Source of the DNA: Dinoroseobacter shibae DFL 12 = DSM 16493
GTDB lineage: Bacteria; Pseudomonadota; Alphaproteobacteria; Rhodobacterales; Rhodobacteraceae
Length of the DNA: 64,000 bases
Direction: 5' to 3'
Assembly (NCBI RefSeq): GCF_000018145.1
Contig: NC_009952.1
Location: 3,348,001-3,412,000 of the forward strand
A model generated the notes under the pieces. That model worked only from the letters and a program-made list of their open reading frames with translations. It searched no databases and was not told where the DNA came from. A program made the position numbers and the translations under genes. Positions 1 through 64,000 of this stretch are shown piece after piece. Each line of letters starts with the position of its first letter. Within the stretch, counting starts at the first letter, position 1.

Positions 1-2
1 AC

Positions 3-1654
<1,652 letters not shown>

Positions 1655-1662
1655 GGTATGGT

Positions 1663-3597
1663 ATGAGCAAGATCGAGATCGAGCCATGGGAACCCGAAGA
1701 AACCGTCGGGAAGCTGTGGCACGCTCTGGCCAGTCGTCTTGATGCGCCCGAGATTTTCTCGGACGCGGCCGTTGAACTGACGGAGATATCAGGGCGTCTG
1801 GCCGTTTTTTTCCGTGGACTTGGCGGCGATCCAGCCGTCGAGTTCCGCGCCGCAGCCGACGAGGCAGTGGGCCACAGGCTCAGTTGGCGGCGTCGGCTGG
1901 GCACCGAGACCGAGCGCCATGCGCGCGCCAGTTTCGATGGCGAAGCTTTGCGCCTGCCCGAGCGGCTGGCGGTGTTTCCGATGCGGGAGGCCAATGCGGC
2001 GCTCTATCTCTGGCTGACGGCGGCCGCGGCCCATGCGCCGGACCCGGTCGTCCCCGAGGACCCGTTTCACGCCGACATCGCGGGGCTGCAGGCCGCCAAG
2101 ACCATGCTGACCGCGGCTTGCGCGGAATGCCCGGGCCTGGTGCCGCTCTTCGGCACCCTGGCCGAAGCCGCGCTGCAGATGCGCCGCGATCACAGCCTGC
2201 CCCCGCAGGAGGCCGCCACAGAAGCGGTCATCCGGCGCCTGCTCGGCCACCCGGCCCCGCTGCAAGGGCTGGCCGCCGAGATCGACGCGGTGCTCGAGGG
2301 CGCACCGCTCGACACCCTGCCGCCCGCCGCGCGACGGTATCGCCCGCACAGGCCGGTGCCGCTCTGGCCCGATCTGCGCCCGGTCGCCTTCAGTGCCCGC
2401 AGCGAGGTCGAGACCCGCGACACGGACGGTCCCGCCGAGGAAGGCAGCGAGAAAACCCACCGCGCCCGGCGGCGCAAATCCGAACAGGCAGAGCGTCAGG
2501 ACAGCCTGATCCTGCACAAGTTCGAGGCGATCCTCAGCTTTGCCGAGTTCCTCAACCTCAACCGCCGCGTGGATGACGACGACAATGACGACGCCAAGAA
2601 GGCCGCGGACGATCTCGACGAGATCGGGCTGGGGCAGATTTCCAAGGCGCCGGCCACGAAGTTGAAACTGCACCTGGACCTTGCGCCCGAGGATGCCGAC
2701 CGCGAGGCGCTGTCGGATGTCCTGACCTACCCGGAATGGGAGGCGCGCAGCGGCAGCTACCTGCCGAACCACGCGCGCGTGCTGGCCAGCTGGGCCGCCC
2801 CGGTCCAGACCGACGCCCTGCGCGCCCCCGATGCCCACCGCCGGATCGAGGCCGTGCGCCGCCAGTTCGAGGCTCTGCGCCCCGGCCGCGTGGTCCTGCC
2901 CGGCCAACCCGAGGGCGAGGAGCTGGACATGGAGGCCTGCGTGCGCGCGCAGGTGGATCTCGTCACCCGCGGGGCCGGAAGCGAACGCATCTGGCGTCAG
3001 ACCCGCCCGCAGGCGCGCGACCTCGCGGTTTCGATCCTGCTGGACGTGTCCCGCTCCACCGAAAGTGCCGTGGCGGGCCGCCAGGTGATCGATATCGAAC
3101 GGGAGGCCCTGACAGCACTGGCCTGGGGCCTGCAGGCCTGCGGCGATGAGTTCGCCATCGATGCGTTCTCGTCCTTGCGACGGGACCGGGTCTACCTGAC
3201 CCGTTGCAAGGGCTTCGGCACGCCGATGAACACCGGGGTCGAAGCGCGCATCGCCAGCCTGCGCCCCGGCTTCTACACGCGGATGGGGGCGGCGATCCGC
3301 CATGCCTCCGCCGGGCTTGCGCGGCAGGCACGCAAACGGCGCCTGCTGCTGGTAATCACCGATGGCAAACCCAACGACCTCGACCATTACGAGGGGCGTC
3401 ACGGGGTCGAGGACACCCGCATGGCCGTGCGCGAAGCGCGCCGACAGGGCCACGCGGTCTTCGCCATCACCATCGACAGCCGCTCGAAGGCCAGTTTCAC
3501 CCGGATGTTTGGCGCGGGCGGCTTCTCGGTCGTGCCCGATCCCAACCGCCTGATCCAGGCGCTGCCCGCGATCTATCGTCAACTGATCGGCGCATGA
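1663..3597 (+). CDS. norD: NorD, von Willebrand factor A domain protein for NO reductase activation
   Basis: Partner of NorQ in assembling active nitric oxide reductase. The protein is about 644 aa. Its C-terminal third is a VWA domain with the MIDAS-type motif LLDVSRSTES at about residue 460, followed by TDGKPNDLDHY. The middle is acidic and charged, including a run of D/N residues (about 300-310). An in-frame GTG lies at 1651, inside the end of norQ. I prefer the ATG at 1663 (MSKIEIEPWEPEE) because the family begins near this sequence. The gene ends in a 4-bp overlap with norE, so norQDEF look co-translated. Confidence 0.94.
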   Translation: MSKIEIEPWEPEETVGKLWHALASRLDAPEIFSDAAVELTEISGRLAVFFRGLGGDPAVEFRAAADEAVGHRLSWRRRLGTETERHARASFDGEALRLPERLAVFPMREANAALYLWLTAAAAHAPDPVVPEDPFHADIAGLQAAKTMLTAACAECPGLVPLFGTLAEAALQMRRDHSLPPQEAATEAVIRRLLGHPAPLQGLAAEIDAVLEGAPLDTLPPAARRYRPHRPVPLWPDLRPVAFSARSEVETRDTDGPAEEGSEKTHRARRRKSEQAERQDSLILHKFEAILSFAEFLNLNRRVDDDDNDDAKKAADDLDEIGLGQISKAPATKLKLHLDLAPEDADREALSDVLTYPEWEARSGSYLPNHARVLASWAAPVQTDALRAPDAHRRIEAVRRQFEALRPGRVVLPGQPEGEELDMEACVRAQVDLVTRGAGSERIWRQTRPQARDLAVSILLDVSRSTESAVAGRQVIDIEREALTALAWGLQACGDEFAIDAFSSLRRDRVYLTRCKGFGTPMNTGVEARIASLRPGFYTRMGAAIRHASAGLARQARKRRLLLVITDGKPNDLDHYEGRHGVEDTRMAVREARRQGHAVFAITIDSRSKASFTRMFGAGGFSVVPDPNRLIQALPAIYRQLIGA

Positions 3598-4148
3598 GCG
3601 ACACATCGCGGGACCCTTTCGACGAGCTGCCGGGTGGCCTGATGATCTGGGTGCTCGTGGTCAGCGAGCTTCTGGTGTTCGGCGCGGGACTTGCGGCCTT
3701 TCTCGGGGTCCGGATCACGGATCCCGGCGGGTTCGCCACCGCACAGGAGGCCCTGCACCCCGTCCGGGCGGGCATCAATACGGTCGTTCTGGTCACCAGC
3801 GGGCTTTTCGCGGCGCTGGCAACGCAGGCCTGTACGGCTGGACGGACGGCGGCCACGCGCGGCTGGCTTGCGGCGGCCGGGACGCTCGGGCTGGTCTTTC
3901 TCGTGATAAAGGGCAGCGAGTTCGCGGATCTCGCGGCGCTGGGGCTGTCGACCGAGACCCACGCCTTCTTCACTTTCTACTTCCTGCTCACCGGGTTTCA
4001 CGCCGCCCATGTGGTCGCGGGTGTTCTCGTCCTGGCCCTGGTGGCCTGGCGCCCGCGTCCGGCCCCGGTCGAGGCGGCGACGGCGTTCTGGCACATGGTA
4101 GACCTGGTCTGGGTGCTGCTCTTTCCCGTGATCTACCTGATGGCATGA
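3594..4148 (+). CDS. norE: NorE, cytochrome c oxidase subunit III-like membrane protein
   Basis: An inner-membrane protein of 184 aa in the cytochrome c oxidase subunit III superfamily, with about five hydrophobic segments. NorE is an accessory subunit in the nor operons of Paracoccus and Rhodobacter relatives; it is not catalytic and its exact role is unsettled. The ATG overlaps the norD stop by 4 bp, which fixes the start. Conserved features include the WVLVVSELLVF first helix, HAFFTFYFLLTGFHAAHV and a terminal FWHMVDLVW, all typical of subunit III-like proteins. It is followed by norF with another 4-bp overlap. Confidence 0.9.
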   Translation: MSDTSRDPFDELPGGLMIWVLVVSELLVFGAGLAAFLGVRITDPGGFATAQEALHPVRAGINTVVLVTSGLFAALATQACTAGRTAATRGWLAAAGTLGLVFLVIKGSEFADLAALGLSTETHAFFTFYFLLTGFHAAHVVAGVLVLALVAWRPRPAPVEAATAFWHMVDLVWVLLFPVIYLMA

Positions 4149-4414
4149 GAGCGGCGGCGCATATCGTGAGCCTCCGGGCCTGGGGGGCGCTGCTGGCGTT
4201 GACGGTGCTGGGCACGGTTCTGTCGCAGGACGCGGTGTCCTGGCTGCGACCGCAGTATGAAGGGCTGGCGATCCTCGCGGTTGCAATCGCCAAGGCGCGC
4301 ATCATCCTGCTGGATTATCTTGGCCTGCGTGGCGCGCCCAGCTGGCGGCGGGCCGGTGTCACCTGCCTGGTGTTTGCCGGGCTGCTTCTGGCCGGGCTCT
4401 ACATGGTTGGCTGA
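4145..4414 (+). CDS. norF: NorF, small membrane protein of the nor operon
   Basis: An 89-aa protein with three predicted membrane helices (about residues 11-28, 39-57 and 68-88), of the size and layout of NorF, a subunit IV-like protein. It overlaps norE by 4 bp and is the last gene of the nor operon. The next gene is convergent and ends 12 bp away. Function is inferred from family and position: support of NO reductase expression or stability. Sequence similarity in such short membrane proteins is weak, so the name leans on synteny. Confidence 0.82.
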   Translation: MRAAAHIVSLRAWGALLALTVLGTVLSQDAVSWLRPQYEGLAILAVAIAKARIILLDYLGLRGAPSWRRAGVTCLVFAGLLLAGLYMVG

Positions 4415-4426
4415 CGCTCGCGGGCG

Positions 4427-5137
4427 CTACATCATGCGCTGGCGCGGCACCTCGCCCGTGCCGTCTTCGTCGGCGAAGTCGCGCAGGGTGTCGATGCAGG
4501 CGATCTCCGCATGGTTCTGCTTGATCGTGACGCCCTGGGATTTGAGGCGCGCAAAGGCGCGGCTGAGGCTTTCGGGTTTCATCCCGATGCGCCCCGCGAT
4601 CAGGATCTTGTCATAGGGCAGCATCACGCGGCAGCTCCCTTCATCGCAGGTCACGAGCGACAACAGGAACTGCGCGACGCGCTGCGCTCCGGAGCGGGCC
4701 TTGAGCTGCTCCACCTCCGCCACAAGCGCGTGCAGATGCGCAAAGGTCGAGGACAAGATGGCGATGCAGACCTCCGGATGGGAGCGCATGACATTGAGCA
4801 CCTCGGCCGATGGCACCTGCACCACACGCACATCCGTGGCAGCCTCGGCCGCGACCGGATAGGTATCGTTGCGCAGCGCCACCGCCTCGCCGAAACTGTG
4901 CCCCCGGGTGAAAACGCCGACCACCGCCTCGCTGCCATTGGGGGTGATTCGATACAGCTTCACCCAGCCGTCGATCACGATATAGACCGAGTGCGCATCC
5001 TCGCCGTGGGAAAACAGCACCTGGCCGCGGTCATAGCGTTTGACCGACGACCTTTTGAGGATCTTCGTGGCCACCTCGTCCGGGCAGTTCGACAGCAGCA
5101 AACTCGCTTTTGCCGTATTGAGATGCGATAAAGCCAT
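4427..5137 (-). CDS. Crp/Fnr-family regulator, DNR/NnrR-like
   Basis: A 236-aa transcription factor with an N-terminal cyclic-nucleotide-binding fold (VKRYDRGQVLFSHGEDAHSVYIVIDGWVKLYR), a dimerisation helix and a C-terminal helix-turn-helix ending PESLSRAFARL. The ExxSR in the recognition helix is the Fnr-type signature for TTGA-like half-sites. The N-terminal cysteine cluster of a [4Fe-4S] Fnr is absent, which favours a DNR/NnrR NO sensor, by family knowledge. I start at the ATG giving MALSHLNTAKAS; a longer frame reaches 5167. It is convergent with norF and lies just downstream of hemA on the same strand. It is the first of two paralogues flanking hemA. Confidence 0.88.
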   Translation of the reverse strand: MALSHLNTAKASLLLSNCPDEVATKILKRSSVKRYDRGQVLFSHGEDAHSVYIVIDGWVKLYRITPNGSEAVVGVFTRGHSFGEAVALRNDTYPVAAEAATDVRVVQVPSAEVLNVMRSHPEVCIAILSSTFAHLHALVAEVEQLKARSGAQRVAQFLLSLVTCDEGSCRVMLPYDKILIAGRIGMKPESLSRAFARLKSQGVTIKQNHAEIACIDTLRDFADEDGTGEVPRQRMM

Positions 5138-5216
5138 GGCCCTACTTGCGCAGCACGCAGCGCTCAAAGCTACATGCTTAATCGTCGCATGAACGAGTCA
5201 TCTTTGCGCTGCGGCC

Positions 5217-6440
5217 CTACTGGGCCGCGCGGGGCATCCGGGCGAGCTGGCACCGGGTCCAGAGCGTTTCGAGCGCAGTGCACAAACGGTCGAGATCCGC
5301 CGGGTCGTGGACCGGCGACGGGGTGATGCGCAACCGCTCGGTCCCCTTGGGCACGGTCGGGTAATTGATCGGCTGGATATAGATGCCGAACTCGTCCAGC
5401 AGCGTGTCCGAGATGAACTTGCACTTCACCGGGTCGCCCACCATCAGCGGAATGATGTGGCTGGGGTTCGGCACATGGGGCAGGCCGATCGCATCGAACC
5501 GGGCACGCAACTCGGCCACGCGCTCTTGCTGGATGCGTCGCTCGATACTGCTCTGCTTGAGATGCCGAACAGAGGCGCAGGCCCCGGCCGCCACATGGGG
5601 CGGCAGAGCGGTGGTGAAGATGAAACCCGACGCAAAGGACCGCACGAAATCGCACAGGTCCGCGCTCGCCGCGATATAGCCGCCGACCACGCCAAAGGCC
5701 TTGCCCAGCGTACCCTCGATCACCGTGATGCGCTCCATCAGCCCTTCGCGCTCGGCCACCCCACCGCCCCGCGGACCATAGAGACCCACCGCGTGCACCT
5801 CGTCGAGATAGGTCATGGCATTGTAGCGGTCGGCCAGGTCGCAGATCTCGGCGATCGGGGCGATGTCCCCATCCATGGAATAGACGCTTTCGAAGGCGAT
5901 GATCTTGGGCCGCTCAAGAGGTTGGGCCGCCAGCTTGGCCTCCAGGTCGGCCATGTCGTTATGGGTCCAGATGACCCGGTCGGCGCGGGAATGGCGGATG
6001 CCCTCGATCATCGAGGCATGGTTCAGCGCATCGGAGAGAATCAGACAATCGGGCAACATCGCGCCCAGGGTGCCCAGCGCGGCCCAGTTCGAAACGTAGC
6101 CCGAGGTGAACAGAAGCGCCGCCTCCTTGCCGTGGAGGTCCGCCAACTCGGCTTCGAGCGCGACATGGTCATGGGTCGTGCCCGAGATATTGCGCGTCCC
6201 GCCCGCGCCTGCGCCGGACCGATCAAGCGCGCCGTGCATCGCGGCTAGGACATCGGGGTGCTGGCCCATGCCGAGATAGTCGTTCGAACACCAGATGGTG
6301 ACAGGACCACTGCCCGAACCGCTGCGGCGCGTGGCGCGGGGAAACGCCCCCCGGTGACGCTCGAGATCGGCAAAGACCCGATAATTGCCTTCTTCGCGAA
6401 GTTGGGCGAGCCGGTCGGCGATATAGCGGTCGATCTGCAT
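5217..6440 (-). CDS. hemA: 5-aminolevulinate synthase
   Basis: PLP-dependent enzyme condensing glycine with succinyl-CoA to 5-aminolevulinate, the first step of haem and bacteriochlorophyll synthesis in alphaproteobacteria (C4/Shemin pathway). The 407-aa length is standard. Visible elements are [29 protein letters not shown] (about 213-222) and the PLP lysine in EGTLGKAFG at about K247. Its position between two Crp/Fnr regulators, with an NnrR/DNR box 56 bp upstream of the start, suggests a hemA copy induced during denitrification to supply haem for the cytochrome-rich reductases. Whether the genome has a second ALA synthase cannot be seen here. Confidence 0.97.
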
Positions 6441-6495
6441 GGAGGCCTCCTGGAACTGTCTGCCCCAAGGCTAAAACCGCACTCCGCGCCGTTCC

Positions 6496-6509
6496 TTAAC
6501 CAACGTCAA
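6496..6509. promoter_or_regulatory. NnrR/DNR box in the hemA / crp divergent promoter
   Basis: TTAACCAACGTCAA fits the TTAAC-N4-GTCAA inverted repeat with complete half-sites. It lies between the divergent hemA (start 6440) and the second Crp/Fnr regulator (start 6578), about 56 and 69 bp from the two starts, so it could serve either or both. The match is direct; binding by one of the adjacent regulators is inferred. Confidence 0.8.
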
Positions 6510-6577
6510 GACATCGCGCCGCGTTTGGTGCGACCAAGCGTTCCCGAGGACTCCTTGCGCGCACTGGGACCGGCGAC

Positions 6578-7261
6578 ATGACCTTGAACGATAGCGCCAT
6601 CGCAAAACAGGCGAAGTTTTTCACCCGGATGGACAAGACCGTCGCGGACAAGATCCTCGCCGGCGCGCGGCCCCTCGCGCTGAACCGCGGTGAGCCCGTG
6701 TTCGTTCAGGGCGAGCCGCCGCGGGCGATCTACCTGGTGATCGAAGGGTGGCTGAAACTGTCGCGCCTGTCGTCCAACGGCACGGAGGCGGTGTTCGGCG
6801 TGTTCACCCGGGGCGACACCCTCGGGGACCCCTTGCCGTCGAGTGATATGGGCCATCCGGTGAGCTGCCACGCGGTCACCCCCGGGCGCGTGCTGGAAAT
6901 CCGCGCCGACGCGCTCCTGGCCCGAATGCGGCAGGACCCCGATGTGGCCGAGGCTCTCCTGTCGTCGGCCTTCGATCATGTCACGAACCTCTTTGCCCAA
7001 GTGGAGACCCTGGTGGCCCGCAACGGCGCGCAGCGCGTCGCGGAATTCCTTGTCAGCCTGGCACCGGTCCGCGAAGGCGCCTGCACCCTGAGCCTGCCTT
7101 ATGAAAAGGAACTCGTGGCAGGCAGGCTCGGCCTGAAGCCCGAAAGCCTCAGCCGCATCCTGCGCCAGTTGCGCGCGCAAGGCGTCGTCAACACCCGCGC
7201 CTCGGTCCGAATCGAGGACGTCGCGCGTCTGGCCGAATTTGCCGACAACCGTGTCCGCTGA
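6578..7261 (+). CDS. Second Crp/Fnr-family regulator, DNR/NnrR-like
   Basis: A 227-aa Crp/Fnr-family protein with a cyclic-nucleotide-binding-like sensor (RGEPVFVQGEPPRAIYLVIEGWLKLSR), a long dimerisation helix and a HTH with KPESLSRILRQLRAQG. It is a paralogue of the regulator at 4427-5137 and likewise lacks an N-terminal Fe-S cysteine motif. It is divergent from hemA and transcribed toward the nos operon, whose own NnrR box lies 136 bp after its stop. In related roseobacters such paralogues act as NO-responsive activators of nor and nos genes; applying that here is inference. The ATG at 6578 gives the expected N-terminus. Confidence 0.88.
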   Translation: MTLNDSAIAKQAKFFTRMDKTVADKILAGARPLALNRGEPVFVQGEPPRAIYLVIEGWLKLSRLSSNGTEAVFGVFTRGDTLGDPLPSSDMGHPVSCHAVTPGRVLEIRADALLARMRQDPDVAEALLSSAFDHVTNLFAQVETLVARNGAQRVAEFLVSLAPVREGACTLSLPYEKELVAGRLGLKPESLSRILRQLRAQGVVNTRASVRIEDVARLAEFADNRVR

Positions 7262-7396
7262 GGTCGCAGGCGCATGCTGAGCCTTTTCGTCGCAACCCTC
7301 GGGCGCCGCTCTGCACAGACGCTTGCTGCACACGGCCTGCGCAGGCCTTTTCCCCAAACCCGCACCTGCGGCATGTCTTTTGGTCGCAGCCCCCAC

Positions 7397-7410
7397 TTAA
7401 CAAAAGTCAA
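7397..7410 (+). promoter_or_regulatory. NnrR/DNR box upstream of the nos operon
   Basis: TTAACAAAAGTCAA, again TTAAC-N4-GTCAA with both half-sites intact, sits 35-48 bp before the ATG of nosC. It is nearly the same sequence as the box near hemA. It is the only obvious regulator site before nosCRZDFYLX and supports NO-dependent control of the whole operon. Confidence 0.82.
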
Positions 7411-7444
7411 GGAGACGCGTTCGCCGTTCCCGCAGCCTCTTCGC

Positions 7445-7933
7445 ATGATCAAGGGACTGAATCTCTGCCTGCTTTGGCTTTGCATCACGCTGGTGACCGC
7501 CCATGGCGCGCTTGCCACCGGCGGGGGTGACAGAACCGGTGGACTCATCCCCATGGTTCTGTGCGCAGGCGACGAGTCCGAGACCGTCTGGATCGATGCC
7601 AATGGCAATCCGGTCGATCCGGCGCGGCATTGTATCCAGTGCAAGCACTGCCTCGGCGGGATGGACCTCGCCCATGCGTCGAATGCGACCGCGCCTGGCC
7701 TTACGCCTTACCACCTGGTTCCCGTGAACTGGTCCGTCCCGGATCAGTCCGGTCAATCCAGTCAAATCAGAATCCCCATGCCGCGCGCCCCTCCGGGGCC
7801 GAACGACGTGACACGCCGCCCCGAAGCCCCTGGCGACGCGGCAATGCTGCAGGCGCACCAGACGATGCTGCCGCGCGGCGCAAGGCTGTCCCTCGTCCTC
7901 ATCGGCGGCGAACCCGGTCAGGAGCCCCGATGA
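7445..7933 (+). CDS. nosC: NosC-like small protein with a CXXCXXC motif
   Basis: A 162-aa protein with an N-terminal signal or anchor (LNLCLLWLCITLVTAHGALA) and a CIQCKHC motif at residues 63-69. The first gene of the Paracoccus nosCRZDFYLX cluster likewise encodes a small CXXCXXC protein of unknown function; position and motif match here. The ATG at 7445 is chosen because it follows the NnrR box and begins the signal segment; the frame extends upstream to 7274 without homology. It overlaps nosR by 4 bp. Metal or redox roles are plausible from the cysteines but unproven. Confidence 0.72.
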   Translation: MIKGLNLCLLWLCITLVTAHGALATGGGDRTGGLIPMVLCAGDESETVWIDANGNPVDPARHCIQCKHCLGGMDLAHASNATAPGLTPYHLVPVNWSVPDQSGQSSQIRIPMPRAPPGPNDVTRRPEAPGDAAMLQAHQTMLPRGARLSLVLIGGEPGQEPR

Positions 7934-10116
7934 CCCCCCTACGATGGATCGCCCATTTCCTCCTTCTGCTGACCCTGGCGATGCCCGCATGGGCCGACCC
8001 CGTTCTGCCCAGATACCTCGCCAAGACCCCCGCAGCCGACCTCGTGCCCGGTGCCGAGGGCTACGGCCCCATCCGCGAGGACGTGCCCGTAGCGCCAATC
8101 CTCAAGGATGGCGAGGTCGCCGCCTGGGCTTTCATCACCTCTGATTTCGTCTCCACCACCGGGTATTCGGGAAAGCCCATCGACGTACTCGTCGCGGTCG
8201 CCCCGGATGCCACGGTCAGCGCGGTCAGGCTGGTCAAGCATTCCGAACCCATCGTGCTGATCGGTATCCCCGAATCCGAGATGCGTACCCTGATCGAGGC
8301 CTATGCCGGGCTCGACCTCGTAGCCGAGGCGGAATCCGGCGGCACGGCCCATGAGCTTGATATCATCTCGGGCGCGACGGTGACGGTGATGGTGATCGAC
8401 GACTCGATCGTACGCTCCGGCCTGCGGGTGGCTCGCGCGCTTGGCCTCGGCGGGCTGGCCCCGCCCCCGCCCGACACCGGCCCCGCCTTCGAGCTGGATC
8501 TCGACGCCCCTGCCGCGCCGGACTGGATGACCCTGGAAGGCGACGGCACCCTACGACGGCTGTCGTTGGACGTGGGCCAGATCAACGCCGCCTTCGCCAC
8601 CATGGGCGATCCGCGTGCCGCCGAACGCGCCCTGACCCTGCCGCCCGAAACCACTTTCATCGAAATGCAGACCGCGCTCGTCTCCCACCCGGCCATCGCC
8701 GCGTCGCTGCTGGGCGAGGCCACGGCGCGCAACGTCGCCGACTGGCTGGAACCGGGCGACCACGCCATCGCGGTCTTCGGCCGCGGGCTCTACAGCTTCA
8801 AGGGCTCGGGCTATGTGCGCGGCGGCATCTTCGACCGGATCGTACTGATTCAGGACGAGATCTCGGTCCGCTTCCGCGACCGGATGCACAAGCGCATCGT
8901 CTCGGTCGAGGCAGAGGGCGCCCCTGTCTTCGTGGAAGCCGACCTGTTCAAGATCCCGGCCGACAGCGGCTTCGATCCTGCCGAGCCGTTCCGCATCCAG
9001 CTGCTGGTGCAGCGCGAGGTTGGCCCGATCGAGAAGGTCTTCACCACGTTCGACCTCGGCTACCAGTTGCCGGCGGGCTACTTGCGCGCCGTGACACCTC
9101 CAGCCGCGCCTGCGCCGTCCAACGCAGTCAACGACCTGCTGGCACAGGACGAAGCCGCGGCGCAGCAGGCGCTTTGGAAACGGATCTGGGCGGACAAGAC
9201 GGTCGAGATCGCCGTGACCGGCGGGCTGCTGGGTCTGCTGACGCTGGTGTTCTTCTTCCAGGGGATGGCGACGCGCAACGCGCGGGCATTCTTCTGGTTC
9301 CGGATGACGTTCCTGAGCGTCGTGCTGGTCTATCTCGGCTGGTATGCCAATGCACAGCTGTCGGTGGTCAACCTGATGGCGCTCTTCGGCGCGCTGACCA
9401 CGGATTTCAGCTGGCAGGCCTTCCTGCTCGATCCGCTGACCTTCATCCTGTGGTTCGCTGTCGCCGCGGCCCTGCTGTTCTGGGGGCGCGGGGCCTATTG
9501 CGGCTGGCTCTGCCCGTTCGGCGCCTTGCAGGAGCTGACCAACAAGATCGCGCGCGCCTGCCGCATTCCCCAGTGGGAGTTGCCATGGGGCCTGCACGAG
9601 CGTCTCTGGCCGGTCAAATACATGATCTTCCTGGGCCTGTTCGGCGTCAGCCTCGCCAGCCTGGAGCAGGCCGAGCATCTGGCCGAGGTCGAGCCCTTCA
9701 AGACCGCCATCATCCTGAACTTCCAGCGGGCCTGGCCCTTCGTGGCCTATGCGCTGGCCTTGCTGGCAGCCGGTCTCTTCGTCGAGCGGTTCTTCTGCCG
9801 CTACCTGTGCCCGCTGGGCGCGGCCCTGGCGATCCCGGCCCGGCTGCGCATGTTCGACTGGCTCAAGCGGTACCGCGAATGCGGCAATCCCTGCCAGAGC
9901 TGCGCCAACCAATGCCCCGTTCAGGCGATCCACCCCACGGGCGAGATCAACCCGAACGAATGCGTGAACTGCCTGCATTGTCAGGTGCTCTATCAATCCG
10001 AAACGACCTGCCCGGTCGTCATCAAGAAACTCAAGCGCCGGCAAACGGTGGGCTCCGTGACCCCGCGCGACCTGACCGGGCATCCAAACGTCAAGACACC
10101 TCAACCAGCTGAATGA
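7930..10116 (+). CDS. nosR: NosR, membrane flavo-iron-sulfur protein for N2O reductase
   Basis: Polytopic membrane protein of 728 aa that feeds electrons to NosZ and is needed for its maturation. It has a signal peptide ([22 protein letters not shown]) and an N-terminal periplasmic FMN-binding domain ([13 protein letters not shown]). About six membrane helices follow from residue 420, with [12 protein letters not shown] and [11 protein letters not shown]. The cytoplasmic C-terminus has two 4Fe-4S motifs ([13 protein letters not shown] and CVNCLHC). The ATG at 7930 overlaps the nosC stop; the frame runs back to 7561 only as a shadow of nosC. The nosZ start follows within a few bases of the stop. 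Confidence 0.96.
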
Positions 10117-10127
10117 AGGGACAGACC

Positions 10128-12071
10128 ATGACTGACAAGACACCCAAAGGCGGGATCTCCCGCAGAGGCCTTCTGGGCGCAACCGCCGGAGGCGCGGCTC
10201 TGGCCGGAACCTATGGCGGGCGGGCCATGCTTGCCGGCGGCGCCCTCGGTGCGGCGACCGCAGCCTCGACCACCAAGGCCAGCGCGGCCGCCGAGTCCAC
10301 CCACGTGGCCCCGGGCCAGCTGGACGAATATTACGGCTTCTGGTCCTCGGGCCAGACCGGCGAGGTGCGCATCATCGGCGTGCCCTCCATGCGCGAGCTG
10401 ATGCGGATCCCTGTTTTCAACATCTGCTCGGCCACCGGCTGGGGCATCACCAACGAGTCCAAGAAGATCCTGACCGAGGGCCTGACGGAGAAAACCAAGA
10501 AGTACCTCGCTGCCAACGGGCTGGAATTCCCGCGCAACGGCGATCTGCACCACGTCCACATGTCCTTCACCGAAGGCAAGTATGACGGGCGCTTCCTGTT
10601 CATGAACGACAAGGCCAACACCCGCGTGGCCCGGATCCGTTGCGACGTGATGAAATGCGACAAGATCATCGAGATCCCGAACGCCAAGGGTATCCACGGC
10701 CTGCGTCCGCAGAAATGGCCGCGCACCAACTACGTGTTCGCCAATGGCGAGGACGAGGTGCCGATCGTCAATGACGGCCAGATCCTGGACAAGCCCGAGG
10801 AGTACACCAACTTCTACACCGCCCTGAACGCCGATGAGATGACCGTCGCTTGGCAGGTCATGGTGACCGGCAACCTCGACAACACCGATGCGGATTACGA
10901 GGGCAAGTACGCCTTCTCGACCTCCTACAACTCGGAAATGGGCATGACTCTCGCGGACATGACCGAATCCGACATGGACCACGTGGTGGTGTTCAACATC
11001 GCCGAGATCGAGAAGGGCATCGCCGAGGGCGACTATATCGAGTTGAACGGCGTCAAGGTCATCGACGGGCGCAAGGGATCGAACAAGAAATACACCCGCT
11101 ACATCCCGATCCCCAACAACCCCCATGGCTGCAACATGGCGCCGGACAAGGTGCACCTGTGCATCGGCGGCAAGCTGTCGCCCACGGTTTCGGTGATCGA
11201 CGTGCGCAAGCTCGACGCGCTGTTCGAAGAGGATGCCGATCCGCGCTCGGCAGTCGTGGCAGAGCCGGAGCTGGGCCTCGGCCCGCTTCACACCTGCTTT
11301 GACGGGAAGGGCCGGGCCTATACCACGCTCTTCCTCGACAGCCAGGTGGTGCAATGGGACATCGCCAAGGCCGTTGAGGCCTATGGCGGCGCCGACGTGA
11401 ACCCGATCCTGTCCAAGACGGATGTGCACTACCAGCCGGGCCACAACTCCACCGCCGAGGGCGAAACCCTCGACGCATCGGACAAGTTCTACATCACGAT
11501 GAACAAGTTCTCGAAGGACCGCTTCCTGAATGTCGGCCCGCTCAAGCCCGAGAACGAGCAGGTCTTCGTGATCGACGACACCAAGCTGACACTGGTCCAT
11601 GACGGCCCGACCTTCGCCGAGCCCCATGACAGCATCATCGTCCATCCCTCCAAGGTGAACCCGGTTTCGGTCTGGGATCGGAACGACCCGATGTGGGCCG
11701 AAACCCGCCGGCAAGCCGAGGCCGATGGAATCGATCTCGATGACTGGCAGGAGGAAGTGATCCGCGACGGCAACAAGGTCCGGGTCTACATGACCAGCCA
11801 GGCACCGAACTTCTCGCTGGAAACCTTCACGGTGACCGAGGGCGACGAGGTGACGGTGACGGTCACCAATCTCGACGATATCGACGACCTGACCCACGGC
11901 TTCACCATGGGCAACCACGGCGTCGCGATGGAACTCGGGCCCCAGGCGACCGCATCGGTGACCTTCACCGCCGCCCAGCCCGGCGTCTACTGGTACTACT
12001 GCCAGTGGTTCTGCCACGCGCTCCACATGGAGATGCGCGGCCGGATGTTCGTCGAACCGCGGGACGCCTGA
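10128..12071 (+). CDS. nosZ: Nitrous oxide reductase, clade I, Tat-exported
   Basis: Periplasmic copper enzyme reducing N2O to N2. It is a 647-aa protein with a Tat signal ([13 protein letters not shown]), a seven-bladed propeller carrying the CuZ histidines (for example DLHHVHMS and GPLHTCFD) and a C-terminal cupredoxin with the CuA motif [15 protein letters not shown]. The Tat signal and the nosRZDFYLX order mark clade I. I start at 10128 (MTDKTPKGG) because GAAGGGA precedes it at good spacing; another ATG lies in frame at 10113. All key motifs are intact, so the window's organism should make a functional N2O sink. Confidence 0.98.
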
Positions 12072-12073
12072 CA

Positions 12074-13411
12074 ATGGTCCGTCTCCTGGTGCTCGCCGTG
12101 CTCCTGACCCTGTCGCTGCCCCTGGCCGCGGCAGAGCGACGGCTTGCGCCAGGGGCACCGGGCGACCTGCAAACCGCCATCGCCGGGGCCAGTCCCGGCG
12201 ATGTGCTCATCCTAGCCCCCGGACGCTATCCCGGGGCACTCCGGATCGACGTGCCCGTTACCCTGACCGCCGAAGGAGGCGAGGCGATCATCGACGGCCT
12301 CGGCCAGGGCACCGCCGTGGAGATCGCGGCCGAAGACGTCACGATCCGCGGGCTGACGGTCACCGGCTCCGGCATGAGCAGCAAGGACCTCGACGCCGGG
12401 ATCAAGATCCTGCGCAAGGCCCACCGCGCCGTGATCACCCATAACCGCGTGCTGGGAAACCTGCACGGCATCGACATTCACGGCGGCCATGACGCCCTCG
12501 TCGCCCATAACGAGATCGTCGGCACCCTCCAGCCGCGCCTGAACGATCGCGGCAACGGCATCTATGTCTGGAACAGTCCCGGCGCCGTGGTCGAGGGCAA
12601 CTCCGTGCGCTACGGGCGCGACGGGATCTTCGCCAATACCTCGAAGAAGAACGTGTTCCGGAACAACATCTTCCGCGACCTGCGCTTTGCGGTACACTAC
12701 ATGCACACCCATAACAGCGAAGTGATCGGCAATGTCAGCATCGGCAATCGGCTGGGCTATGCCATCATGTATTCCAACCGCGTGGTGGTGCGCGACAATC
12801 TCAGCCTCGGCGACCGCAACCACGGCGTGATGCTGAACTTCTCCAACAACACCGACGTGGCGAACAACCTGGTGCGCGGCGGGTCCGAAAAATGCCTGTT
12901 CATCTATAACGCCCACAAGAACCTGATCTATGACAACCGGTTCGAAGGCTGCGACATCGGCATCCACTTCACCGCCGGCTCCGAGCGCAACGTGCTGACC
13001 GGCAATGCGTTCATCGGCAACCGCGAGCAGGTCCGCTATGTCGGCACCAAGACCGTGGAATGGAGCCATGAGGGTGCCGGGAACTACTGGTCCGATCACC
13101 CTGCCTATGACCTGAACGGCGATGGCGCAGCCGACAACGTCTTCCGGCCAAACGACCTGATGGATCACATCCTGTGGTCGCAACCGGCCGCGGCCCTCCT
13201 GCTGGGCGCGCCCGCGGTGCAGCTCGTGCGCTGGTCGCAATCGTCCTTTCCCGCAACCTTGCCGGGCGGTGTCGTCGACAGCCACCCGGCCATGACGCCC
13301 GTAACCATTCCCGTGCCGGACGCGCTGCTGGCGCTCGAAGCCGCCGCCGCCGGACGCTGGGACGAAGGAGACCAGGATGACTTCGATCCTGAAAATTTCA
13401 ACGCTCACTAA
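12074..13411 (+). CDS. nosD: NosD, periplasmic copper-handling parallel beta-helix protein
   Basis: A 445-aa secreted protein with a signal peptide (MVRLLVLAVLLTLSLPLAAA) and many CASH/PbH1-type repeats rich in HN, GNGIYVW and DNxxEGCDIGIHF motifs, the hallmark of NosD. It cooperates with the NosFY ABC transporter to deliver copper or sulfur for building the CuZ centre of NosZ. The ATG at 12074 follows the nosZ stop by 2 bp; the longer frame from 12005 lies inside nosZ. Its 3' end overlaps nosF by 35 bp. Confidence 0.95.
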   Translation: MVRLLVLAVLLTLSLPLAAAERRLAPGAPGDLQTAIAGASPGDVLILAPGRYPGALRIDVPVTLTAEGGEAIIDGLGQGTAVEIAAEDVTIRGLTVTGSGMSSKDLDAGIKILRKAHRAVITHNRVLGNLHGIDIHGGHDALVAHNEIVGTLQPRLNDRGNGIYVWNSPGAVVEGNSVRYGRDGIFANTSKKNVFRNNIFRDLRFAVHYMHTHNSEVIGNVSIGNRLGYAIMYSNRVVVRDNLSLGDRNHGVMLNFSNNTDVANNLVRGGSEKCLFIYNAHKNLIYDNRFEGCDIGIHFTAGSERNVLTGNAFIGNREQVRYVGTKTVEWSHEGAGNYWSDHPAYDLNGDGAADNVFRPNDLMDHILWSQPAAALLLGAPAVQLVRWSQSSFPATLPGGVVDSHPAMTPVTIPVPDALLALEAAAAGRWDEGDQDDFDPENFNAH

Positions 13412-14273
13412 GCGGTACGGCGACGTAACCGCCCTGCGCGATGTCTCGCTGGAGGTCGCCGCCGGGGAGCGTGTCGCCCTGCTGGGCCATAACGGCGCGG
13501 GCAAGTCCACGCTGATCAAGATCGTCCTCGGGCTGATCGATGCAAGCGCCGGGCAGGCCTCGGTGCTCGGGGCCGCACCCGGCTCGGCGGCGGCGCGTCG
13601 GCAGGTGGCCTACCTGCCGGAAAACGTCGCCTTTCACCCGGCGCTGACCGGGCTGGAGCAGTTGCGCCACTACCTGTCCCTGCGCGGCGCCGATCCGCGG
13701 CAGGCGGGCGAACTGCTGGCGCGGGTCGGTCTGGGGGATGCGGGCAAGCGCCGGATCGGCACCTATTCCAAAGGCATGCGGCAGCGCGTCGGCCTCGCCC
13801 AGGCCCTGATCGGGCAGCCCAAACTGCTGGTGCTGGACGAGCCGACCTCCGGGCTGGACCCGGTGTCACGACGCAATTTCTACGACCTGATGGACGGGCT
13901 GGCCGCCGAGGGTGCCGCGATCCTGCTGTCTTCCCATGCGCTGACCGAGGTCGAGGCGCGCACCGACCGAATCGCGATCCTGTCCGAGGGTCAGTTGATG
14001 ACCGATGGCAGCCTGCCGCAACTCAGGCGCCGCGCGAACCTGCCGGTCACCATGATCATCACCCCCCATAACGGCTACGGCAGCGACATCGTCGCCGCCC
14101 TGCCCAATGCGATCCGGCTCGACACCGGCGTGAAGCTCACCTGCAGCCAGGACGAGAAACTCGCCACGCTCGCCCAGATCGCCGCCCTGGGGTCCAAGGT
14201 CGCCGAGCTGGAGGTGATGCCGCCCAGCCTCGAAGACCTCTACAGCCATTTCAGCCGGAGGACCGGAGAATGA
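13377..14273 (+). CDS. nosF: NosF, ABC transporter ATP-binding protein
   Basis: Cytoplasmic ATPase of the NosDFY complex. The 298-aa protein has Walker A GHNGAGKST (about 38-46), signature TYSKGMRQRVGLAQ, Walker B LLVLDEPTSGLD and the switch histidine in LLSSHALTE. The family exports or remodels a substrate used for CuZ assembly. It starts 35 bp inside nosD, an unusually long overlap but with an ATG and purine-rich GAAGGAGACC upstream, and ends in a 4-bp overlap with nosY. Confidence 0.95.
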   Translation: MTSILKISTLTKRYGDVTALRDVSLEVAAGERVALLGHNGAGKSTLIKIVLGLIDASAGQASVLGAAPGSAAARRQVAYLPENVAFHPALTGLEQLRHYLSLRGADPRQAGELLARVGLGDAGKRRIGTYSKGMRQRVGLAQALIGQPKLLVLDEPTSGLDPVSRRNFYDLMDGLAAEGAAILLSSHALTEVEARTDRIAILSEGQLMTDGSLPQLRRRANLPVTMIITPHNGYGSDIVAALPNAIRLDTGVKLTCSQDEKLATLAQIAALGSKVAELEVMPPSLEDLYSHFSRRTGE

Positions 14274-15094
14274 CACGCATCCTCGCGACGGCAAAAACTG
14301 AACTGCGCATCGCCATCCGCAACCGATGGGTGCTGATCGCGCTGATCCTTATGGCGGTGTTCTCGCTGGTCCTCGCCGCGGTGGGGTCCGCCCCCACCAG
14401 CGGCGGGCTCGGGGTCGACCGGCTGTCGGTGACGGTGGCGTCGCTGACTTCGCTTTCGGTCTACCTCGTGCCGCTTCTCGCGCTGCTGATGAGCTTCGAT
14501 GCCATCGCCGGCGAGGTGGAGAGGGGCACGCTGCCGCTTCTGCTGACCTACCCGATCACCCGGCAGGAGGTTCTGCTGGGCAAGCTGCTGGCCCATCTCG
14601 CGGTGCTGACCCTCGCGGTGGTCGTGGGCTACGGTCTGGCCGCCGCGATAGCCTTTGCCAGCGATTCCGACGCCGGGGCGGGGCTAGTCGCGTTGTGGCG
14701 GCTGACCTGGACCTCGGTGCTCCTGGGGGCGACCTTCCTCGGGGCGGGCTACGGCCTTTCGGCCCTGGCGCGGCGGCCCTCCGGTGCGGCGGGGCTGGCG
14801 ATCGGGCTCTGGCTCGGGCTGGTGGTGCTTTATGATCTTGCCCTTCTGGCCGCGATCGTAGCCGATGGTGGCGGCTGGTTCACCACCGACGTTTTCCCCT
14901 ACGCCCTGCTGGCCAACCCGGCGGATGCCTTTCGCCTGTTCAACCTGACCGCCTCCGGCGCCATGGCCGCGGCCAGCGGGATCGGCGGTGCGGCCGGCAC
15001 GATCCCTGTCTGGCAATCGCTGCTACCGGTGCTGATCTGGCCGATCTGCGCGACCGCCCTGGCCGGACTGGCCTTCCGCAAGGTGACGCCATGA
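14270..15094 (+). CDS. nosY: NosY, ABC transporter permease
   Basis: A 274-aa inner-membrane permease with about six helices, partner of NosF and NosD in CuZ-centre biogenesis. The N-terminal TELRIAIRNRWVLIALILMAVFSLVLA and YLVPLLALLMSFDAIAGEVERGTLPLLLTYP are characteristic of the NosY/ABC-2 family. It overlaps nosF (4 bp) and nosL (4 bp), so nosDFYL are tightly translationally coupled. Confidence 0.94.
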   Translation: MTRILATAKTELRIAIRNRWVLIALILMAVFSLVLAAVGSAPTSGGLGVDRLSVTVASLTSLSVYLVPLLALLMSFDAIAGEVERGTLPLLLTYPITRQEVLLGKLLAHLAVLTLAVVVGYGLAAAIAFASDSDAGAGLVALWRLTWTSVLLGATFLGAGYGLSALARRPSGAAGLAIGLWLGLVVLYDLALLAAIVADGGGWFTTDVFPYALLANPADAFRLFNLTASGAMAAASGIGGAAGTIPVWQSLLPVLIWPICATALAGLAFRKVTP

Positions 15095-15660
15095 GAGCCC
15101 TGCCCCTTATGTTCCTGCTCGCGCTGGCGGCCTGCAAAGACGACGTGCAGCAGCAGATCGTCGATCCCGTGGCGCTGACCCCCGAGGCGACAGGCCATTT
15201 CTGCCAGATGAACCTTCTGGAGCATGAAGGTCCCAAGGCCCAGGTCCATCTCGAAGGCCTGCCCGGCGCGCCGCTGTTCTTCAGCCAGGTTCGCGACGCG
15301 GTCGCCTACATGCGCCTGCCCGAACAGACCCACCGGATCCTCGCGGTCTGGGTCAATGACATGGGCGCGCCGGGCGCGGACTGGGCCGATCCGGGGGCCG
15401 AGAACTGGATCGCGCTGGACTCTGCGCAGTTCGTGATCGGCTCGCGGCGCGACGGCGGCATGGGCGCACCCGAGATCGTGCCCTTCGCCGATACCGCCGC
15501 CGCGCAGGCCTTCATGGCCGCGAACGGCGGCACCCTGGTCGCGCTCGACGACATCCCCGACAGCGCCGTGATCGCCCCCGTGCAGATCGGCGACGACACC
15601 GAGGACGACGCGGATTTCGACCGTCGCCTGCAATCCCTGTCCAACCGCAATGAAGGATGA
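15091..15660 (+). CDS. nosL: NosL, copper chaperone lipoprotein
   Basis: A 189-aa outer- or periplasm-facing lipoprotein: signal MRALPLMFLLALAAC with lipobox LAAC at residues 12-15, followed by KDDVQQQ. NosL binds Cu(I) and passes it to apo-NosZ with NosDFY. The CxM pair in GHFCQMNL (about residues 34-40) is the conserved copper-binding site. Start and stop overlap neighbours within the operon. Confidence 0.94.
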   Translation: MRALPLMFLLALAACKDDVQQQIVDPVALTPEATGHFCQMNLLEHEGPKAQVHLEGLPGAPLFFSQVRDAVAYMRLPEQTHRILAVWVNDMGAPGADWADPGAENWIALDSAQFVIGSRRDGGMGAPEIVPFADTAAAQAFMAANGGTLVALDDIPDSAVIAPVQIGDDTEDDADFDRRLQSLSNRNEG

Positions 15661-15664
15661 CCCC

Positions 15665-16573
15665 ATGCTCACCCGTCGCAGAGTTCTGAGCATCGCCGCC
15701 GCGGCCTGCGCCTGGCCCGCCGCCGCCCGAACGCCCCTGCACGTGGAAACCGGTTGGGCCTTGGGTACGCAGGTTTCACTGCGGCTGGCCCATCCCGAGG
15801 CCCCCGTGATCGCCGCCGCGGCCCTGGCGGAAATATCCCGCCTGGAAGATATCTTCAGCCTCTATCGGCCCGACTCGGCGCTTTCCCGGCTCAACGCCGT
15901 GGGTCGGCTGGAGGCCCCGCCGGCGGAGCTTTTGGAATGCCTGTCGCTGGCGGGCGCGGTCTACCACGCCAGCGCGGGGCGTTTCGACCCGACGATTCAG
16001 CCACTCTGGCGGGCGCTGGCCACCGCCGCGCAAACGGGCCGCCCACTGTCGAACACCGCTCGGCGCGCAGCGCTGGAGGTGACCGGCTGGCCCAAGGTGA
16101 CCCTCGAGGCCCGCGCGATTTCCTTGCCTTCCGGCGCGGCGCTGACCCTGAACGGGATCGCGCAGGGCTATGTGGCGGACCGGGTCGCGACGTTCCTTGC
16201 GGACCGGGGCCTGACCAACACCCTGATCGACACCGGCGAGTTGCGCGCGCTCGGCCACGACCCGCGGACCGGCGGCCCCTGGCCCGTGCGCTTCGCGGCG
16301 GGCGGCGACATTGGCCTCGCCCAGCGCGCCCTTGCGACCTCGGCCCCTCTGGGCATGACCTTCGGCGGCGATGGGGTGCAGGGCCATATCCTCGATCCCC
16401 GGACCGGCAGCAGCGCGGCGTCGCCCTGGGCGGCCCTGTCGGTCTCTTCGTCATCGGCGGCCCTGGCTGACGCGGTCTCTACGGCCGCGTGCCTCTGTGA
16501 CACCCGCGCAGATGTGTTCGGGCTCTGCGACGCCTTCCCGGACACGCGCCTGGAAGCCGCGCATCGCGCTTAG
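15665..16573 (+). CDS. nosX: NosX, ApbE-like FAD:protein FMN transferase
   Basis: Periplasmic flavin transferase that attaches FMN to NosR. The 302-aa product has a Tat-like N-terminus (TRRRVLSIAAAACAWPAAA) and ApbE-family blocks including ISRLEDIFSLYRPDSALSRLN, GRFDPTIQPLW, LNGIAQGYVADRV and HILDPRTGSS. I start at 15665 rather than the in-frame ATG at 15650 because AAGGA precedes it and the twin-arginine region then sits at the N-terminus. It is the last gene of the nos operon. Confidence 0.94.
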   Translation: MLTRRRVLSIAAAACAWPAAARTPLHVETGWALGTQVSLRLAHPEAPVIAAAALAEISRLEDIFSLYRPDSALSRLNAVGRLEAPPAELLECLSLAGAVYHASAGRFDPTIQPLWRALATAAQTGRPLSNTARRAALEVTGWPKVTLEARAISLPSGAALTLNGIAQGYVADRVATFLADRGLTNTLIDTGELRALGHDPRTGGPWPVRFAAGGDIGLAQRALATSAPLGMTFGGDGVQGHILDPRTGSSAASPWAALSVSSSSAALADAVSTAACLCDTRADVFGLCDAFPDTRLEAAHRA

Positions 16574-16992
16574 GGGACGGGGTTATCATCCCAAAGCGCC
16601 ACGGACGGCCAGCGCGCGTGCCATGAGAAACCCGGCCCGCATCGCCGTGACACCGGGGTCGGAAGCCGTTCCAAAGTGACCTGACCGGTCTCGGTGCAAG
16701 CACAGGTCCGGCAGGATCGTCTCGTTCCCTCCGAGCACATCACGCCTGATGCTTATCCCGCCTTTACCGATGCTCTCGGGCGGCGCAGAGCCTGCCTCTG
16801 CTTGCCCAAGCGCGGTATCCGCCCAAGGCAGACGCCAGAAACCAGGTCGCCTCCGACAAGTACCTTCCGCTTTCCCGAGGCAATGCTCGCAATTATCAAA
16901 TTTTCCCGAAGGGAGTTGTCGGGCTTTCGAGGGTGTTTGACGGTCAGCGCGACCGCCATACTCGGGCTGAGTCCTCAACTTGCGGAGTGCAT
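16574..16992. other. Intergenic region after the nos operon, no gene seen
   Basis: About 420 bp between nosX and the ureidoglycine aminohydrolase gene. Open frames here are short, lack ribosome sites and have no recognisable protein features. It should hold the end of the nos transcript and the promoter of the downstream purine genes, but I see no clear terminator hairpin or regulator box. Confidence 0.5.
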
Positions 16993-17862
16993 ATGACACC
17001 GAAGTATTTCGCCCCTCGCGGCGGCCATCCCGGACAGGAACAACTGCTCACGGATCGCGCGATCTTCACCGAAGCGTATGCCGTCATTCCGAAGGGAACG
17101 ATGCGAGATATCGTGACGAGTTTCCTGCCCTTCTGGGACAAGACACGGCTCTGGGTAATCGCGCGGCCCTTGTCTGGCTTTGCCGAAACCTTCTCGCAAT
17201 ACATCATGGAAGTCGCCCCGGGCGGAGGCTCGAACACGCCGGAGCTCGACCCGGGCGCCGAGGGCGTGCTGTTCGTGGTCGAGGGCACGGCGGCGCTGAC
17301 CCTCGCGGGCACCAAGCACGAGATGGTGGAGGGCGGTTATGCCTATATCCCGCCCGGCGCCGATTGGGCGTTGCACAACAAGAGCGATGACATGCTGCGC
17401 TTCCATTGGGTGCGCAAGGCATATGAGGCGGTGCCGGGACTGCCCCTGCCCGACCCGATCGTCGCCAATGAACAGGACATCCCGCCCACCGAGATGCCCG
17501 GCACCGATGGCAAATGGGCGACGACCCGGTTCGTGGATCCTGCGGATCTGCGCCACGACATGCATGTGACCATCGTGACCTTCGAGCCCGGCGGCGTCAT
17601 TCCGTTTCTGGAAACCCATGTGATGGAACACGGACTCTATGTTCTGGAAGGCAAGGCGGTCTACAACCTCAACAACGATTGGGTCGAAGTCGAGGCGGGG
17701 GATTACATGTGGCTCCGCGCCTTCTGCCCTCAGGCATGCTATGCGGGCGGTCCCGGCCGGTTCCGGTACCTGCTCTACAAGGACGTGAACCGCCACATGA
17801 ACGTGTCGGCCTTGTCCGGCGGCGCGCGGATGCCAACACCGTTTCGGACGGCGGCGCAATAA
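16993..17862 (+). CDS. (S)-ureidoglycine aminohydrolase, bicupin
   Basis: A 289-aa two-cupin protein matching the bacterial UGHY/AllE family, which converts (S)-ureidoglycine plus water to (S)-ureidoglycolate plus ammonia late in allantoin breakdown. The N-terminal cupin spans about residues 60-140 (EGVLFVVEGTAALTL, GGYAYIPPGADWALHN). The C-terminal cupin spans about 190-275 (ETHVMEHGLYVLEGKAVYNL and GDYMWLRAFCPQACYAG), with the Mn-binding His/Glu/Gln residues of the family. The frame extends to 16933 but MTPKYFAPRGG at 16993 is the family start. It supplies the substrate of ureidoglycolate lyase encoded at 19958-20452. Confidence 0.9.
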   Translation: MTPKYFAPRGGHPGQEQLLTDRAIFTEAYAVIPKGTMRDIVTSFLPFWDKTRLWVIARPLSGFAETFSQYIMEVAPGGGSNTPELDPGAEGVLFVVEGTAALTLAGTKHEMVEGGYAYIPPGADWALHNKSDDMLRFHWVRKAYEAVPGLPLPDPIVANEQDIPPTEMPGTDGKWATTRFVDPADLRHDMHVTIVTFEPGGVIPFLETHVMEHGLYVLEGKAVYNLNNDWVEVEAGDYMWLRAFCPQACYAGGPGRFRYLLYKDVNRHMNVSALSGGARMPTPFRTAAQ

Positions 17863-17926
17863 ACGCCCGCCCGTGGATGTGCGTTTGGCAGCCCCCTGAA
17901 AGCGCGGACCCATGCCACAGCGCATT

Positions 17927-17957
17927 GCCCCGGTCTCCATGGCCCGGGGCTTTTTTT
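17927..17957 (+). terminator. Rho-independent terminator after the ureidoglycine aminohydrolase gene
   Basis: A perfect 7-bp stem, GCCCCGG at 17927-17933 and CCGGGGC at 17944-17950, is followed by seven Ts (17951-17957). It lies 65 bp after the stop codon. Confidence 0.88.
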
Positions 17958-18066
17958 GTCTGGCATCCGGGTCGGTATGCCGGGCTTCTGACTGTCAGGC
18001 GGGGATCATTCTTGATACGCCGCGCCCGACCGACACACATCAAGACACCATCAAGGGAAAGATGAC

Positions 18067-18408
18067 ATGATCGAACGCATCGAAACCGGGGAACGGTCCT
18101 CGAAGATCGTCAAGCACAATGGCGTGGCCTACCTGACCGGGCAGGTCGCGGAGGGCGAGACCGTTCAGGAGCAGGTCCGCCTCTGCCTCGAGAAGATCGA
18201 CGCCCTTCTGGAAAAGGCCGGATCGTCGCGCGAGAACATGCTGCGTGTCACGATCTGGCTGGCCGACATGAAGGATTTCGCCGGTCTGAACGAGGTGTGG
18301 AACGCCTGGGTTCCGACGGGCCATGCGCCGGCCCGCGCCTGTGGTGAGGCAAAGCTCGCGCGGCCCGAACTGAAAGTCGAATTCATCGTGGACGCGGCTT
18401 ACGACTGA
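18067..18408 (+). CDS. RidA-family (YjgF/YER057c/UK114) protein
   Basis: A 113-aa protein of the Rid family, small trimeric enzymes that hydrolyse reactive enamines/imines or act on related amides. Family blocks seen are [48 protein letters not shown] and [18 protein letters not shown]. The arginine in PARACGEA matches the substrate-binding arginine of active Rid proteins. A good ribosome site (AAGGGAAAG) precedes the ATG. It is flanked by terminators on both sides, so it is probably its own transcript. A role in the adjacent purine pathway is inferred from position only. Confidence 0.9.
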
Positions 18409-18428
18409 CATCGCGCGACCCGCAACAG

Positions 18429-18459
18429 AAAAGGCCCGGTCGATGTGACCGGGCCTTTT
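18429..18459. terminator. Bidirectional terminator between RidA gene and the NCS2 permease gene
   Basis: Nine-bp perfect stem, GGCCCGGTC at 18433-18441 and GACCGGGCC at 18447-18455, with AAAA before and TTTT after. It lies between two convergent genes and can act on both strands. Confidence 0.9.
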
Positions 18460-18482
18460 GCGTTGCTGTGCGTGGGGTGGGA

Positions 18483-19907
18483 TCAGACGTGATCGTCCTT
18501 CACAAGCTCCCCGTGACCATGCCCGGCCATGCCGCCGGAGACTTCCTCCGTGGCCTCGTCGCTCAGCTCGTCCGGCAGGATGAGGTTGAGGACGATGGCG
18601 ATCAGCGCCGCTGGCAGCAGCCCGGAGGTCAGCAGGACCTTGATCGTGCCCTCCAGATGCTGAAGCGCGCCCGGCTCCTGCTGCAGGCCCAGACCGACCG
18701 ACAGGGAAATCGCGAAGATTACCATGTTGCGGCGATTCCAGCGCACATCCGACAGCATCGAGATACCCGCCGCCACGACCATGCCGAACATGACGATCAC
18801 GCCGCCGCCCAGCACTTCGATTGGGATCGAGGAGACAACCGCACCCACCTTGGGCACCACGCCCGCCGCGATCAGGAACAGCGCACCGATGGTGACGACA
18901 TGGCGGCTCATGACGCCGGTCATGGCGATCAGGCCCACATTCTGGCTGAAGGACGTGTTCGGAAGCGCGCCGAAGACCCCCGAAATGGCTGAGCCGACAC
19001 CGTCGGCATAGGTCGCCCCTTCGATCTCCTTGTCGGTCGCCTCGCGACCCGCGCCGCCCTTGGTGATGCCCGACACGTCGCCGACGGTTTCCACGGCTGA
19101 CACGAAAGCCATCAGGCAGAAACCGATGATCGCGGCAGCGGTGAACTCCACCCCGAAATGGAACGGGTTCGGCAAGGCGAAGGTGGCGGCGCGGGCGACA
19201 TTGTCGAGGCTGACCTCGCCCAGCGTGAAGGCATAGACATAACCCGCCAGAAGCCCGATCAGCACCGCCGAGACCGACAGCATGCCCCGGGCGAAGAACT
19301 TGAGCCCCAGCGTCACGAAGATCACCACCAGCGCCATCGTCCAGTTGAGAAGCGAGCCGTACTGCTCCGTCCCGATGGCAGGCACGCCGCCGGCTGCGTA
19401 CTGGATGCCGACCTTGACCAGGGCGAGACCGATCATCGTGACCACCAGGCCGGTGACCAGGGGCGGCAGGGCAAAGCGGATCTTGCCGATGAAAAGCCCC
19501 AGGCAGGCATGAAACAGGCCGCCCACGATAACGCCGCCCATGACAACGGCGATAGCGTCGACACCCTTGCCCGCAACGAGCGGGATCATGATCGGAATGA
19601 ACGCAAAGGACGTGCCCTGAACGATCGGCAAGCGCGCGCCCACCGGGCCGAGTCCGATGGTCTGGAACAGGGTCGCAACCCCCGCAAAGAACATCGACAT
19701 CTGAATCATGTAGATCATCTGCGGGAAATCGGGGCTGTTCGAGCCGAAGCCGAACCCGGCCGCGCCGCAGATGATGATCGCCGGCGTCACGTTCGACACG
19801 AACATGGCCAGCACGTGCTGGATCCCGAGGGGCACCGCCTTGTGAAGCGGCGGTGTGTAATTGGGATCGCGGAGCTGTTCCGGCGTCCCAATGGTTGCAT
19901 CTGACAT
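18483..19907 (-). CDS. NCS2-family xanthine/uric acid permease
   Basis: A 474-aa inner-membrane nucleobase:cation symporter with about 12-14 helices. Typical NCS2 elements are visible: GIQHVLAMF near residue 25, QGTSFAFIPIM, the substrate-binding ETVGDVSGIT, and NTSFSQNVGLIAMTGV. Given its neighbours the substrate is probably urate or xanthine; the sequence alone does not settle this. I use the ATG at 19907 (MSDATIGTPEQ) with GGGAGGGA just upstream; the frame runs on to 20075 inside the next gene. It is in the same orientation as allA and the allantoinase fusion and probably co-transcribed with them. Confidence 0.9.
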   Translation of the reverse strand: MSDATIGTPEQLRDPNYTPPLHKAVPLGIQHVLAMFVSNVTPAIIICGAAGFGFGSNSPDFPQMIYMIQMSMFFAGVATLFQTIGLGPVGARLPIVQGTSFAFIPIMIPLVAGKGVDAIAVVMGGVIVGGLFHACLGLFIGKIRFALPPLVTGLVVTMIGLALVKVGIQYAAGGVPAIGTEQYGSLLNWTMALVVIFVTLGLKFFARGMLSVSAVLIGLLAGYVYAFTLGEVSLDNVARAATFALPNPFHFGVEFTAAAIIGFCLMAFVSAVETVGDVSGITKGGAGREATDKEIEGATYADGVGSAISGVFGALPNTSFSQNVGLIAMTGVMSRHVVTIGALFLIAAGVVPKVGAVVSSIPIEVLGGGVIVMFGMVVAAGISMLSDVRWNRRNMVIFAISLSVGLGLQQEPGALQHLEGTIKVLLTSGLLPAALIAIVLNLILPDELSDEATEEVSGGMAGHGHGELVKDDHV

Positions 19908-19957
19908 GAGTGTCCCTCCCTTTTGATGCTGCGCGACCCTCCAAAGCCGCGCATTTC

Positions 19958-20452
19958 TTATTTTTCGATGGTGTATGGTTCGTCGAACCAGTGCTCCTCC
20001 AGGTTCGGCCCGTCCGTGACGCGGTCCACAACCATGAACAGGGCCGCCTGGGGCGGTGTGTCCGACAAGGGGCACAAGACCCCGTGCCAGACATTGCGCC
20101 CGATGTTCACGCCCTGCCCCGGCCCGGCGATGAAGGCGCGCGGGTTGTGCGGTGCGCCGGCCTTGTCCTCGGCCAGCACCACGAGATAGGTACCCTCCTG
20201 CATCGGCAGGAACGCCTGGCTGCCGTGGGGGTGACGCTCCATCATCTCCATCCGGTATGGCAGCGAGAACGACGCCGACTTGAATACGCTGATGCCCGCA
20301 TCCCCCGCGATGTCGAGGGAGGCACGATCATGGAAGCGCCCGCAAAGCCCCTGGTTGATCAGCTTGTCCGCCGCGCCCTCGGCTTCGATCAGCTCGGCCA
20401 GGCCCGCGATGGCCGCCTGCGAGATCGGTTCGGCTTTCAAGGTGGGTGTCAT
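19958..20452 (-). CDS. allA: Ureidoglycolate lyase
   Basis: Splits (S)-ureidoglycolate into glyoxylate and urea, the last step of allantoin catabolism. The 164-aa length is the family norm. Conserved blocks include MERHPHGSQAFLPM, PRAFIAGPGQGVNIGRNVWHG and a cupin-like C-terminus. It overlaps the upstream allantoinase/OHCU decarboxylase gene by 4 bp and is followed by the permease after 50 bp, forming a purine-catabolic operon on the minus strand. Confidence 0.95.
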   Translation of the reverse strand: MTPTLKAEPISQAAIAGLAELIEAEGAADKLINQGLCGRFHDRASLDIAGDAGISVFKSASFSLPYRMEMMERHPHGSQAFLPMQEGTYLVVLAEDKAGAPHNPRAFIAGPGQGVNIGRNVWHGVLCPLSDTPPQAALFMVVDRVTDGPNLEEHWFDEPYTIEK

Positions 20453-21861
20453 GCGCCCAGCTTCTCGATCAGGCGCAGTTCCGCGATACGCTCCACCTGG
20501 CGGCAGGCCTCAGCGAACTCGGTCTCCCGGTCGTTTTCGATACGGCGGTGGAACGCGTCGAGGATCGTGGCCTTGGTGTTGTCCTTGACCGCGATGATGA
20601 AGGGAAACCCGTGCCGCGCCACGTACTGCGCGTTGAGCTTCTGGAATGTCGCGCGCTCCGCGTCGGTCAGCAGGTCGAGCCCCGCGCCCGCCTGTTCCGC
20701 CGTGCTTTCCGCGGTGAGCTTGCCCGCCGCCGCCAGTTTGCCCGCAAGATCCGGGTGCGCGGTCAGAACGCTCAGCCGTTGCGCTTCGGACGCGCCGCGG
20801 AAAATCCGGCACAGGGCGTTGTGCACCCCGGCGGCATTGTCATGGGTCGGACCAAGCTCCAGCGCGTGGGCGCCTTCGGCGATCCAGGGGCTGTGCTCAA
20901 AAATGCCGCCGAACGCGGCCACGAAGCTGTCGCGATCCATCTCGGAGGGCCGTCGCTGCGCGGCGGGGGGGTGTTGCTGCGCCCAATGGTCGGCGATCTG
21001 TTCGCGCGTGGCGAACCAGACGCCCTCGTGTTTGCGGAAATGCTCCAGCGCACGTTTCAGCGCCATGGCCCGCCCGGGCCGCCCGATCAGGCGGCAATGC
21101 AGACCGATGGACAGGATCGCCGGATGCCCTGCCTCTCCTTCGGCATAAAGCATGTCGAAACTGTCCTTGAGATAGCTCTCGAACTGGTCGCCATTGGTGT
21201 AGCCCGCCTGGATCGCAAAGCGCATGTCGTTGCAATCCATCGTATAGGGCACGATGAGCTGGTCCTTGCCGCCCGCGCGGATCCAGTAGGGCAGATCATC
21301 GGCGTAACTGTCCGCGATATAGGCCAAATCGGCCTCTTCGGCCGCCAGGTCGACCGTGTTCATGGAACAGCGCCCGGTATACCACCCGCGCGGCGCGCTG
21401 CCGGTCACTTCCGTATGCAGCTGGATGGCCTCGCGGATCTGCGCCCGCTCTTGCTCGGGGTCCATATCCTTGTGCTCGACCCATTTCAGCCCGTGCGAGG
21501 CGATCTCCCACCCGCTGGCCTTCATCGCGGCAACCTGCGCCGGGGCCCGCGCCAGGGCGGTGGCCACGCCATACACGGTGACCGGCAGGTCCTTCAGAAG
21601 CCGGTGCACACGCCAGAACCCGGCCCGCGCGCCGTATTCATAGATCGATTCCATGTTCCAGTGACGCTGCCCGGGCCAGGGGGCCGCTCCCGTGATCTCG
21701 GACAGGAAAGCCTCTGACGCCGCATCCCCGTGGAGGATGTTGTTTTCGCCCCCCTCTTCATAGTTCAGCACGATCTGAACGGCGATCTTCGCCCCACCGG
21801 GCCATGTTACGGTCGGCGGGGTCGCGCCATATCCTGTCAAATCTCGGGGATAGCGGTTCAC
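20449..21861 (-). CDS. Fused allantoinase (PuuE) and OHCU decarboxylase (UraD)
   Basis: A 470-aa bifunctional protein. Residues about 1-300 are a PuuE-type allantoinase of the polysaccharide-deacetylase fold (VNRYPRDLTGYG, NYEEGGENNILHGD, ASHGLKWVEH), cleaving (S)-allantoin to allantoate. Residues about 310-470 are a UraD domain (GIFEHSPWIAEGA, HPDLAGKLA, EQAGAGLDLLT, FPFIIAVK), decarboxylating OHCU to (S)-allantoin. I choose the GTG at 21861 (VNRYPRDL) with GAGGAA upstream; a TTG at 21876 is also in frame. The domain order is the reverse of the reaction order. Together with HIU hydrolase and PuuD it covers urate to allantoate. Confidence 0.93.
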   Translation of the reverse strand: MNRYPRDLTGYGATPPTVTWPGGAKIAVQIVLNYEEGGENNILHGDAASEAFLSEITGAAPWPGQRHWNMESIYEYGARAGFWRVHRLLKDLPVTVYGVATALARAPAQVAAMKASGWEIASHGLKWVEHKDMDPEQERAQIREAIQLHTEVTGSAPRGWYTGRCSMNTVDLAAEEADLAYIADSYADDLPYWIRAGGKDQLIVPYTMDCNDMRFAIQAGYTNGDQFESYLKDSFDMLYAEGEAGHPAILSIGLHCRLIGRPGRAMALKRALEHFRKHEGVWFATREQIADHWAQQHPPAAQRRPSEMDRDSFVAAFGGIFEHSPWIAEGAHALELGPTHDNAAGVHNALCRIFRGASEAQRLSVLTAHPDLAGKLAAAGKLTAESTAEQAGAGLDLLTDAERATFQKLNAQYVARHGFPFIIAVKDNTKATILDAFHRRIENDRETEFAEACRQVERIAELRLIEKLGA

Positions 21862-22011
21862 GTTTACATTCCTCAAAAGTTGCCACTACGCAATATAGCA
21901 ATACAATCGATTTGTTTTTCAAAAAAAAATTGATACAGCCTCTTGTCGATCCGGATTTGAAGCGCGCAGACCAGTCTGTCAGACACTGGGCCCAACGAAA
22001 GGGAGGGTTTC
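21862..22011. promoter_or_regulatory. Divergent promoter region of the allantoinase and hydroxyisourate hydrolase genes
   Basis: About 150 bp between oppositely transcribed catabolic genes. It contains a distinctly AT-rich stretch (21890-21940, with ACAATCGATTTG and a run of nine As), unlike the GC-rich surroundings. This is the natural place for promoters and for binding by the LysR regulator encoded nearby. No specific operator can be defined by eye. Confidence 0.5.
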
Positions 22012-22365
22012 ATGGGCGGATACTTGACGACACATGTTCTCGACACGGCGCGCGGGTGCCCGGCACAGGGGCTCAAGATCGAGCTCTTTCGCATCGAAGG
22101 GGAACGCAGGACGCATCTCAAAACGCTGGTGACCAACGACGACGGCCGTACCGACGAACAGATCCTGCCGACGGATGCGTTCCGGACAGGTGTCTATGAA
22201 CTGGTTTTCCACGCGGGTGCCTATCTCGATGCGATCGGAACGCCGCCCGAGGCCCCACGCTTTCTCGACGTCATTCCCCTACGGTTCGGAATGTCGGAGG
22301 CCTCTCACTACCACGTGCCGCTTCTGCTGTCGCCATTCGGGTATTCGACCTATCGCGGAAGCTAG
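22012..22365 (+). CDS. uraH: 5-hydroxyisourate hydrolase
   Basis: Transthyretin-related enzyme hydrolysing 5-hydroxyisourate (the urate oxidase product) to OHCU. The 117-aa length is normal. It begins with the family [17 protein letters not shown] and ends with the diagnostic tetrapeptide YRGS; the catalytic His in TTHVLD, the Arg in DVIPLRF and the His in [10 protein letters not shown] are present. It ends in a 4-bp convergent overlap with the LysR gene. Confidence 0.96.
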
Positions 22366-23294
22366 GCTGACGCGCCCGGTCCGAAGCGGTCTGCGCTGAC
22401 CACATCCGAGATCTTTTCGATGATGTACTCCATGAAGAGGCGGGTCTTGGGATCCTGCCTCTTTCTGTGGGTGAACAGGCAGGCCATCTGGATCGGTTCC
22501 GGCGGCGTGTCCTCGCAGACGGGCACGAGACGACCGTCCTGCAAATGGTCCGTCACCTCGAAAACCGGCTTCATGGCAATGCCGTGGCCTGCCAACGCCC
22601 AATCGGTCAACACATCCCCATCATCGGATTCGTAGCGCCCCGCCACACGGAACCGTTTCGGCCCCTGGTCCGTCACCAGGCGCCACTGGAATTCCGTTGC
22701 CCCGGGAAACCGCAGGTTGAGGCATTCGTGCCCCTCCGAGACCAGGGCATCACCGTTCTGGGGATGCCCACGGCGCGCGATATAGTCCGGCGATGCGCAC
22801 AGCACCCGACGCACATCGGCGATCTTGCGGATCCGCAAGTTGCTGTCCTCGGGGTGTCCCAAAAAGAACGCGAGGTCGAGCCCCTCCGTGGTCAGGTCCA
22901 CCTTGCGATCCGTCATCCTGAGCCGCATCCGGACCTCGGGGTAGAGCTCCAGAAACCCCGGCACCTGCGGCGCGATCAGGCGGCGACCGACACCGAGAGG
23001 CGCCGCCACGTAGAGCGACCCCTTCGGATTGTCGGTCATGTTGATCACCTGCGCCTCGGCATTCTCGACGGCTTCCAGCACTTCACAGGCGGCCCCGAAG
23101 AACGTCTTGCCCTGATCCGTGGGCGCCAGGCTGCGCGTGGTGCGCTGAAACAGGCGCACCCCAAGATGCTCCTCCAGCTGCGAGATGCGCGACGAGGTGA
23201 CCGCCGGGGAAATCCGCAGGTCCCGACCGGCCGCCGACATGCTGCCCAACTCGTAGACACGGACAAAGGTGCGGATGTTGTCGAGATAGGACAT
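22362..23294 (-). CDS. LysR-family transcriptional regulator, probably of urate catabolism
   Basis: A 310-aa LysR-type regulator: N-terminal winged HTH ([42 protein letters not shown]) and a substrate-binding effector domain from about residue 90. The ATG at 23294 gives the standard start [10 protein letters not shown]. It is divergent from puuD across a 99-bp gap and lies among urate genes, so urate or a breakdown product is the likely effector, by inference from context. It resembles the group with short conserved C-terminal ends ([17 protein letters not shown]). Confidence 0.88.
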
Positions 23295-23393
23295 TATTCT
23301 GTTTTTTTTGATGCTGCTTGGCCTTGGGTAGATATAGCGGAACAATCACGCCCCGCATAGAGTGCCTGCAAAGACAGGCTTGGAGAGAGACAC

Positions 23394-24626
23394 ATGTATG
23401 ATTTGGCAATCCTCTGGGATTGGATCGCGTTCTCGGTCCGCTGGTTGCACGTGATCACCGCGATGGCGTGGATCGGTGCCAGCTTCTATTTCATCGCGCT
23501 GGATCTGATGCTGAAACCCAACCAGGCCCTGCCCGACGGCGCCTATGGCGAGGAATGGGAAGTGCATGGCGGCGGGTTCTATCACACCGTGAAATATCTG
23601 GTGGCCCCTGCGCGGATGCCCGAGCACCTGACCTGGCACAAATGGCAAAGCTACGCGACATGGCTGTCGGGCGCCGCCCTCCTGGCGATCATCTATTGGG
23701 TCGGCGGGGAGCTTTACCTGCTCGATCCCACCAAGGCGGACCTGGCCCTTTGGCAGGGCATCGCGATCTCGGCCGGATCGCTGACGATCGGCTGGTTGCT
23801 CTACGATGCCATGTGCAAGTCGCGGCTCGCCGATAGCCCGACGCTGTTGATGCTGCTGCTGTTCGTCATCCTCGTCATCATGTCGTGGGGCTACAACCAG
23901 ATCTTCACCGGGCGCGCGGCGCTGCTGCATCTGGGCGCGTTCACCGCGACGATCATGACCGCGAACGTGTTCTTCCAGATCATGCCGAACCAGCGGATCG
24001 TGGTCGAAGACCTCAAGGCCGGTCGCCAGCCGGACCCAAAATACGGCAAGATCGCCAAGGTCCGGTCGACCCATAACAACTATCTCACGCTGCCGGTCGT
24101 GTTCCTGATGTTGTCGAACCACTATCCGCTGGCCTTCGCCACGGAGTTTGCCTGGATCATCGCCAGCCTGATCTTCCTGACGGGGGTCACGATCCGCCAC
24201 TATTTCAACACCATGCACAAGACCGGCAAGGGCCCGATCTGGACCTGGGGCGTGACGGTCGGGCTGATGATCGCGATTGCGTGGCTCTCCACCTTCAGCA
24301 GCGGCAACACCTTTGAGGACGCCGAGGCGCGCGCGCTGACCCCCTATGAACAACAATACGCCTCCGCCGCGGGGTTCGACGCCGCCTACGAGGCGGTCCT
24401 GGGCAACTGCTCCATGTGCCATGCGCGCGAGCCGCTGTGGGGCAACATGCAATGGGCGCCCAAGGATGTGCACCTGGAGACCCCCGGCGACGTGGCCCGG
24501 CAGGCCAGCGCAATCTACCTGCAGGCCGGTGTGAGCCACGCCATGCCCCCGCCCAGCGCCGTCCAGATGGATGATGAGGCGCGGCAGGCCATCGTCGCAT
24601 GGGTGCGCGAGGTGCGAAGCCAGTAA
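23394..24626 (+). CDS. puuD: PuuD, membrane urate oxidase with C-terminal cytochrome c
   Basis: A 410-aa inner-membrane urate hydroxylase, unrelated to soluble uricase, oxidising urate to 5-hydroxyisourate. About eight membrane helices cover residues 12-300 (VRWLHVITAMAWIGASFYFIALD is the family start). The C-terminal periplasmic domain carries one heme site, CSMCH at about 339-343. It passes electrons to the respiratory chain instead of making hydrogen peroxide. The gene stands opposite the LysR gene and completes the urate-to-allantoate route with uraH and the PuuE-UraD fusion. Confidence 0.94.
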   Translation: MYDLAILWDWIAFSVRWLHVITAMAWIGASFYFIALDLMLKPNQALPDGAYGEEWEVHGGGFYHTVKYLVAPARMPEHLTWHKWQSYATWLSGAALLAIIYWVGGELYLLDPTKADLALWQGIAISAGSLTIGWLLYDAMCKSRLADSPTLLMLLLFVILVIMSWGYNQIFTGRAALLHLGAFTATIMTANVFFQIMPNQRIVVEDLKAGRQPDPKYGKIAKVRSTHNNYLTLPVVFLMLSNHYPLAFATEFAWIIASLIFLTGVTIRHYFNTMHKTGKGPIWTWGVTVGLMIAIAWLSTFSSGNTFEDAEARALTPYEQQYASAAGFDAAYEAVLGNCSMCHAREPLWGNMQWAPKDVHLETPGDVARQASAIYLQAGVSHAMPPPSAVQMDDEARQAIVAWVREVRSQ

Positions 24627-24901
24627 CCCGCCACGCCGCGCACCTCTCCGCACGATCCCACCCGACGGTTTCGCAGCCAAGACGTCGCACAGTTGGCGCA
24701 GCGCAGCCAAATCAGGACCGTGCAATGGCCGCGCGCGCGACAGCTCGCCTTGCAGGTCCAAGCATGTTTTTTATGCACTGCGAAAGCCCCCCCGGGAGGC
24801 GGGCCCGAACGGGTATCTTTCGGGGCGCTGTCTGGGCATTCTGAGGGCGCCCAACCGCCGATCGGCGACCAGGGACCTTCGCCCCGGAGACGGATCAAGC
24901 C

Positions 24902-26383
24902 ATGCTCACGGATGAAAACTTCAACGGCTTTCTCGCCTTTGTCTTTTTCCTGGCTGTGCCGCTCGCGGCGCTGCTCGGGGCGATTATCCGGCGGCGTTAC
25001 CGCAAGGCCATCGCGCGCGCGATGCGCGCGGGCACACCCAGCCCCGGGGCCGCCTTCGCCGTGCCCGGCCCCAGCCATCCCAACGGCGCCGCCCTGCAGG
25101 TCGATGTCGCGCCCCTGTCCCGCGCGCCCCCCCTGCGGCCCGCGCTCGCGCTGCGGTATCTCGCGGCGGGCCTGGCCTTCGCGCTTGTACTGGTGACGGT
25201 GATGTTCCTGCTCGACGGGATCGGCTTCGCGCCCCTGCGCTTTGCCGTGGTGGTGGCGGCCTTCCTGCTGCCCGCGCTGATCATGGCGCTCTACGTGGCC
25301 GGGCTGCGCTGGTACTGGATGGTGGCGGCGGGAGTGTTCTGGACATGGCTGCTCTATGTCATCGCCCCGGAGAGCAACGACGTCCTCGGCATTCTCGTCG
25401 GCCCAGCGCTGATGCTGGCGCTTCTGGTGGGCAACCCGGCCCTGCGCACCACTGCCGTGCCGCTCTTCATGGTGGCGGTCGCGCTGGTCGTCCCGCTCGT
25501 CTTCGCGCTCGAAGCGATCTACCTGATGATGTTGGCGGGGGTGCTTGATTTCCTGCTCTTCCTGCTCCCTCCGGGCCTGGTGGCCGCGATCTACGTGATC
25601 CTCGGCCTTGCGCTGATGCTCGCGGTCGGGACGGGGCTCGCGCTGCTGGTCGTGCGCGCGGTGGCGCGGCTCACGGCCCGCTCCAGCGAGTTGATGATGC
25701 AGCATGACCTGCTGTGGCTCTTCCAATGCGTCTGGGTCATCGGTCTCGGCTGGGGCAGCCACGGCCCGCTGACCCTCGCCTACCTGCTGGCCTTCGCCGC
25801 CTACCGGGGCACCCTCGCCCTGCTCCGCCCCCGCGCCCCGGCGCAGGAGACGCATCTGCTGCTGCGGGTCTTCGGCCAGCAGGGCACCCAGACCCGCCTC
25901 GCCCGTTCGCTCCTACTGGACTGGCGGCAGCGTGGCCCGGTCCTTATGATCGGCGCCGAGGATCTCGCCACCGAAACCCTCGACGCGCCCGAACTCGCCG
26001 CCTTCCTGCGCCGACGCCTGTCGGAGCTCTTCATCGACAGCCCTGTGGACCTGGCGGCGGCCAGCGCCGCCGGCACCGCGCGGCAGGGCGACGGGCTCTT
26101 CCCGATGCAGGACTACTATTGCCGCGACAGCACCTGGCAGCCCACGGTCCTGACACTGATGGCTCAGGCCAGGCGCATTCTCGTGGACATGCGCGGCTTC
26201 GACCCGGCCAACCAGGGGATCCTGTTCGAGATCGACGCGCTCGCCGCCCGCGTGCCCACCGACCGGCTGCTGGTGGTTTGCGCGCCCGATGCGGTCGAGC
26301 AGGTCACCGCGCTCTTTGACGGAGCCTGGGCACGCGCGGGCCGGGAAGGACAAACCGACCGCCTGACCCTGCGGACCGCCTAA
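24902..26383 (+). CDS. Uncharacterised polytopic membrane protein with a C-terminal Rossmann-like soluble domain
   Basis: A 493-aa protein that I do not recognise. One N-terminal helix (about 8-27) is followed by a basic loop, then about seven to eight helices between residues 85 and 300. A soluble C-terminal domain (about 320-493) has alternating strands and helices: RGPVLMIGAEDL, a break at YYCRDSTWQP, then RRILVDMRGFDPANQGILFEI and DRLLVVCAPDAVEQV. The pattern recalls TIR- or SLOG-type Rossmann domains that sense or process nucleotides, but I cannot assign it. It converges with the SLATT-like gene (4-bp stop overlap). The pairing is discussed as a possible conflict module. Confidence 0.75.
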   Translation: MLTDENFNGFLAFVFFLAVPLAALLGAIIRRRYRKAIARAMRAGTPSPGAAFAVPGPSHPNGAALQVDVAPLSRAPPLRPALALRYLAAGLAFALVLVTVMFLLDGIGFAPLRFAVVVAAFLLPALIMALYVAGLRWYWMVAAGVFWTWLLYVIAPESNDVLGILVGPALMLALLVGNPALRTTAVPLFMVAVALVVPLVFALEAIYLMMLAGVLDFLLFLLPPGLVAAIYVILGLALMLAVGTGLALLVVRAVARLTARSSELMMQHDLLWLFQCVWVIGLGWGSHGPLTLAYLLAFAAYRGTLALLRPRAPAQETHLLLRVFGQQGTQTRLARSLLLDWRQRGPVLMIGAEDLATETLDAPELAAFLRRRLSELFIDSPVDLAAASAAGTARQGDGLFPMQDYYCRDSTWQPTVLTLMAQARRILVDMRGFDPANQGILFEIDALAARVPTDRLLVVCAPDAVEQVTALFDGAWARAGREGQTDRLTLRTA

Positions 26384-27372
26384 ACCCCCTGCCCGTCAGG
26401 ACGCAGCGCGGTCTCGATCCGCTCCAGCGCCTCGCGCGCGGCCTCCTGCCCCTCCAGCCACTGGCGATGCTCGTTCGAGATCTGCTCGTTCACCGCCGCG
26501 CCAAAGGCGCTTGCTGCCCCGGTCCGGCCCGCCGCCACCGCCGCGCGCACCTCGTCGAGCTTGGCCGTGATCGCCACCAGCGCCGAATAGGTCCGGTCGT
26601 AGCGCTCCGCGTTGCGCCGGTCCTGGGTCATCTGCTCGCGCCCGATGGCATAGGCCCCGATCGCCGCCCCGAACACGCCGAGCGCCGAGATCGCCTGCAG
26701 CGACCCATCCGCGCCGACACTGACAAAGCTCGACAGGGTGGCAAGGAATGCGCCTGCCGCCCCGATGGCGAGCGTCCGGTTGGCGCTGGCCTCATGCTGC
26801 CGTGCGCGGTGGTCATAATACGTCCGCTGCACATCGAAATGGTACCGGCGCACGTATTCCAGCGCCAACATCGCGCTCTCCTGCGGCCCCTCCGCCGCGC
26901 GCGCAAGCAGGCCACTGAAATAGCCTATGCGGTGGGTCTCCGCCTCCGCCCGCTTGCCCATCCAGGTCTCCAGAAGCCGCCCGTGCCGCAACCAGTAAAG
27001 CCCCGCGGCCCCTGCCGCAGCACTGATCGCCGCGCCGACGCTGAGCACCGTTGCCCCCGCGCCGTAGCCCGCCAGCGGCCCGCCCGCGCCGGCCAGGATC
27101 GTCCAGGCCATGGCCCCGGCCCCGAAGACCGAGGTGAACAGCGCACCGAGATTGGCGCAACTCATAGCCCGCCGGTAGCCCCGCTGTGCCGCGATGGCTG
27201 CCGCATCGAACCGGGCATAGGATTGCACCGCACTGCGCGAGGCCGCCGAAACCATCAGATCCGCCAGCACGGGCGCCTTCTCGCGATATCGCGCCTCGTG
27301 GGCCGGCAGGTCGAGCAGGTAGTCGCCCTCGTCCTTGCGTCCGATGATCTCCTCCGCCTCGCGCCAGTCCAT
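26380..27372 (-). CDS. SLATT/DUF4231-like membrane protein
   Basis: A 330-aa protein with two hydrophobic hairpins: about residues 75-95 and 100-125, then about 205-225 and 230-250. Each is preceded by an amphipathic helix rich in R, Q and E (LEYVRRYHFDVQRTYYDHRARQHEASANR), and the C-terminus is a coiled-coil-like helix with EQISNEHRQWLEGQEAAREALERIE. This layout resembles SLATT/DUF4231 domains, predicted pore-forming effectors in nucleotide-signalling conflict systems; the resemblance is by eye. The ATG at 27372 (MDWREAEEIIG) has GGAGGAGG at good spacing and is preferred over 27390. It is convergent with the membrane protein gene at 24902. Confidence 0.68.
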   Translation of the reverse strand: MDWREAEEIIGRKDEGDYLLDLPAHEARYREKAPVLADLMVSAASRSAVQSYARFDAAAIAAQRGYRRAMSCANLGALFTSVFGAGAMAWTILAGAGGPLAGYGAGATVLSVGAAISAAAGAAGLYWLRHGRLLETWMGKRAEAETHRIGYFSGLLARAAEGPQESAMLALEYVRRYHFDVQRTYYDHRARQHEASANRTLAIGAAGAFLATLSSFVSVGADGSLQAISALGVFGAAIGAYAIGREQMTQDRRNAERYDRTYSALVAITAKLDEVRAAVAAGRTGAASAFGAAVNEQISNEHRQWLEGQEAAREALERIETALRPDGQGV

Positions 27373-27590
27373 CGCCCCCTCCTCCGCCAAAGGTGCCCAA
27401 ACGTCTCATGCCAGCCTGCAACCTGTCCAGTCGCCCCGCGCCTCGGGCAGGGTCGAGGCACGAACCACGCCGGGCCACGCGCGCAGCAGAGGCGTTTGAC
27501 CAACACGGCAGATTTATGGGATCACGTCGCATGGGCGGTCTGGGTGCTCTCGATCCGACCGCAAACGCAGCAGCCCGAACGAGGCATATC

Positions 27591-29120
27591 GTGAAAACCT
27601 TCTTCCTGATGGCCAGTCTGAGCGTGATGCTTCTGTCCGCTTGCGGACCAGCGGTGCGCACATTCGAGCAGACGCCGTCTTATGCACCGGACCAGCCGAC
27701 ACGCACGCAGCTTGCAAGGGCCGTCAGCCAGCTGGGCGACCCGCGCGATGGCCGGTCCGGTGTCAGATTGATCGGCAACGGAGAAGAGGCGATCGCCGCC
27801 CGCCTTGCTCTGGCCGCCGCCGCCGAGCAGACGATCGACGCCCAATACTACCTCTTGCACGATGACCTCACCGGACATGTCTTCGCCTGGAGCCTTCTTC
27901 AAGCCGCGGATCGGGGCGTGCGGGTCCGTCTCTTGCTCGATGACATGGACACAGGGGGCTATGACGCTGCCACGGCGGCCCTCGATGCCCATGAAAACGT
28001 CGAGATTCGGCTCTTCAATCCGTTCTGGCGGGATCAGAACCTGCTTGCCGCCGGTCTGACCGACTTCAAGCGGATCAACCGGCGGATGCACAACAAGTCG
28101 ATGACCGCCGACAATGCCATGTCGATTGTCGGGGGGCGGAATATCGGCGACGAGTATTTCCTCGCCAAGCGGGACATGAACTATTCGGATATCGACGTTC
28201 TGGTGGCAGGCCCCGTTGTGGACGCGGTGTCCACCAACTTCGATGCATACTGGAACAGCAGGTTCGCGGTGCCCGCCCGCGCCGTGATCGGCGCACCGAA
28301 AGACATGAGCCTCGATGCAGCGCGCGACCGTCTCGACGCACTCATCGGGGATGCTCGCGAACTGGAATATGCCAGCGTCATCCGCCGGGCGAGGGCGCAG
28401 AACTTCACCGCCTCGACCCTCGCGCTCGAATGGGTGCCTGCAAGGATGTATTCCGACCCGCCGTCGAAGGCGGCAGGTGCAAACGATGACGGGGAAATCC
28501 TGGCGTCGCAGCTCGCAAAATACTTCGCCGCGGCGAAATCGGACGTTCAGATCATTTCCGCCTATTTCGTGCCGCGCGACCGCGGCAGCGCCTGGCTGGC
28601 CGAGCTCGAGGACAAGGGCGTCGAGGTTTCCGTAGTCACCAACTCACTGGCTTCCAACGATGTGAAACCGGTTTATGCGCATTATGCCAAGGACAGACGA
28701 CGGCTTCTGGAAAGCGGGGTCAGCCTTTATGAGCTGCGACCCGATGCGGACCGCGCGCAGCGGCGGGGCGTGAACTGGGGTCAATCGCAATCCGGTTTGC
28801 ACGCCAAGGCCTTCACCATCGATGATCGGTACCTTTTCGTGGGGTCGTTCAACTGGGACCCGCGTTCGGTGAACATCAACACCGAGATGGGCATCCTGAT
28901 CGACTCGCCCACGTTCACCGCCAACGCCTCGGAAGCTCTGTCAGAGGCCCTGGAGGCCGAGGCATTTGCCGTTCGGCTCGAAGAGGACAATCGGATCTCG
29001 TGGACCGAGACCGACCCGGATGGCACCCAAAGGATCTATTATCATGAGCCGACCGGGTCCCCCTGGGACCACTTCGTCGCGGGGCTCTATGCTCTGCTGC
29101 CCATCGGCTCGCAACTCTGA
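27591..29120 (+). CDS. Phospholipase D family lipoprotein
   Basis: A 509-aa PLD-superfamily protein anchored as a lipoprotein: signal MKTFFLMASLSVMLLSAC with lipobox LSAC at about residues 15-18. Two HKD catalytic motifs are present: HNKSMTADNAMSIVGGRN in the first half and HAKAFTIDDRYLFVGSFN in the second, both with the His-Lys-Asp set. Such proteins act on phospholipids or transfer phosphatidyl groups (cardiolipin synthase-like); the substrate is not known here. I use the GTG at 27591 because it starts the lipoprotein signal and has GAGG at 8 bases; the open frame extends back to 27393 without a signal. Confidence 0.88.
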   Translation: MKTFFLMASLSVMLLSACGPAVRTFEQTPSYAPDQPTRTQLARAVSQLGDPRDGRSGVRLIGNGEEAIAARLALAAAAEQTIDAQYYLLHDDLTGHVFAWSLLQAADRGVRVRLLLDDMDTGGYDAATAALDAHENVEIRLFNPFWRDQNLLAAGLTDFKRINRRMHNKSMTADNAMSIVGGRNIGDEYFLAKRDMNYSDIDVLVAGPVVDAVSTNFDAYWNSRFAVPARAVIGAPKDMSLDAARDRLDALIGDARELEYASVIRRARAQNFTASTLALEWVPARMYSDPPSKAAGANDDGEILASQLAKYFAAAKSDVQIISAYFVPRDRGSAWLAELEDKGVEVSVVTNSLASNDVKPVYAHYAKDRRRLLESGVSLYELRPDADRAQRRGVNWGQSQSGLHAKAFTIDDRYLFVGSFNWDPRSVNINTEMGILIDSPTFTANASEALSEALEAEAFAVRLEEDNRISWTETDPDGTQRIYYHEPTGSPWDHFVAGLYALLPIGSQL

Positions 29121-29372
29121 GGCTGCCTGTTCCCAGCGGTTTCTGCGGGCACCGCGTCAGGCAAAGAGCACGGTACAAGAAGATGAGGGGTGCTGCGAAA
29201 ACGGTGTCGTGGTGATCCGGTCGCGCCGGAGCCGTGTACTCGCACCGACCCACCCTCCGTTACGGGATCGTGTCCACGACGCCCCGCGCGGCCTCCGGGC
29301 CTGTTTCGGCGGCGGCCGAGCACAAAGGCCCCGCCACTGCCTGGCACAGACACAAACCGACTTGCGCAGGCG

Positions 29373-29993
29373 TCAGCCCTCGTCCGCCATGGCGACCGTC
29401 CCGATCGGGTCGCACCCCTCCATGCAGCGCTCGTTCATCGTGTCGGGCCGTGTGTCGGTGATGAATGCGTCCCGGTTCGGCATCTGGATCTCCGGCATGG
29501 TCTCGGCATTCATGACGAAATCCTCCGGGATCAGGCCATTGAGATGATAGAGATAGGCAGATACCGCGTAGACCTCGTCATTGGTCATGGAGTGCGGATT
29601 GTCCAAGGGCATCGCCCGGCGGACATAGTCGAACAGGATCGGCGCATAGGGATACATGCTGCCCGGGGTCAGGACGCGGCGGCTTTCGGTCATGGTGCCG
29701 ATGCCCCCCACCATGGAGCCGTACATCAGATCCGCACCGCCCTCCGCATTCTCGCCGTGGCAAGCGACGCAGAGCTCGTCGTAGACCGCCGCGCCTTCGG
29801 CCACGGTGCCCTGTCCTTCGGGAAGGTTACCCCCCGACGGGGTCGCAATCGCGATATCCCACAAAACAAGGTCCGCCTCCGAGATCGGCGTGCCAAAAGC
29901 GGCGTCCGGCCGGTCCCAGTCGGAGGCGAACACCGGAAACGCGGTTGCCGCGAGAAACACCCCCGCCGCACGGATCAAGTTACGCGATTGCAT
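29373..29993 (-). CDS. c-type cytochrome subunit of a sulfite/sulfane dehydrogenase (SoxD-like, short)
   Basis: A 206-aa periplasmic cytochrome c with a signal peptide (MQSRNLIRAAGVFLAATAFPVFA) and one heme site CVACH in a class I domain, followed by the SoxD-like MPLDNPHSMTNDEVYAVSAYLYHLNGLI. It overlaps the upstream soxC-like gene by 14 bp, so the two products are almost certainly subunits of one complex. It is much shorter than the diheme SoxD of Paracoccus and has one CXXCH only. That resembles the N-terminal half of SoxD or a SorB-like subunit. I start at the ATG at 29993; the frame runs upstream to 30134 as shadow. Confidence 0.85.
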   Translation of the reverse strand: MQSRNLIRAAGVFLAATAFPVFASDWDRPDAAFGTPISEADLVLWDIAIATPSGGNLPEGQGTVAEGAAVYDELCVACHGENAEGGADLMYGSMVGGIGTMTESRRVLTPGSMYPYAPILFDYVRRAMPLDNPHSMTNDEVYAVSAYLYHLNGLIPEDFVMNAETMPEIQMPNRDAFITDTRPDTMNERCMEGCDPIGTVAMADEG

Positions 29994-31251
29994 TGCCGAC
30001 CTCCCCGTTGGAAGCGATCGTCCATGGGAAGATCGCATTGTTGTGCTGCACGAAGCCCGAGATCTCCCGGACTCGCGCCAGTTGCTCGGCGGTGGGCTGC
30101 ACGTATCCCGTGCTGTCGACGGCGCGACTGGCAATCTTCGCCGGCGTTCCGTCCCAGTTCCACCGGAACCGGAAGCGCGTCAGGCACTTCTCCATCACCG
30201 GGCCTTCGAGTTGCGCTTCGACCCAGCTGCGCCCACCATCGACGGTCACGTCCACATGGCTGATCGTGCCGTTTCCGGACCACGCAAAGCCGGACAGCTC
30301 CACCGGGCCCGGTCCGGGCAGGCGCATGCCCCCGGACGGGTTGGTGATGACCGATTTCGCCTCCATCTCCATGGAGAACTGCCGCCATTTGCCATCCGGC
30401 ATGGGGTCGGTATAGCGCGCGGTCTCGCCCCGAACGTGCAACGGTTCGTTTGTCACATAGATCCGGCGCAGCCATTTGACGTTGGTGTTTCCTTCCCAGC
30501 CGGGAAGGATCGCACGCACCGGATAGCCCTGCTCCGCCCGCAGCATCTCACCATTCTGACCATAGGCCAGCAGCGCATCATCCATGATCTTGTCGATCGG
30601 GATCGATCGCAGGTGCCCGGACCCATCGGCGCCCTCCAGAACGACCCAGCTCGCGCCGTCCTGCAGGCCCGCTTCATCCAGAAGCCATGACAGGGGGATG
30701 CCGGTCCATTGCGCGCAGGACAGAAGGCCATGGCTTTGTTGCACGGTGGTCGAACGTGCCTCGCGCCAATCCGTCAGCCCGTTGCCGGAGCACTCCAGAA
30801 AATGAAACCGCGAGACCGAAGGATACCGCATCAGGTCGTCCATCGAGAACAGGAGCGGCTGCCGCACCATTCCGTGGATCGCGACCCGGTGCACATCCGG
30901 GTCAATCCGGGCAACGCCGTTATGGTGGCGCTCGAAGAACAGCCCGTTGGGCGTCGCGATGCCCAACTGTTGATGCAGGGGGGTCATGCTCCAGTCAGAA
31001 TAGTTCTGCCGATTGACGAAAACATCCGTGCGCCTGCGCCGGACGTGGTCCTCGTACTCGATCGGCATACCGTAATCCGTCTCCGGGATCGGATCGCCCA
31101 TGGTCCGGTTGCTTTCGGGTACGGCAAGCGGCGCGGCCCTGGCCGCAAGCCCGGCGACGGCAGCAGCCCCAAGCCCGGCGCTGGCCCCCAGAAAAGCGCG
31201 GCGACCAGAAGATGCCAGCAGGCGCGATGAAGACTTCTCAGGTTGGTCCAT
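29980..31251 (-). CDS. soxC: SoxC-like molybdenum sulfite/sulfane dehydrogenase
   Basis: A 423-aa Tat-exported protein of the sulfite oxidase family (signal GRRAFLGASAGLGAAAVAG). The molybdopterin domain carries the Mo-ligating Cys in FHFLECSGNGLTDW and the substrate region GADGSGHLRSIP; the C-terminal dimerisation domain has SGFAWSGNGTISHVDVTVDGGRSWVEA. With the cytochrome gene at 29373 it forms a SoxCD-type pair that oxidises sulfur carried on SoxY, or free sulfite. No soxXYZAB genes are in the window, so its pathway partners are elsewhere or absent. Confidence 0.92.
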   Translation of the reverse strand: MDQPEKSSSRLLASSGRRAFLGASAGLGAAAVAGLAARAAPLAVPESNRTMGDPIPETDYGMPIEYEDHVRRRRTDVFVNRQNYSDWSMTPLHQQLGIATPNGLFFERHHNGVARIDPDVHRVAIHGMVRQPLLFSMDDLMRYPSVSRFHFLECSGNGLTDWREARSTTVQQSHGLLSCAQWTGIPLSWLLDEAGLQDGASWVVLEGADGSGHLRSIPIDKIMDDALLAYGQNGEMLRAEQGYPVRAILPGWEGNTNVKWLRRIYVTNEPLHVRGETARYTDPMPDGKWRQFSMEMEAKSVITNPSGGMRLPGPGPVELSGFAWSGNGTISHVDVTVDGGRSWVEAQLEGPVMEKCLTRFRFRWNWDGTPAKIASRAVDSTGYVQPTAEQLARVREISGFVQHNNAIFPWTIASNGEVGNAIA

Positions 31252-31655
31252 GAAAGCTCTCCCAATGCAAGTAAGGTTCGATCATTGCCCAGTAAAACGA
31301 TTCGAGGCAATTTTATTATCTTACATTCAATAATTTGATTTTATTATTTCGATCGAGCGGAATTGGTCGTTCGTCCAGCTTGGGCAGGGACAGGATGCGC
31401 CAGCACTCCGCCTCCATGGCCCCCAAGGCGCATGCCGAAATCAGGTTCCGCGTTTCGCCCCTTGAAACCGCGCGATACCGACCTTGGCTGAGGCCCCCCT
31501 GATTTCGGGCGCATGGCACATGTGACCGGCCGAAAACCATGCCTGGCCTTGCGTCTCGAAAAGACCGTTACAGCCACCGCGCAGGCTCAACGCACAAGAC
31601 CCGCCGATACCAACCCACCCAAAAAGCAGATCACGCACGGATCGATCATTTGATG
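31252..31655. other. Intergenic region left of the genomic island, no gene seen
   Basis: About 400 bp between the soxC-like start and the island's left att repeat. An AT-rich patch at 31310-31355 probably holds the soxCD promoter. Open frames are short shadows without ribosome sites or recognisable domains. Confidence 0.5.
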
Positions 31656-31708
31656 AAACAGTGGTGAGCCGTGCAGGATTCGAACCTGCGACCCGCTGAT
31701 TAAGAGTC
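31656..31708 (-). repeat. attL: displaced 3' fragment of a tRNA-Lys gene
   Basis: Matches the 3' half of the intact tRNA-Lys at 48915-48990, including the CCA end (TGG at 31662-31664) and the T-arm. The first 39 bp (31656-31694) are identical to 48909-48947; two mismatches follow at 31695 and 31704. The second mismatch changes the anticodon from TTT to CTT. Downstream sequence does not continue as a tRNA, so this is a remnant, not a functional gene. Confidence 0.93.
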
Positions 31709-31836
31709 GTGAGGTCAGATTTTCTATAGATCTCTGGTTGCTTCGTTACTTCTATTTTTTATTATATTTCACAAGGCCTTGAGTAGATTCCACCCTTTCC
31801 ATATTACTTTGCACTACTTGCCAACTCGCTCCCTTA

Positions 31837-31874
31837 CGCTTACCCAGTGCTTACCCAAGAGAAGCATTTACCCA
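31837..31874 (+). promoter_or_regulatory. Candidate arm-type integrase-binding repeats, left end
   Basis: Three closely spaced copies of a short direct repeat: CGCTTACCCA at 31837-31846, TGCTTACCCA at 31848-31857 and CATTTACCCA at 31865-31874. They lie between attL and the integrase start, the usual place for arm-type sites. Related copies occur at the right end (48849-48867). The role is inferred. Confidence 0.5.
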
Positions 31875-33040
31875 TGCCCAAAGTAAAACTGAGCAAGAAA
31901 CTCGTCGAGAGTGCAGCCGCGGGTGACGGCGACGAGGTGTTCTGGGACACCGCTCTGCCCGGCTTTGGTTTGCGCGTCAAAAGCAGCGGGTCGAAAAGTT
32001 ACGTGGTCCAGTATCGCAACCGTCAGACCGGGCGCTCACGGCGCAAGACGATCGGCCAGCACGGTCCGCTGATGACCCTGTACCAGGCGCGCGAGATCGC
32101 GCGTGGATATCTTGCGGACGCGCTGCGCGGCGGCGACCCCGTCATGGAGGCGCAGGCGCGGCGGAAGGCGAAGTCGATGCGAGACCTCGCGGATGACTAC
32201 ATGACCAACCATGCGCTCCCCAAGAAGCGGCCCCGCAGTGCGGCCATGGATCGATCTTTGCTGGATCGCGTGGTCCTTCCCGCATTCGGTCGACAATCGG
32301 TGGATGAGGTGAGCCACAAGGACATTCAGCGGCTCCACAACAGCCTCCGTGACACGCCCTACCAGGCCAATCGCGTCCTCGCGTTACTGTCCAAGATGTT
32401 CGAACTGGCGATCCGGTGGGGTCTGCGCGGCGACAACCCGGTGAAGGGCGTCCCGCGGTTCGCGGAGGAGAAGCGGTATCGATGGCTGTCCGATAATGAA
32501 CTGGACCGCCTGCGTGAAGCCTTGGATGCGCACCCAAATCAGCGCGCCGCGAATGCCATACGTCTTCAATTGCTGACCGGCGCCCGTACCGGCGAGGTTC
32601 TCACATCACAGTGGTCAGACTTCGATCTTGACCGCGGTGTCTGGGTGAAGCCCTCTCATCACACGAAACAGAAGCGCACGGAGCACCTGCCATTGTCGGC
32701 AGCGACCGTGGCGCTCCTGCGATCCATTGCGCATGGACGGACCGACGACAGCCCTTTCGTTTTCCCGGGCCGGAAGCCCGGTCATCCCATCAAGGACCTG
32801 AAGCGCTTCTGGACATCGGTCACCAGCACTGCCGGGCTCAAAGACTATCGCCTCCACGACAACCGGCACACCCACGCGTCCCATTTGGTCTCTAGTGGGC
32901 ATAGCTTGCCCATTGTTGGGCGCCTTCTTGGCCACACCAACCCTATGACGACACAGCGCTATGCGCATCTGGCAGATGATCCTTTGCGGCAGGCGGCCGA
33001 AGTGATGGGTCAGAAGCTGACGAACACGGAAAAAAAATGA
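31874..33040 (+). CDS. int: Tyrosine site-specific integrase of the island
   Basis: A 388-aa P4/CP4-57-type tyrosine recombinase that inserts and excises the island at tRNA-Lys. The N-terminal DUF4102-like arm-binding domain (PGFGLRVKSSGSKSYVVQYRNR) is followed by a core-binding domain and the catalytic domain. Catalytic residues seen are Arg in TGARTGEVL, HxxR in HDNRHTHAS, His in LLGHTNP and the nucleophile Tyr in TTQRYAHL. I start at the ATG at 31874; a GTG at 31847 is in frame but overlaps the candidate arm sites. It lies next to attL and reads into the island. Confidence 0.94.
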   Translation: MPKVKLSKKLVESAAAGDGDEVFWDTALPGFGLRVKSSGSKSYVVQYRNRQTGRSRRKTIGQHGPLMTLYQAREIARGYLADALRGGDPVMEAQARRKAKSMRDLADDYMTNHALPKKRPRSAAMDRSLLDRVVLPAFGRQSVDEVSHKDIQRLHNSLRDTPYQANRVLALLSKMFELAIRWGLRGDNPVKGVPRFAEEKRYRWLSDNELDRLREALDAHPNQRAANAIRLQLLTGARTGEVLTSQWSDFDLDRGVWVKPSHHTKQKRTEHLPLSAATVALLRSIAHGRTDDSPFVFPGRKPGHPIKDLKRFWTSVTSTAGLKDYRLHDNRHTHASHLVSSGHSLPIVGRLLGHTNPMTTQRYAHLADDPLRQAAEVMGQKLTNTEKK

Positions 33041-33531
33041 AGAGGCGACCCACGAGCTTCACGCTCGCCGGCTCATTTTTCGTCAACCCGCAAAACTAGC
33101 CTTCGGAAACCGTTGGTCAGGATGCAGCCTCCTGCAGCATCGTCGGCGAGAAGACTATCAGAGTCGAGAAAACAGCCAGATCTCTTTGCTCAAACTATGC
33201 GGCGGCCTCGATACTGCCCAGATCGTCCATGCGAGAGCAAATGCGGGTTCGTGTGGAGACAGGAGCTTGGAAAAGCTGCGCAGCGAAACGACAAGTCTAG
33301 CCAGAGAACCCTAAGAATCATGCGCCGAATCCGGAAAACCACGTGATATTAAGGCATTAACGTTGTCAAATGCGGGTTGGACAATTGATTCCTACTCTTC
33401 TGAGGTCTCCGCCCTGCCACGGTTTTTTTCTCCCCTCAGCGCCCAAGTGAGACATTTCTACCTCGTTGCAACAATGAGCCTGCATAAAGAGCACGCAGCA
33501 CCGAAGTGCGGCTTCTATGAAAACCATAGAG
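33041..33531. other. Intergenic region between integrase and cas3, no gene seen
   Basis: About 490 bp with relatively low GC at 33340-33450. Integrase and cas3 converge here. Short frames exist but have no ribosome site, domain or codon pattern to support them. No strong terminator is evident. Confidence 0.5.
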
Positions 33532-36084
33532 TTATCCAAGTGGTCGCCGAGGCGCGCGTGCGCGTGACAGCCCCGAGCGATCATAGAGAAATTCGTTATC
33601 GCCAATGGTCAGACGAATCCCAGTCTCTCCTTGTGTCACGTTCACGGGCTCTTCTCCGGTCAGGCCGACGCACCAGTGGGCCGGGGGAGCGATCACAGAG
33701 ATTGGCGTGCCGAAGGGGCCGACGGTGCCAGTGGGCAATGCGAAACTCGGGCCGCGCGCGCCCAGCCGGGTCTGCACCGCTTCGTCAGCGCCCGGGAAAG
33801 CCGTGGGGAACGGCGCGCCCCGATCAAGGGACAAAAGCCCGCCCGCGCGCCCTTCTGCGAGGGACTTTGCATCGATGCGATGGCCATACTCGTCCCAGTC
33901 CAGCGCGGCTTCGACAGAAGCCAAGGCATCGGGATGCGTCGCAGCCTCCACAAGGGTCCGGTTGTCCTCGGGGATCTGCCAAACAGGCCGGTCGGCAATG
34001 CAGCGTCGGGTGAGTTCGAGGCCGCGCAGGTCAAGATAGATCCCTGCGTAACCACCGGCGGTCTGCCACGCGCCCAGCCCGTTCTCGAAACGCGGACCAT
34101 CGGCCAAGGCGGCCAGCCCGCACTCGGGGACCATAATGGACGCGACGGCTGCTTCGAAACCTGCGGGCCGGGTGCGATCCGCGTGGCGGTGCAGGCGACC
34201 AATACGTTGCAACAAGACATCCATGGGGCAGAGGTCCGTGATCAGGAAATCCGCATCGATGTCGAGAGATTGTTCCAGGGTTTGCGTACCCAAGACCACT
34301 ATTCCCGTTGTCACTCCCGCACGCCCAAGAGCCTGCTCGACCGCTGCATCCAGCTTTCGCCGATCCTCCGCCGCGAACCGGGCGTGATGCAGGGCTGGCT
34401 GGCCCAAAACTGAGAGGCACAAATCGGCGCGCGCACGCGTCGCCGCCCGCCAAGTCGCCACAGCCGCCTCCACCGTGTTGCGCAGTACCAGAACCCGGGC
34501 GCCCTTCTCAGCCGCCGCAACGGCTTTGTGCGCGGCGGCCTCCGCGTCCATCGTGCCGACAAGACGGGGATGTACCGACTTGGCGTAGCCAACTGGATCG
34601 GGCCGCAGGGGGTCCGCAGGAGCTGCATCGTGCCAGATCGCGGGGTATGGAAGCCCGCTCGCAGCCCTTTGCGACGGGGCGGGCTGCCCGAGCCAGGCTG
34701 CCCGTTGCCCCGCGCCGAGCGTCGCCGACATCAAGAGCGTATGGCCCCCCAGCGCGGTATGCCCAGCCACCAGAGGTCTGGCGACCGCGTTCATGTAGGC
34801 GTCCGAAGCATGGACCTCGTCGATCACCAGAAGGCTCCGCGACAGCGCGGCGGCCCGCAAGGGTGCGTGCTTCACCTGCAAGCCCGCCAGAAGTGCTTGG
34901 TCGATCGTTCCGACCGCCACAGGGGCAGCGAGAAACCGCGTGGGGTGCTCCGCCGCCCAATGGACGCGATCATCGTCCCACAGCACGCGAAAGCCGGGCA
35001 GCTTGCGTCCCTCCGCCAGCCCGGCGCGAAGCATTCCTGGCACAGCGAGCACCGCCTCCGGGCCGCCGATGCGCGCCATCGCCTCCTGTATGCGGCGGTG
35101 CAACTGTCCCGCAGCAGCCCTTGTCGGAACCGCGAAATAAAGTGCATCGACCCGCCCCTCGGACCGCAACCGCGCGAAATGGGCCAGCGCCGCCTCGGTC
35201 TTGCCCGAGCCGGTTTCTGCCTCGATGATCACCAGGCGGGCCTCGAGGGGAATATCTGCGATCGTTTGTTGCACGCCGCGCGGCACCGGGTGGCCTGTCA
35301 AATCCCGGAAACTGGGCGCGGTCCCCGGCCAAGCAGGGTTCGACAGGCCGATGGCCACAAGCGCCGCCGCGGCGCGCGCGCGGGCGGATGCGCCATAGTC
35401 AGGGTCAAAGTCGCGGCGCTGGGGAAACGCCCCGTCGTCGGAGCCGATCCAGTCCGCGAGCGCCAGCAGACCCGCGAAGAGGTGCACCAGGCGGTGGGAT
35501 CTCAGGACCGCCAGATCGATGGCGATCTCAGGGAACCACTGGCGCAGAGCCGCACCCATCCGGCGATCCTCGGCCCGCCAGTCGTAGCCCGGCACGTCTC
35601 GAAAGACGTCCCGCGGGTTGGGCGGATAAACAAAGCTGTCGAACGCCATCGGGCGACCGTGATGGGCCAGCAACGCGCCAAACCACGCCTTTTCCATACC
35701 GCCGGCGACCAGCGGCGCAACGAGCGGACCGGCCGCCCCGTCCAGAAGCGGCTGACCGTCTAGCAGCCGATCCGCCCAGATCAGCCCCTCGCTGAGGTGA
35801 CTGGCCGTTCCGCCCGCGATGCCATCGGGCCAGACCTTGGCCTGAAAGCGCGGGGACAGCTTGCCGATGTCGTGGAGAAAGGCAAAGGCGCTTAACCAGG
35901 CGACAGCCTCCGGCTTAAGGTAAATGCCCGCCGCCGCGGCTGCGCGCGCCGAGATCACCGGATGGCGAAGCAACCCCTCCAGCACCGCGGCCACATCCAT
36001 CGAATGGTGGGCCAGGTGATGCGAGGGGCGTCCGGCCGCGTCGGTCTTTCCCCAGGCCGGGTTGTGTGTAATGCGCGCGTCCAC
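33532..36084 (-). CDS. cas3: Cas3, type I-E CRISPR nuclease-helicase
   Basis: An 850-aa effector that unwinds and degrades DNA bound by Cascade. The N-terminal HD nuclease has AHHSMDVAAV and FLHDIGKLSPRFQAK. The SF2 helicase follows with Walker A ETGSGKTEAAL, the DEVH box in LLVIDEVHASDAY, SATLGAG, and motif VI-like QRIGRLHRHADR. The length is close to E. coli Cas3 (888 aa) and all motifs are intact. Translation may start at the GTG at 36084 (VDARITHNPAWG, preceded by GAAGGG) or the in-frame TTG at 36105. It is divergent from the casA operon. Confidence 0.95.
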   Translation of the reverse strand: MDARITHNPAWGKTDAAGRPSHHLAHHSMDVAAVLEGLLRHPVISARAAAAAGIYLKPEAVAWLSAFAFLHDIGKLSPRFQAKVWPDGIAGGTASHLSEGLIWADRLLDGQPLLDGAAGPLVAPLVAGGMEKAWFGALLAHHGRPMAFDSFVYPPNPRDVFRDVPGYDWRAEDRRMGAALRQWFPEIAIDLAVLRSHRLVHLFAGLLALADWIGSDDGAFPQRRDFDPDYGASARARAAAALVAIGLSNPAWPGTAPSFRDLTGHPVPRGVQQTIADIPLEARLVIIEAETGSGKTEAALAHFARLRSEGRVDALYFAVPTRAAAGQLHRRIQEAMARIGGPEAVLAVPGMLRAGLAEGRKLPGFRVLWDDDRVHWAAEHPTRFLAAPVAVGTIDQALLAGLQVKHAPLRAAALSRSLLVIDEVHASDAYMNAVARPLVAGHTALGGHTLLMSATLGAGQRAAWLGQPAPSQRAASGLPYPAIWHDAAPADPLRPDPVGYAKSVHPRLVGTMDAEAAAHKAVAAAEKGARVLVLRNTVEAAVATWRAATRARADLCLSVLGQPALHHARFAAEDRRKLDAAVEQALGRAGVTTGIVVLGTQTLEQSLDIDADFLITDLCPMDVLLQRIGRLHRHADRTRPAGFEAAVASIMVPECGLAALADGPRFENGLGAWQTAGGYAGIYLDLRGLELTRRCIADRPVWQIPEDNRTLVEAATHPDALASVEAALDWDEYGHRIDAKSLAEGRAGGLLSLDRGAPFPTAFPGADEAVQTRLGARGPSFALPTGTVGPFGTPISVIAPPAHWCVGLTGEEPVNVTQGETGIRLTIGDNEFLYDRSGLSRARAPRRPLG

Positions 36085-36276
36085 GTTGTACTTGACCCTT
36101 CGCAAATAGCTGGCATCATCTTGCTACGTTTCGCGTGCAAGTTGAAGGTTCCTTGGTATGGCCTGTTCTCCCCATCGCGGCACGCCTGTTCCCAAGAATG
36201 GATCATCGCTCGCGCACAGCGCGCCAGGTCGCGGTCTTCGGGCTCGGCCCTCGGGGCTATCGCGGTGCAGGAAAGC
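36085..36276. promoter_or_regulatory. Divergent promoter region cas3 / casABCDE-cas12
   Basis: About 190 bp separating the two divergent cas transcripts. It must hold both promoters; no regulator site is recognised. A ribosome site (CAGGAA) precedes casA. Confidence 0.5.
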
Positions 36277-37797
36277 ATGCCGGTGAACCTTCTTTCCGAT
36301 CCGATCTTTTCCGCCGAAGGGGGCAGGCGTCTTAACCTACCCGGCCTCTTCGCGGCGCTCGCCTGTGATGAGGTCCGCGGTTTCCCCCGCCTGCGCGCCC
36401 ATCAGCGCGCCGCCTGGCACATGTTCCGCGTTCAGCTTGCCGCTCTGGCCCTAGACAAGGCCGGGCGCGCGGAGCCCCCTCAGGATGAGGCCGACTGGCA
36501 CGCCCTGTTGGTCGCGCTGACAGAAGGTGTCGCTGGGCCATGGGATCTGACCGGGCCTGATCGCACCAAGCCGGCCTTTCTCCAGCCACCGGATCCGGGT
36601 GGGCTGAAATGGGAGCCGGTTGCGACGCCGGACGCGCTGGACCTGCTGATCACATCGCGGAACCACGACCTGAAATCGGAGATTGCGGCGCAGGCGGCGC
36701 CAGAGGACTGGGTGTACGCGTTGATCTCCCTCCAGACCTCCGAGGGCTATGGAGGGCGCGGCAACTTTGGGATTGCGCGGATGAATGGCGGCTCATCCAG
36801 CCGTGCGATGTTGGGTCTTGCTCCGGCCGGTCCGGACGGACGGCCGGACCCGGCATCCTGGTGGCGGCGCGACCTGGCGCTGGTGTTGCGCAATCGCAAT
36901 GCGCCAACCCTGCTGACCCGCGGCGGCAAAGCCCTGCTCTGGACGCTGCCCTGGCCTGAGGGGCGTCAGATCCCAGCGCTCGAGATGGACCCACTCGCCA
37001 TCGAGGTCTGCCGCCGCATCCGGCTGGTTGCGCGGGACGGCACCGTCGTCGCCGAACGCGCGGCATCAAAAGCGGCACGGGTGGAGGCGAAAGCCTTCAA
37101 CGGGGTGCTCGACGATCCCTGGGCGCCGGTGAATGTCAAGGACGCGACCCCGAAAACCCTGACGCTTGGTGAGGGGGGGCGGTTTCACTACCGACGCATG
37201 GTCGATCTGCTGACCGGAGGCTACTGGCAACTGCCGCTGGCGGCCCGCCTCGATGAAGGGGAGGTCGCCGGGAACATGGTGCTGGTCGCCGAGGCACTAG
37301 CGCGGGGTAACTCCAAGACGGACGGCTTGCAGTCGCGGAATGTGCCGATGCCGAAACGGGTGCGTGGTCTTGCGGACATACGCAACCGAATCGCGCGGGC
37401 CGCGCAGGAGCAGATGGCCGAAATCGCCGCGGCCGATGCAGCTCTGCGCGAAGCGGTTGCGCTTTATGCGGCCCGCGGCGATTTCGAGACTGTGGGGAAA
37501 CCGCAGCGTCAGCGGGCGGCGGCGGCCCGCGAGCGCCTGGATGCCACCGCTGACCGGATTTTCTTCGACCATCTCTGGGCGCGTATCGCCGGGATGGATG
37601 AGGGCGATGATGCACTGGCCGAAGCCCGGGCCAACTTCCGTGCCGTACTAGTGACGACCGCCCGCGACGAGCTAACCCGGGCCTTCGACGCGATCCCCTG
37701 CGCGCGCATCCACGCCCCCCGCGCCCGCATCCGCGCCCGGGGCCGACTGGAGGGCGCGCTGCGCAAAGCCAACCTGTTGGAGGTCACCCATGCCTGA
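36277..37797 (+). CDS. casA: CasA/Cse1, Cascade large subunit (Cas8e)
   Basis: A 506-aa large subunit of type I-E Cascade, which recognises the PAM and recruits Cas3. It begins with the family sequence MPVNLLSDPIFSAEGGRRLNLPGLFAALACDEV and contains HQRAAWHMFRVQLAALAL and the zinc-free SGGLKWEP-like region (DPGGLKWEPV). The ATG at 36277 has CAGGAAAG upstream; the open frame extends to 35962 in the divergent cas3 gene as shadow. The stop overlaps casB by 8 bp. Confidence 0.95.
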   Translation: MPVNLLSDPIFSAEGGRRLNLPGLFAALACDEVRGFPRLRAHQRAAWHMFRVQLAALALDKAGRAEPPQDEADWHALLVALTEGVAGPWDLTGPDRTKPAFLQPPDPGGLKWEPVATPDALDLLITSRNHDLKSEIAAQAAPEDWVYALISLQTSEGYGGRGNFGIARMNGGSSSRAMLGLAPAGPDGRPDPASWWRRDLALVLRNRNAPTLLTRGGKALLWTLPWPEGRQIPALEMDPLAIEVCRRIRLVARDGTVVAERAASKAARVEAKAFNGVLDDPWAPVNVKDATPKTLTLGEGGRFHYRRMVDLLTGGYWQLPLAARLDEGEVAGNMVLVAEALARGNSKTDGLQSRNVPMPKRVRGLADIRNRIARAAQEQMAEIAAADAALREAVALYAARGDFETVGKPQRQRAAAARERLDATADRIFFDHLWARIAGMDEGDDALAEARANFRAVLVTTARDELTRAFDAIPCARIHAPRARIRARGRLEGALRKANLLEVTHA

Positions 37798-38365
37798 CGA
37801 CCGCGACCACGGCGCGACGGCCCTGTCCATCGCCGCCGCCCTTCGCCCTCTCGACCCAGGGGCCCTGGCCGCCCTGCGCCGGATGACCGGGGACGGATCG
37901 GTGCCCGCCTATTGGCGTCTCGCCGCGTCGCGCCCGATGCTGTCGGACGCGCCGGAGAAATGGGTGCCCATCGTCCGCGCGATTGGCATCCTGACACCAA
38001 AGGGCGCCCCCGAGGATCGCAGCGACCTGCATGACGCAGCGCGGCCCCTCGGCAAGGTGCTCTGTGACGGGGGCGATCCCGATTGGCCGGGCAAGCTCGG
38101 ACCGGGGCAGAAACCGAAGCCAAAGCTGAGCGAACGCCGTCTGGCGCAGCTTCTGGCCGCACGCGGAGCACAAAGAACCATCCTGCTGACCCGCGCGATC
38201 CGTGCGCTTGCCGCCTCGCGCTCCGGGAAAATGGGGGTGCACGTGCCCGACATTGCCTGGGCTTTCCTGCGCGCCGATCCGTCGGACATGCTTGCCCGCC
38301 CATACTACCAATGCCTCGACCGCGCCGAACGCGCCGCCCACACGGAGACCCGAGCTGATGCCTGA
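37790..38365 (+). CDS. casB: CasB/Cse2, Cascade small subunit (Cas11e)
   Basis: A 191-aa alpha-helical small subunit that lines the Cascade belly and stabilises the R-loop. Family features include DPGALAALRRM, SERRLAQLLAARG and the C-terminal WAFLRADPSD. It overlaps casA and casC by 8 bp each, indicating translational coupling. Position between casA and casC supports the call. Confidence 0.93.
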   Translation: MPDDRDHGATALSIAAALRPLDPGALAALRRMTGDGSVPAYWRLAASRPMLSDAPEKWVPIVRAIGILTPKGAPEDRSDLHDAARPLGKVLCDGGDPDWPGKLGPGQKPKPKLSERRLAQLLAARGAQRTILLTRAIRALAASRSGKMGVHVPDIAWAFLRADPSDMLARPYYQCLDRAERAAHTETRADA

Positions 38366-39479
38366 GCCCCGCTTTCTGCAGATCCACACGCTGACCTCAT
38401 ACACGGCGGCCCTGCTCAACCGCGACGACAGCGGGCTGGCCAAGCGGCTGACCTATGGCGGCGCGCCGCGCACCCGGATCTCGTCCCAATGCCTCAAGCG
38501 GCATTGGCGGATCGCCGAGGATCCCCATGCTCTGCACGCAATCGACGGCGCCGACGCGGCCTCTCGGTCGCGCGAGCTGGTGACGCGCAAGGTGCTCGGC
38601 GGCCTCGGCCCCGAACCGGTGGTGGCCGCGATCGAGCCGGTGTTCCAAAAGGCCGTCTACGGGGACAAGGGCACCAGCAAAACCGCGCGACAGACGCTCC
38701 TGTTCGGGGACCGGGAAATCGCCTGGCTGCGCGGCGAGGCCGAGCGCCTGGTCGCCGAAGCGGGCGGCGATGCCGGGGCGGCGGCCAAGACCGCTGAAGC
38801 CTGGGCCAAGGACTTCAAGAAGAACATCGCCGCGATGCGCGACGCGGTCGCCTTGCCCGGCGGTCTGACGGCCGCGCTCTTCGGGCGGATGGTGACCTCG
38901 GACACCTCGGCCAACATCACCGCGCCGGTCCATGTGGCCCATGCCTTTACCGTTCATGGCGAGGAAAGTGAGTCAGACTATTTCACGGCTGTGGATGACC
39001 TCTCGGAGGACGAGCCAGGCGCAGACACGATCCAGGAAACCGAGCTGACCTGCGGTCTCTACTACGGCTACGTGGTCGTCGACCTGCCCGGGCTTGCGAA
39101 AAACCTCGGTCCTGCCGCGGCCGATCTGTCGGGGCCGATCCTGCACAACCTCGTCCACTTGGTCGCCGAGGTCTCCCCGGGGGCCAAGCTGGGCTCGACC
39201 GCGCCCTATGGTCGAGCGGGTCTGATGCTGCTGGAGGCCGGCGATCGCCAGCCCCGCTCCCTCGCCGAAGCGTTCCGTGATCCAGTTCCGGCCGCGGCAG
39301 GCATGGCAGGGGCGACCGACGCACTCACGGAGCATCTGGCGGAGATGGATGCCGCCTACTCGACGGGCGAAGATCGGCGCTTCCTGTCGCTGCGGAATAC
39401 CGATCTGCCCGGTGCGGCGCGCGGAACGCTCAAGGAGTTGGCCGATTGGGCCGCCGCCCTGCCCGCCCAACTGTCATGA
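38358..39479 (+). CDS. casC: CasC/Cse4, Cascade backbone subunit (Cas7e)
   Basis: A 373-aa Cas7-family RNA-binding protein that forms the six-subunit Cascade backbone. It begins with the family motif FLQIHTLTSYTAALLNRDDSGLAKRLTYGGAPRTRISSQCLKRHWR (seen at 38370-38507) and has the thumb and palm segments NITAPVHVAHAFTVHGEESESDYFTAVDDL. The ATG at 38358 overlaps the casB end; the frame extends into casB as shadow. The stop overlaps the casD start by 4 bp. Confidence 0.96.
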   Translation: MPEPRFLQIHTLTSYTAALLNRDDSGLAKRLTYGGAPRTRISSQCLKRHWRIAEDPHALHAIDGADAASRSRELVTRKVLGGLGPEPVVAAIEPVFQKAVYGDKGTSKTARQTLLFGDREIAWLRGEAERLVAEAGGDAGAAAKTAEAWAKDFKKNIAAMRDAVALPGGLTAALFGRMVTSDTSANITAPVHVAHAFTVHGEESESDYFTAVDDLSEDEPGADTIQETELTCGLYYGYVVVDLPGLAKNLGPAAADLSGPILHNLVHLVAEVSPGAKLGSTAPYGRAGLMLLEAGDRQPRSLAEAFRDPVPAAAGMAGATDALTEHLAEMDAAYSTGEDRRFLSLRNTDLPGAARGTLKELADWAAALPAQLS

Positions 39480-40162
39480 GCGGGACCGACACACGCTGGC
39501 TCGTTTTACGCTTGAGCGCGCCGATGTTGTCCTTCGGGAGGGTCTCTATCGACCAGGTCGGCCCCACCGCGCGCTGGCCTGGGTCGTCAATGCTGACAGG
39601 GCTTCTCGCCAATGCGCTCGGCTGGGACTGGGACGACAGAGCTCGACTCCAGGCGCTGCAGGACCGGCTGCGCTTTGGCGCGCTGATCCTGCGCGAGGGC
39701 GACACCCTGACCGACAGCCAGAACGCTCAGCTCGCCAAGGCCGATCGGGGCTGGACAACGCGCGGCGCGCCGGAGGGCCGGGCCGGGGCAAGCTACGACG
39801 CGCCTCACAGGCGGCGGCGCGATTTCCTCATGGATGCGGAGTATAGGGTCGTCCTGACGCTTGCCCTCGCCGAAGCCGAGCCGACCCTCGACCGTATCGG
39901 CGCCGCGCTGGACCGACCCGCGCGGCCGCTCTTTCTTGGGCGCAAGCCATGCCTGCCGACACGACCCCTGCGCGCGGGCGAGGTCCGGGGCGCAACCGTA
40001 TATGCGGCGCTCGCCGAACTGAACTGCGCAACGCCCTGCCCAGCTGCCTGGCCCAAGGACGACGGCCCGGACGGGCACCGCGTGCACGACGTGGCCGACA
40101 CACGGGTCTGGTCCAGCGGGCTGCATGGCGGCACTCGCGCCTTGGTGGAGGGGACACTGTGA
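39476..40162 (+). CDS. casD: CasD, Cascade subunit Cas5e
   Basis: A 228-aa Cas5-family RAMP protein that caps the 5' handle of the crRNA. Family blocks are LVLRLSAPMLSFGRVSIDQVGPTARWPGSSMLTGLLANALGW, RDFLMDAEYRVVL and RPLFLGRKPCLPTRPL. It starts 4 bp inside casC (ATG at 39476) and ends 4 bp inside casE. Confidence 0.95.
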   Translation: MSGTDTRWLVLRLSAPMLSFGRVSIDQVGPTARWPGSSMLTGLLANALGWDWDDRARLQALQDRLRFGALILREGDTLTDSQNAQLAKADRGWTTRGAPEGRAGASYDAPHRRRRDFLMDAEYRVVLTLALAEAEPTLDRIGAALDRPARPLFLGRKPCLPTRPLRAGEVRGATVYAALAELNCATPCPAAWPKDDGPDGHRVHDVADTRVWSSGLHGGTRALVEGTL

Positions 40163-40950
40163 CGCTCTATCTCGCGCGTCTGCCGGTCGATCTGCCCGCA
40201 CTTGCGCGGGCTGCGGGAGAGCGCGGCTGGACCCGCGGCCGACGTGCGGCGTTTGATGAGGGCCGGGCGTTGCATCACCTGCTGGCAGAGACCTTCGGCC
40301 CCGGCGCCCTGCAACCGTTCCGACTGGTGGTCGCCCCGCGGGCAAAGTCCGGCACGCTCTGGGCCTACACTGACGTGGATGCGACCGCTCTACGCGAGAT
40401 CGCAGCGCCCGTCCCGCTGTCCGAGGCGATGGTGACCGCACTCTCCCCCGACCGGATCGAGACCAAGCCGATGCCAGAGCTTGCCGTGCCCGGGCGCAGG
40501 CTCGGCTTCGACATCCGTCTTCGCCCGGTCGTGCGCCTCGCCTCCGCCATCCCCGCGCCTGCCGATCGCGCCGCCGGAAGGGATCACGGGTTTAAGGCCG
40601 GCGCCGAAGTCGATGCCTTTCTCGCCGAAGCTCTGCGCCAGCCCGACCGGGAGGCCATGCACACCGCCGAACGCAGCCGCGAGACGGTCTATGCCGCCTG
40701 GCTCGCCGACCGCTTCGGCCCCGCCGCCGAACTGGAGCAAGTCACCCTCGCCGCGTTCCGCCGCAGCTTCGCCGCCCGCAAGGACGGCCGGGGGTGCGAA
40801 GGTCCGGATGCGACCCTGCACGGCACGTTGACGGTAGGCGACGCGAAAGCGTTCGCGGAACGACTGCACCGGGGGGTCGGACGCCACAAAGCCTATGGCT
40901 ACGGCATGTTGCTGATCCGCCCGCCCGGGCGCCCGGTGCCGAAAGGATAG
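40159..40950 (+). CDS. casE: CasE, crRNA endonuclease Cas6e
   Basis: A 263-aa RAMP endoribonuclease that cleaves the repeat hairpin to leave an 8-nt 5' handle. Two ferredoxin-like domains are implied; the conserved glycine-rich loop GVGRHKAYGYGMLLIRP lies near the C-terminus. Active-site histidine candidates include the one in ALHHLLAETFG near residue 40. The GTG at 40159 (VTLYLARLPVD) overlaps casD by 4 bp. Four bases separate the stop from cas1. Confidence 0.94.
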   Translation: MTLYLARLPVDLPALARAAGERGWTRGRRAAFDEGRALHHLLAETFGPGALQPFRLVVAPRAKSGTLWAYTDVDATALREIAAPVPLSEAMVTALSPDRIETKPMPELAVPGRRLGFDIRLRPVVRLASAIPAPADRAAGRDHGFKAGAEVDAFLAEALRQPDREAMHTAERSRETVYAAWLADRFGPAAELEQVTLAAFRRSFAARKDGRGCEGPDATLHGTLTVGDAKAFAERLHRGVGRHKAYGYGMLLIRPPGRPVPKG

Positions 40951-40954
40951 GGCA

Positions 40955-41830
40955 ATGCTCAAGGGGCGGCTCGGTCTCGACAGTGCGAAGGTCCCCCACG
41001 GGGACCGCGCAGGGCTACTCTATCTCGCGCGCGGGGCGCTGACCGCCCGCGATGGCACACTTGCCTTCCAGCGCGGGTCCGCCGAAGGTCCCGACGCCCT
41101 CGCGCAGGGGGACCATGCGATCCCGCTCCAGGGCGTGTCGATGATCCTGCTTGGACCCGGCTCCACCGTCAGCCACGACGCCCTGCGCCTGCTCGCCCAT
41201 GCCCGTACGGCCCTCGCCGCCGTGGGCGAGGACGGCGTGCGCCTCTACACCGCACCGCCACTGATCCCCGACCGCTCCGGCCTCGCCCGGCTTCAGGCCC
41301 GGCTCTGGGCCGATGACGACATGCGTATCATGATCGCGCGGCGCATGTACGCGCTCCGGCTTGGCGAGGTCCTGCCACACCGCACGCTGGATGTCCTGCG
41401 CGGGATCGAAGGCGCCCGGGTCAAGGAAAGCTATAAGATCACCGCAGAGCGCTTCGGCGTGCCCTGGCGCGGCCGGCGCTACGACCGGGCCGACCCGCTA
41501 GCCGCCGACCTGCCCAACCAGGCCCTCAACCACGCCGCCAGCGCCGTCGAGGCCGCTGCGGCCATCGCCGTGAGCGCAACCGCGACCGTGCCACAACTGG
41601 GCTTCATCCACGAGGATCCCGGCCAGTCCTTCGTCCTCGATATCGCCGACCTCTGGCGCGAAACTGTGACACTGCCCTGCGCCTTCCGCGCCGCCAAACG
41701 CGCGGCCGAGCGCCCGGACATGCCCGTCGAGCGTATCGCGCGCCGCCTGACCGGCGAGACGCTGGCGAAGGAGCAGGTCATCCCCGCGATGATCGACCGG
41801 ATCAAGACCCTGATCGAAGAGGGCCCATGA
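40955..41830 (+). CDS. cas1: Cas1e, CRISPR spacer integrase
   Basis: A 291-aa metal-dependent integrase that with Cas2 inserts new spacers at the leader end of the array. Catalytic elements are RGIEGARVKESY (first Glu region), LGFIHEDPGQSFVLDIADLWR (His and acidic residues) and the type I-E C-terminus. The start has AAGGATAGGG upstream. An intact cas1 means the system can probably still acquire spacers. Confidence 0.96.
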   Translation: MLKGRLGLDSAKVPHGDRAGLLYLARGALTARDGTLAFQRGSAEGPDALAQGDHAIPLQGVSMILLGPGSTVSHDALRLLAHARTALAAVGEDGVRLYTAPPLIPDRSGLARLQARLWADDDMRIMIARRMYALRLGEVLPHRTLDVLRGIEGARVKESYKITAERFGVPWRGRRYDRADPLAADLPNQALNHAASAVEAAAAIAVSATATVPQLGFIHEDPGQSFVLDIADLWRETVTLPCAFRAAKRAAERPDMPVERIARRLTGETLAKEQVIPAMIDRIKTLIEEGP

Positions 41831-41861
41831 GCCGCGAGCCACGGCCGGAGACAGCCGCGCC

Positions 41862-42155
41862 ATGCCCATGACGATGGTCGTCACCCGCGATGTCGAGGCC
41901 CGCTACCGTGGATTTCTCACCTCCGTCATGCTTGAGGTCGCACCGGGGGTCTACGTCGCCCCGGATCTGTCCGCGGGCGTGCGGCAACGGGTCTGGGCGG
42001 TCCTGTCGGACTGGTACGAAACCCTGGGCCGCGGTGCGATCGTCATGGTCTGGCGGGACCCGGCCGCCACAGGCAGTCTCGGGATGGAGATGCTGGGCAC
42101 ACCTCCGAAGGAAATCGTGGACGCGGACGGAATTTTGCTCGTAAAACGAAAGTGA
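41862..42155 (+). CDS. cas2: Cas2e, spacer-acquisition structural subunit
   Basis: A 97-aa type I-E Cas2 that bridges two Cas1 dimers during adaptation. It shows the family start MVVTRDVEARYRGFLTSVMLEVAPGVYVAP and AIVMVWRDPAATGSLGMEMLGTPP. Three in-frame ATGs (41862, 41868, 41874) leave the exact start open. It ends 63 bp before the first CRISPR repeat. Confidence 0.95.
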   Translation: MPMTMVVTRDVEARYRGFLTSVMLEVAPGVYVAPDLSAGVRQRVWAVLSDWYETLGRGAIVMVWRDPAATGSLGMEMLGTPPKEIVDADGILLVKRK

Positions 42156-42218
42156 AGCGCGACCCGCTCAACCCGGCCCTTTGACATCGCGAGCAATTTC
42201 AAGGAAATGGCTCCAAGA
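42156..42218 (+). promoter_or_regulatory. CRISPR leader
   Basis: Short 63-bp leader between cas2 and the first repeat. It holds a consensus -35 hexamer TTGACA at 42181-42186 and a weak -10 about 17 bases on, which would start the pre-crRNA just before repeat 1. Being next to cas2 and opposite the degenerate last repeat marks it as the acquisition end. Confidence 0.65.
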
Positions 42219-44259
42219 GGCTCCCCCGCCCCCGCGGGGATAGACCCGGCATCGCCCCGGCGGCCACCGACACCACCAGGGCTCCCCCGCCCCCGCGGGG
42301 ATAGACCCTGGTCGGGCTGGACGTATCTCGCGGAGACGCTGGCTCCCCCGCCCCCGCGGGGATAGACCCTTTCCAGACAACGGGCCTGGCCCTGAATGCC
42401 GGGCTCCCCCGCCCCCGCGGGGATAGACCCGACACCGGGGCGATCCGGTCGCCGGGGTTCATGGCTCCCCCGCCCCCGCGGGGATAGACCCCTGGAGGGA
42501 GCTGTGGTTGGACCTGACCCGCTGGCTCCCCCGCCCCCGCGGGGATAGACCCCTGCTGACGCGCCTGGCCGGGGCGCTGGATGCGGCTCCCCCGCCCCCG
42601 CGGGGATAGACCCGGGAAGGTGCTTGGACTTGCGCCGCCGAGGTTGGCTCCCCCGCCCCCGCGGGGATAGACCCTTGGACAGCACCTCGGGATCGTTGGG
42701 CAGCGTGGCTCCCCCGCCCCCGCGGGGATAGACCCTCTTGGACAGCACGAGGGGGGAGGTGATTCTGGGCTCCCCCGCCCCCGCGGGGATAGACCCCCGT
42801 CCTGGTCCTCGAACACCCCCGCGCCGGGGGCTCCCCCGCCCCCGCGGGGATAGACCCTGTCCTATGCCGTCGAAAAAGCCGCCAAAGCCGGCTCCCCCGC
42901 CCCCGCGGGGATAGACCCACTCACCTATGACGAAGACCGGACGCTCAGCGGGCTCCCCCGCCCCCGCGGGGATAGACCCCCGGAGGGAGCTGTGGTTGGA
43001 CCTGACCCGCTGGCTCCCCCGCCCCCGCGGGGATAGACCCCGACCACACGTCGCGAAGTCAAGATCCCGACCGGCTCCCCCGCCCCCGCGGGGATAGACC
43101 CGAGACTGATAGCGTCGCGGTTGAGACGTTCAAGGCTCCCCCGCCCCCGCGGGGATAGACCCTTGAACCCCTCGGCCCACCCGACGGGCAAGGGGCTCCC
43201 CCGCCCCCGCGGGGATAGACCCCCACCCGAAACCAGCGGCCTGGATGAATTCACGGCTCCCCCGCCCCCGCGGGGATAGACCCGTAGTAAATCATGTTCG
43301 GGCGCAGCTTCATATGGCTCCCCCGCCCCCGCGGGGATAGACCCAGTGGGATCGCTTGATCCGCGACCGTTTCACCGGCTCCCCCGCCCCCGCGGGGATA
43401 GACCCATCCGCATCATCGCCACGGAGTCCGGCGCCGCGGCTCCCCCGCCCCCGCGGGGATAGACCCCGCCGAGCGTTTTGGCGTGACGGTTAGTGATCGG
43501 CTCCCCCGCCCCCGCGGGGATAGACCCTTTGGTGACGACCTATTCTTGAAGATCAACGCGGCTCCCCCGCCCCCGCGGGGATAGACCCGGCGCGCTCCTG
43601 CTGGCTGTGGTGGCGTTCCTGGCTCCCCCGCCCCCGCGGGGATAGACCCGGCGGCAAGGGTGACACTATCGAGGATCTGGTGGCTCCCCCGCCCCCGCGG
43701 GGATAGACCCGCGATTACGAAAAGCACCTGACCTATATCGAGGGCTCCCCCGCCCCCGCGGGGATAGACCCGCAATGGCCGATATGCTCGATCCCCAAAA
43801 GGTGTCTCCCCCGCCCCCGCGGGGATAGACCGTGGAACACGTGCACGTCGATAATCCTGGGCCGGGCTCCCCCGCCCCCGCGGGGATAGACCCAGCGAGG
43901 GCACTGCGACCGCCACCAGCGCCGAGGCTCCCCCGCCCCCGCGGGGATAGACCCTCGGCTCGCGTCGTCAACTGAAACCGCATCACGGCTCCCCCGCCCC
44001 CGCGGGGATAGACCCGTAGCGATTGGGGTGTCGCCTCCTTCGAGGTAGGCTCCCCCGCCCCCGCGGGGATAGACCCTACGACCGCCAGCGGTATATTATT
44101 GGTGTGGAGGCTCCCCCGCCCCCGCGGGGATAGACCCAAGGCCCCGCTCGGGCCGGACTACGTGCGTCAGGCTCCCCCGCCCCCGCGGGGATAGACCCGG
44201 CGCGAGCGCTTCCTGCACATCGCTGGGTGGGGCTCCCCCGCCCCTGTGGGGATAGACCC
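42219..44259 (+). CRISPR. Type I-E CRISPR array, 34 repeats and 33 spacers
   Basis: Repeats of 29 bp start GGCTCCCCCG and end GGGGATAGACCC, every 61 bp. Spacers are 32 bp except spacer 16 (43163-43193, 31 bp). Each repeat can form a 6-bp hairpin (CCCCGC at positions 6-11 with GCGGGG at 16-21) and leaves the 8-nt handle ATAGACCC after Cas6e cleavage, the same form as E. coli type I-E. Variants: repeat 27 (43804) has G2T and C29G; the last repeat (44231) has C15T and C17T. Spacers 5 (42492) and 13 (42980) differ at one base. Transcription is on the plus strand from the cas2 side. Confidence 0.99.
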
Positions 44260-44484
44260 CCGCAGGCTTCGGTCGCGGCTGGATGAAAGTTCAGTGGCAG
44301 GTCACGTGCTTTCCAGGATAGCCACGACTTCAAGCTTTCGCCCTAGATATTTCAGTAGCTTACCACAGAAACCGTCACAACTTTTGCGACTCTGTCCACA
44401 TCTTTCCTCCCCGTAGAAGCACATCTTTTCCTCTAGAAGCGCACCGCATCCTGGCGGTCCGCATTGAGGTGAAGAGGAAAGCAA

Positions 44485-44688
44485 ATGGCAAAGCTCACGC
44501 AGGCGCAACTGGCGGCGCGGTGGTATGTGTCGCCGCGGACACTGGAGCAGTGGCGGTGGTTGGGGAAGGGACCACGGTTTCTCAAGATCGGGGCGCGGGT
44601 ACTCTATGACGAGGCCGAGATCGAGGCCTATGAGGCCGGGCAGGTTTGCCAGAACACCCACGGCCCGCTCGATCCGGGGCGCGGCTGA
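44485..44688 (+). CDS. Small helix-turn-helix protein (AlpA/excisionase-like)
   Basis: A 67-aa DNA-binding protein of the MerR-like/HTH_17 fold: LTQAQLAARWYVSPRTLEQWRWLGKGPRFLKIGARVLYDEAEIEAYEA. Such proteins act as excisionases or regulators in mobile elements. GAGGAAAG precedes the ATG. Its stop overlaps the start of the next HTH gene by 1 bp, so the two and the recombinase downstream form an operon. The specific role is inferred. Confidence 0.8.
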   Translation: MAKLTQAQLAARWYVSPRTLEQWRWLGKGPRFLKIGARVLYDEAEIEAYEAGQVCQNTHGPLDPGRG

Positions 44689-45194
44689 TGGCGAAGCGGT
44701 TCCCCGCCAATCGGATCAAGACCCACCGCATCTACACGGTCTGGGAGGTTTCCGACGCGCTCGGGTGCCACAAGCAGACGGTCGGGCGCTGGATCAGGTC
44801 CGGGGCGCTTGCAGCGGACATGCGCAAGCGTCCTTGGCTCATCGACGGGCGCGATCTGAAGGCGTTTCTGGGCCAACGGGTCGCTCGGCTCCGCTGCAAA
44901 CTGGCGCTGCATCACTGCTACTGCCTTGGCTGCAAGGCACCTCAGGAACCCGACGGCCGGATGGCGGACTACGTCCAGCAGACCACGGAAACCGGGCAGC
45001 TCACAGGGATCTGCCCGGCCTGTGGCGCCCTCATGAACAAGATGGTTAGGCGCGCCGATCTGGAGGCCATCCGGGCCAAACTGGAGGTCACAATCCAACA
45101 GGCCTCGCCAAGATTAGTGTCCCTTGAAGATCCCCGTTCAAATGTCACCTCCACTAGGGAGCGCCGGACCCATGGCAAGACGCAACAGCGATAA
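44688..45194 (+). CDS. Helix-turn-helix protein with a zinc-ribbon-like tail
   Basis: A 168-aa protein starting MAKRFPANRIKTHRIYTVWEVSDALGC. An N-terminal HTH (YTVWEVSDALGCHKQTVGRWIRSGAL) is followed by DGRDLKAFL. A cysteine-rich segment follows with CKLALHHCYCLGCKAP and CPACGALM, likely one zinc ribbon. I do not know a characterised homologue. The frame extends to 44646 inside the previous gene, but the ATG at 44688 overlaps that gene's stop as in a coupled operon. Its 3' end overlaps the recombinase start by 23 bp. Confidence 0.75.
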   Translation: MAKRFPANRIKTHRIYTVWEVSDALGCHKQTVGRWIRSGALAADMRKRPWLIDGRDLKAFLGQRVARLRCKLALHHCYCLGCKAPQEPDGRMADYVQQTTETGQLTGICPACGALMNKMVRRADLEAIRAKLEVTIQQASPRLVSLEDPRSNVTSTRERRTHGKTQQR

Positions 45195-46230
45195 CCAGCG
45201 CATCAAGCGCAAATACCTCGTCTGGCTCAAGGACGCCCGCGGTTTGTCCGAGGCATCGATCGACAAGACAGCGGCCGCGATAACCGGCTACGACGATTGG
45301 CTCGGCGGGAAGGACTTTCGCGCTTTTCACAGCGAACGCGCCCGATCCTTCAAGCGCCATCTCGGCGGTCTCAGGAACGCGCGCACCGGGTCACCGCTGT
45401 CGGCCTCGACGGTGAACAGCATCCTACGGGAACTCAAGGCGTTTTATTATTGGCTTGCCGATCAACCAGGTTACAAATCGCGCATCAGCCGGTCGGATGC
45501 CGATTACTTGAGCCCGGATCGCAAGTCCGATCAGGCGCGCCGCGGGTCGCTCTGGAAGCCGCATCCCTCGCCAGACCAAGCCCGCCACGTCATCACCAAT
45601 ATGGCCGTCGGCTCTATCATCGAGCGCCGAAACCGCGCTTTCCTGGCATTTCTGTTCCTCACCGGCTCCCGCGAGGGGGCGGCCATTTCCGTGCAAGTTC
45701 GCCATGTCGACAAGATCCATCGCTGCGTGCAATTCGACGGGCGCGACGTGTACACCAAGTTCGGCAAATCCTTCACCACGGGCTTCTATCCGATGGGCGC
45801 AGCGCTCGAGAAGATCCTCTTCGGCTGGATCAATGAGCTGAAGCGTGACCATCTCTTTTCCGGTGGCGATCCTCTCTTTCCCAAGACCCGGGTGGGTGTT
45901 GGCCCGGATCGCCGGTTCCAAGCTCTCGGCATTGCGCGAGCCCCTTGGGCCAGTCCGTCAAGCGCTGCGAAGATCTTCAAAAGGGCCTTTGTCGATGCGG
46001 GGCTGCCGCCCTTCTCGCCGCACCGCGTTCGCGACACCATCGCCGAACTGGCGAGTGCGCATTGCCGCACACCGGAGGAGTTCAAGGCATGGTCACAGAA
46101 CATGGGCCACGACGACGTTCTCACCACCTTCCGCTCCTACGGATCGGTCGCACCTGGCCGCCAGATGGAACTGATGACCCGCTTCCGCGAACGCGCGGCT
46201 ATCGACGACGACCTTGACGTGATCGAGTAA
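45172..46230 (+). CDS. Second tyrosine recombinase
   Basis: A 352-aa phage-integrase-family recombinase starting MARRNSDNQRIKRKY. The N-terminal SAM-like domain spans about residues 5-115. Catalytic residues are Arg in TGSREGAAI, Lys in TKFGKSFTT, HxxR in SPHRVRDT, His in MGHDDV and Tyr in TTFRSYG. It differs from the island integrase at 31874 and is co-transcribed with two HTH genes, so this may be the core of a smaller element nested in the island, or an accessory recombinase for the defence cargo next to it. A longer frame to 45124 overlaps the previous gene. Confidence 0.85.
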   Translation: MARRNSDNQRIKRKYLVWLKDARGLSEASIDKTAAAITGYDDWLGGKDFRAFHSERARSFKRHLGGLRNARTGSPLSASTVNSILRELKAFYYWLADQPGYKSRISRSDADYLSPDRKSDQARRGSLWKPHPSPDQARHVITNMAVGSIIERRNRAFLAFLFLTGSREGAAISVQVRHVDKIHRCVQFDGRDVYTKFGKSFTTGFYPMGAALEKILFGWINELKRDHLFSGGDPLFPKTRVGVGPDRRFQALGIARAPWASPSSAAKIFKRAFVDAGLPPFSPHRVRDTIAELASAHCRTPEEFKAWSQNMGHDDVLTTFRSYGSVAPGRQMELMTRFRERAAIDDDLDVIE

Positions 46231-46233
46231 AGC

Positions 46234-48024
46234 CTAGCCTTTGTCCACGCGACGACGGACCGTCACCCGGTCCGGAGCAAGGCGATAGCCCTGCCACGGC
46301 ACGTTCTCGATGATTTCCCTCGTCGCATCCGCGTCCAATCCAGACGACGCGAACTTTTTTTGCAAGGCGTTTCTCGCTCTCAGAACCCGGCGTCGCAGCG
46401 CCTCTTCACTTTCCAGTCCGAGCCGCCTGGCGAGCTCCGGCGCAGAGATACAAGGGTAGTCGAGGGGAGTGAGGCCCTGCCCTGCCCCGGACAACCAGCT
46501 CTCTGCAAGGACAAGGAGCAGGTCTGCATTGGCATCGCGCTGGAACGTGATATGCGGTCCTACTCGTACCCATCGCGCGGCGCCATCGATCTCGACCGCG
46601 ATTGTCTCCGGCTCGGCGCGTCCAGCCGGTGCTGCAGCGACGGCTACGGTCGGCAACAAAACCTGTGTCTGCATCTCACCGTACAGTCGGGGCAGGCTAT
46701 GCGCAGGAAAGCTCCCCGCGGCGCGCTGATCGAGGGCCTTGCGCATGACGCCTGCAACGCTTGACCCGTGGCGCGCCAGAAGGCCGCGGATCATGTCCAG
46801 GGCGGTTTCGGGTGGCTGCTGCACATGCATCACGGCATCGAGCACCGCAGGCAAGGATCTCTCGAGATCCTCCGGCGTCATATACTCGAAGGCCTGGGCA
46901 TTGCGCACATATGACAGCGCAATCTCGCGGTCGCGAACATCAGTTCTGCTGCCTTCGAGACGATCGATGCACTGGGAACACCGGCCGCAATGCGGATGTT
47001 GCCGGGTCTGGTTGTGGACGTCGGCGCAACTGCGCGAAACAGCGATCTGTTCAGCCATGTTCAGGCGCGCGATCGTCTCGACCACCTCTTTCTTCGTCCG
47101 CCAGAAATACGGGTTATCAACGCGCATCGCGCCTTGGAAAACCTGCCCCAGCAGCGCGGTGAACCGGGAGAGCGTCTGTGGGTGCGTCGTCCGTGTGGCC
47201 CTTGTACCAAGGACGTTTCCGACCGGCGGGAGGTTCAGGCTCACCACACCGTTCTCATGAAAGGACACCCGGTTCAGGTCGAAGGCCTCCGCCGTGATCG
47301 CTCCCAAGGCTGCAAACAGGAACGACCGGCTGCGATGCGTGCCTTCCTTCAGTGAGCGCCCCATCATCTGAACCTGCACAGGGACATGCTGGCACGTGTT
47401 GGCGCCGAACGCGTCCGCGAGACTCCTTTGCATGTATCGCTGTACCGGCGCGATCTTTGTCGCGGAGAAATGGCTGACAAGTGCCACCCGTTGGCCATGC
47501 TCGGCGATCTCCTCCACAGCCCCGGAGAGGGAATCGAGACCACCCGAGAACATCAGCACCCGCGTTGCCTGCCAGGAGCTTTCCTTGTCGAACTTGAAGA
47601 AAGGCGATCTCGGCGCCTTTGCGGAGGGCGCTTCGGTGAACGTGAAGGCGAACCGATCTCCGGTCAGGAACATGAGCGTCTCTTCCAGTGCATGCGTGAC
47701 CTCTGGCGCGCTTCAAAACGCCGCGTCGCGCACCAGGACCGTCACCGAGAACCGGCGGTGCCACTTCGCGCCCATGTGCTGATCCGCGGACCCGCCCCGG
47801 CTGACGGCGGCGTCCGCGCCATAAACCAGCGCCGCGATCTCAAGCAGGTCCAGCGCCCGATCGGGCAGATCGGCCACCAGCCGGGCACTGAGCCTACCGA
47901 TGCTGAGCTTCATGGTGACAGGCGCGCCGTCGATCGTCAGGCGCAGCAGATCATCGCCGTCGCGCGCGCTCTCATGGGGCAGGCACACGACCTCATGCAC
48001 CGGCGGCTCAGCGGCGGCGGCCAA
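46234..48024 (-). pseudogene. QatC-like (QueC-family) defence protein interrupted by an in-frame TGA
   Basis: A QueC-type PP-loop enzyme of the kind found as QatC in Qat anti-phage systems. The reading frame runs from 48024 but meets one TGA at 47713-47715 (VRDAAF-stop-SAPEVTHALEETL) and continues in the same frame to 46234; TGG (Trp) is the likely ancestral codon. Downstream are MFSGGLDS (PP-loop), a zinc site (HCGRCSQC) and a C-terminal winged-helix-like segment (NALQKKFASS, NVPWQGYRL). An ATG at 47673 could restart a 479-aa protein with all motifs but lacking about 117 N-terminal residues. The 5' end overlaps qatB by 17 bp; TTG 48024 and GTG 48000 are possible starts. Confidence 0.8.
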
Positions 48025-48778
48025 GCTCTTGTCTCAACTTCTTGAAGGCATAGTCCGTGAACCGGTCGATGGCGGGCTGATCCAGCGCCTGCTTCTGCCA
48101 CACGGTCTTGCCATACCATCCGCCGGCAAACTCCTCGACGATGCGCGACGCCTCGAACGTGTGCCGCGCCAGCGCCTGCTGGAAGGCGACGCGCTGGCTA
48201 TCATCAGCGAAGCGGGCACCCTGGCCTGTATGGTTGGCCAACTCCCGGCTCAGATAATAATCAAGCGACCGCTGGGTCAGACGTGCAAAGAAATCCCGCG
48301 CCAACCCCGCAAAGCGATCACCCGAGGCAAAGCTGCCAAGCGCGGCGCGGATCTCCTGGGGCGTGGGCTCGAAGAGCGTGGGCAACCGGTCGCGCAGTTG
48401 AACCGATAACGACTCCAGAAAGGCGGATTTGGCCAACTCACCAGCATCGGACGACACGCCTGTCTCGAAGGTGTTGCGATCGATCGCTAGCTCCAGCCCT
48501 GCAAGCAGCCCCGTGACGGATCCCGGTGCGGTCTCGCCAACGCCCAGATCAGCCAGCGCCGCCTCGAAGCCAGGCGCGCGCGCCAGAAGCGGCAGGCGCA
48601 CGAGTAAGGATGCAACGAACTGAAACCGGGGGTCTTGGCTGGCCTTCGAGAGGTCGCGCTCGGATGCCTTGGCCGCTGCCTCCGCGACAGCCTCCAGGGG
48701 CGCGTCCGAGCCGATCAGAGAAATGACCTCGCGCCACTTCCTGGACCGCGGCAACGTGCCCAGCCTTATATGGCCCAT
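48008..48778 (-). CDS. QatB-like anti-phage defence protein
   Basis: A 256-aa soluble, mainly helical protein beginning MGHIRLGTLPRSRKWREVISLI, which I recognise as the start of QatB-type proteins. In Qat systems (QatABCD) QatB sits beside the QueC-like QatC, as here (17-bp overlap). QatA (ATPase) and QatD (TatD-like nuclease) are not next to the pair: only 130 bp separate this gene from the island's right end. The C-terminus has WYGKTVWQKQALDQPAIDRFTDYAFKKLRQELGRRR. Frame and start look intact. The molecular role is not known from sequence; assignment rests on N-terminal likeness and synteny. Confidence 0.72.
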   Translation of the reverse strand: MGHIRLGTLPRSRKWREVISLIGSDAPLEAVAEAAAKASERDLSKASQDPRFQFVASLLVRLPLLARAPGFEAALADLGVGETAPGSVTGLLAGLELAIDRNTFETGVSSDAGELAKSAFLESLSVQLRDRLPTLFEPTPQEIRAALGSFASGDRFAGLARDFFARLTQRSLDYYLSRELANHTGQGARFADDSQRVAFQQALARHTFEASRIVEEFAGGWYGKTVWQKQALDQPAIDRFTDYAFKKLRQELGRRR

Positions 48779-48848
48779 GGCATCCTCCCGTTAGGAAAGA
48801 CGCTCGCCGATGCAGCCACCAAAATCAAAGGCCAAAACGACGCACAAA

Positions 48849-48867
48849 GCTTACCTGGCGCTTACCC
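48849..48867 (+). promoter_or_regulatory. Candidate arm-type integrase-binding repeats, right end
   Basis: AGCTTACCTG at 48849-48858 and GCTTACCC at 48860-48867 resemble the three repeats at the left end (31837-31874) and lie just inside the right att repeat, between qatB and tRNA-Lys. A binding role for the island integrase is inferred. Confidence 0.45.
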
Positions 48868-48908
48868 GGCACTAGCACCCAGATCTGCATCTGTACGTAA
48901 GATATTGA

Positions 48909-48961
48909 AAACAGTGGTGAGCCGTGCAGGATTCGAACCTGCGACCCACTGATTAAAAGTC
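48909..48961 (-). repeat. attR within tRNA-Lys(TTT)
   Basis: Right copy of the 53-bp direct repeat. The first 39 bp are identical to 31656-31694; mismatches at 48948 and 48957. It covers the 3' end, T-arm and anticodon arm of the intact tRNA. Confidence 0.92.
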
Positions 48962-48990
48962 AGTTGCTCTACCAACTGAGCTAACGGCCC
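48915..48990 (-). tRNA. tRNA-Lys (anticodon TTT)
   Basis: A 76-nt cloverleaf including encoded CCA. It starts GGGCCGTTAGCTCAG, has anticodon arm CTGACTTTTAATCAG (anticodon TTT) and T-arm GCAGGTTCGAATCCTGC, and ends ACGGCTCACCA. The acceptor stem pairs fully with one G-T wobble. It remains complete because the inserted island supplied an equivalent 3' end. Confidence 0.98.
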
Positions 48991-49086
48991 ACTCTGGCGG
49001 CCCGTTTAGCCAGTGGGTTCAAGACGGTCAAGGGTGGAATCTCCACAAATCCGCAGCTTCTGGATTATGCCGCGGATCACGCGTAT

Positions 49087-49935
49087 ATGCCCGCCATGAC
49101 CGATACCGCACCAGACGGCCTGCCCTTCTTCAAGATGCACGGGCTTGGCAACGACTTCGTCGTGATCGACGCGCGCGCCGCACCCCGGCCCGTGTCGGAC
49201 CGTCTGGTCGCGGCCCTGGCCGACCGGCACCGGGGCGTCGGGTTCGACCAGTTGGCCGTGATCGCGCCCGCCCCCGAAGCGGACGCCCACCTGACCTTCT
49301 ACAACGCCGACGGCTCGACCTCCGCGGCTTGCGGCAACGCCACCCGCTGCATCGCGCGGATGATCCTGGACGAGACCGGCGCGACAGCCCTGCGCCTGTC
49401 CACCGACCGGGGCCTGCTGCTGGCCGAGGACGCGGGCGACGGCCTCACCCGCGTCAACATGGGCCAGCCCCAGACGCTCTGGTCCGAGGTGCCCCTGGCC
49501 GAGGCGATGGACACGCTCGAACTGCCGATCGAAGGCACCCCCACCGCCACGGGCATGGGCAACCCCCATTGCACCTTCTTCGTCGCCGATGCCGAGGCGA
49601 TCCCGCTGGACACCTTCGGACCGCGCTACGAACACCACCCGCTCTATCCCCAGCGCACCAATGTGCAGGTGGCCCAGATCGTCGGCCCCGACCATATCCG
49701 CATGCGCGTCTGGGAACGGGGCGTGGGCGTGACGCTGGCCTCGGGCTCGTCCTCCTGCGCCACCGGTGTCGCGGCTGCCCGGCGCGGGCTGACCGGGCGC
49801 AAGACGCGGATCGACCTTGATGGCGGCACGCTCTGGATCGACTGGCGCGAGGACGGGGTCTGGATGACCGGCCCGAACATGACCGTGTTCGAGGGCCGCC
49901 TGACACCGCAATTCCTGGCCGAGACCGCCCGATGA
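49087..49935 (+). CDS. dapF: Diaminopimelate epimerase
   Basis: Converts LL- to meso-diaminopimelate for lysine and peptidoglycan synthesis. The 282-aa protein has FFKMHGLGNDFVVID at the N-terminus and the two catalytic cysteines, in ACGNATR (about C82) and GSSSCATGV (about C227), plus MGNPHCTFF. ATGs at 49087 and 49096 are both possible starts. It overlaps mtaB by 4 bp, an arrangement common in Rhodobacteraceae. Confidence 0.96.
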   Translation: MPAMTDTAPDGLPFFKMHGLGNDFVVIDARAAPRPVSDRLVAALADRHRGVGFDQLAVIAPAPEADAHLTFYNADGSTSAACGNATRCIARMILDETGATALRLSTDRGLLLAEDAGDGLTRVNMGQPQTLWSEVPLAEAMDTLELPIEGTPTATGMGNPHCTFFVADAEAIPLDTFGPRYEHHPLYPQRTNVQVAQIVGPDHIRMRVWERGVGVTLASGSSSCATGVAAARRGLTGRKTRIDLDGGTLWIDWREDGVWMTGPNMTVFEGRLTPQFLAETAR

Positions 49936-51182
49936 CCGCCCCGCGTTTCACCACTTTGGGCTGCCGCCTCAATGCCTACGAGTCCGAAGCCATGCGCGAG
50001 ATGGCCGAGGCCGCGGGCCTGTCGGACGCGCTGGTGGTCAACACCTGTGCGGTGACCGCCGAAGCCGTGCGCAAATCCCGGCAGGAGATCCGCCGCCTGC
50101 GCCGCGACAACCCCGACGCCCCGATCATTGTCACCGGCTGCGCCGCCCAGACCGAGCCCGAAACCTTCGCCGCCATGCCCGAGGTCACCCGCGTCCTCGG
50201 CAATACCGAGAAGATGCAGCCCGAGACCTGGGCGGCGCTGGTCCCCGACCTCATTGGCCGGACCGAGCGCGTGCAGGTCGACGACATCATGTCGGTGCGC
50301 GAGACCGCCGGGCATCTGATCGACGGGTTCGGCCGCCACCGCGCCTATGTGCAGGTCCAGAACGGCTGCGATCACCGCTGCACCTTCTGCATCATCCCCT
50401 ACGGGCGCGGCAATTCCCGCTCCGTGCCAGCCGGCGTGGTGGTGGACCAGATCAAGCGGCTGGTGGACCGGGGCTTCAACGAGGTGGTGCTGACCGGCGT
50501 GGACCTGACAAGCTGGGGCGCGGACCTGCCCGGCACCCCGCGGCTGGGCGATCTGGTGATGCGCATCCTGCGCCTGGTGCCGGACCTGCCGCGCCTCAGG
50601 ATCAGCTCCATCGACAGTATCGAGGCGGACGAGAACCTGATGCGCGCCATCGCGACCGAACCGCGCCTGATGCCCCATCTGCACCTGAGCCTGCAGGCCG
50701 GGGACGACCTGATCCTCAAACGGATGAAACGCCGCCACCTGCGCGACGACGCCATCGCCTTCTGCGAAGAGGCCCGCCGCCTGCGCCCCGAGATGACCTT
50801 CGGCGCCGACATCATCGCGGGCTTTCCGACCGAGACCGAGGCGATGTTCGAAAACTCGCTTCGGCTGGTCACCGACTGCGACCTGACCTGGCTGCACGTC
50901 TTTCCCTATTCACCGCGCAAGGGCACCCCCGCCGCCCGGATGCCCGCCGTCCCGGGTGCTGCGATCAAGGACCGCGCCGCCCGCCTGCGGGCCCTGGGCG
51001 CCACCCAGGTCGCGCGCCACCTGGCCGCACAACAGGGCCGAACCCACAAGATCCTGATCGAATCTCCCCGCCTGGGCCGGACAGAGCAGTTCACCGAGGT
51101 CGCCTTCGCCGAGGACCACCCCGAGGGCCAGATCGTCGAAGCCCGGATCACCGGCATCGCAGGACAGCGGCTGGCGGCCTGA
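49932..51182 (+). CDS. mtaB: tRNA t6A37 methylthiotransferase MtaB
   Basis: A 416-aa radical-SAM methylthiotransferase that converts t6A to ms2t6A at position 37 of tRNAs. The N-terminal UPF0004 domain has its three cluster cysteines in TLGCRLN, NTCAV and TGCAAQ. The radical-SAM motif is CDHRCTFC, followed by IIPYGRGNSRSVP, which is typical of the MtaB group. A TRAM-like C-terminus follows. Co-translated with dapF. Confidence 0.95.
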   Translation: MTAPRFTTLGCRLNAYESEAMREMAEAAGLSDALVVNTCAVTAEAVRKSRQEIRRLRRDNPDAPIIVTGCAAQTEPETFAAMPEVTRVLGNTEKMQPETWAALVPDLIGRTERVQVDDIMSVRETAGHLIDGFGRHRAYVQVQNGCDHRCTFCIIPYGRGNSRSVPAGVVVDQIKRLVDRGFNEVVLTGVDLTSWGADLPGTPRLGDLVMRILRLVPDLPRLRISSIDSIEADENLMRAIATEPRLMPHLHLSLQAGDDLILKRMKRRHLRDDAIAFCEEARRLRPEMTFGADIIAGFPTETEAMFENSLRLVTDCDLTWLHVFPYSPRKGTPAARMPAVPGAAIKDRAARLRALGATQVARHLAAQQGRTHKILIESPRLGRTEQFTEVAFAEDHPEGQIVEARITGIAGQRLAA

Positions 51183-51637
51183 CCGGGCACCCTCTCGGAG
51201 CGTCCTTGAAACAGCATCAAGGTTACCCGCCGCGCCGCTCCGCGATCCTGCCTCCCTCGTTAACCGGCACGACGCGCCCGAGCCCTTCTTTTGTGCGAAA
51301 ATACTCCGGGGGAGTCACCGCAGGTGACGGGGGCAGCGCCCCCGCAGGTCACGCAAGCCTCCCCTCCCCGCCGACGGCCTTAACCTTTGTAAACGCCGCC
51401 GCGCAGACCCCGCGAAATCCGCCGACAAATTTTTCCGGCGAATCCGGTTAGATCAAGGACTTCCAGAGATTTGTTTCGCGTGCGAAACATTCGTTTTTCT
51501 GCATGTGTTTACCCGCAGGTCCCAAATCCGCACCCGCATCTTCATCTTCATCTTTGCCCAAATACTCACGACCCCACACCCGCCAAAAATGACCCGTCAG
51601 ACAAGATCGACTCCGGCCGCAACTCGCCCTATAACGT
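51183..51637. other. Intergenic region between mtaB and imuB
   Basis: About 455 bp without a supported gene; imuA, the usual neighbour of imuB, is not here. It contains three consecutive palindromes at 51303-51343 (listed separately) and an AT-richer imuB promoter region from about 51440. Confidence 0.55.
51303..51343. repeat. Three consecutive short palindromes
   Basis: ACTCCGGGGGAGT (51303-51315), GTCACCGCAGGTGAC (51314-51328) and GGGGGCAGCGCCCCC (51329-51343) follow one another directly, preceded by TTTTGTGCGAAAATA. This arrangement resembles intergenic hairpin elements common in Rhodobacteraceae genomes. It may act as a transcript end for mtaB. Confidence 0.6.
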
Positions 51638-51652
51638 GAACAAAAAAAGAAC
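51638..51652. promoter_or_regulatory. LexA (SOS) box of imuB
   Basis: GAACAAAAAAAGAAC, which is GAAC-N7-GAAC, the reverse complement of the alphaproteobacterial LexA site GTTC-N7-GTTC. It ends 10 bp before the imuB ATG, so LexA binding would block transcription or initiation. Confidence 0.82.
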
Positions 51653-51662
51653 ATCTGGATTC

Positions 51663-53321
51663 ATGTCACCGGCACGCCGTATCCTCGCCCTGTGGTTTCC
51701 CCGTCTCGGGGCCGAACGCGCCCTGCGCATCGCCCGCCTGATCGAACCGGGCCCGTTCGCCACGGTCGCCGAACAGGGGGCAGCCCAGGTGCTCGACAGC
51801 CTCTCGATCGCGGCCAGCGAGAGGGGGTTGCAGCCGGGCCAACCCCTGCGCGACGCCCAGGCGATCTGCCCCGCCCTGCTGACCCGCCCCGCCGACCCGC
51901 CGGGGGAGGCCGCGTTTCTCGCCGCCCTGCGCCGCTGGGCGGGCAAGGTCTCCCCCTGGGTGGCGGCGCAACCGGACAACACCCTGGTGATCGACCTGAC
52001 CGGCTGCGCCCATCTCTTTGGCGGCGAGGCCGAGGTGATCGCGCTGATGGAACGGGACTGCGCCGATATGGGGCTGAGCGTGCGCGCCGGGCTCGCCGAC
52101 AGCCTCGGCGGGGCCTGGGCGCTGGCCCATTACGCGGGCCGCCGCCTCGACCCGGTGCGCAGCGGCGACGCCATCGACCAGGAGGCGCGCGCGACCCGCT
52201 CCCGCGCGACCAAGCGGCGGCACTGGACCCGGGGCGGCACCGCCCCGCGCGCCGACCTCGCCCCGGCAGAAGTCGCTCGCATCGCGCCGCCCGGGCGCAT
52301 CCGGCAGGCCCTGAACCCCCTGCCCGTGGCCGCCCTGCGGCTCGCACCGGAGACCGAGACCGGGCTGGCGCGGGTCGGATTGCGCCGGATCGAGGACCTG
52401 ACCGGCCTGCCGCGCGCGGCCCTGGCCCGCCGCTTCGGGCTGCAGGTCGCCCGACGGCTCGACCAGGCCCTCGGGCTGGAGCCCGAGCCCGTCTCCCCCG
52501 CCGCGCCGGATGCGGTCTTTGCGGTGCGCCTGACCCTGCCCGATCCCATCGGGCTGATCGAGGACCTGACCGCAGGAATCGACCGGCTGCTGCCGCCCCT
52601 GGGGGACAAGCTGGCCGCGGCGGGGCGCGGGGCGCGGCGGCTGCGGCTGGAGCTGTTGCGCTGCGATCAGACCCGGCAGAGCTTCGATCTGGGCCTGGCG
52701 CACCCCTCGGCGGACCCGGCGCGGCTGCGCCCCCTGATCCTGCAGAAACTGGACGAGGCCGAGGCCGGGTTCGGCATCGACGTGATCCGGCTGGAGGCGG
52801 TGCAGACCGAGCCGGTCCAGGCCGCCCAGCATGCGGGGCACCTGGAAGCCACCCGCGCCGCCAAGGCCGGACGGACGCGCACGGCGCTGGACGACCTGCT
52901 CGGCACGCTGGGCGCCCGGATCGGGCTGGAGGCGATCACCCGCTGGCACCCCGCCGACAGCCATATCCCCGAAAAAGGCGCCACGGTGCTCTCGGCGGCC
53001 TGGTCCGCGGCCCATGACGGCGACTGGCCGGGCAGCGACCGGCCCCGGCCCCTGACCCTGTTTGCCCCCGAGCCCGTCCATGCCCCCCAGGACCCGACCC
53101 CGCCCGCCCGGTTCCGCTGGCGCGGCCAGACACTGGAGCTGGGCCGGGCCGAGGGGCCCGAACGGCTGGCCCCGGAATGGTGGCTGGACGATCCCAACTG
53201 GCGCAGCGGCGTGCGCGACTACTGGCGGGTGGAGACCGGCGACGGACGACGGCTGTGGCTGTTCTACGCCCATGGCGGCGCCCTGTCCGCGGGCTGGTTC
53301 TGCCAGGGGCAGTTCGCCTGA
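51663..53321 (+). CDS. imuB: ImuB, Y-family polymerase-like mutasome protein
   Basis: A 552-aa DNA polymerase Y-family protein. ImuB lacks polymerase activity and bridges ImuA, the beta clamp and the error-prone polymerase DnaE2 in SOS mutagenesis. Family features include RRILALWFPRLGAERALR, DLTGCAHLFGGE, and a little-finger-like region to about residue 400, then the ImuB C-terminus ending HGGALSAGWFCQGQFA. I start at the ATG at 51663, just after the LexA box; the frame extends to 51471 as shadow. imuA and dnaE2 are not adjacent, unlike the common imuA-imuB-dnaE2 cassette. Confidence 0.93.
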   Translation: MSPARRILALWFPRLGAERALRIARLIEPGPFATVAEQGAAQVLDSLSIAASERGLQPGQPLRDAQAICPALLTRPADPPGEAAFLAALRRWAGKVSPWVAAQPDNTLVIDLTGCAHLFGGEAEVIALMERDCADMGLSVRAGLADSLGGAWALAHYAGRRLDPVRSGDAIDQEARATRSRATKRRHWTRGGTAPRADLAPAEVARIAPPGRIRQALNPLPVAALRLAPETETGLARVGLRRIEDLTGLPRAALARRFGLQVARRLDQALGLEPEPVSPAAPDAVFAVRLTLPDPIGLIEDLTAGIDRLLPPLGDKLAAAGRGARRLRLELLRCDQTRQSFDLGLAHPSADPARLRPLILQKLDEAEAGFGIDVIRLEAVQTEPVQAAQHAGHLEATRAAKAGRTRTALDDLLGTLGARIGLEAITRWHPADSHIPEKGATVLSAAWSAAHDGDWPGSDRPRPLTLFAPEPVHAPQDPTPPARFRWRGQTLELGRAEGPERLAPEWWLDDPNWRSGVRDYWRVETGDGRRLWLFYAHGGALSAGWFCQGQFA

Positions 53322-53338
53322 CGGGCCCACACAGGGGC

Positions 53339-53387
53339 GCAAGCCAGCCTGCCGCCGCCGCGCGGGCAGGCCGACCGGCGGGATGGC
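53339..53387 (+). repeat. Dispersed intergenic repeat, copy A
   Basis: About 49 bp beginning GCAAGCCAGCCTGC and ending CGGCGGGATGGC with a GC-rich variable middle. Related copies are at 56379-56426, 56555-56603 and, inverted, 56772-56820. Confidence 0.7.
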
Positions 53388-53442
53388 GGTGCGGCGCAAT
53401 GGCCGCAGGCACAGACGCACGCGGACCGCGGAACTCGCACAG

Positions 53443-53475
53443 AAAACGCCCCGCACGAAACGAGCGGGGCGTTTT
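53443..53475. terminator. Strong intrinsic terminator after imuB
   Basis: Perfect 12-bp stem AAAACGCCCCGC (53443-53454) and GCGGGGCGTTTT (53464-53475) around a 9-base loop; A- and T-tails make it usable on both strands. Confidence 0.88.
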
Positions 53476-53488
53476 CAATCGGAAAAGG

Positions 53489-53545
53489 GATCTCCCGGGA
53501 CGGTGTGCTGGGTGGGGGCAATGAAGAACACCGGCCCGGGAGATC
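53489..53545. repeat. Long inverted repeat between imuB and the DUF2794 gene
   Basis: GATCTCCCGGGACGGTGT (53489-53506) pairs with ACACCGGCCCGGGAGATC (53528-53545) with one central mismatch zone and a 21-base loop. It lies beyond the imuB terminator in a 384-bp gap that has no gene. It could be part of a small RNA, an element end or a protein-binding site. Confidence 0.6.
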
Positions 53546-53705
53546 GGAGCGTTGCCGCTCTCGACCAGATCACTTTGCGCTGATCCCGTGGCGCTTGTGC
53601 GGGCACGGGCGGGCCGGGCCGGGGTGATTTCATGGCAATTCCGGGGCGGATGCGAAATCCGCGTCAGGCCTTGATCTGCGGCGGAATCAGGATCACCATC
53701 CCCCC

Positions 53706-54056
53706 ATGGTGGTGCAAGATCCGATCCCGTTCCGCAAACCCCAGACGCCGGTGCCCGAACAGGTTGCGTTCGATCGCCGCGAGCTTGGGGTGATCCTGTC
53801 GCTTTACGGGCGCATGGTCGCCGCGGGGGAGTGGCGCGACTACGGCATTTCCTGCCTGCGGGACGTGGCGATCTTCGCGGTGTTCCGGCGCACGGCGGAG
53901 CATCCGCTCTACCGGATCGAGAAACGCCCCAAACTGGCGAACCGGCAGGGCATGTATGCCGTGATCGGTGCCGAGGGGCAGATCCTCAAGCGCGGGCACG
54001 ACCTGCGCACGGTGCTGCGGGTGCTGGAGAAAAAGCTGATCCGCGCGGTGGACTGA
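53706..54056 (+). CDS. DUF2794 family protein
   Basis: A 116-aa soluble protein of a family conserved across alphaproteobacteria, with no known function. Recognisable blocks are PEQVAFDRRELGVILSLYGRMVAAGEWRDYGI and YRIEKRPKLANRQGMYAVIGAEGQILKRGHDL, close to the usual family length. A basic surface is suggested by composition. It converges with the NlpC/P60 gene 3 bp downstream. Confidence 0.88.
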   Translation: MVVQDPIPFRKPQTPVPEQVAFDRRELGVILSLYGRMVAAGEWRDYGISCLRDVAIFAVFRRTAEHPLYRIEKRPKLANRQGMYAVIGAEGQILKRGHDLRTVLRVLEKKLIRAVD

Positions 54057-54059
54057 GGC

Positions 54060-54899
54060 TCAGGCCCACTCCGGCAGGCGGCGGCGGTCGGTGATCGCGC
54101 CGAACTCATTCGCGGCGATCCGGGCGGCGGCCTCAGACAGCGGCTCTTGCGCCACGGCCATGTGATGGGCGTTGGCATGGATGAGGTCGGTCGCGCTGGC
54201 CATCATCCCCACATGGCCTTTCCAGAACACGAGGTCCCCGGCCTGCAGGGCGGCATCGGGGGGCAGCGGCGTGCCCAGCTCCGCCGCCTGCTGATCGCTG
54301 TCGCGCGGCGCAACAATGCCCGCAAGGCGGCAAGCCAGTTGCACGAGGCCCGAGCAGTCGATGCCCGTCCCGCTGTTCCCGCCCCAGAGATAGGGCGTGC
54401 CGCGCAGCCGACGGGCAGTTTCGGGCGGCGGCAGGCGTGTGGGCAGCGCGGCCGCGTGCTGGACCGGCAGGAAGCCGTGGGGCGTCTCGAGGAACCCGTC
54501 GGTCTGCCCGGTGACGGAATGCGCCGTGCCGAGGGAGACCGCGAACCGCGGCGGCGATTTGAAATCCGGCTCTGTGTAAAGATGGCTGCCGCGCGCGGTC
54601 GCCACATGGGTCGCGGCACGGGCAGGGCCAAGCGCGGCAGGATCCGCATAGCCCACATAACCGTCCCAGCCCGACTGGACGAAGGCCGCGCCCGCGCCCT
54701 CGGAAATCACGGTGACCGGCTCCCCCATCAGCAGGGTCTTGTCGATCGCGCCTCCGGGGCGGCGCAGCAGCGGGGTCTCGGGCCACACGACCTGCGCCGC
54801 CCTGCCGGGCGTGAACCGGGCCGCGGGCACCGCGCCGCGCAAGACCTCCAGCGCGGTGGTGCCGTCAAAGGGCGTCCGGCGCGGGTCGGGGCCCGTCAC
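54060..54899 (-). CDS. NlpC/P60-family cell-wall peptidase
   Basis: A 279-aa cysteine peptidase expected to cleave stem peptides of peptidoglycan. The N-terminal half holds SH3b-like segments (residues about 35-150). The catalytic NlpC/P60 domain occupies about 160-275 with GTPYLWGGNSGTGIDCSGLVQ (nucleophile Cys), GDLVFWKGHVGMM (His) and LIHANAHH. No signal peptide is evident, so export or a cytoplasmic recycling role is unclear. It overlaps the upstream aminopeptidase gene by 4 bp. Confidence 0.9.
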   Translation of the reverse strand: MTGPDPRRTPFDGTTALEVLRGAVPAARFTPGRAAQVVWPETPLLRRPGGAIDKTLLMGEPVTVISEGAGAAFVQSGWDGYVGYADPAALGPARAATHVATARGSHLYTEPDFKSPPRFAVSLGTAHSVTGQTDGFLETPHGFLPVQHAAALPTRLPPPETARRLRGTPYLWGGNSGTGIDCSGLVQLACRLAGIVAPRDSDQQAAELGTPLPPDAALQAGDLVFWKGHVGMMASATDLIHANAHHMAVAQEPLSEAAARIAANEFGAITDRRRLPEWA

Positions 54900-56287
54900 A
54901 GGCCCAGAAGCTCCGGCAGCGCCTCCAGCACCGCGCGGGCGCCCTGCCCCGCCCCGCCCTTGGGCCGGGCCGGCGCCGCACTGGGTTGCCAGCCGTAGAT
55001 GTCGAAATGCAGGTAACGCGGTGCCTCCACGAACCGGCGCAGGAAGAGCGCCGCGGTGATCGAGCCTGCGAACCCGCCCGAGGGCGCGTTGTCGAGATCG
55101 GCGATGCCCGGTTCGATCATCTTCTCGTAAGGCGCGTGGAAGGGCATCTCCCAGACCGGATCGGCGGCACGGACCGCCCCGGCGCGCAGGGCCGCGGCAT
55201 CCTCAGGCCGCGTGGCATAGAAGGGCGCGAGGTCCGGGCCGACCGCCACCCGCGCGGCCCCGGTCAGGGTGGCCATGGACAGGATCAGGTCCGGCGACTC
55301 CTCGTCCGCGAGCGCCAGGGCATCGGCGAGCACCAGCCGCCCCTCGGCATCGGTATTGTTGATCTCCACCGTCAGCCCCTTGCGCGACGGCAGGATGTCA
55401 CCGGGGCGAAACGCGCCGCCTGCAACGCTGTTCTCCACCGCCGGGATCAGGACGCGCAGGCGCAGGCGCAGGCCCAGCGCCATGATCATCTGCGCCAGGC
55501 CCAGCACCGTGGCCGCGCCGCCCATGTCCTTCTTCATCAGGGCCATGGACACCCCCGGTTTCAGGTTCAGCCCGCCCGTGTCGAAACACACCCCCTTGCC
55601 CACCAGCGTCAGGGCCGGCCCCGCATCGCCCCAGCGCAGGTCGATCAGCCGTGGGCGCCGGTCGGAGGCATGGCCCACCGTGTGGATCAGCGGGAAGTTC
55701 TGCGCCAGCAGGTCCTGATCGCGGATCACGGTGATGTCCGCGGCGAAACGGCTGGCAAGGCTGCGCGCGGCGGCCTCCAACTCCTCCGGCCCCATGTCGT
55801 TGGCGGGCGTGTTGATCAGGTCGCGGGTCAGCGCCTCGCCCGCGGCACAGGCGATCAGGCGCGCGGCGTCGAGGCCCGGCGCCAGCTGCAATCGCGCGGG
55901 CGTGGCGGGCGTGCCCTTGTAGCGGGTAAACCCGTAGCCTGCGAGCAGCCAGCCGAGGCTCTGCTCGGCCAGCGCCGCGGGATCGTCGAGCCCGTGGAAC
56001 GCATAGTCCCCCGCGGGCAGTGCGGTGGCGAGCGGGGCGAGCGCGAAGCGCTGTCGCGCGCGGCTCTCGGCGGTGCCGTAGCCTGCGAGCACGGCGACCG
56101 GCGCGCCCTCCGGGTCCGGCAGGATCACGTGACTGCCAAGCTTGCCGGTAAAGCCCTGCGCCTCGGCCCAGCGGCGCTGGGGGCCGGACAGGGATGCGAG
56201 GGCCGTGTCGGTCTCCCCTTCCGGCACGACGTGGATCGGGCGGGCGGGGACACCGGGGGGGGCGAAGGAGTAGAGCGGGTCTGACAT
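54896..56287 (-). CDS. M17 leucyl aminopeptidase family protein
   Basis: A 463-aa zinc aminopeptidase. The N-terminal domain spans about residues 1-150. The catalytic domain shows LVGKGVCFDTGGLNLKP, MKKDMGGAATVLG, the signature NTDAEGRLVLADAL and a final DIYGWQPSAAPARPKGG. Substrates are N-terminal residues of peptides. The start MSDPLYSFAPPG at 56287 is chosen; the frame continues upstream only as repeat-rich shadow. It forms an operon with the NlpC/P60 gene, suggesting joint turnover of peptides or cell-wall fragments. Confidence 0.93.
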   Translation of the reverse strand: MSDPLYSFAPPGVPARPIHVVPEGETDTALASLSGPQRRWAEAQGFTGKLGSHVILPDPEGAPVAVLAGYGTAESRARQRFALAPLATALPAGDYAFHGLDDPAALAEQSLGWLLAGYGFTRYKGTPATPARLQLAPGLDAARLIACAAGEALTRDLINTPANDMGPEELEAAARSLASRFAADITVIRDQDLLAQNFPLIHTVGHASDRRPRLIDLRWGDAGPALTLVGKGVCFDTGGLNLKPGVSMALMKKDMGGAATVLGLAQMIMALGLRLRLRVLIPAVENSVAGGAFRPGDILPSRKGLTVEINNTDAEGRLVLADALALADEESPDLILSMATLTGAARVAVGPDLAPFYATRPEDAAALRAGAVRAADPVWEMPFHAPYEKMIEPGIADLDNAPSGGFAGSITAALFLRRFVEAPRYLHFDIYGWQPSAAPARPKGGAGQGARAVLEALPELLGL

Positions 56288-56837
56288 GGACGGCCTGTGG
56301 GCTGGACCGGGATTACCGGCGGGGTGCGCGCAGGTTAGAGGCACCGCCTGCAGGTGCAAGGGGGCGCGCGCAGTCCGGGCAAGCCAGCCTGCCTCCGGCA
56401 CGCGGGCGGGAGGGCGGCGGGATGGCACGCGCGGTTTGCCGGAAACCAGTATGCGCGGCGCCGGGGGGCGCCGGCGGCGACGTGGTGCCCGGCATGCGCA
56501 AATTGCGATCGTCTGCGTTGTAGATGCGGCCAGGCGTATGCCCCGCAAGGGGCACAAGCCAGCCTGCGACCGGCGCGCAGCGCAGGCAACCCGGCGGGAT
56601 GGCAAGGCTGCGCGCAAACAACAGGCGCCGATCCCGAGGTCGGGTTTCGCCGCGCAACGGAACATCGCGCCGCCATGCCGCGCGCGCCGATCCTGTCGCG
56701 GCGGGCACCGGGCCTTCCGTCGATCTCGCCGCGACGCCGCAGCCCCGGACCTGCATCCGGAGCGCGCCCGTGCCATCCCGCCGGTGGCCAACACGCCTCA
56801 ACGGGAGCAGGCTGGCTTGCCCTGCCCCGCGCCCGGG
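56288..56837. other. Intergenic region with three copies of a dispersed repeat
   Basis: About 550 bp with no supported gene. It contains three copies of the repeat also seen at 53339: copy B 56379-56426, copy C 56555-56603 (both direct) and copy D 56772-56820 (inverted). Core ends are CAAGCCAGCCTGC and CGGCGGGATGGC. Open frames across it reflect high GC, not coding. Confidence 0.65.
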
Positions 56838-57260
56838 TCAGTTCAGCACTTCGGCCGACCCCCAGGCCTTGGGGCCGGGCATCGCACAGACCCGATCGAG
56901 CCGGGCGATCACCGGCGGCATGTCGTTGGCCTTGTGCCCACGGGCGCAGGCCGCCACCTGTCGCGCGGCATGTTCGCAGGATACGAACCCGATCGACCTC
57001 GCCAGTGCCATGATTTCCTGCGCCAGACCTTCGAGCCCGTCCCAGGTCCCGCGAGCGAACTCGATAGGCAGCAGGCCCACCCGGTCGCGGATGTCGGTCA
57101 GGGTTTCGGAGACGGTGCTTTGCGCGCCGATCTCGCCCAGGTCCACGAACAGCTCCACCACCCGGTCCTGGTCCAGCACCACCGGTTCGTGGGGCCGGAG
57201 CACGACCACGTTCGGCTCGCCACTCAGCTTGTGTTGTATTGATGCGGTTTGTCGGAGCAT
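56838..57260 (-). CDS. Conserved hypothetical protein
   Basis: A 140-aa soluble protein that I do not recognise. It begins MLRQTASIQHKLSGEPNVVVLRPHEPVVLDQDRVVELFVDLGE and contains two cysteines in GFVSCEHAARQVAACARG, with alternating acidic and helical segments typical of a small regulatory or adaptor protein. CGAGGGT precedes the ATG at 57260. It is divergent from the carbonic anhydrase gene with 146 bp between. The compact fold and clean start support a real gene; no function is offered. Confidence 0.7.
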   Translation of the reverse strand: MLRQTASIQHKLSGEPNVVVLRPHEPVVLDQDRVVELFVDLGEIGAQSTVSETLTDIRDRVGLLPIEFARGTWDGLEGLAQEIMALARSIGFVSCEHAARQVAACARGHKANDMPPVIARLDRVCAMPGPKAWGSAEVLN

Positions 57261-57406
57261 CTTACCCTCGTGTCTTGTCGTCCACCTCGGGCAGGACCAT
57301 GGCCCCGACACTATGAACACTCCGTTGCCCCGCGCCAATTTACTCCATCGTTTTTTAGTGAAACCCGCGCTATAGGGGAGGCCCCGGATGACGAAACGAG
57401 GCGCCC

Positions 57407-58057
57407 ATGACCCCGGCCAAGCCTTTGCCGTCGTACCTCGCCCAGCGCTACCATGGCTGGCGAGCGACGACCTATGATGAAAACAAGTTCTGGTACCGGC
57501 GCCTGGCCGAGGAAGGCCAGCGGCCCCGCGCCATGCTGATCGCCTGCTGCGACAGCCGGGTGCATGTCACCAACATCTTCGGCGCCGACAGCGGCGAGAT
57601 GTTCATTCACCGCAACATCGCGAACCTCGTGCCGCCCTACGCGCCCTCGGGCGCGCATCACGGCACCTCGGCGGCCATCGAATACGCGGTCACCCAGCTG
57701 AAGGTGGCCCATGTGATCGTGATGGGCCATTCCGATTGCGGCGGGGTGCGCGGATGCCTGGACATGTGCGGCGGACATGCGGCGGAGCTGGAGGAAGAGA
57801 CCAGTTTCATCGGCCGCTGGCTCGACATCCTGCGCCCTGGCTATGCCCGGATCGACACCGGACCGGAGAACAACAATCCAGCCCAGAGCCTCGAGAAAGA
57901 GGGGGTTCTGATCTCGCTGGAGAACCTGATGAGTTTTCCCTGCGTCCGTGCGGCGGTCGAGCGGGACGAACTGTCCCTGCACGGGTTGTGGAACGATATC
58001 GGCGATGGTCGGCTCTATGCCTTCCATGGCGACACCGAAGCCTTCGAGGCCGTTTAG
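57407..58057 (+). CDS. Beta-class carbonic anhydrase
   Basis: A 216-aa zinc enzyme interconverting CO2 and bicarbonate. Zinc ligands are visible: Cys and Asp/Arg dyad in CCDSRV (about C47-R51), and His108 and Cys111 in MGHSDCGG. HRNIANLVPPY is also characteristic. It lies 85 bp before sbtA, so it probably works with the bicarbonate transporter to balance inorganic carbon in the cytoplasm. Confidence 0.95.
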   Translation: MTPAKPLPSYLAQRYHGWRATTYDENKFWYRRLAEEGQRPRAMLIACCDSRVHVTNIFGADSGEMFIHRNIANLVPPYAPSGAHHGTSAAIEYAVTQLKVAHVIVMGHSDCGGVRGCLDMCGGHAAELEEETSFIGRWLDILRPGYARIDTGPENNNPAQSLEKEGVLISLENLMSFPCVRAAVERDELSLHGLWNDIGDGRLYAFHGDTEAFEAV

Positions 58058-58142
58058 GGTGGAATTGACACAAGGTCGCGTCTAGTGTGCCGCGGCGCAG
58101 CGACAGCGCGCATCGAGCAAGACGGGCAGGCTTCGGAGACCC

Positions 58143-59117
58143 ATGGAAAACATTCTAGCGCTGGCAGCCGACAATCTCGGCTCGCCCATCATCCTGTCCT
58201 TTGCCCTCGGCCTGGCGGCGGCGTTTGCCCGGTCGGACCTGACCGTGCCCGAAGCGGTGGCCAAGGGGCTGTCGATCTACCTGCTTTTTGCAATCGGCTT
58301 CAAGGGCGGTGCGGCGGTGGCGGCCCACGGGCTCGACACCACGCTGGTGCTGGCCCTGCTGTCGGGCGGGGTGCTGTCCTTCGCGATTCCGTTCATCGCC
58401 TTCGGGCTCTTGCGGGTGATGACCAATCTCAGCACCCTCGATGCCGCCGCGGTGGCCGGGCATTACGGCTCGATCTCGATCGTGACCTTCGTGGCCGCGA
58501 CCTCGGTGCTCAACAGCCAGGGGATCGCCTCGGAGGGGTACATGGTCGCCGTGGCCGCGGTGATGGAGGCGCCGGCGATCCTCGCCGCGCTGTTCCTGGT
58601 CAGCCGCACCGCCGGGGGCGGCGACCGGATGGACAGCGAGTTGTGGCGCGAGATCCTGCTGAACGGGTCGATCGTGCTGTTGGTGGGGGCGTTCGCGATC
58701 GGCTGGATCACCGGCGAAGAGGGGCTCGCCTCGATCTCCAGCTTCATCGTGGCGCCGTTCCAGGGGGTTTTGTGCCTGTTTTTGCTGGATATGGGGCTGG
58801 TGGCCGGGCGGGGTCTGCGCCAAGCGCGCGGGGTGATGACCGCGCCGGTCTTTGCCTTCGGGGTGGTGATGCCGCTGGTCGGCGGCACGCTGGGTCTCGC
58901 GGCGGGGCTTCTGCTGGGCCTGTCGACGGGGGGCGTGGTGCTGTTCACGACCCTGGCTGCCTCGGCCTCCTATATCGCGGTGCCGGCGGCGATGCGGGTG
59001 GCGCTGCCGGAGGCGAACCCGTCGATCTACCTGACCCTGTCACTGGGGGTGACCTTCCCCTTCAACCTGACACTTGGAATCCCGATCTACGTCGCCGTGG
59101 CATCGGTCCTGACATAA
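58143..59117 (+). CDS. sbtA: SbtA-type sodium-dependent bicarbonate transporter
   Basis: A 324-aa inner-membrane protein with ten hydrophobic helices, of the SbtA/DUF897 family known from cyanobacteria as a high-affinity Na+/HCO3- symporter. Family blocks include LSIYLLFAIGFKGG, AAAVAGHYGSISIVTF, EAPAILAALFL and SASYIAVPAAMRVALPEANPS. The PII-like gene follows after 10 bp, the standard sbtA-sbtB arrangement. Confidence 0.93.
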   Translation: MENILALAADNLGSPIILSFALGLAAAFARSDLTVPEAVAKGLSIYLLFAIGFKGGAAVAAHGLDTTLVLALLSGGVLSFAIPFIAFGLLRVMTNLSTLDAAAVAGHYGSISIVTFVAATSVLNSQGIASEGYMVAVAAVMEAPAILAALFLVSRTAGGGDRMDSELWREILLNGSIVLLVGAFAIGWITGEEGLASISSFIVAPFQGVLCLFLLDMGLVAGRGLRQARGVMTAPVFAFGVVMPLVGGTLGLAAGLLLGLSTGGVVLFTTLAASASYIAVPAAMRVALPEANPSIYLTLSLGVTFPFNLTLGIPIYVAVASVLT

Positions 59118-59127
59118 GGATAGGCGC

Positions 59128-59439
59128 ATGGAAACGCACAAGGCCAAACGGGTCGCCATCATCATCGAAGCACCCATGGAGCGGCGCTTGACCGACGCGC
59201 TGACCGGGGCGGGGGTGACCGGCTTCTCGATCCTGCCGGTGCTGGGCGGGTCGGGTCGGTCGGGCCTCTGGAGCCGGGAGGGACAGGTGGGGCGCGCGGG
59301 CGGCATGATCCAGGTCGTCTGCATCATCCGGCCGGATCGTCTGGACACGCTGCTGGATGCGGCCTTCAAGGTGGTGGAGCGTCATATCGGCGTCGTCACC
59401 GTGAGCGACTGCGAAGTGCTGCGGGCGGAGCGGTTCTGA
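59128..59439 (+). CDS. sbtB: SbtB-like PII-family regulator of SbtA
   Basis: A 103-aa PII-like protein (AKRVAIIIEAPMERRLTDALTGAGVTGFSILPVLGG...) with a glycine-rich T-loop region (GGSGRSGLWSREGQVGRAGGMIQV). SbtB binds adenine nucleotides including cAMP in cyanobacteria and gates SbtA; a similar role is inferred here from adjacency. The C-terminal redox cysteine loop (CGPxGC) of some cyanobacterial SbtB is absent; the protein ends CEVLRAERF. Confidence 0.9.
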   Translation: METHKAKRVAIIIEAPMERRLTDALTGAGVTGFSILPVLGGSGRSGLWSREGQVGRAGGMIQVVCIIRPDRLDTLLDAAFKVVERHIGVVTVSDCEVLRAERF

Positions 59440-59480
59440 GCCGGTGAGAAACCCTTAACCAATACGTGACAGGGTGCGGT

Positions 59481-59954
59481 ATGGCCGACACCCGCATCGA
59501 AATCCGACTGCCCGACCCGCTGCGCACAGCCGCCGAAACGGTCGCGTCCGCGGAAGACATCTCGCTGGGGCAATTGATCCGTGACGCGTTGCGCGCGGAA
59601 ATTGCGCGGCGAAACCGAAAACACGCGAAGACGCCCACAAGGGCGGATGAGCGGCTCCTCGCACCCTTGCGGGTGCTCCTCGCCAATGACCTTGCCGAAG
59701 CGCGGGGATGGGAAGAGCTGCAAAACCGGCTTCGGGCGAAGGGATACAGCTTGCAGGAAGCCGGGGGCGGACTGGCCCTGCACAGCTGGCCCGACGGCGC
59801 GCGCCAGTGCAAAGGCTCCGATCTGGGCTACAGCTATGCAACCCTGATGCGCCGTTTCGGCCAGCCCTTCCCGAGCCACAGCCACCGGTGGCCGGCCGAG
59901 CGGGTGATGAGGCGTGCCGAGCAGGACATGCCATCCGCGCGCCCGGGGCGCTGA
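59481..59954 (+). CDS. Hypothetical protein with ribbon-helix-helix-like N-terminus
   Basis: A 157-aa protein. Residues about 4-45 (TRIEIRLPDPLRTAAETVASAEDISLGQLIRDALRAEIARR) look like a ribbon-helix-helix DNA-binding or partner-binding segment. The remainder (LLANDLAEARGWEELQNRLRAKGYSLQEAGGGLALHSW) resembles a small relaxase/nickase-associated helix-strand fold, but I cannot name it. The ATG at 59481 is chosen; 59466 is also in frame. It converges with asd with 6 bp between. Function unknown. Confidence 0.7.
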   Translation: MADTRIEIRLPDPLRTAAETVASAEDISLGQLIRDALRAEIARRNRKHAKTPTRADERLLAPLRVLLANDLAEARGWEELQNRLRAKGYSLQEAGGGLALHSWPDGARQCKGSDLGYSYATLMRRFGQPFPSHSHRWPAERVMRRAEQDMPSARPGR

Positions 59955-59960
59955 TCCGGA

Positions 59961-60983
59961 TCAACCCTTCTTCAGGACCCGGTTTCCGAGGGTTTCGGCG
60001 ATCTGCACCGCGTTCAGGGCCGCGCCCTTGCGCAGGTTGTCGGACACGCACCACAGGTTTATGCCATTGTCGATCGTGCTGTCCTGGCGGATGCGGCTGA
60101 TGAAGGTTGCGAAGTCGCCGACGCATTCCACCGGGGTGACGTAGCCGCCGTCTTCGCGCTTGTCGACGACCATGATGCCCGGCGCTTCGCGGAGGATGTC
60201 GCGGACCTCGTCTTCGTCGATGAACTCTTCGAACTCGATATTGATCGCCTCGGAATGGCCCACGAAAACAGGTACGCGGACGCAGGTTGCCGTGACCTTG
60301 ATCGCCGGGTCGACGATCTTCTTGGTCTCGGCGACCATCTTCCATTCTTCCTTGGTGGAGCCGTCCTCCAGGAACACGTCGATATGGGGGATGACGTTGA
60401 AGGCGATCTGCTTGGGGTAGACCGACGGCGCCTTTTCCTGGCCGGGGACGTACATGCCCTTGGTCTGGTCCCAAAGCTCGTCGATCGCCTCCTTGCCGGT
60501 ACCGGAGACGGACTGGTAAGTGCTTACAACAACACGTTTAATCCGGGCGCGGTCGTGCAGCGGCTTGAGGGCGACGACCATCTGCGCGGTGGAGCAGTTG
60601 GGGTTCGCGATGATGTATTTGTTCTTGTAATCCTCGACCGCCTCGGGGTTCACCTCGGGCACCACCAGCGGGATCTGCGGGTCGTAGCGATAGAGCGAGG
60701 AGTTGTCGATCACCACGCATTTCGCTGCGGCCGCCCTGGGGGCGTATTCCTTGGTCGCGGTGGAGCCCACGGCGAAGAACGCGATGTCCCAGCCGGTGAA
60801 GTCGAACGTGTCGAGATCCTTTGTTTTCAAGGTCTTGTCGCCAAAGCTCACCTCGGTGCCCAGGGATTTGCGAGACGCCAGAACGGCGATCTCGTCCACC
60901 GGGAACTGGCGCTCGGCCAGGATGTTCAGCATTTCGCGGCCCACGTTTCCCGTGGCCCCGACGACGACGACTTTGTAGCCCAT
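59961..60983 (-). CDS. asd: Aspartate-semialdehyde dehydrogenase
   Basis: A 340-aa NADPH-dependent enzyme of the aspartate pathway, reducing aspartyl phosphate to aspartate semialdehyde for lysine/DAP, threonine and methionine. Seen: MGYKVVVVGATGNVGREML (nucleotide-binding), the catalytic Cys in IANPNCSTAQM and the C-terminal DNLRKGAALNAVQIAE. The ATG at 60983 follows AGGAGA; the longer frame to 61136 is a shadow across a small tandem repeat. Confidence 0.97.
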   Translation of the reverse strand: MGYKVVVVGATGNVGREMLNILAERQFPVDEIAVLASRKSLGTEVSFGDKTLKTKDLDTFDFTGWDIAFFAVGSTATKEYAPRAAAAKCVVIDNSSLYRYDPQIPLVVPEVNPEAVEDYKNKYIIANPNCSTAQMVVALKPLHDRARIKRVVVSTYQSVSGTGKEAIDELWDQTKGMYVPGQEKAPSVYPKQIAFNVIPHIDVFLEDGSTKEEWKMVAETKKIVDPAIKVTATCVRVPVFVGHSEAINIEFEEFIDEDEVRDILREAPGIMVVDKREDGGYVTPVECVGDFATFISRIRQDSTIDNGINLWCVSDNLRKGAALNAVQIAETLGNRVLKKG

Positions 60984-61115
60984 TTTCGGGTCTCCTTTGG
61001 GGTTCGAAGCGCTCTCTATCGCAAGCCTCTGCGCGGCGAAAGGGGGGCGTGGTCGCAGGGCGCGCGCAGCCCCTGCCGGGCCCGTCCGGCACCGGTCGGA
61101 TCGCCGTCGGACATC

Positions 61116-61147
61116 TGTCGGGCAAGTGTCGGGCAAGTGTCGGGCAC
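61116..61147 (+). repeat. Short tandem repeat upstream of asd
   Basis: Three near-identical units, TGTCGGGCAAG (61116-61126), TGTCGGGCAAG (61127-61137) and TGTCGGGCAC (61138-61147), lie between asd and the glycosyltransferase gene, 130 bp upstream of the asd start. Further CGTCGGACAT units precede them. Confidence 0.7.
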
Positions 61148-61200
61148 ATTGTCTGACAATCCTGCCGCAGCGCAGCAGGCCGCCCGGCGCGCGGGCGGGG

Positions 61201-62250
61201 TCAGGGCCGGGAGAGCAGGTCGCGGTAGACGGCGATCAGGGCCTCGGCCTCGCGGCTGAGGGAGAACTCCGCCTCCATCTTCGCGCGGGCCTTCGCACCC
61301 TCGGCGGCGAGATCGCGGTCCAGCATCTCGTCGGTGGCGGCGGTGAGCGCAGCAAGGTCGTCGTGGGGCACGAGCAAGCCGATCTCGGGCGGGTCGAGTT
61401 GTTCGGAGAACGCGCCCACATCCGCGGCGACCACGGGCACGGCGCAGGCCATCGCCTCCAGCGGGGTGAGGCCGAAGCCTTCCCACCGCTGCGGCGCGAC
61501 ATAGAGGTCGAGCGCCTGGTACCAGGCGGCGACCTGGTCCGGGGGCACCTCGTCGGGGAAATGGATGCGGTCGGACAATCCGGCGGCGGCGATGCGCGAT
61601 TGAAGGCCCGCAAGGAACTCCTTGTGCGCCTCGGTGGCACGGCCGAGCACGATGGCCTGGGCGCCGGGACGGTCGGGCAGAAGGCGCAGCATGGCATCGA
61701 CGAAGAGATCGGTGCCCTTCTGCGCTCGGATCCGCCCGATACAGCCGATCAGCGTGGCCTTCGGATCGAGGCCGAGGCGGGCGCGCAGGGCGGGCTTGTC
61801 GGCGGGCGGGGTGAAGTCGTCGAGGTCGATCCCGTGCAGGATCACCGTGGCGGGCCGGTCGAGATAGGCCGCGGATTTCCGCGACACCGCGACGACCCCG
61901 TCCATCTGCCGGATCAGCCACTTGGTATAGGCCGAATGCTGCCGCTGGGAGGCGGTGGTGAAGAGCAGCCGCAGCTTGCGGCGGAACACGTGACGCAGCA
62001 CCAGCCCCAGCAGCATCTCGGTATTGCGGCGCGCGTGCCAGACCCGCCAGCGGTCCCGCGGCAGGGTGACGAGCGCCGAGAGCGGGATATGGGGGACATG
62101 GTCGGGCAGGCCCGGCCCGGTCGCGGCGATGGCGATCTGGCGCGCCTGCAGCGGCACCAGCCGGATGATCGTGGAGGTCACGCCCGAGAGCCGCTGCTTG
62201 AGGTTGGGCGCGATGACATCGAGGTCGCGGGGGGACGGGCGCGTGGACAT
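61201..62250 (-). CDS. GT4-family glycosyltransferase
   Basis: A 349-aa GT-B glycosyltransferase, similar to those of LPS core or exopolysaccharide synthesis. The C-terminal domain has IGCIGRIRAQKGTDLFVDAM and the sugar-nucleotide site APQRWEGFGLTPLEAMACAVPVV, with the conserved EGFGLTPLE glutamate. The ATG at 62250 (MSTRPSPRDLDVIAPNLKQRLSGVTSTI) is preferred over 62331. Donor and acceptor are not evident. It stands alone, divergent from the ATP-grasp gene. Confidence 0.88.
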   Translation of the reverse strand: MSTRPSPRDLDVIAPNLKQRLSGVTSTIIRLVPLQARQIAIAATGPGLPDHVPHIPLSALVTLPRDRWRVWHARRNTEMLLGLVLRHVFRRKLRLLFTTASQRQHSAYTKWLIRQMDGVVAVSRKSAAYLDRPATVILHGIDLDDFTPPADKPALRARLGLDPKATLIGCIGRIRAQKGTDLFVDAMLRLLPDRPGAQAIVLGRATEAHKEFLAGLQSRIAAAGLSDRIHFPDEVPPDQVAAWYQALDLYVAPQRWEGFGLTPLEAMACAVPVVAADVGAFSEQLDPPEIGLLVPHDDLAALTAATDEMLDRDLAAEGAKARAKMEAEFSLSREAEALIAVYRDLLSRP

Positions 62251-62435
62251 GAGGTCGTCTAGGACAGGGCGGGCGCCATTGCAATCGGCCAGGCGCACAC
62301 CCGGGCTGCACAGCAATGCGGCAAGGCGCACAGAAGGACAGCGCCCGATTTCGAGGCATGTGCGGGAACTTTCCCCGCCCGAGGCGCGTTCACCTAGCCA
62401 TTGCAGTGGGGGCTGAAATCGCTAGCGTGGAATTC

Positions 62436-63863
62436 ATGAAGATAAAGCAGCCCTTTGACGAGATGACGGGCATGGGGGACGGCGCGATCCGGTCCCCGTA
62501 TGCAGATTTTGACACCTGGTTCAGCGGCGAGGACCCCGCCCGCCTGCGCAAGAAGGCCCGCGAAGCCGAAGACGTTTTCCGGCTGACGGGGATCACCTTC
62601 AACGTCTATGGGCGCGAAGAGGCGGCCGAACGGCTCATTCCCTTCGACATCGTGCCGCGCATCATCTCGGCCCGGGAATGGACCCGGCTGGCCAAGGGGA
62701 TCGAGCAGCGGGTGCGCGCGATCAACGCCTTTCTGCACGACATCTATCACCGGCAGGAGATCATCCGCGCGGGCCGCATACCCGCCGAGATGATCGCCAA
62801 TAACGAGGCGTTCCTGCCCCAGATGATCGGCATGACGCCGCCGGGCAATGTCTATACCCATATCGTCGGCATCGACCTGGTGCGCACCGGCGAGGACGAG
62901 TTCTACGTGCTGGAGGACAATGCGCGTACGCCTTCGGGGGTCTCCTACATGCTGGAGAACCGGGAGACGATGCTGCAGATGTTCCCGGAGCTGTTCGCGC
63001 GCAACCGGGTGCGGTCGGTCAGCGAGTACCCGCAAAACCTGCGCCGGTCGTTGAGCGACTGTTTCCCGCCGGCCTGTACCGGCAAGCCGGTGGTGGGGGT
63101 TCTGACCCCGGGGATCCACAACTCGGCCTATTACGAGCATGCGTTTCTCGCCGACAAGATGGGCGCGGCACTGGTGGAGGGGCATGACCTGAAGGTGGTG
63201 GACGGGCGCGTGGCGATGCGGACCACCCGCGGCTTCACCCCGATCGACGTGCTCTACCGGCGGGTGGATGACGATTTCCTCGACCCGATGAATTTCAGGC
63301 CCGAGAGCCTGCTGGGCGTGCCGGGTATCATGGATGTCTACCGCGCGGGCGGGATCACCATCGCCAACGCCCCGGGCACCGGGATCGCGGACGACAAGGC
63401 GATCTATTCCTACATGCCGGAGATCGTCGAGTTCTATACCGGCGAGCAGGCGATCCTGAAGAACGTGCCGACCCATCGCTGCAACGACCCCGACACGCTG
63501 GCCTATGTTCTGGACAATCTGGCCGACTTGGTGGTCAAGGAGGTGCATGGCTCGGGCGGCTACGGGATGCTGGTGGGGCCTGCGGCCTCGAAAAAGGAGA
63601 TCGCCGCCTTCCGCGAGAAGCTGATCGCCAAGCCCGACAGCTATATCGCCCAGCCGACGCTGAGCCTGAGCACGGTGCCGATTTTCGCGCGTTCGGGGCT
63701 GGCGCCGCGGCATGTGGATTTGCGGCCCTTCGTGCTGGTCTCGCCAAAGAAGATCCATATCACGCCCGGCGGGCTGACGCGGGTGGCGTTGCAGAAGGGG
63801 TCGCTGGTGGTCAATTCGAGCCAGGGAGGCGGCACCAAGGACACCTGGGTGCTGGAGGAGTAG
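62436..63863 (+). CDS. Circularly permuted ATP-grasp protein (DUF404/DUF407 type)
   Basis: A 475-aa member of the circularly permuted ATP-grasp family, predicted to ligate amino acids or peptides. Family landmarks: FNVYGREEAAERLIPFDIVPRII, FYVLEDNARTPSGVSYMLENR, PGIHNSAYYEHAFLA, VDVLYRRVDDDFLDP-like (IDVLYRRVDDDFLDP), VKEVHGSGGYGMLVGP and TRVALQKGSLVVNSSQGGGTKDTWVL. In many proteobacteria it is followed by an alpha-E gene and a transglutaminase gene as a peptide-synthesis/maturation cluster; the alpha-E gene follows here. The ATG at 62436 gives the usual N-terminus. Confidence 0.93.
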   Translation: MKIKQPFDEMTGMGDGAIRSPYADFDTWFSGEDPARLRKKAREAEDVFRLTGITFNVYGREEAAERLIPFDIVPRIISAREWTRLAKGIEQRVRAINAFLHDIYHRQEIIRAGRIPAEMIANNEAFLPQMIGMTPPGNVYTHIVGIDLVRTGEDEFYVLEDNARTPSGVSYMLENRETMLQMFPELFARNRVRSVSEYPQNLRRSLSDCFPPACTGKPVVGVLTPGIHNSAYYEHAFLADKMGAALVEGHDLKVVDGRVAMRTTRGFTPIDVLYRRVDDDFLDPMNFRPESLLGVPGIMDVYRAGGITIANAPGTGIADDKAIYSYMPEIVEFYTGEQAILKNVPTHRCNDPDTLAYVLDNLADLVVKEVHGSGGYGMLVGPAASKKEIAAFREKLIAKPDSYIAQPTLSLSTVPIFARSGLAPRHVDLRPFVLVSPKKIHITPGGLTRVALQKGSLVVNSSQGGGTKDTWVLEE

Positions 63864-63867
63864 GGTC

Positions 63868-64000
63868 ATGCTGGGCAAGACAGCCGGGGGCCTGTTCTGG
63901 ATGTTTCGGTATCTGGAGCGGTCGGAAAACATCGCGCGGCTCGTGGATGCCGGGCAGCGGATCGCGCTGACCCGCTCGGACGCGGCGGCGAGCGAGTGGG
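63868..64000 (+). CDS. Alpha-E domain protein, N-terminal part (continues beyond window)
   Basis: The first 44 codons give MLGKTAGGLFWMFRYLERSENIARLVDAGQRIAL, the characteristic start of alpha-E (DUF403) proteins, which accompany the circularly permuted ATP-grasp gene. It begins 4 bp after that gene's stop, so the two are co-transcribed. The rest lies outside the window. Confidence 0.92.
   Translation, partial: MLGKTAGGLFWMFRYLERSENIARLVDAGQRIALTRSDAAASEW

What the first reader, a model, noticed from the sequence alone, without database searches (positions are those of the whole stretch)
46234..48778. QatB-QatC-like defence pair without QatA/QatD, at the island edge, with a nonsense codon
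A QatB-like gene and a QueC-family QatC-like gene overlap by 17 bp, but no ATPase or TatD-like gene is beside them: the island ends 130 bp upstream and a convergent recombinase lies downstream. The QatC-like frame has one TGA (47713-47715) where TGG would fit, and stays open in the same frame on both sides. Either the pair is a decaying remnant, or a shorter two-gene relative of Qat with a restart at 47673. The C-terminal winged-helix-like segment is an unusual addition.
Basis: partly seen in the sequence, partly recalled or inferred. Interest (0 to 1): 0.72.

Follow-up and report, generated by a model that had tools for sequence, protein, structure and literature searches.

The report
Broken copy of two-gene Qat defence
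The locus is a recently damaged copy of a two-gene relative of the Qat anti-phage system, which occurs intact in other bacteria, carries a DNA-binding-like domain fused to its enzyme, lacks the two usual partner genes and often sits beside a recombinase gene on mobile DNA.

Summary
In detail: a QatB-like gene overlaps by 17 bp a QatC-like frame interrupted by a TGA, with no QatA or QatD beside it. Two things are true together. (1) This copy is broken: the TGA falls on a Trp that is invariant in 52 of 52 aligned relatives, and a 22-codon gap removes further invariant residues. (2) The two-gene layout is not a remnant: 80 of 80 viral-collection loci had QatB followed by a QatC-like ORF and none had QatA or QatD in the fetched flanks; 23 of 390 genomes of the order carry the QatB. 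The long QatC forms its own clade with an extra C-terminal domain, in alphaproteobacterial copies a PhoB/OmpR-type winged helix (fold for one, tail pattern for 17 of 17), in a Leptospira plasmid a DpnII/MboI-type nuclease. QatB matches solved QatB by fold only. The pair often lies near site-specific recombinases; in the Roseobacter type it sits beside tRNA genes with a tyrosine recombinase and an HTH gene. Here it is one end of a 17.3-kb tRNA-Lys island that also holds type I-E CRISPR-Cas. Anti-phage activity is inferred from published QatBC work, not shown.

The parts
48008..48778 (-). QatB-like gene, 256 aa, N-terminus MGHIRLGTLP; intact
   Evidence: ORF; alignment A1 of 20, which includes it, with M1 G2 H3 L6 P10 invariant; the fold of the Roseovarius homologue matches QatB 9y01_A, Z 12.8
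46234..48024 (-). QatC-like frame, 597 codons with stops, broken; close relatives 617 aa
47713..47715 (-). in-frame TGA at a column that is Trp in 52 of 52 aligned relatives
46959..46960 (-). junction of a 22-codon (66-bp) in-frame gap directly after the CIDR of the zinc motif; removes R356 to Y373 (L008 numbering), both invariant in the 52
46960..47575 (-). QueC-like PP-loop core with SGGLDS, RxRxxxF, ENG, TRTTHP, NPYFWRTK and the zinc cysteines (approximate limits)
   Evidence: fold of the L008 homologue
46240..46600 (-). C-terminal winged-helix domain of PhoB/OmpR type (approximate limits, transferred from L008 residues 497-614)
   Evidence: BaeR Z 9.6, PhoB effector 1gxq Z 9.2, for L008; PF00486 passes its cut-off in the relative L131 but was not hit by L008 itself
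45124..46230 (+). tyrosine recombinase, convergent with QatC
   Evidence: PF00589 just under cut-off here (26.1 against 27.1) and over it in L008; orthologue beside the pair in related loci
44646..45194 (+). HTH_17 protein, overlaps the start of the recombinase frame
48915..48990 (-). tRNA-Lys (TTT), integration site
48909..48960 (.). att repeat at the tRNA end
31656..31707 (.). att repeat at the distal end (52 bp, 96% identical)
48849..48866 (-). GGTAAGC-N4-GGTAAGC, probable integrase arm site
31838..31855 (-). second copy of the arm-site motif, beside the P4-type integrase
31847..33040 (+). P4-type integrase (Arm-DNA-bind_3 + Phage_integrase)
33532..41830 (.). type I-E cas genes (cas3, cas8e, cas11, cas6e, cas1 identified), cargo of the same island
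42219..44265 (.). CRISPR array, 29-bp repeats at a 61-bp period

Best explanation
The locus is a recently inactivated copy of a naturally two-gene Qat variant (QatB plus a long QatC). SHOWN by computation, on homologues unless said otherwise: QatB and QatC folds; conserved catalytic motifs; no QatA or QatD in the flanks; a separate QatC clade; an added C-terminal domain (winged helix in the Roseobacter type); linkage to recombinases; and, in this copy, a nonsense codon plus a 22-codon gap at invariant sites. INFERRED mechanism of the intact form: QatC uses ATP to modify the exposed N-terminal glycine of QatB (MGH.. after Met removal), as proposed for QatBC of QatABCD and reported for Cap9 in type IV CBASS. 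The fused winged helix brings the complex to DNA, doing in cis what the DNA-binding NTPase QatA may do in the four-gene system. The modified complex then blocks phage. The element that carries the pair spreads by its own integrase into tRNA genes. In this strain the pair is predicted to be inactive.
For: QatC: PADLOC QatC hit in the window; AF2 model of the homologue L008 (pLDDT 86.2) against QatC 9y02_B, Z 33.3, 397 residues over 8-469. QatB: AF2 of the L008 homologue (pLDDT 88.5) against QatB 9y01_A, Z 12.8, 209 of 215 residues; the next entry apart from 9y02_A is unrelated at 5.9. Wing: residues 497-614 against BaeR Z 9.6 and PhoB effector domain Z 9.2; PF00486 over cut-off in L131. Two-gene layout: 80 of 80 viral-collection loci with a QatC-like ORF after QatB, 0 of 80 with QatA or QatD in the fetched flanks; full-length QatA in 1 of 23 carrier genomes, on another contig. 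Clade: 63 long QatC rows against 16 canonical plus 2 others, support 96.2/99. Lesions. Otherwise constrained: 14 of 196 window-specific changes at columns conserved in the other eight QatC used, second highest of the nine (highest L010, 20 of 202). Mobile element: 52-bp att repeats, arm motifs, P4 integrase.
Against: No activity was measured. QatB homology rests on fold, context and the MG...P...W tail; profile comparison gives only 7.5% probability, Foldseek alone found no match, and Z 12.8 for a helical protein is near the level where shared arrangement alone can occur. QatA and QatD are dispensable only for some phages in the published work, so a QatBC-only system may have a narrow range. 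The winged helix could be a regulator of its own operon, not part of the effector. The viral collection favours integrase-bearing contigs, and its loci overlap in part with the genome loci, so those counts are neither unbiased nor independent. Reads were not available, so the TGA could be a sequencing error, though the separate 66-bp gap could not come from the same base call.
Confidence: 0.74

Rival explanations
1. Remnant of a four-gene qatABCD operon that lost qatA and qatD when the island edge was cut.
For: The pair lies at an island edge and one gene is broken.
Against: Relatives with intact pairs show no QatA or QatD in the flanks fetched; the QatC belongs to a separate clade with a 214-332 aa part after residue 380 against 59-82 aa in 16 canonical QatC; the island edge is an att site, and a tRNA ends within 190 bp of qatB in 14 of 17 Roseobacter-type loci.
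Confidence: 0.04
2. A functional shortened QatC made by restart at 47673 (479 aa).
For: An ATG follows the TGA, with a GGAAGAG stretch that ends 6 nt upstream of it; the part downstream shows no excess of changes at conserved columns.
Against: The product lacks the N-terminal extension that is strictly required in P. aeruginosa QatC (PMC13279940) and the 22 residues after the zinc motif, including invariant R356 and Y373. The same Met is an ordinary internal residue in the seven intact close relatives aligned.
Confidence: 0.06
3. The QatBC pair with its winged helix is a regulatory or maintenance module of the mobile element (control of excision, exclusion of similar elements), not mainly an anti-phage system.
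For: Frequent neighbour of recombinases: a recombinase or integrase hit within the locus in 70 of 80 viral-collection loci, a large serine recombinase within 3.5 kb in 7 of 12 carrier genomes of the distant group; tyrosine recombinase in 13 of 14 Roseobacter-type loci with room for it; PhoB-type domain. The cargo beyond the module varies.
Against: The recombinase type differs between lineages (serine, tyrosine, P4 type), as expected of cargo; the conserved motif beside qatB is most likely an integrase arm site, also found where no QatB match was seen, so no QatC-specific operator was found. Published QatBC is anti-phage.
Confidence: 0.15
4. The TGA is a sequencing or assembly error and the gene is functional here.
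For: The frame is open on both sides; no acceleration beyond the range of the intact copies.
Against: A second, independent lesion of 66 bp removes invariant residues; broken copies also occur among relatives (5 of 17 loci including this one).
Confidence: 0.1

Closest known systems
QatB-QatC core of the qatABCD anti-phage system (PDB 9y01/9y02; NF041925, NF041924; PADLOC QatA-D)
   Same: QatC fold over 397 residues (Z 33.3); SGGxDS, RxR, ENG, RTxHP, TK and four zinc cysteines shared by 63 long and 16 canonical QatC rows at 98% or more; QatB fold (Z 12.8) and exposed MG N-terminus; overlapping B-C gene pair.
   Different: No QatA or QatD in the flanks; QatB N-terminus MGH in place of MGTS and no sequence-level match to QatB models; QatC longer by about 130-270 aa with a winged helix or other C-terminal domain; below the NCBIfam cut-off (187.6-223.1 bits against 280 in 6 of 6 scanned; window 200.6).
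Cap9 with CD-NTase in type IV CBASS (PDB 9nto)
   Same: QueC-family ligase paired with a partner that has an N-terminal glycine; Z 14.1 to the QatC core.
   Different: The partner here is a QatB-type helical protein. The Tyr/Asp pair that reads the deazaguanine base in Cap9 is Thr/Thr in QatC (PMC13279940); by motif position the long QatC has T277 (near-invariant) and T279 there, my mapping.
QueC (PF06508), queuosine biosynthesis
   Same: PP-loop core (Z 14.0 to 3bl5).
   Different: N- and C-terminal extensions and a partner gene; the QueC substrate motifs were not checked one by one.
PhoB/OmpR-type DNA-binding domain (PF00486, PDB 1gxq, 4b09)
   Same: Fold of the C-terminal domain of the L008 QatC; PF00486 over cut-off in L131.
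   Different: Fused to a QueC-family enzyme; no receiver domain among the Pfam hits of the proteins scanned.

Membership tests
QatC | QueC-like core with SGGxDS and a four-cysteine zinc site | tested here: met
   Invariant in 52 long QatC and shared with 16 canonical QatC; present in the window. The first two zinc cysteines are 12 residues apart here, against 19 in E. coli QatC (PMC13329287, section 7).
QatC | N- and C-terminal extensions around the core | tested here: met
   Structural alignment over model residues 8-469 of L008.
QatC | NCBIfam NF041925 equivalog cut-off of 280 bits | tested here: not met
   187.6-223.1 bits in 6 of 6 long QatC scanned; 200.6 bits for the window.
QatC | uninterrupted gene in this strain | tested here: not met
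   TGA at 47713-47715 and a 22-codon gap.
QatB | helical QatB fold | tested here: met
   Z 12.8, rmsd 3.8, 209 of 215 residues, next unrelated entry 5.9; tested on the homologue L008, not on the window protein, and near the level of chance resemblance for helical folds. Foldseek alone gave no match at E 0.001 or better.
QatB | sequence similarity to QatB family models | tested here: not met
   No PADLOC or NCBIfam QatB hit among those scanned; hhalign probability 7.5%.
QatB | N-terminal glycine after the initiator Met | tested here: met
   G2 invariant in the 20 sequences of A1, which holds the window, and in the 47 of A5; the motif is MGH, not MGTS.
qatABCD system | qatA (KAP NTPase) in the operon | tested here: not met
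   0 of 80 viral-collection loci within flanks of up to 6 kb; in 23 carrier genomes one full-length match (G206, other contig) and one weak partial match (G256, other contig) (one of PADLOC's two QatA models run).
qatABCD system | qatD (TatD nuclease) in the operon | tested here: not met
   0 of 80 loci; 23 of 23 carrier genomes have a TatD-level match (E 1e-17 to 1e-23) on other contigs or, on the same contig, no nearer than about 25 kb (G175); G206 has in addition a strong match beside its QatA.
qatABCD system | anti-phage activity | not testable with these tools
   No experiment. Published: QatBC alone protects against lambda vir (PMC13279940).
Type IV CBASS (Cap9) | CD-NTase partner gene | not tested
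   No CD-NTase model was run on the neighbourhoods; the partner gene matches QatB by fold.

The most novel reading that the evidence does not exclude
A second, naturally minimal class of Qat immunity exists: an MGH-type QatB and a long QatC whose C-terminal slot takes exchangeable nucleic-acid-acting domains (PhoB-type winged helix, a longer tail of unknown fold, a DpnII/MboI nuclease) in place of separate QatA and QatD. It travels on recombinase-bearing elements and is missed by the QatB models and the QatC cut-off tested here. The slot would be where target recognition or the effector step happens, so it could show what QatBC acts on.
Probability: 0.4. Interest if true: 0.78.

Novelty: new variant of a known kind. 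Interest (0 to 1): 0.6.

Why it matters
A 2026 paper reports that QatB and QatC alone protect against some phages, while the chemistry and the target of the pair remain open (PMC13279940, Results and Discussion read). A clade that has only these two genes, and fuses DNA-binding or nuclease domains to QatC, is natural evidence that the pair is a complete unit. It also gives a direct handle on where it acts. The QatB of this clade was not hit by the PADLOC and NCBIfam models used here, and its QatC falls under the NCBIfam cut-off, so such systems are likely under-counted.

Tried and rejected
Operator for QatC: the conserved GGTAAGC-N4-GGTAAGC between tRNA and qatB looked like a Pho-box-style operator (11-bp period, recalled). 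It was rejected because it also lies at the distal island end beside the P4 integrase and beside tRNAs in G020 and G083, where no QatB match was found.

Relaxed selection upstream of the TGA: pN/pS of codons 1-104 against L008 was 0.51 versus 0.17 for L008-L002, which would fit a restart. Counting changes at columns conserved in all other copies gave 4 of 31 for the window, equal to L010 (4 of 31) and close to L008 (3 of 30). dS is saturated, so the first figure was not trusted.

Phage origin: the 80 viral-collection loci (the best 80 of 113) were not taken as proof of phage carriage. The annotated phage collection gave only 2 Listeria phage records, with a match to the core alone, and most of the loci hold a large serine recombinase (67 of 80).

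Empty site: in genus relatives the tRNA-Lys/dapF side is conserved, but the other flank differs, so no clean empty junction was found.

Foldseek alone missed the QatB fold. The sequence profile of the QatB set found nothing convincing in the PDB. Loci L197, L198, L201, L202, L205 and L206 were first read on the wrong strand; they were re-read and the tree was redone.

Rows left out: alignment A4 (52 QatC) holds 8 of the 12 genome-contig loci and 44 of the 80 viral-collection loci, and A5 (47 QatB) 8 and 39; broken, cut or near-duplicate copies were left out. The tree left out the broken copies and the IS-disrupted Sinorhizobium locus L211. Some of its 63 long rows are identical or nearly so (L071/L124, L073/L135, L075/L165), because viral-collection and genome loci overlap. 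One search used nine copies; L080 and L081 were left out.

Literature: searches for QatC/QatB/QueC, defence islands with QatABCD, QatBC/deazaguanylation, and QatC with prophage listed no title or abstract on a QatBC-only clade or on a QatC with a winged helix. 'Find' gave 0 for 'winged' in PMC13329287 and 0 for 'winged' and 'MGH' in PMC13279940. PMC13329287 reports qatA near only 34% of its QatC cluster, so QatC without QatA is visible in its statistics though not described (section 7 read). Subscription papers and bioRxiv are largely not in that library.
Full report
WHAT IS THERE. A 256-aa gene (48008-48778, -) overlaps by 17 bp a QatC-like frame (46234-48024, -). The frame is open apart from one TGA at 47713-47715. 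PADLOC's QatC model hits both parts (E 1.8e-43 and 7.6e-5), and Pfam's QueC model hits the larger part above its cut-off. The first gene hits no PADLOC or Pfam model at the thresholds used. A tyrosine recombinase (45124-46230, +) ends 3 bp from the QatC stop and is preceded by an HTH_17 gene (44646-45194). A tRNA-Lys lies at 48915-48990 (-).

THE COPY IS BROKEN, TWICE. Close relatives have a 617-aa QatC; the window frame has 597 codons. The TGA falls on a Trp column that is invariant in 52 of 52 aligned QatC (52 chosen rows, 8 of 12 genome-contig and 44 of 80 viral-collection loci) and is shared with 16 canonical QatC. It removes R356 to Y373 (numbering of L008), both invariant in the 52. Intact copies exist. 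Of 17 distinct Roseobacter-type loci, 10 are full length, 5 are broken (this one, L005, L009, L012, L082; L009 and L012 are metagenome assemblies) and 2 are cut by a contig edge. The lesions look recent. At columns conserved in the eight other copies used, the window has 14 changes in 196 for QatC (segments summed; second highest of nine, L010 has 20 in 202) and 5 in 128 for QatB (L010 14, L112 8, L002 5). A restart at 47673 would lose residues 1-117 as well as the 22 residues, so I judge the gene inactive. That is inference, not shown.

THE TWO-GENE FORM IS REAL AND COMMON. A genome-collection scan with the QatB gave 12 loci. A search of 390 genomes of the order gave 23 carriers including this one, from 100% down to about 31% identity; 289 genomes of the class gave 4 including this one. 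A profile scan of the viral collection gave 113 relatives, of which the best 80 were kept. In 80 of 80 a QatC-like ORF follows (3 of them short or cut), and in 0 of 80 is there a match to one reference QatA or QatD within the fetched flanks, which were up to 6 kb and sometimes cut by contig ends. The 80 are redundant: 79 QatB sequences were recovered and form 47 clusters at 90% and 9 at 50% identity, single linkage, and some are the same loci as in the genome set. In 23 carrier genomes, full-length QatA occurs in 1 (G206, on another contig, 2.3 kb from a strong QatD match as in a QatABCD operon; QatB and QatC between them were not checked), plus one weak partial match in G256 (one of PADLOC's two QatA models). 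Other QatD-model matches are at TatD level and no nearer to the pair than about 25 kb. So QatA and QatD do not seem to be supplied in trans.

A SEPARATE CLADE. An unrooted tree of the QatC core (63 long rows, 16 canonical with QatD adjacent, 2 others) separates the long form with support 96.2/99 and the canonical form with 96.8/100. The part after residue 380 is 214-332 aa in the long form and 59-82 aa in the canonical form. Mean core identity is 45% within the long form, 39% within the canonical form and 28% between them (the tree step of that call failed and was rerun). NCBIfam's QatC cut-off (280 bits) is not reached (187.6-223.1 bits in 6 of 6 long QatC; window 200.6), and none of the 3 MGH-type QatB scanned hits a QatB model.

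FOLDS. The model of the Roseovarius QatC (L008; pLDDT 86.2, 52 sequences) matches QatC 9y02_B with Z 33.3 over 397 residues. Its C-terminal residues 497-614 match the DNA-binding domains of BaeR (Z 9.6), PhoB (1gxq, Z 9.2, 92 residues, 2.6 A) and ArlR (Z 8.8). Pfam's Trans_reg_C does not hit L008 but passes its cut-off in the related L131 (33.7 against 26.2 bits). The QatB model (pLDDT 88.5) matches QatB 9y01_A with Z 12.8 over 209 of 215 residues; the next unrelated entry has 5.9. Foldseek alone did not find it, and profile comparison with 10 canonical QatB gives 7.5%. I call it QatB on fold, gene context and the tail M1 G2 H3 L6 P10 (invariant in 47), with W15 near-invariant in the set of 20. 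The sequence link is undetectable.

THE C-TERMINAL SLOT VARIES. In alignment A2 the 17 of 17 alphaproteobacterial long QatC end in the winged-helix pattern. By a simple motif rule, 32 of 80 viral-collection QatC have a winged-helix-like tail, 40 a longer tail of another type, 5 other and 3 are short (the rule misses some, as L131 in 'other' is the Pfam-confirmed winged helix). A Leptospira noguchii plasmid pair has a 621-aa QatC whose tail is PF18742, DpnII-MboI nuclease (E 1.2e-9).

MOBILITY. The window pair is one end of a 17.3-kb island with 52-bp att repeats (31656-31707 and 48909-48960), a P4-type integrase at the far end, type I-E cas genes and a CRISPR array. The motif GGTAAGC-N4-GGTAAGC occurs exactly twice in the window, once at each end. 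It is found in 8 of 149 genomes, 6 of them QatB carriers, and pairs up in one orientation 17, 32 and 27 kb apart in G000, G031 and G077. In G031 and G077 it lies beside a P4 integrase about 65% identical to the window's. It also lies beside tRNA-Arg and tRNA-Pro in G020 and G083, where the QatB search found no match, so it is most likely an integrase arm site. In 14 of 17 Roseobacter-type loci a tRNA (Lys, Arg or Thr) ends within 190 bp of qatB; the exceptions are a contig edge (L006), L009 and L085. The tyrosine recombinase follows in 13 and the HTH gene in 12 of the 14 loci with room for them (L082 lacks both, L010 the HTH). The recombinase family is wider, in 81 of 390 genomes. Of 20 islands fetched around members about 40% identical, 19 have a tRNA in the fetched stretch. 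Their neighbours include type I and IIG restriction-like, Cas9-like and type I-C-like genes (most of these names rest on reading translations, only the IIG enzyme was scanned). Beyond the Roseobacter type the pair often sits by large serine recombinases: 70 of 80 viral-collection loci have a recombinase or integrase hit somewhere in the fetched stretch, 67 of them serine. This collection is biased towards such contigs. Of the 12 distant-group carrier genomes 7 have a serine recombinase within 3.5 kb, while 5 do not: 2 have only a fragment or weak match further off and 3 none in the stretch. Rough arithmetic from the 31 hits listed in about 49 Mb expects about 0.07.

HOW IT LIKELY WORKS. Published work (PMC13279940: abstract, Results and Discussion read) reports that QatB and QatC alone protect against lambda vir, that the SGGxDS residues, two Thr of the active site, the N- and C-terminal extensions of QatC and G2 of QatB are needed, that QatA binds DNA, and that without QatA and QatD protection against some other phages is lost. 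The long QatC keeps these residues (the Thr pair by motif position). I therefore infer ATP-dependent modification of the QatB N-terminus, with the fused winged helix giving DNA contact in cis. Against a pure defence reading stands the recombinase linkage; an island-maintenance role is the main rival. Activity is untested.

VERDICT. New variant of a known kind; the copy in the window is a dead or dying example of it.

Noticed in passing
window 31656-48960: A 17.3-kb tRNA-Lys island that carries type I-E cas genes and a long CRISPR array (61-bp period, 42219-44265) together with the QatBC module; two array units share nearly the same spacer (42463 and 42951).
   Followed up: partly
L088-L107 (recombinase homologues about 40% identical): The HTH plus small tyrosine recombinase pair recurs near tRNA genes (19 of 20 fetched) next to restriction-modification, Cas9-like and type I-C-like cargo, often with a P4-type integrase (by reading translations): a wider family of defence-carrying islands in Rhodobacterales.
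   Followed up: partly
L111:4653-6518: QatC-like protein of a Leptospira noguchii plasmid with a DpnII-MboI nuclease domain as its C-terminal part, next to an MGH-type QatB.
   Followed up: partly
L205, L206 (G813, G850): A third QatC-like lineage (about 465 aa) outside both the long and the canonical clade, without a QatD match in the 1.5-kb flanks; neighbours not identified.
   Followed up: no
L240 (G940:C31:5-8655): A different 8.5-kb insert between a copy of the tRNA-Lys 3' end and the intact tRNA-Lys at the same chromosomal site in a genus relative: the site looks like an integration hotspot.
   Followed up: partly
L086 (G364:C10:1-295): The first 28 codons of a second QatB-like gene beside tRNA-Lys at a contig edge in a genome that has an intact pair elsewhere.
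   Followed up: no
OR848142.1 and OR846725.1 (hits H31-H34): Two unannotated Listeria phage records match the QatC core at 28-29% identity.
   Followed up: no
G206:C27:9672-14621: A carrier of the two-gene form also holds full-length QatA and strong QatD matches 2.3 kb apart on another contig, as in a four-gene Qat operon (QatB and QatC between them not checked): both forms may coexist.
   Followed up: partly
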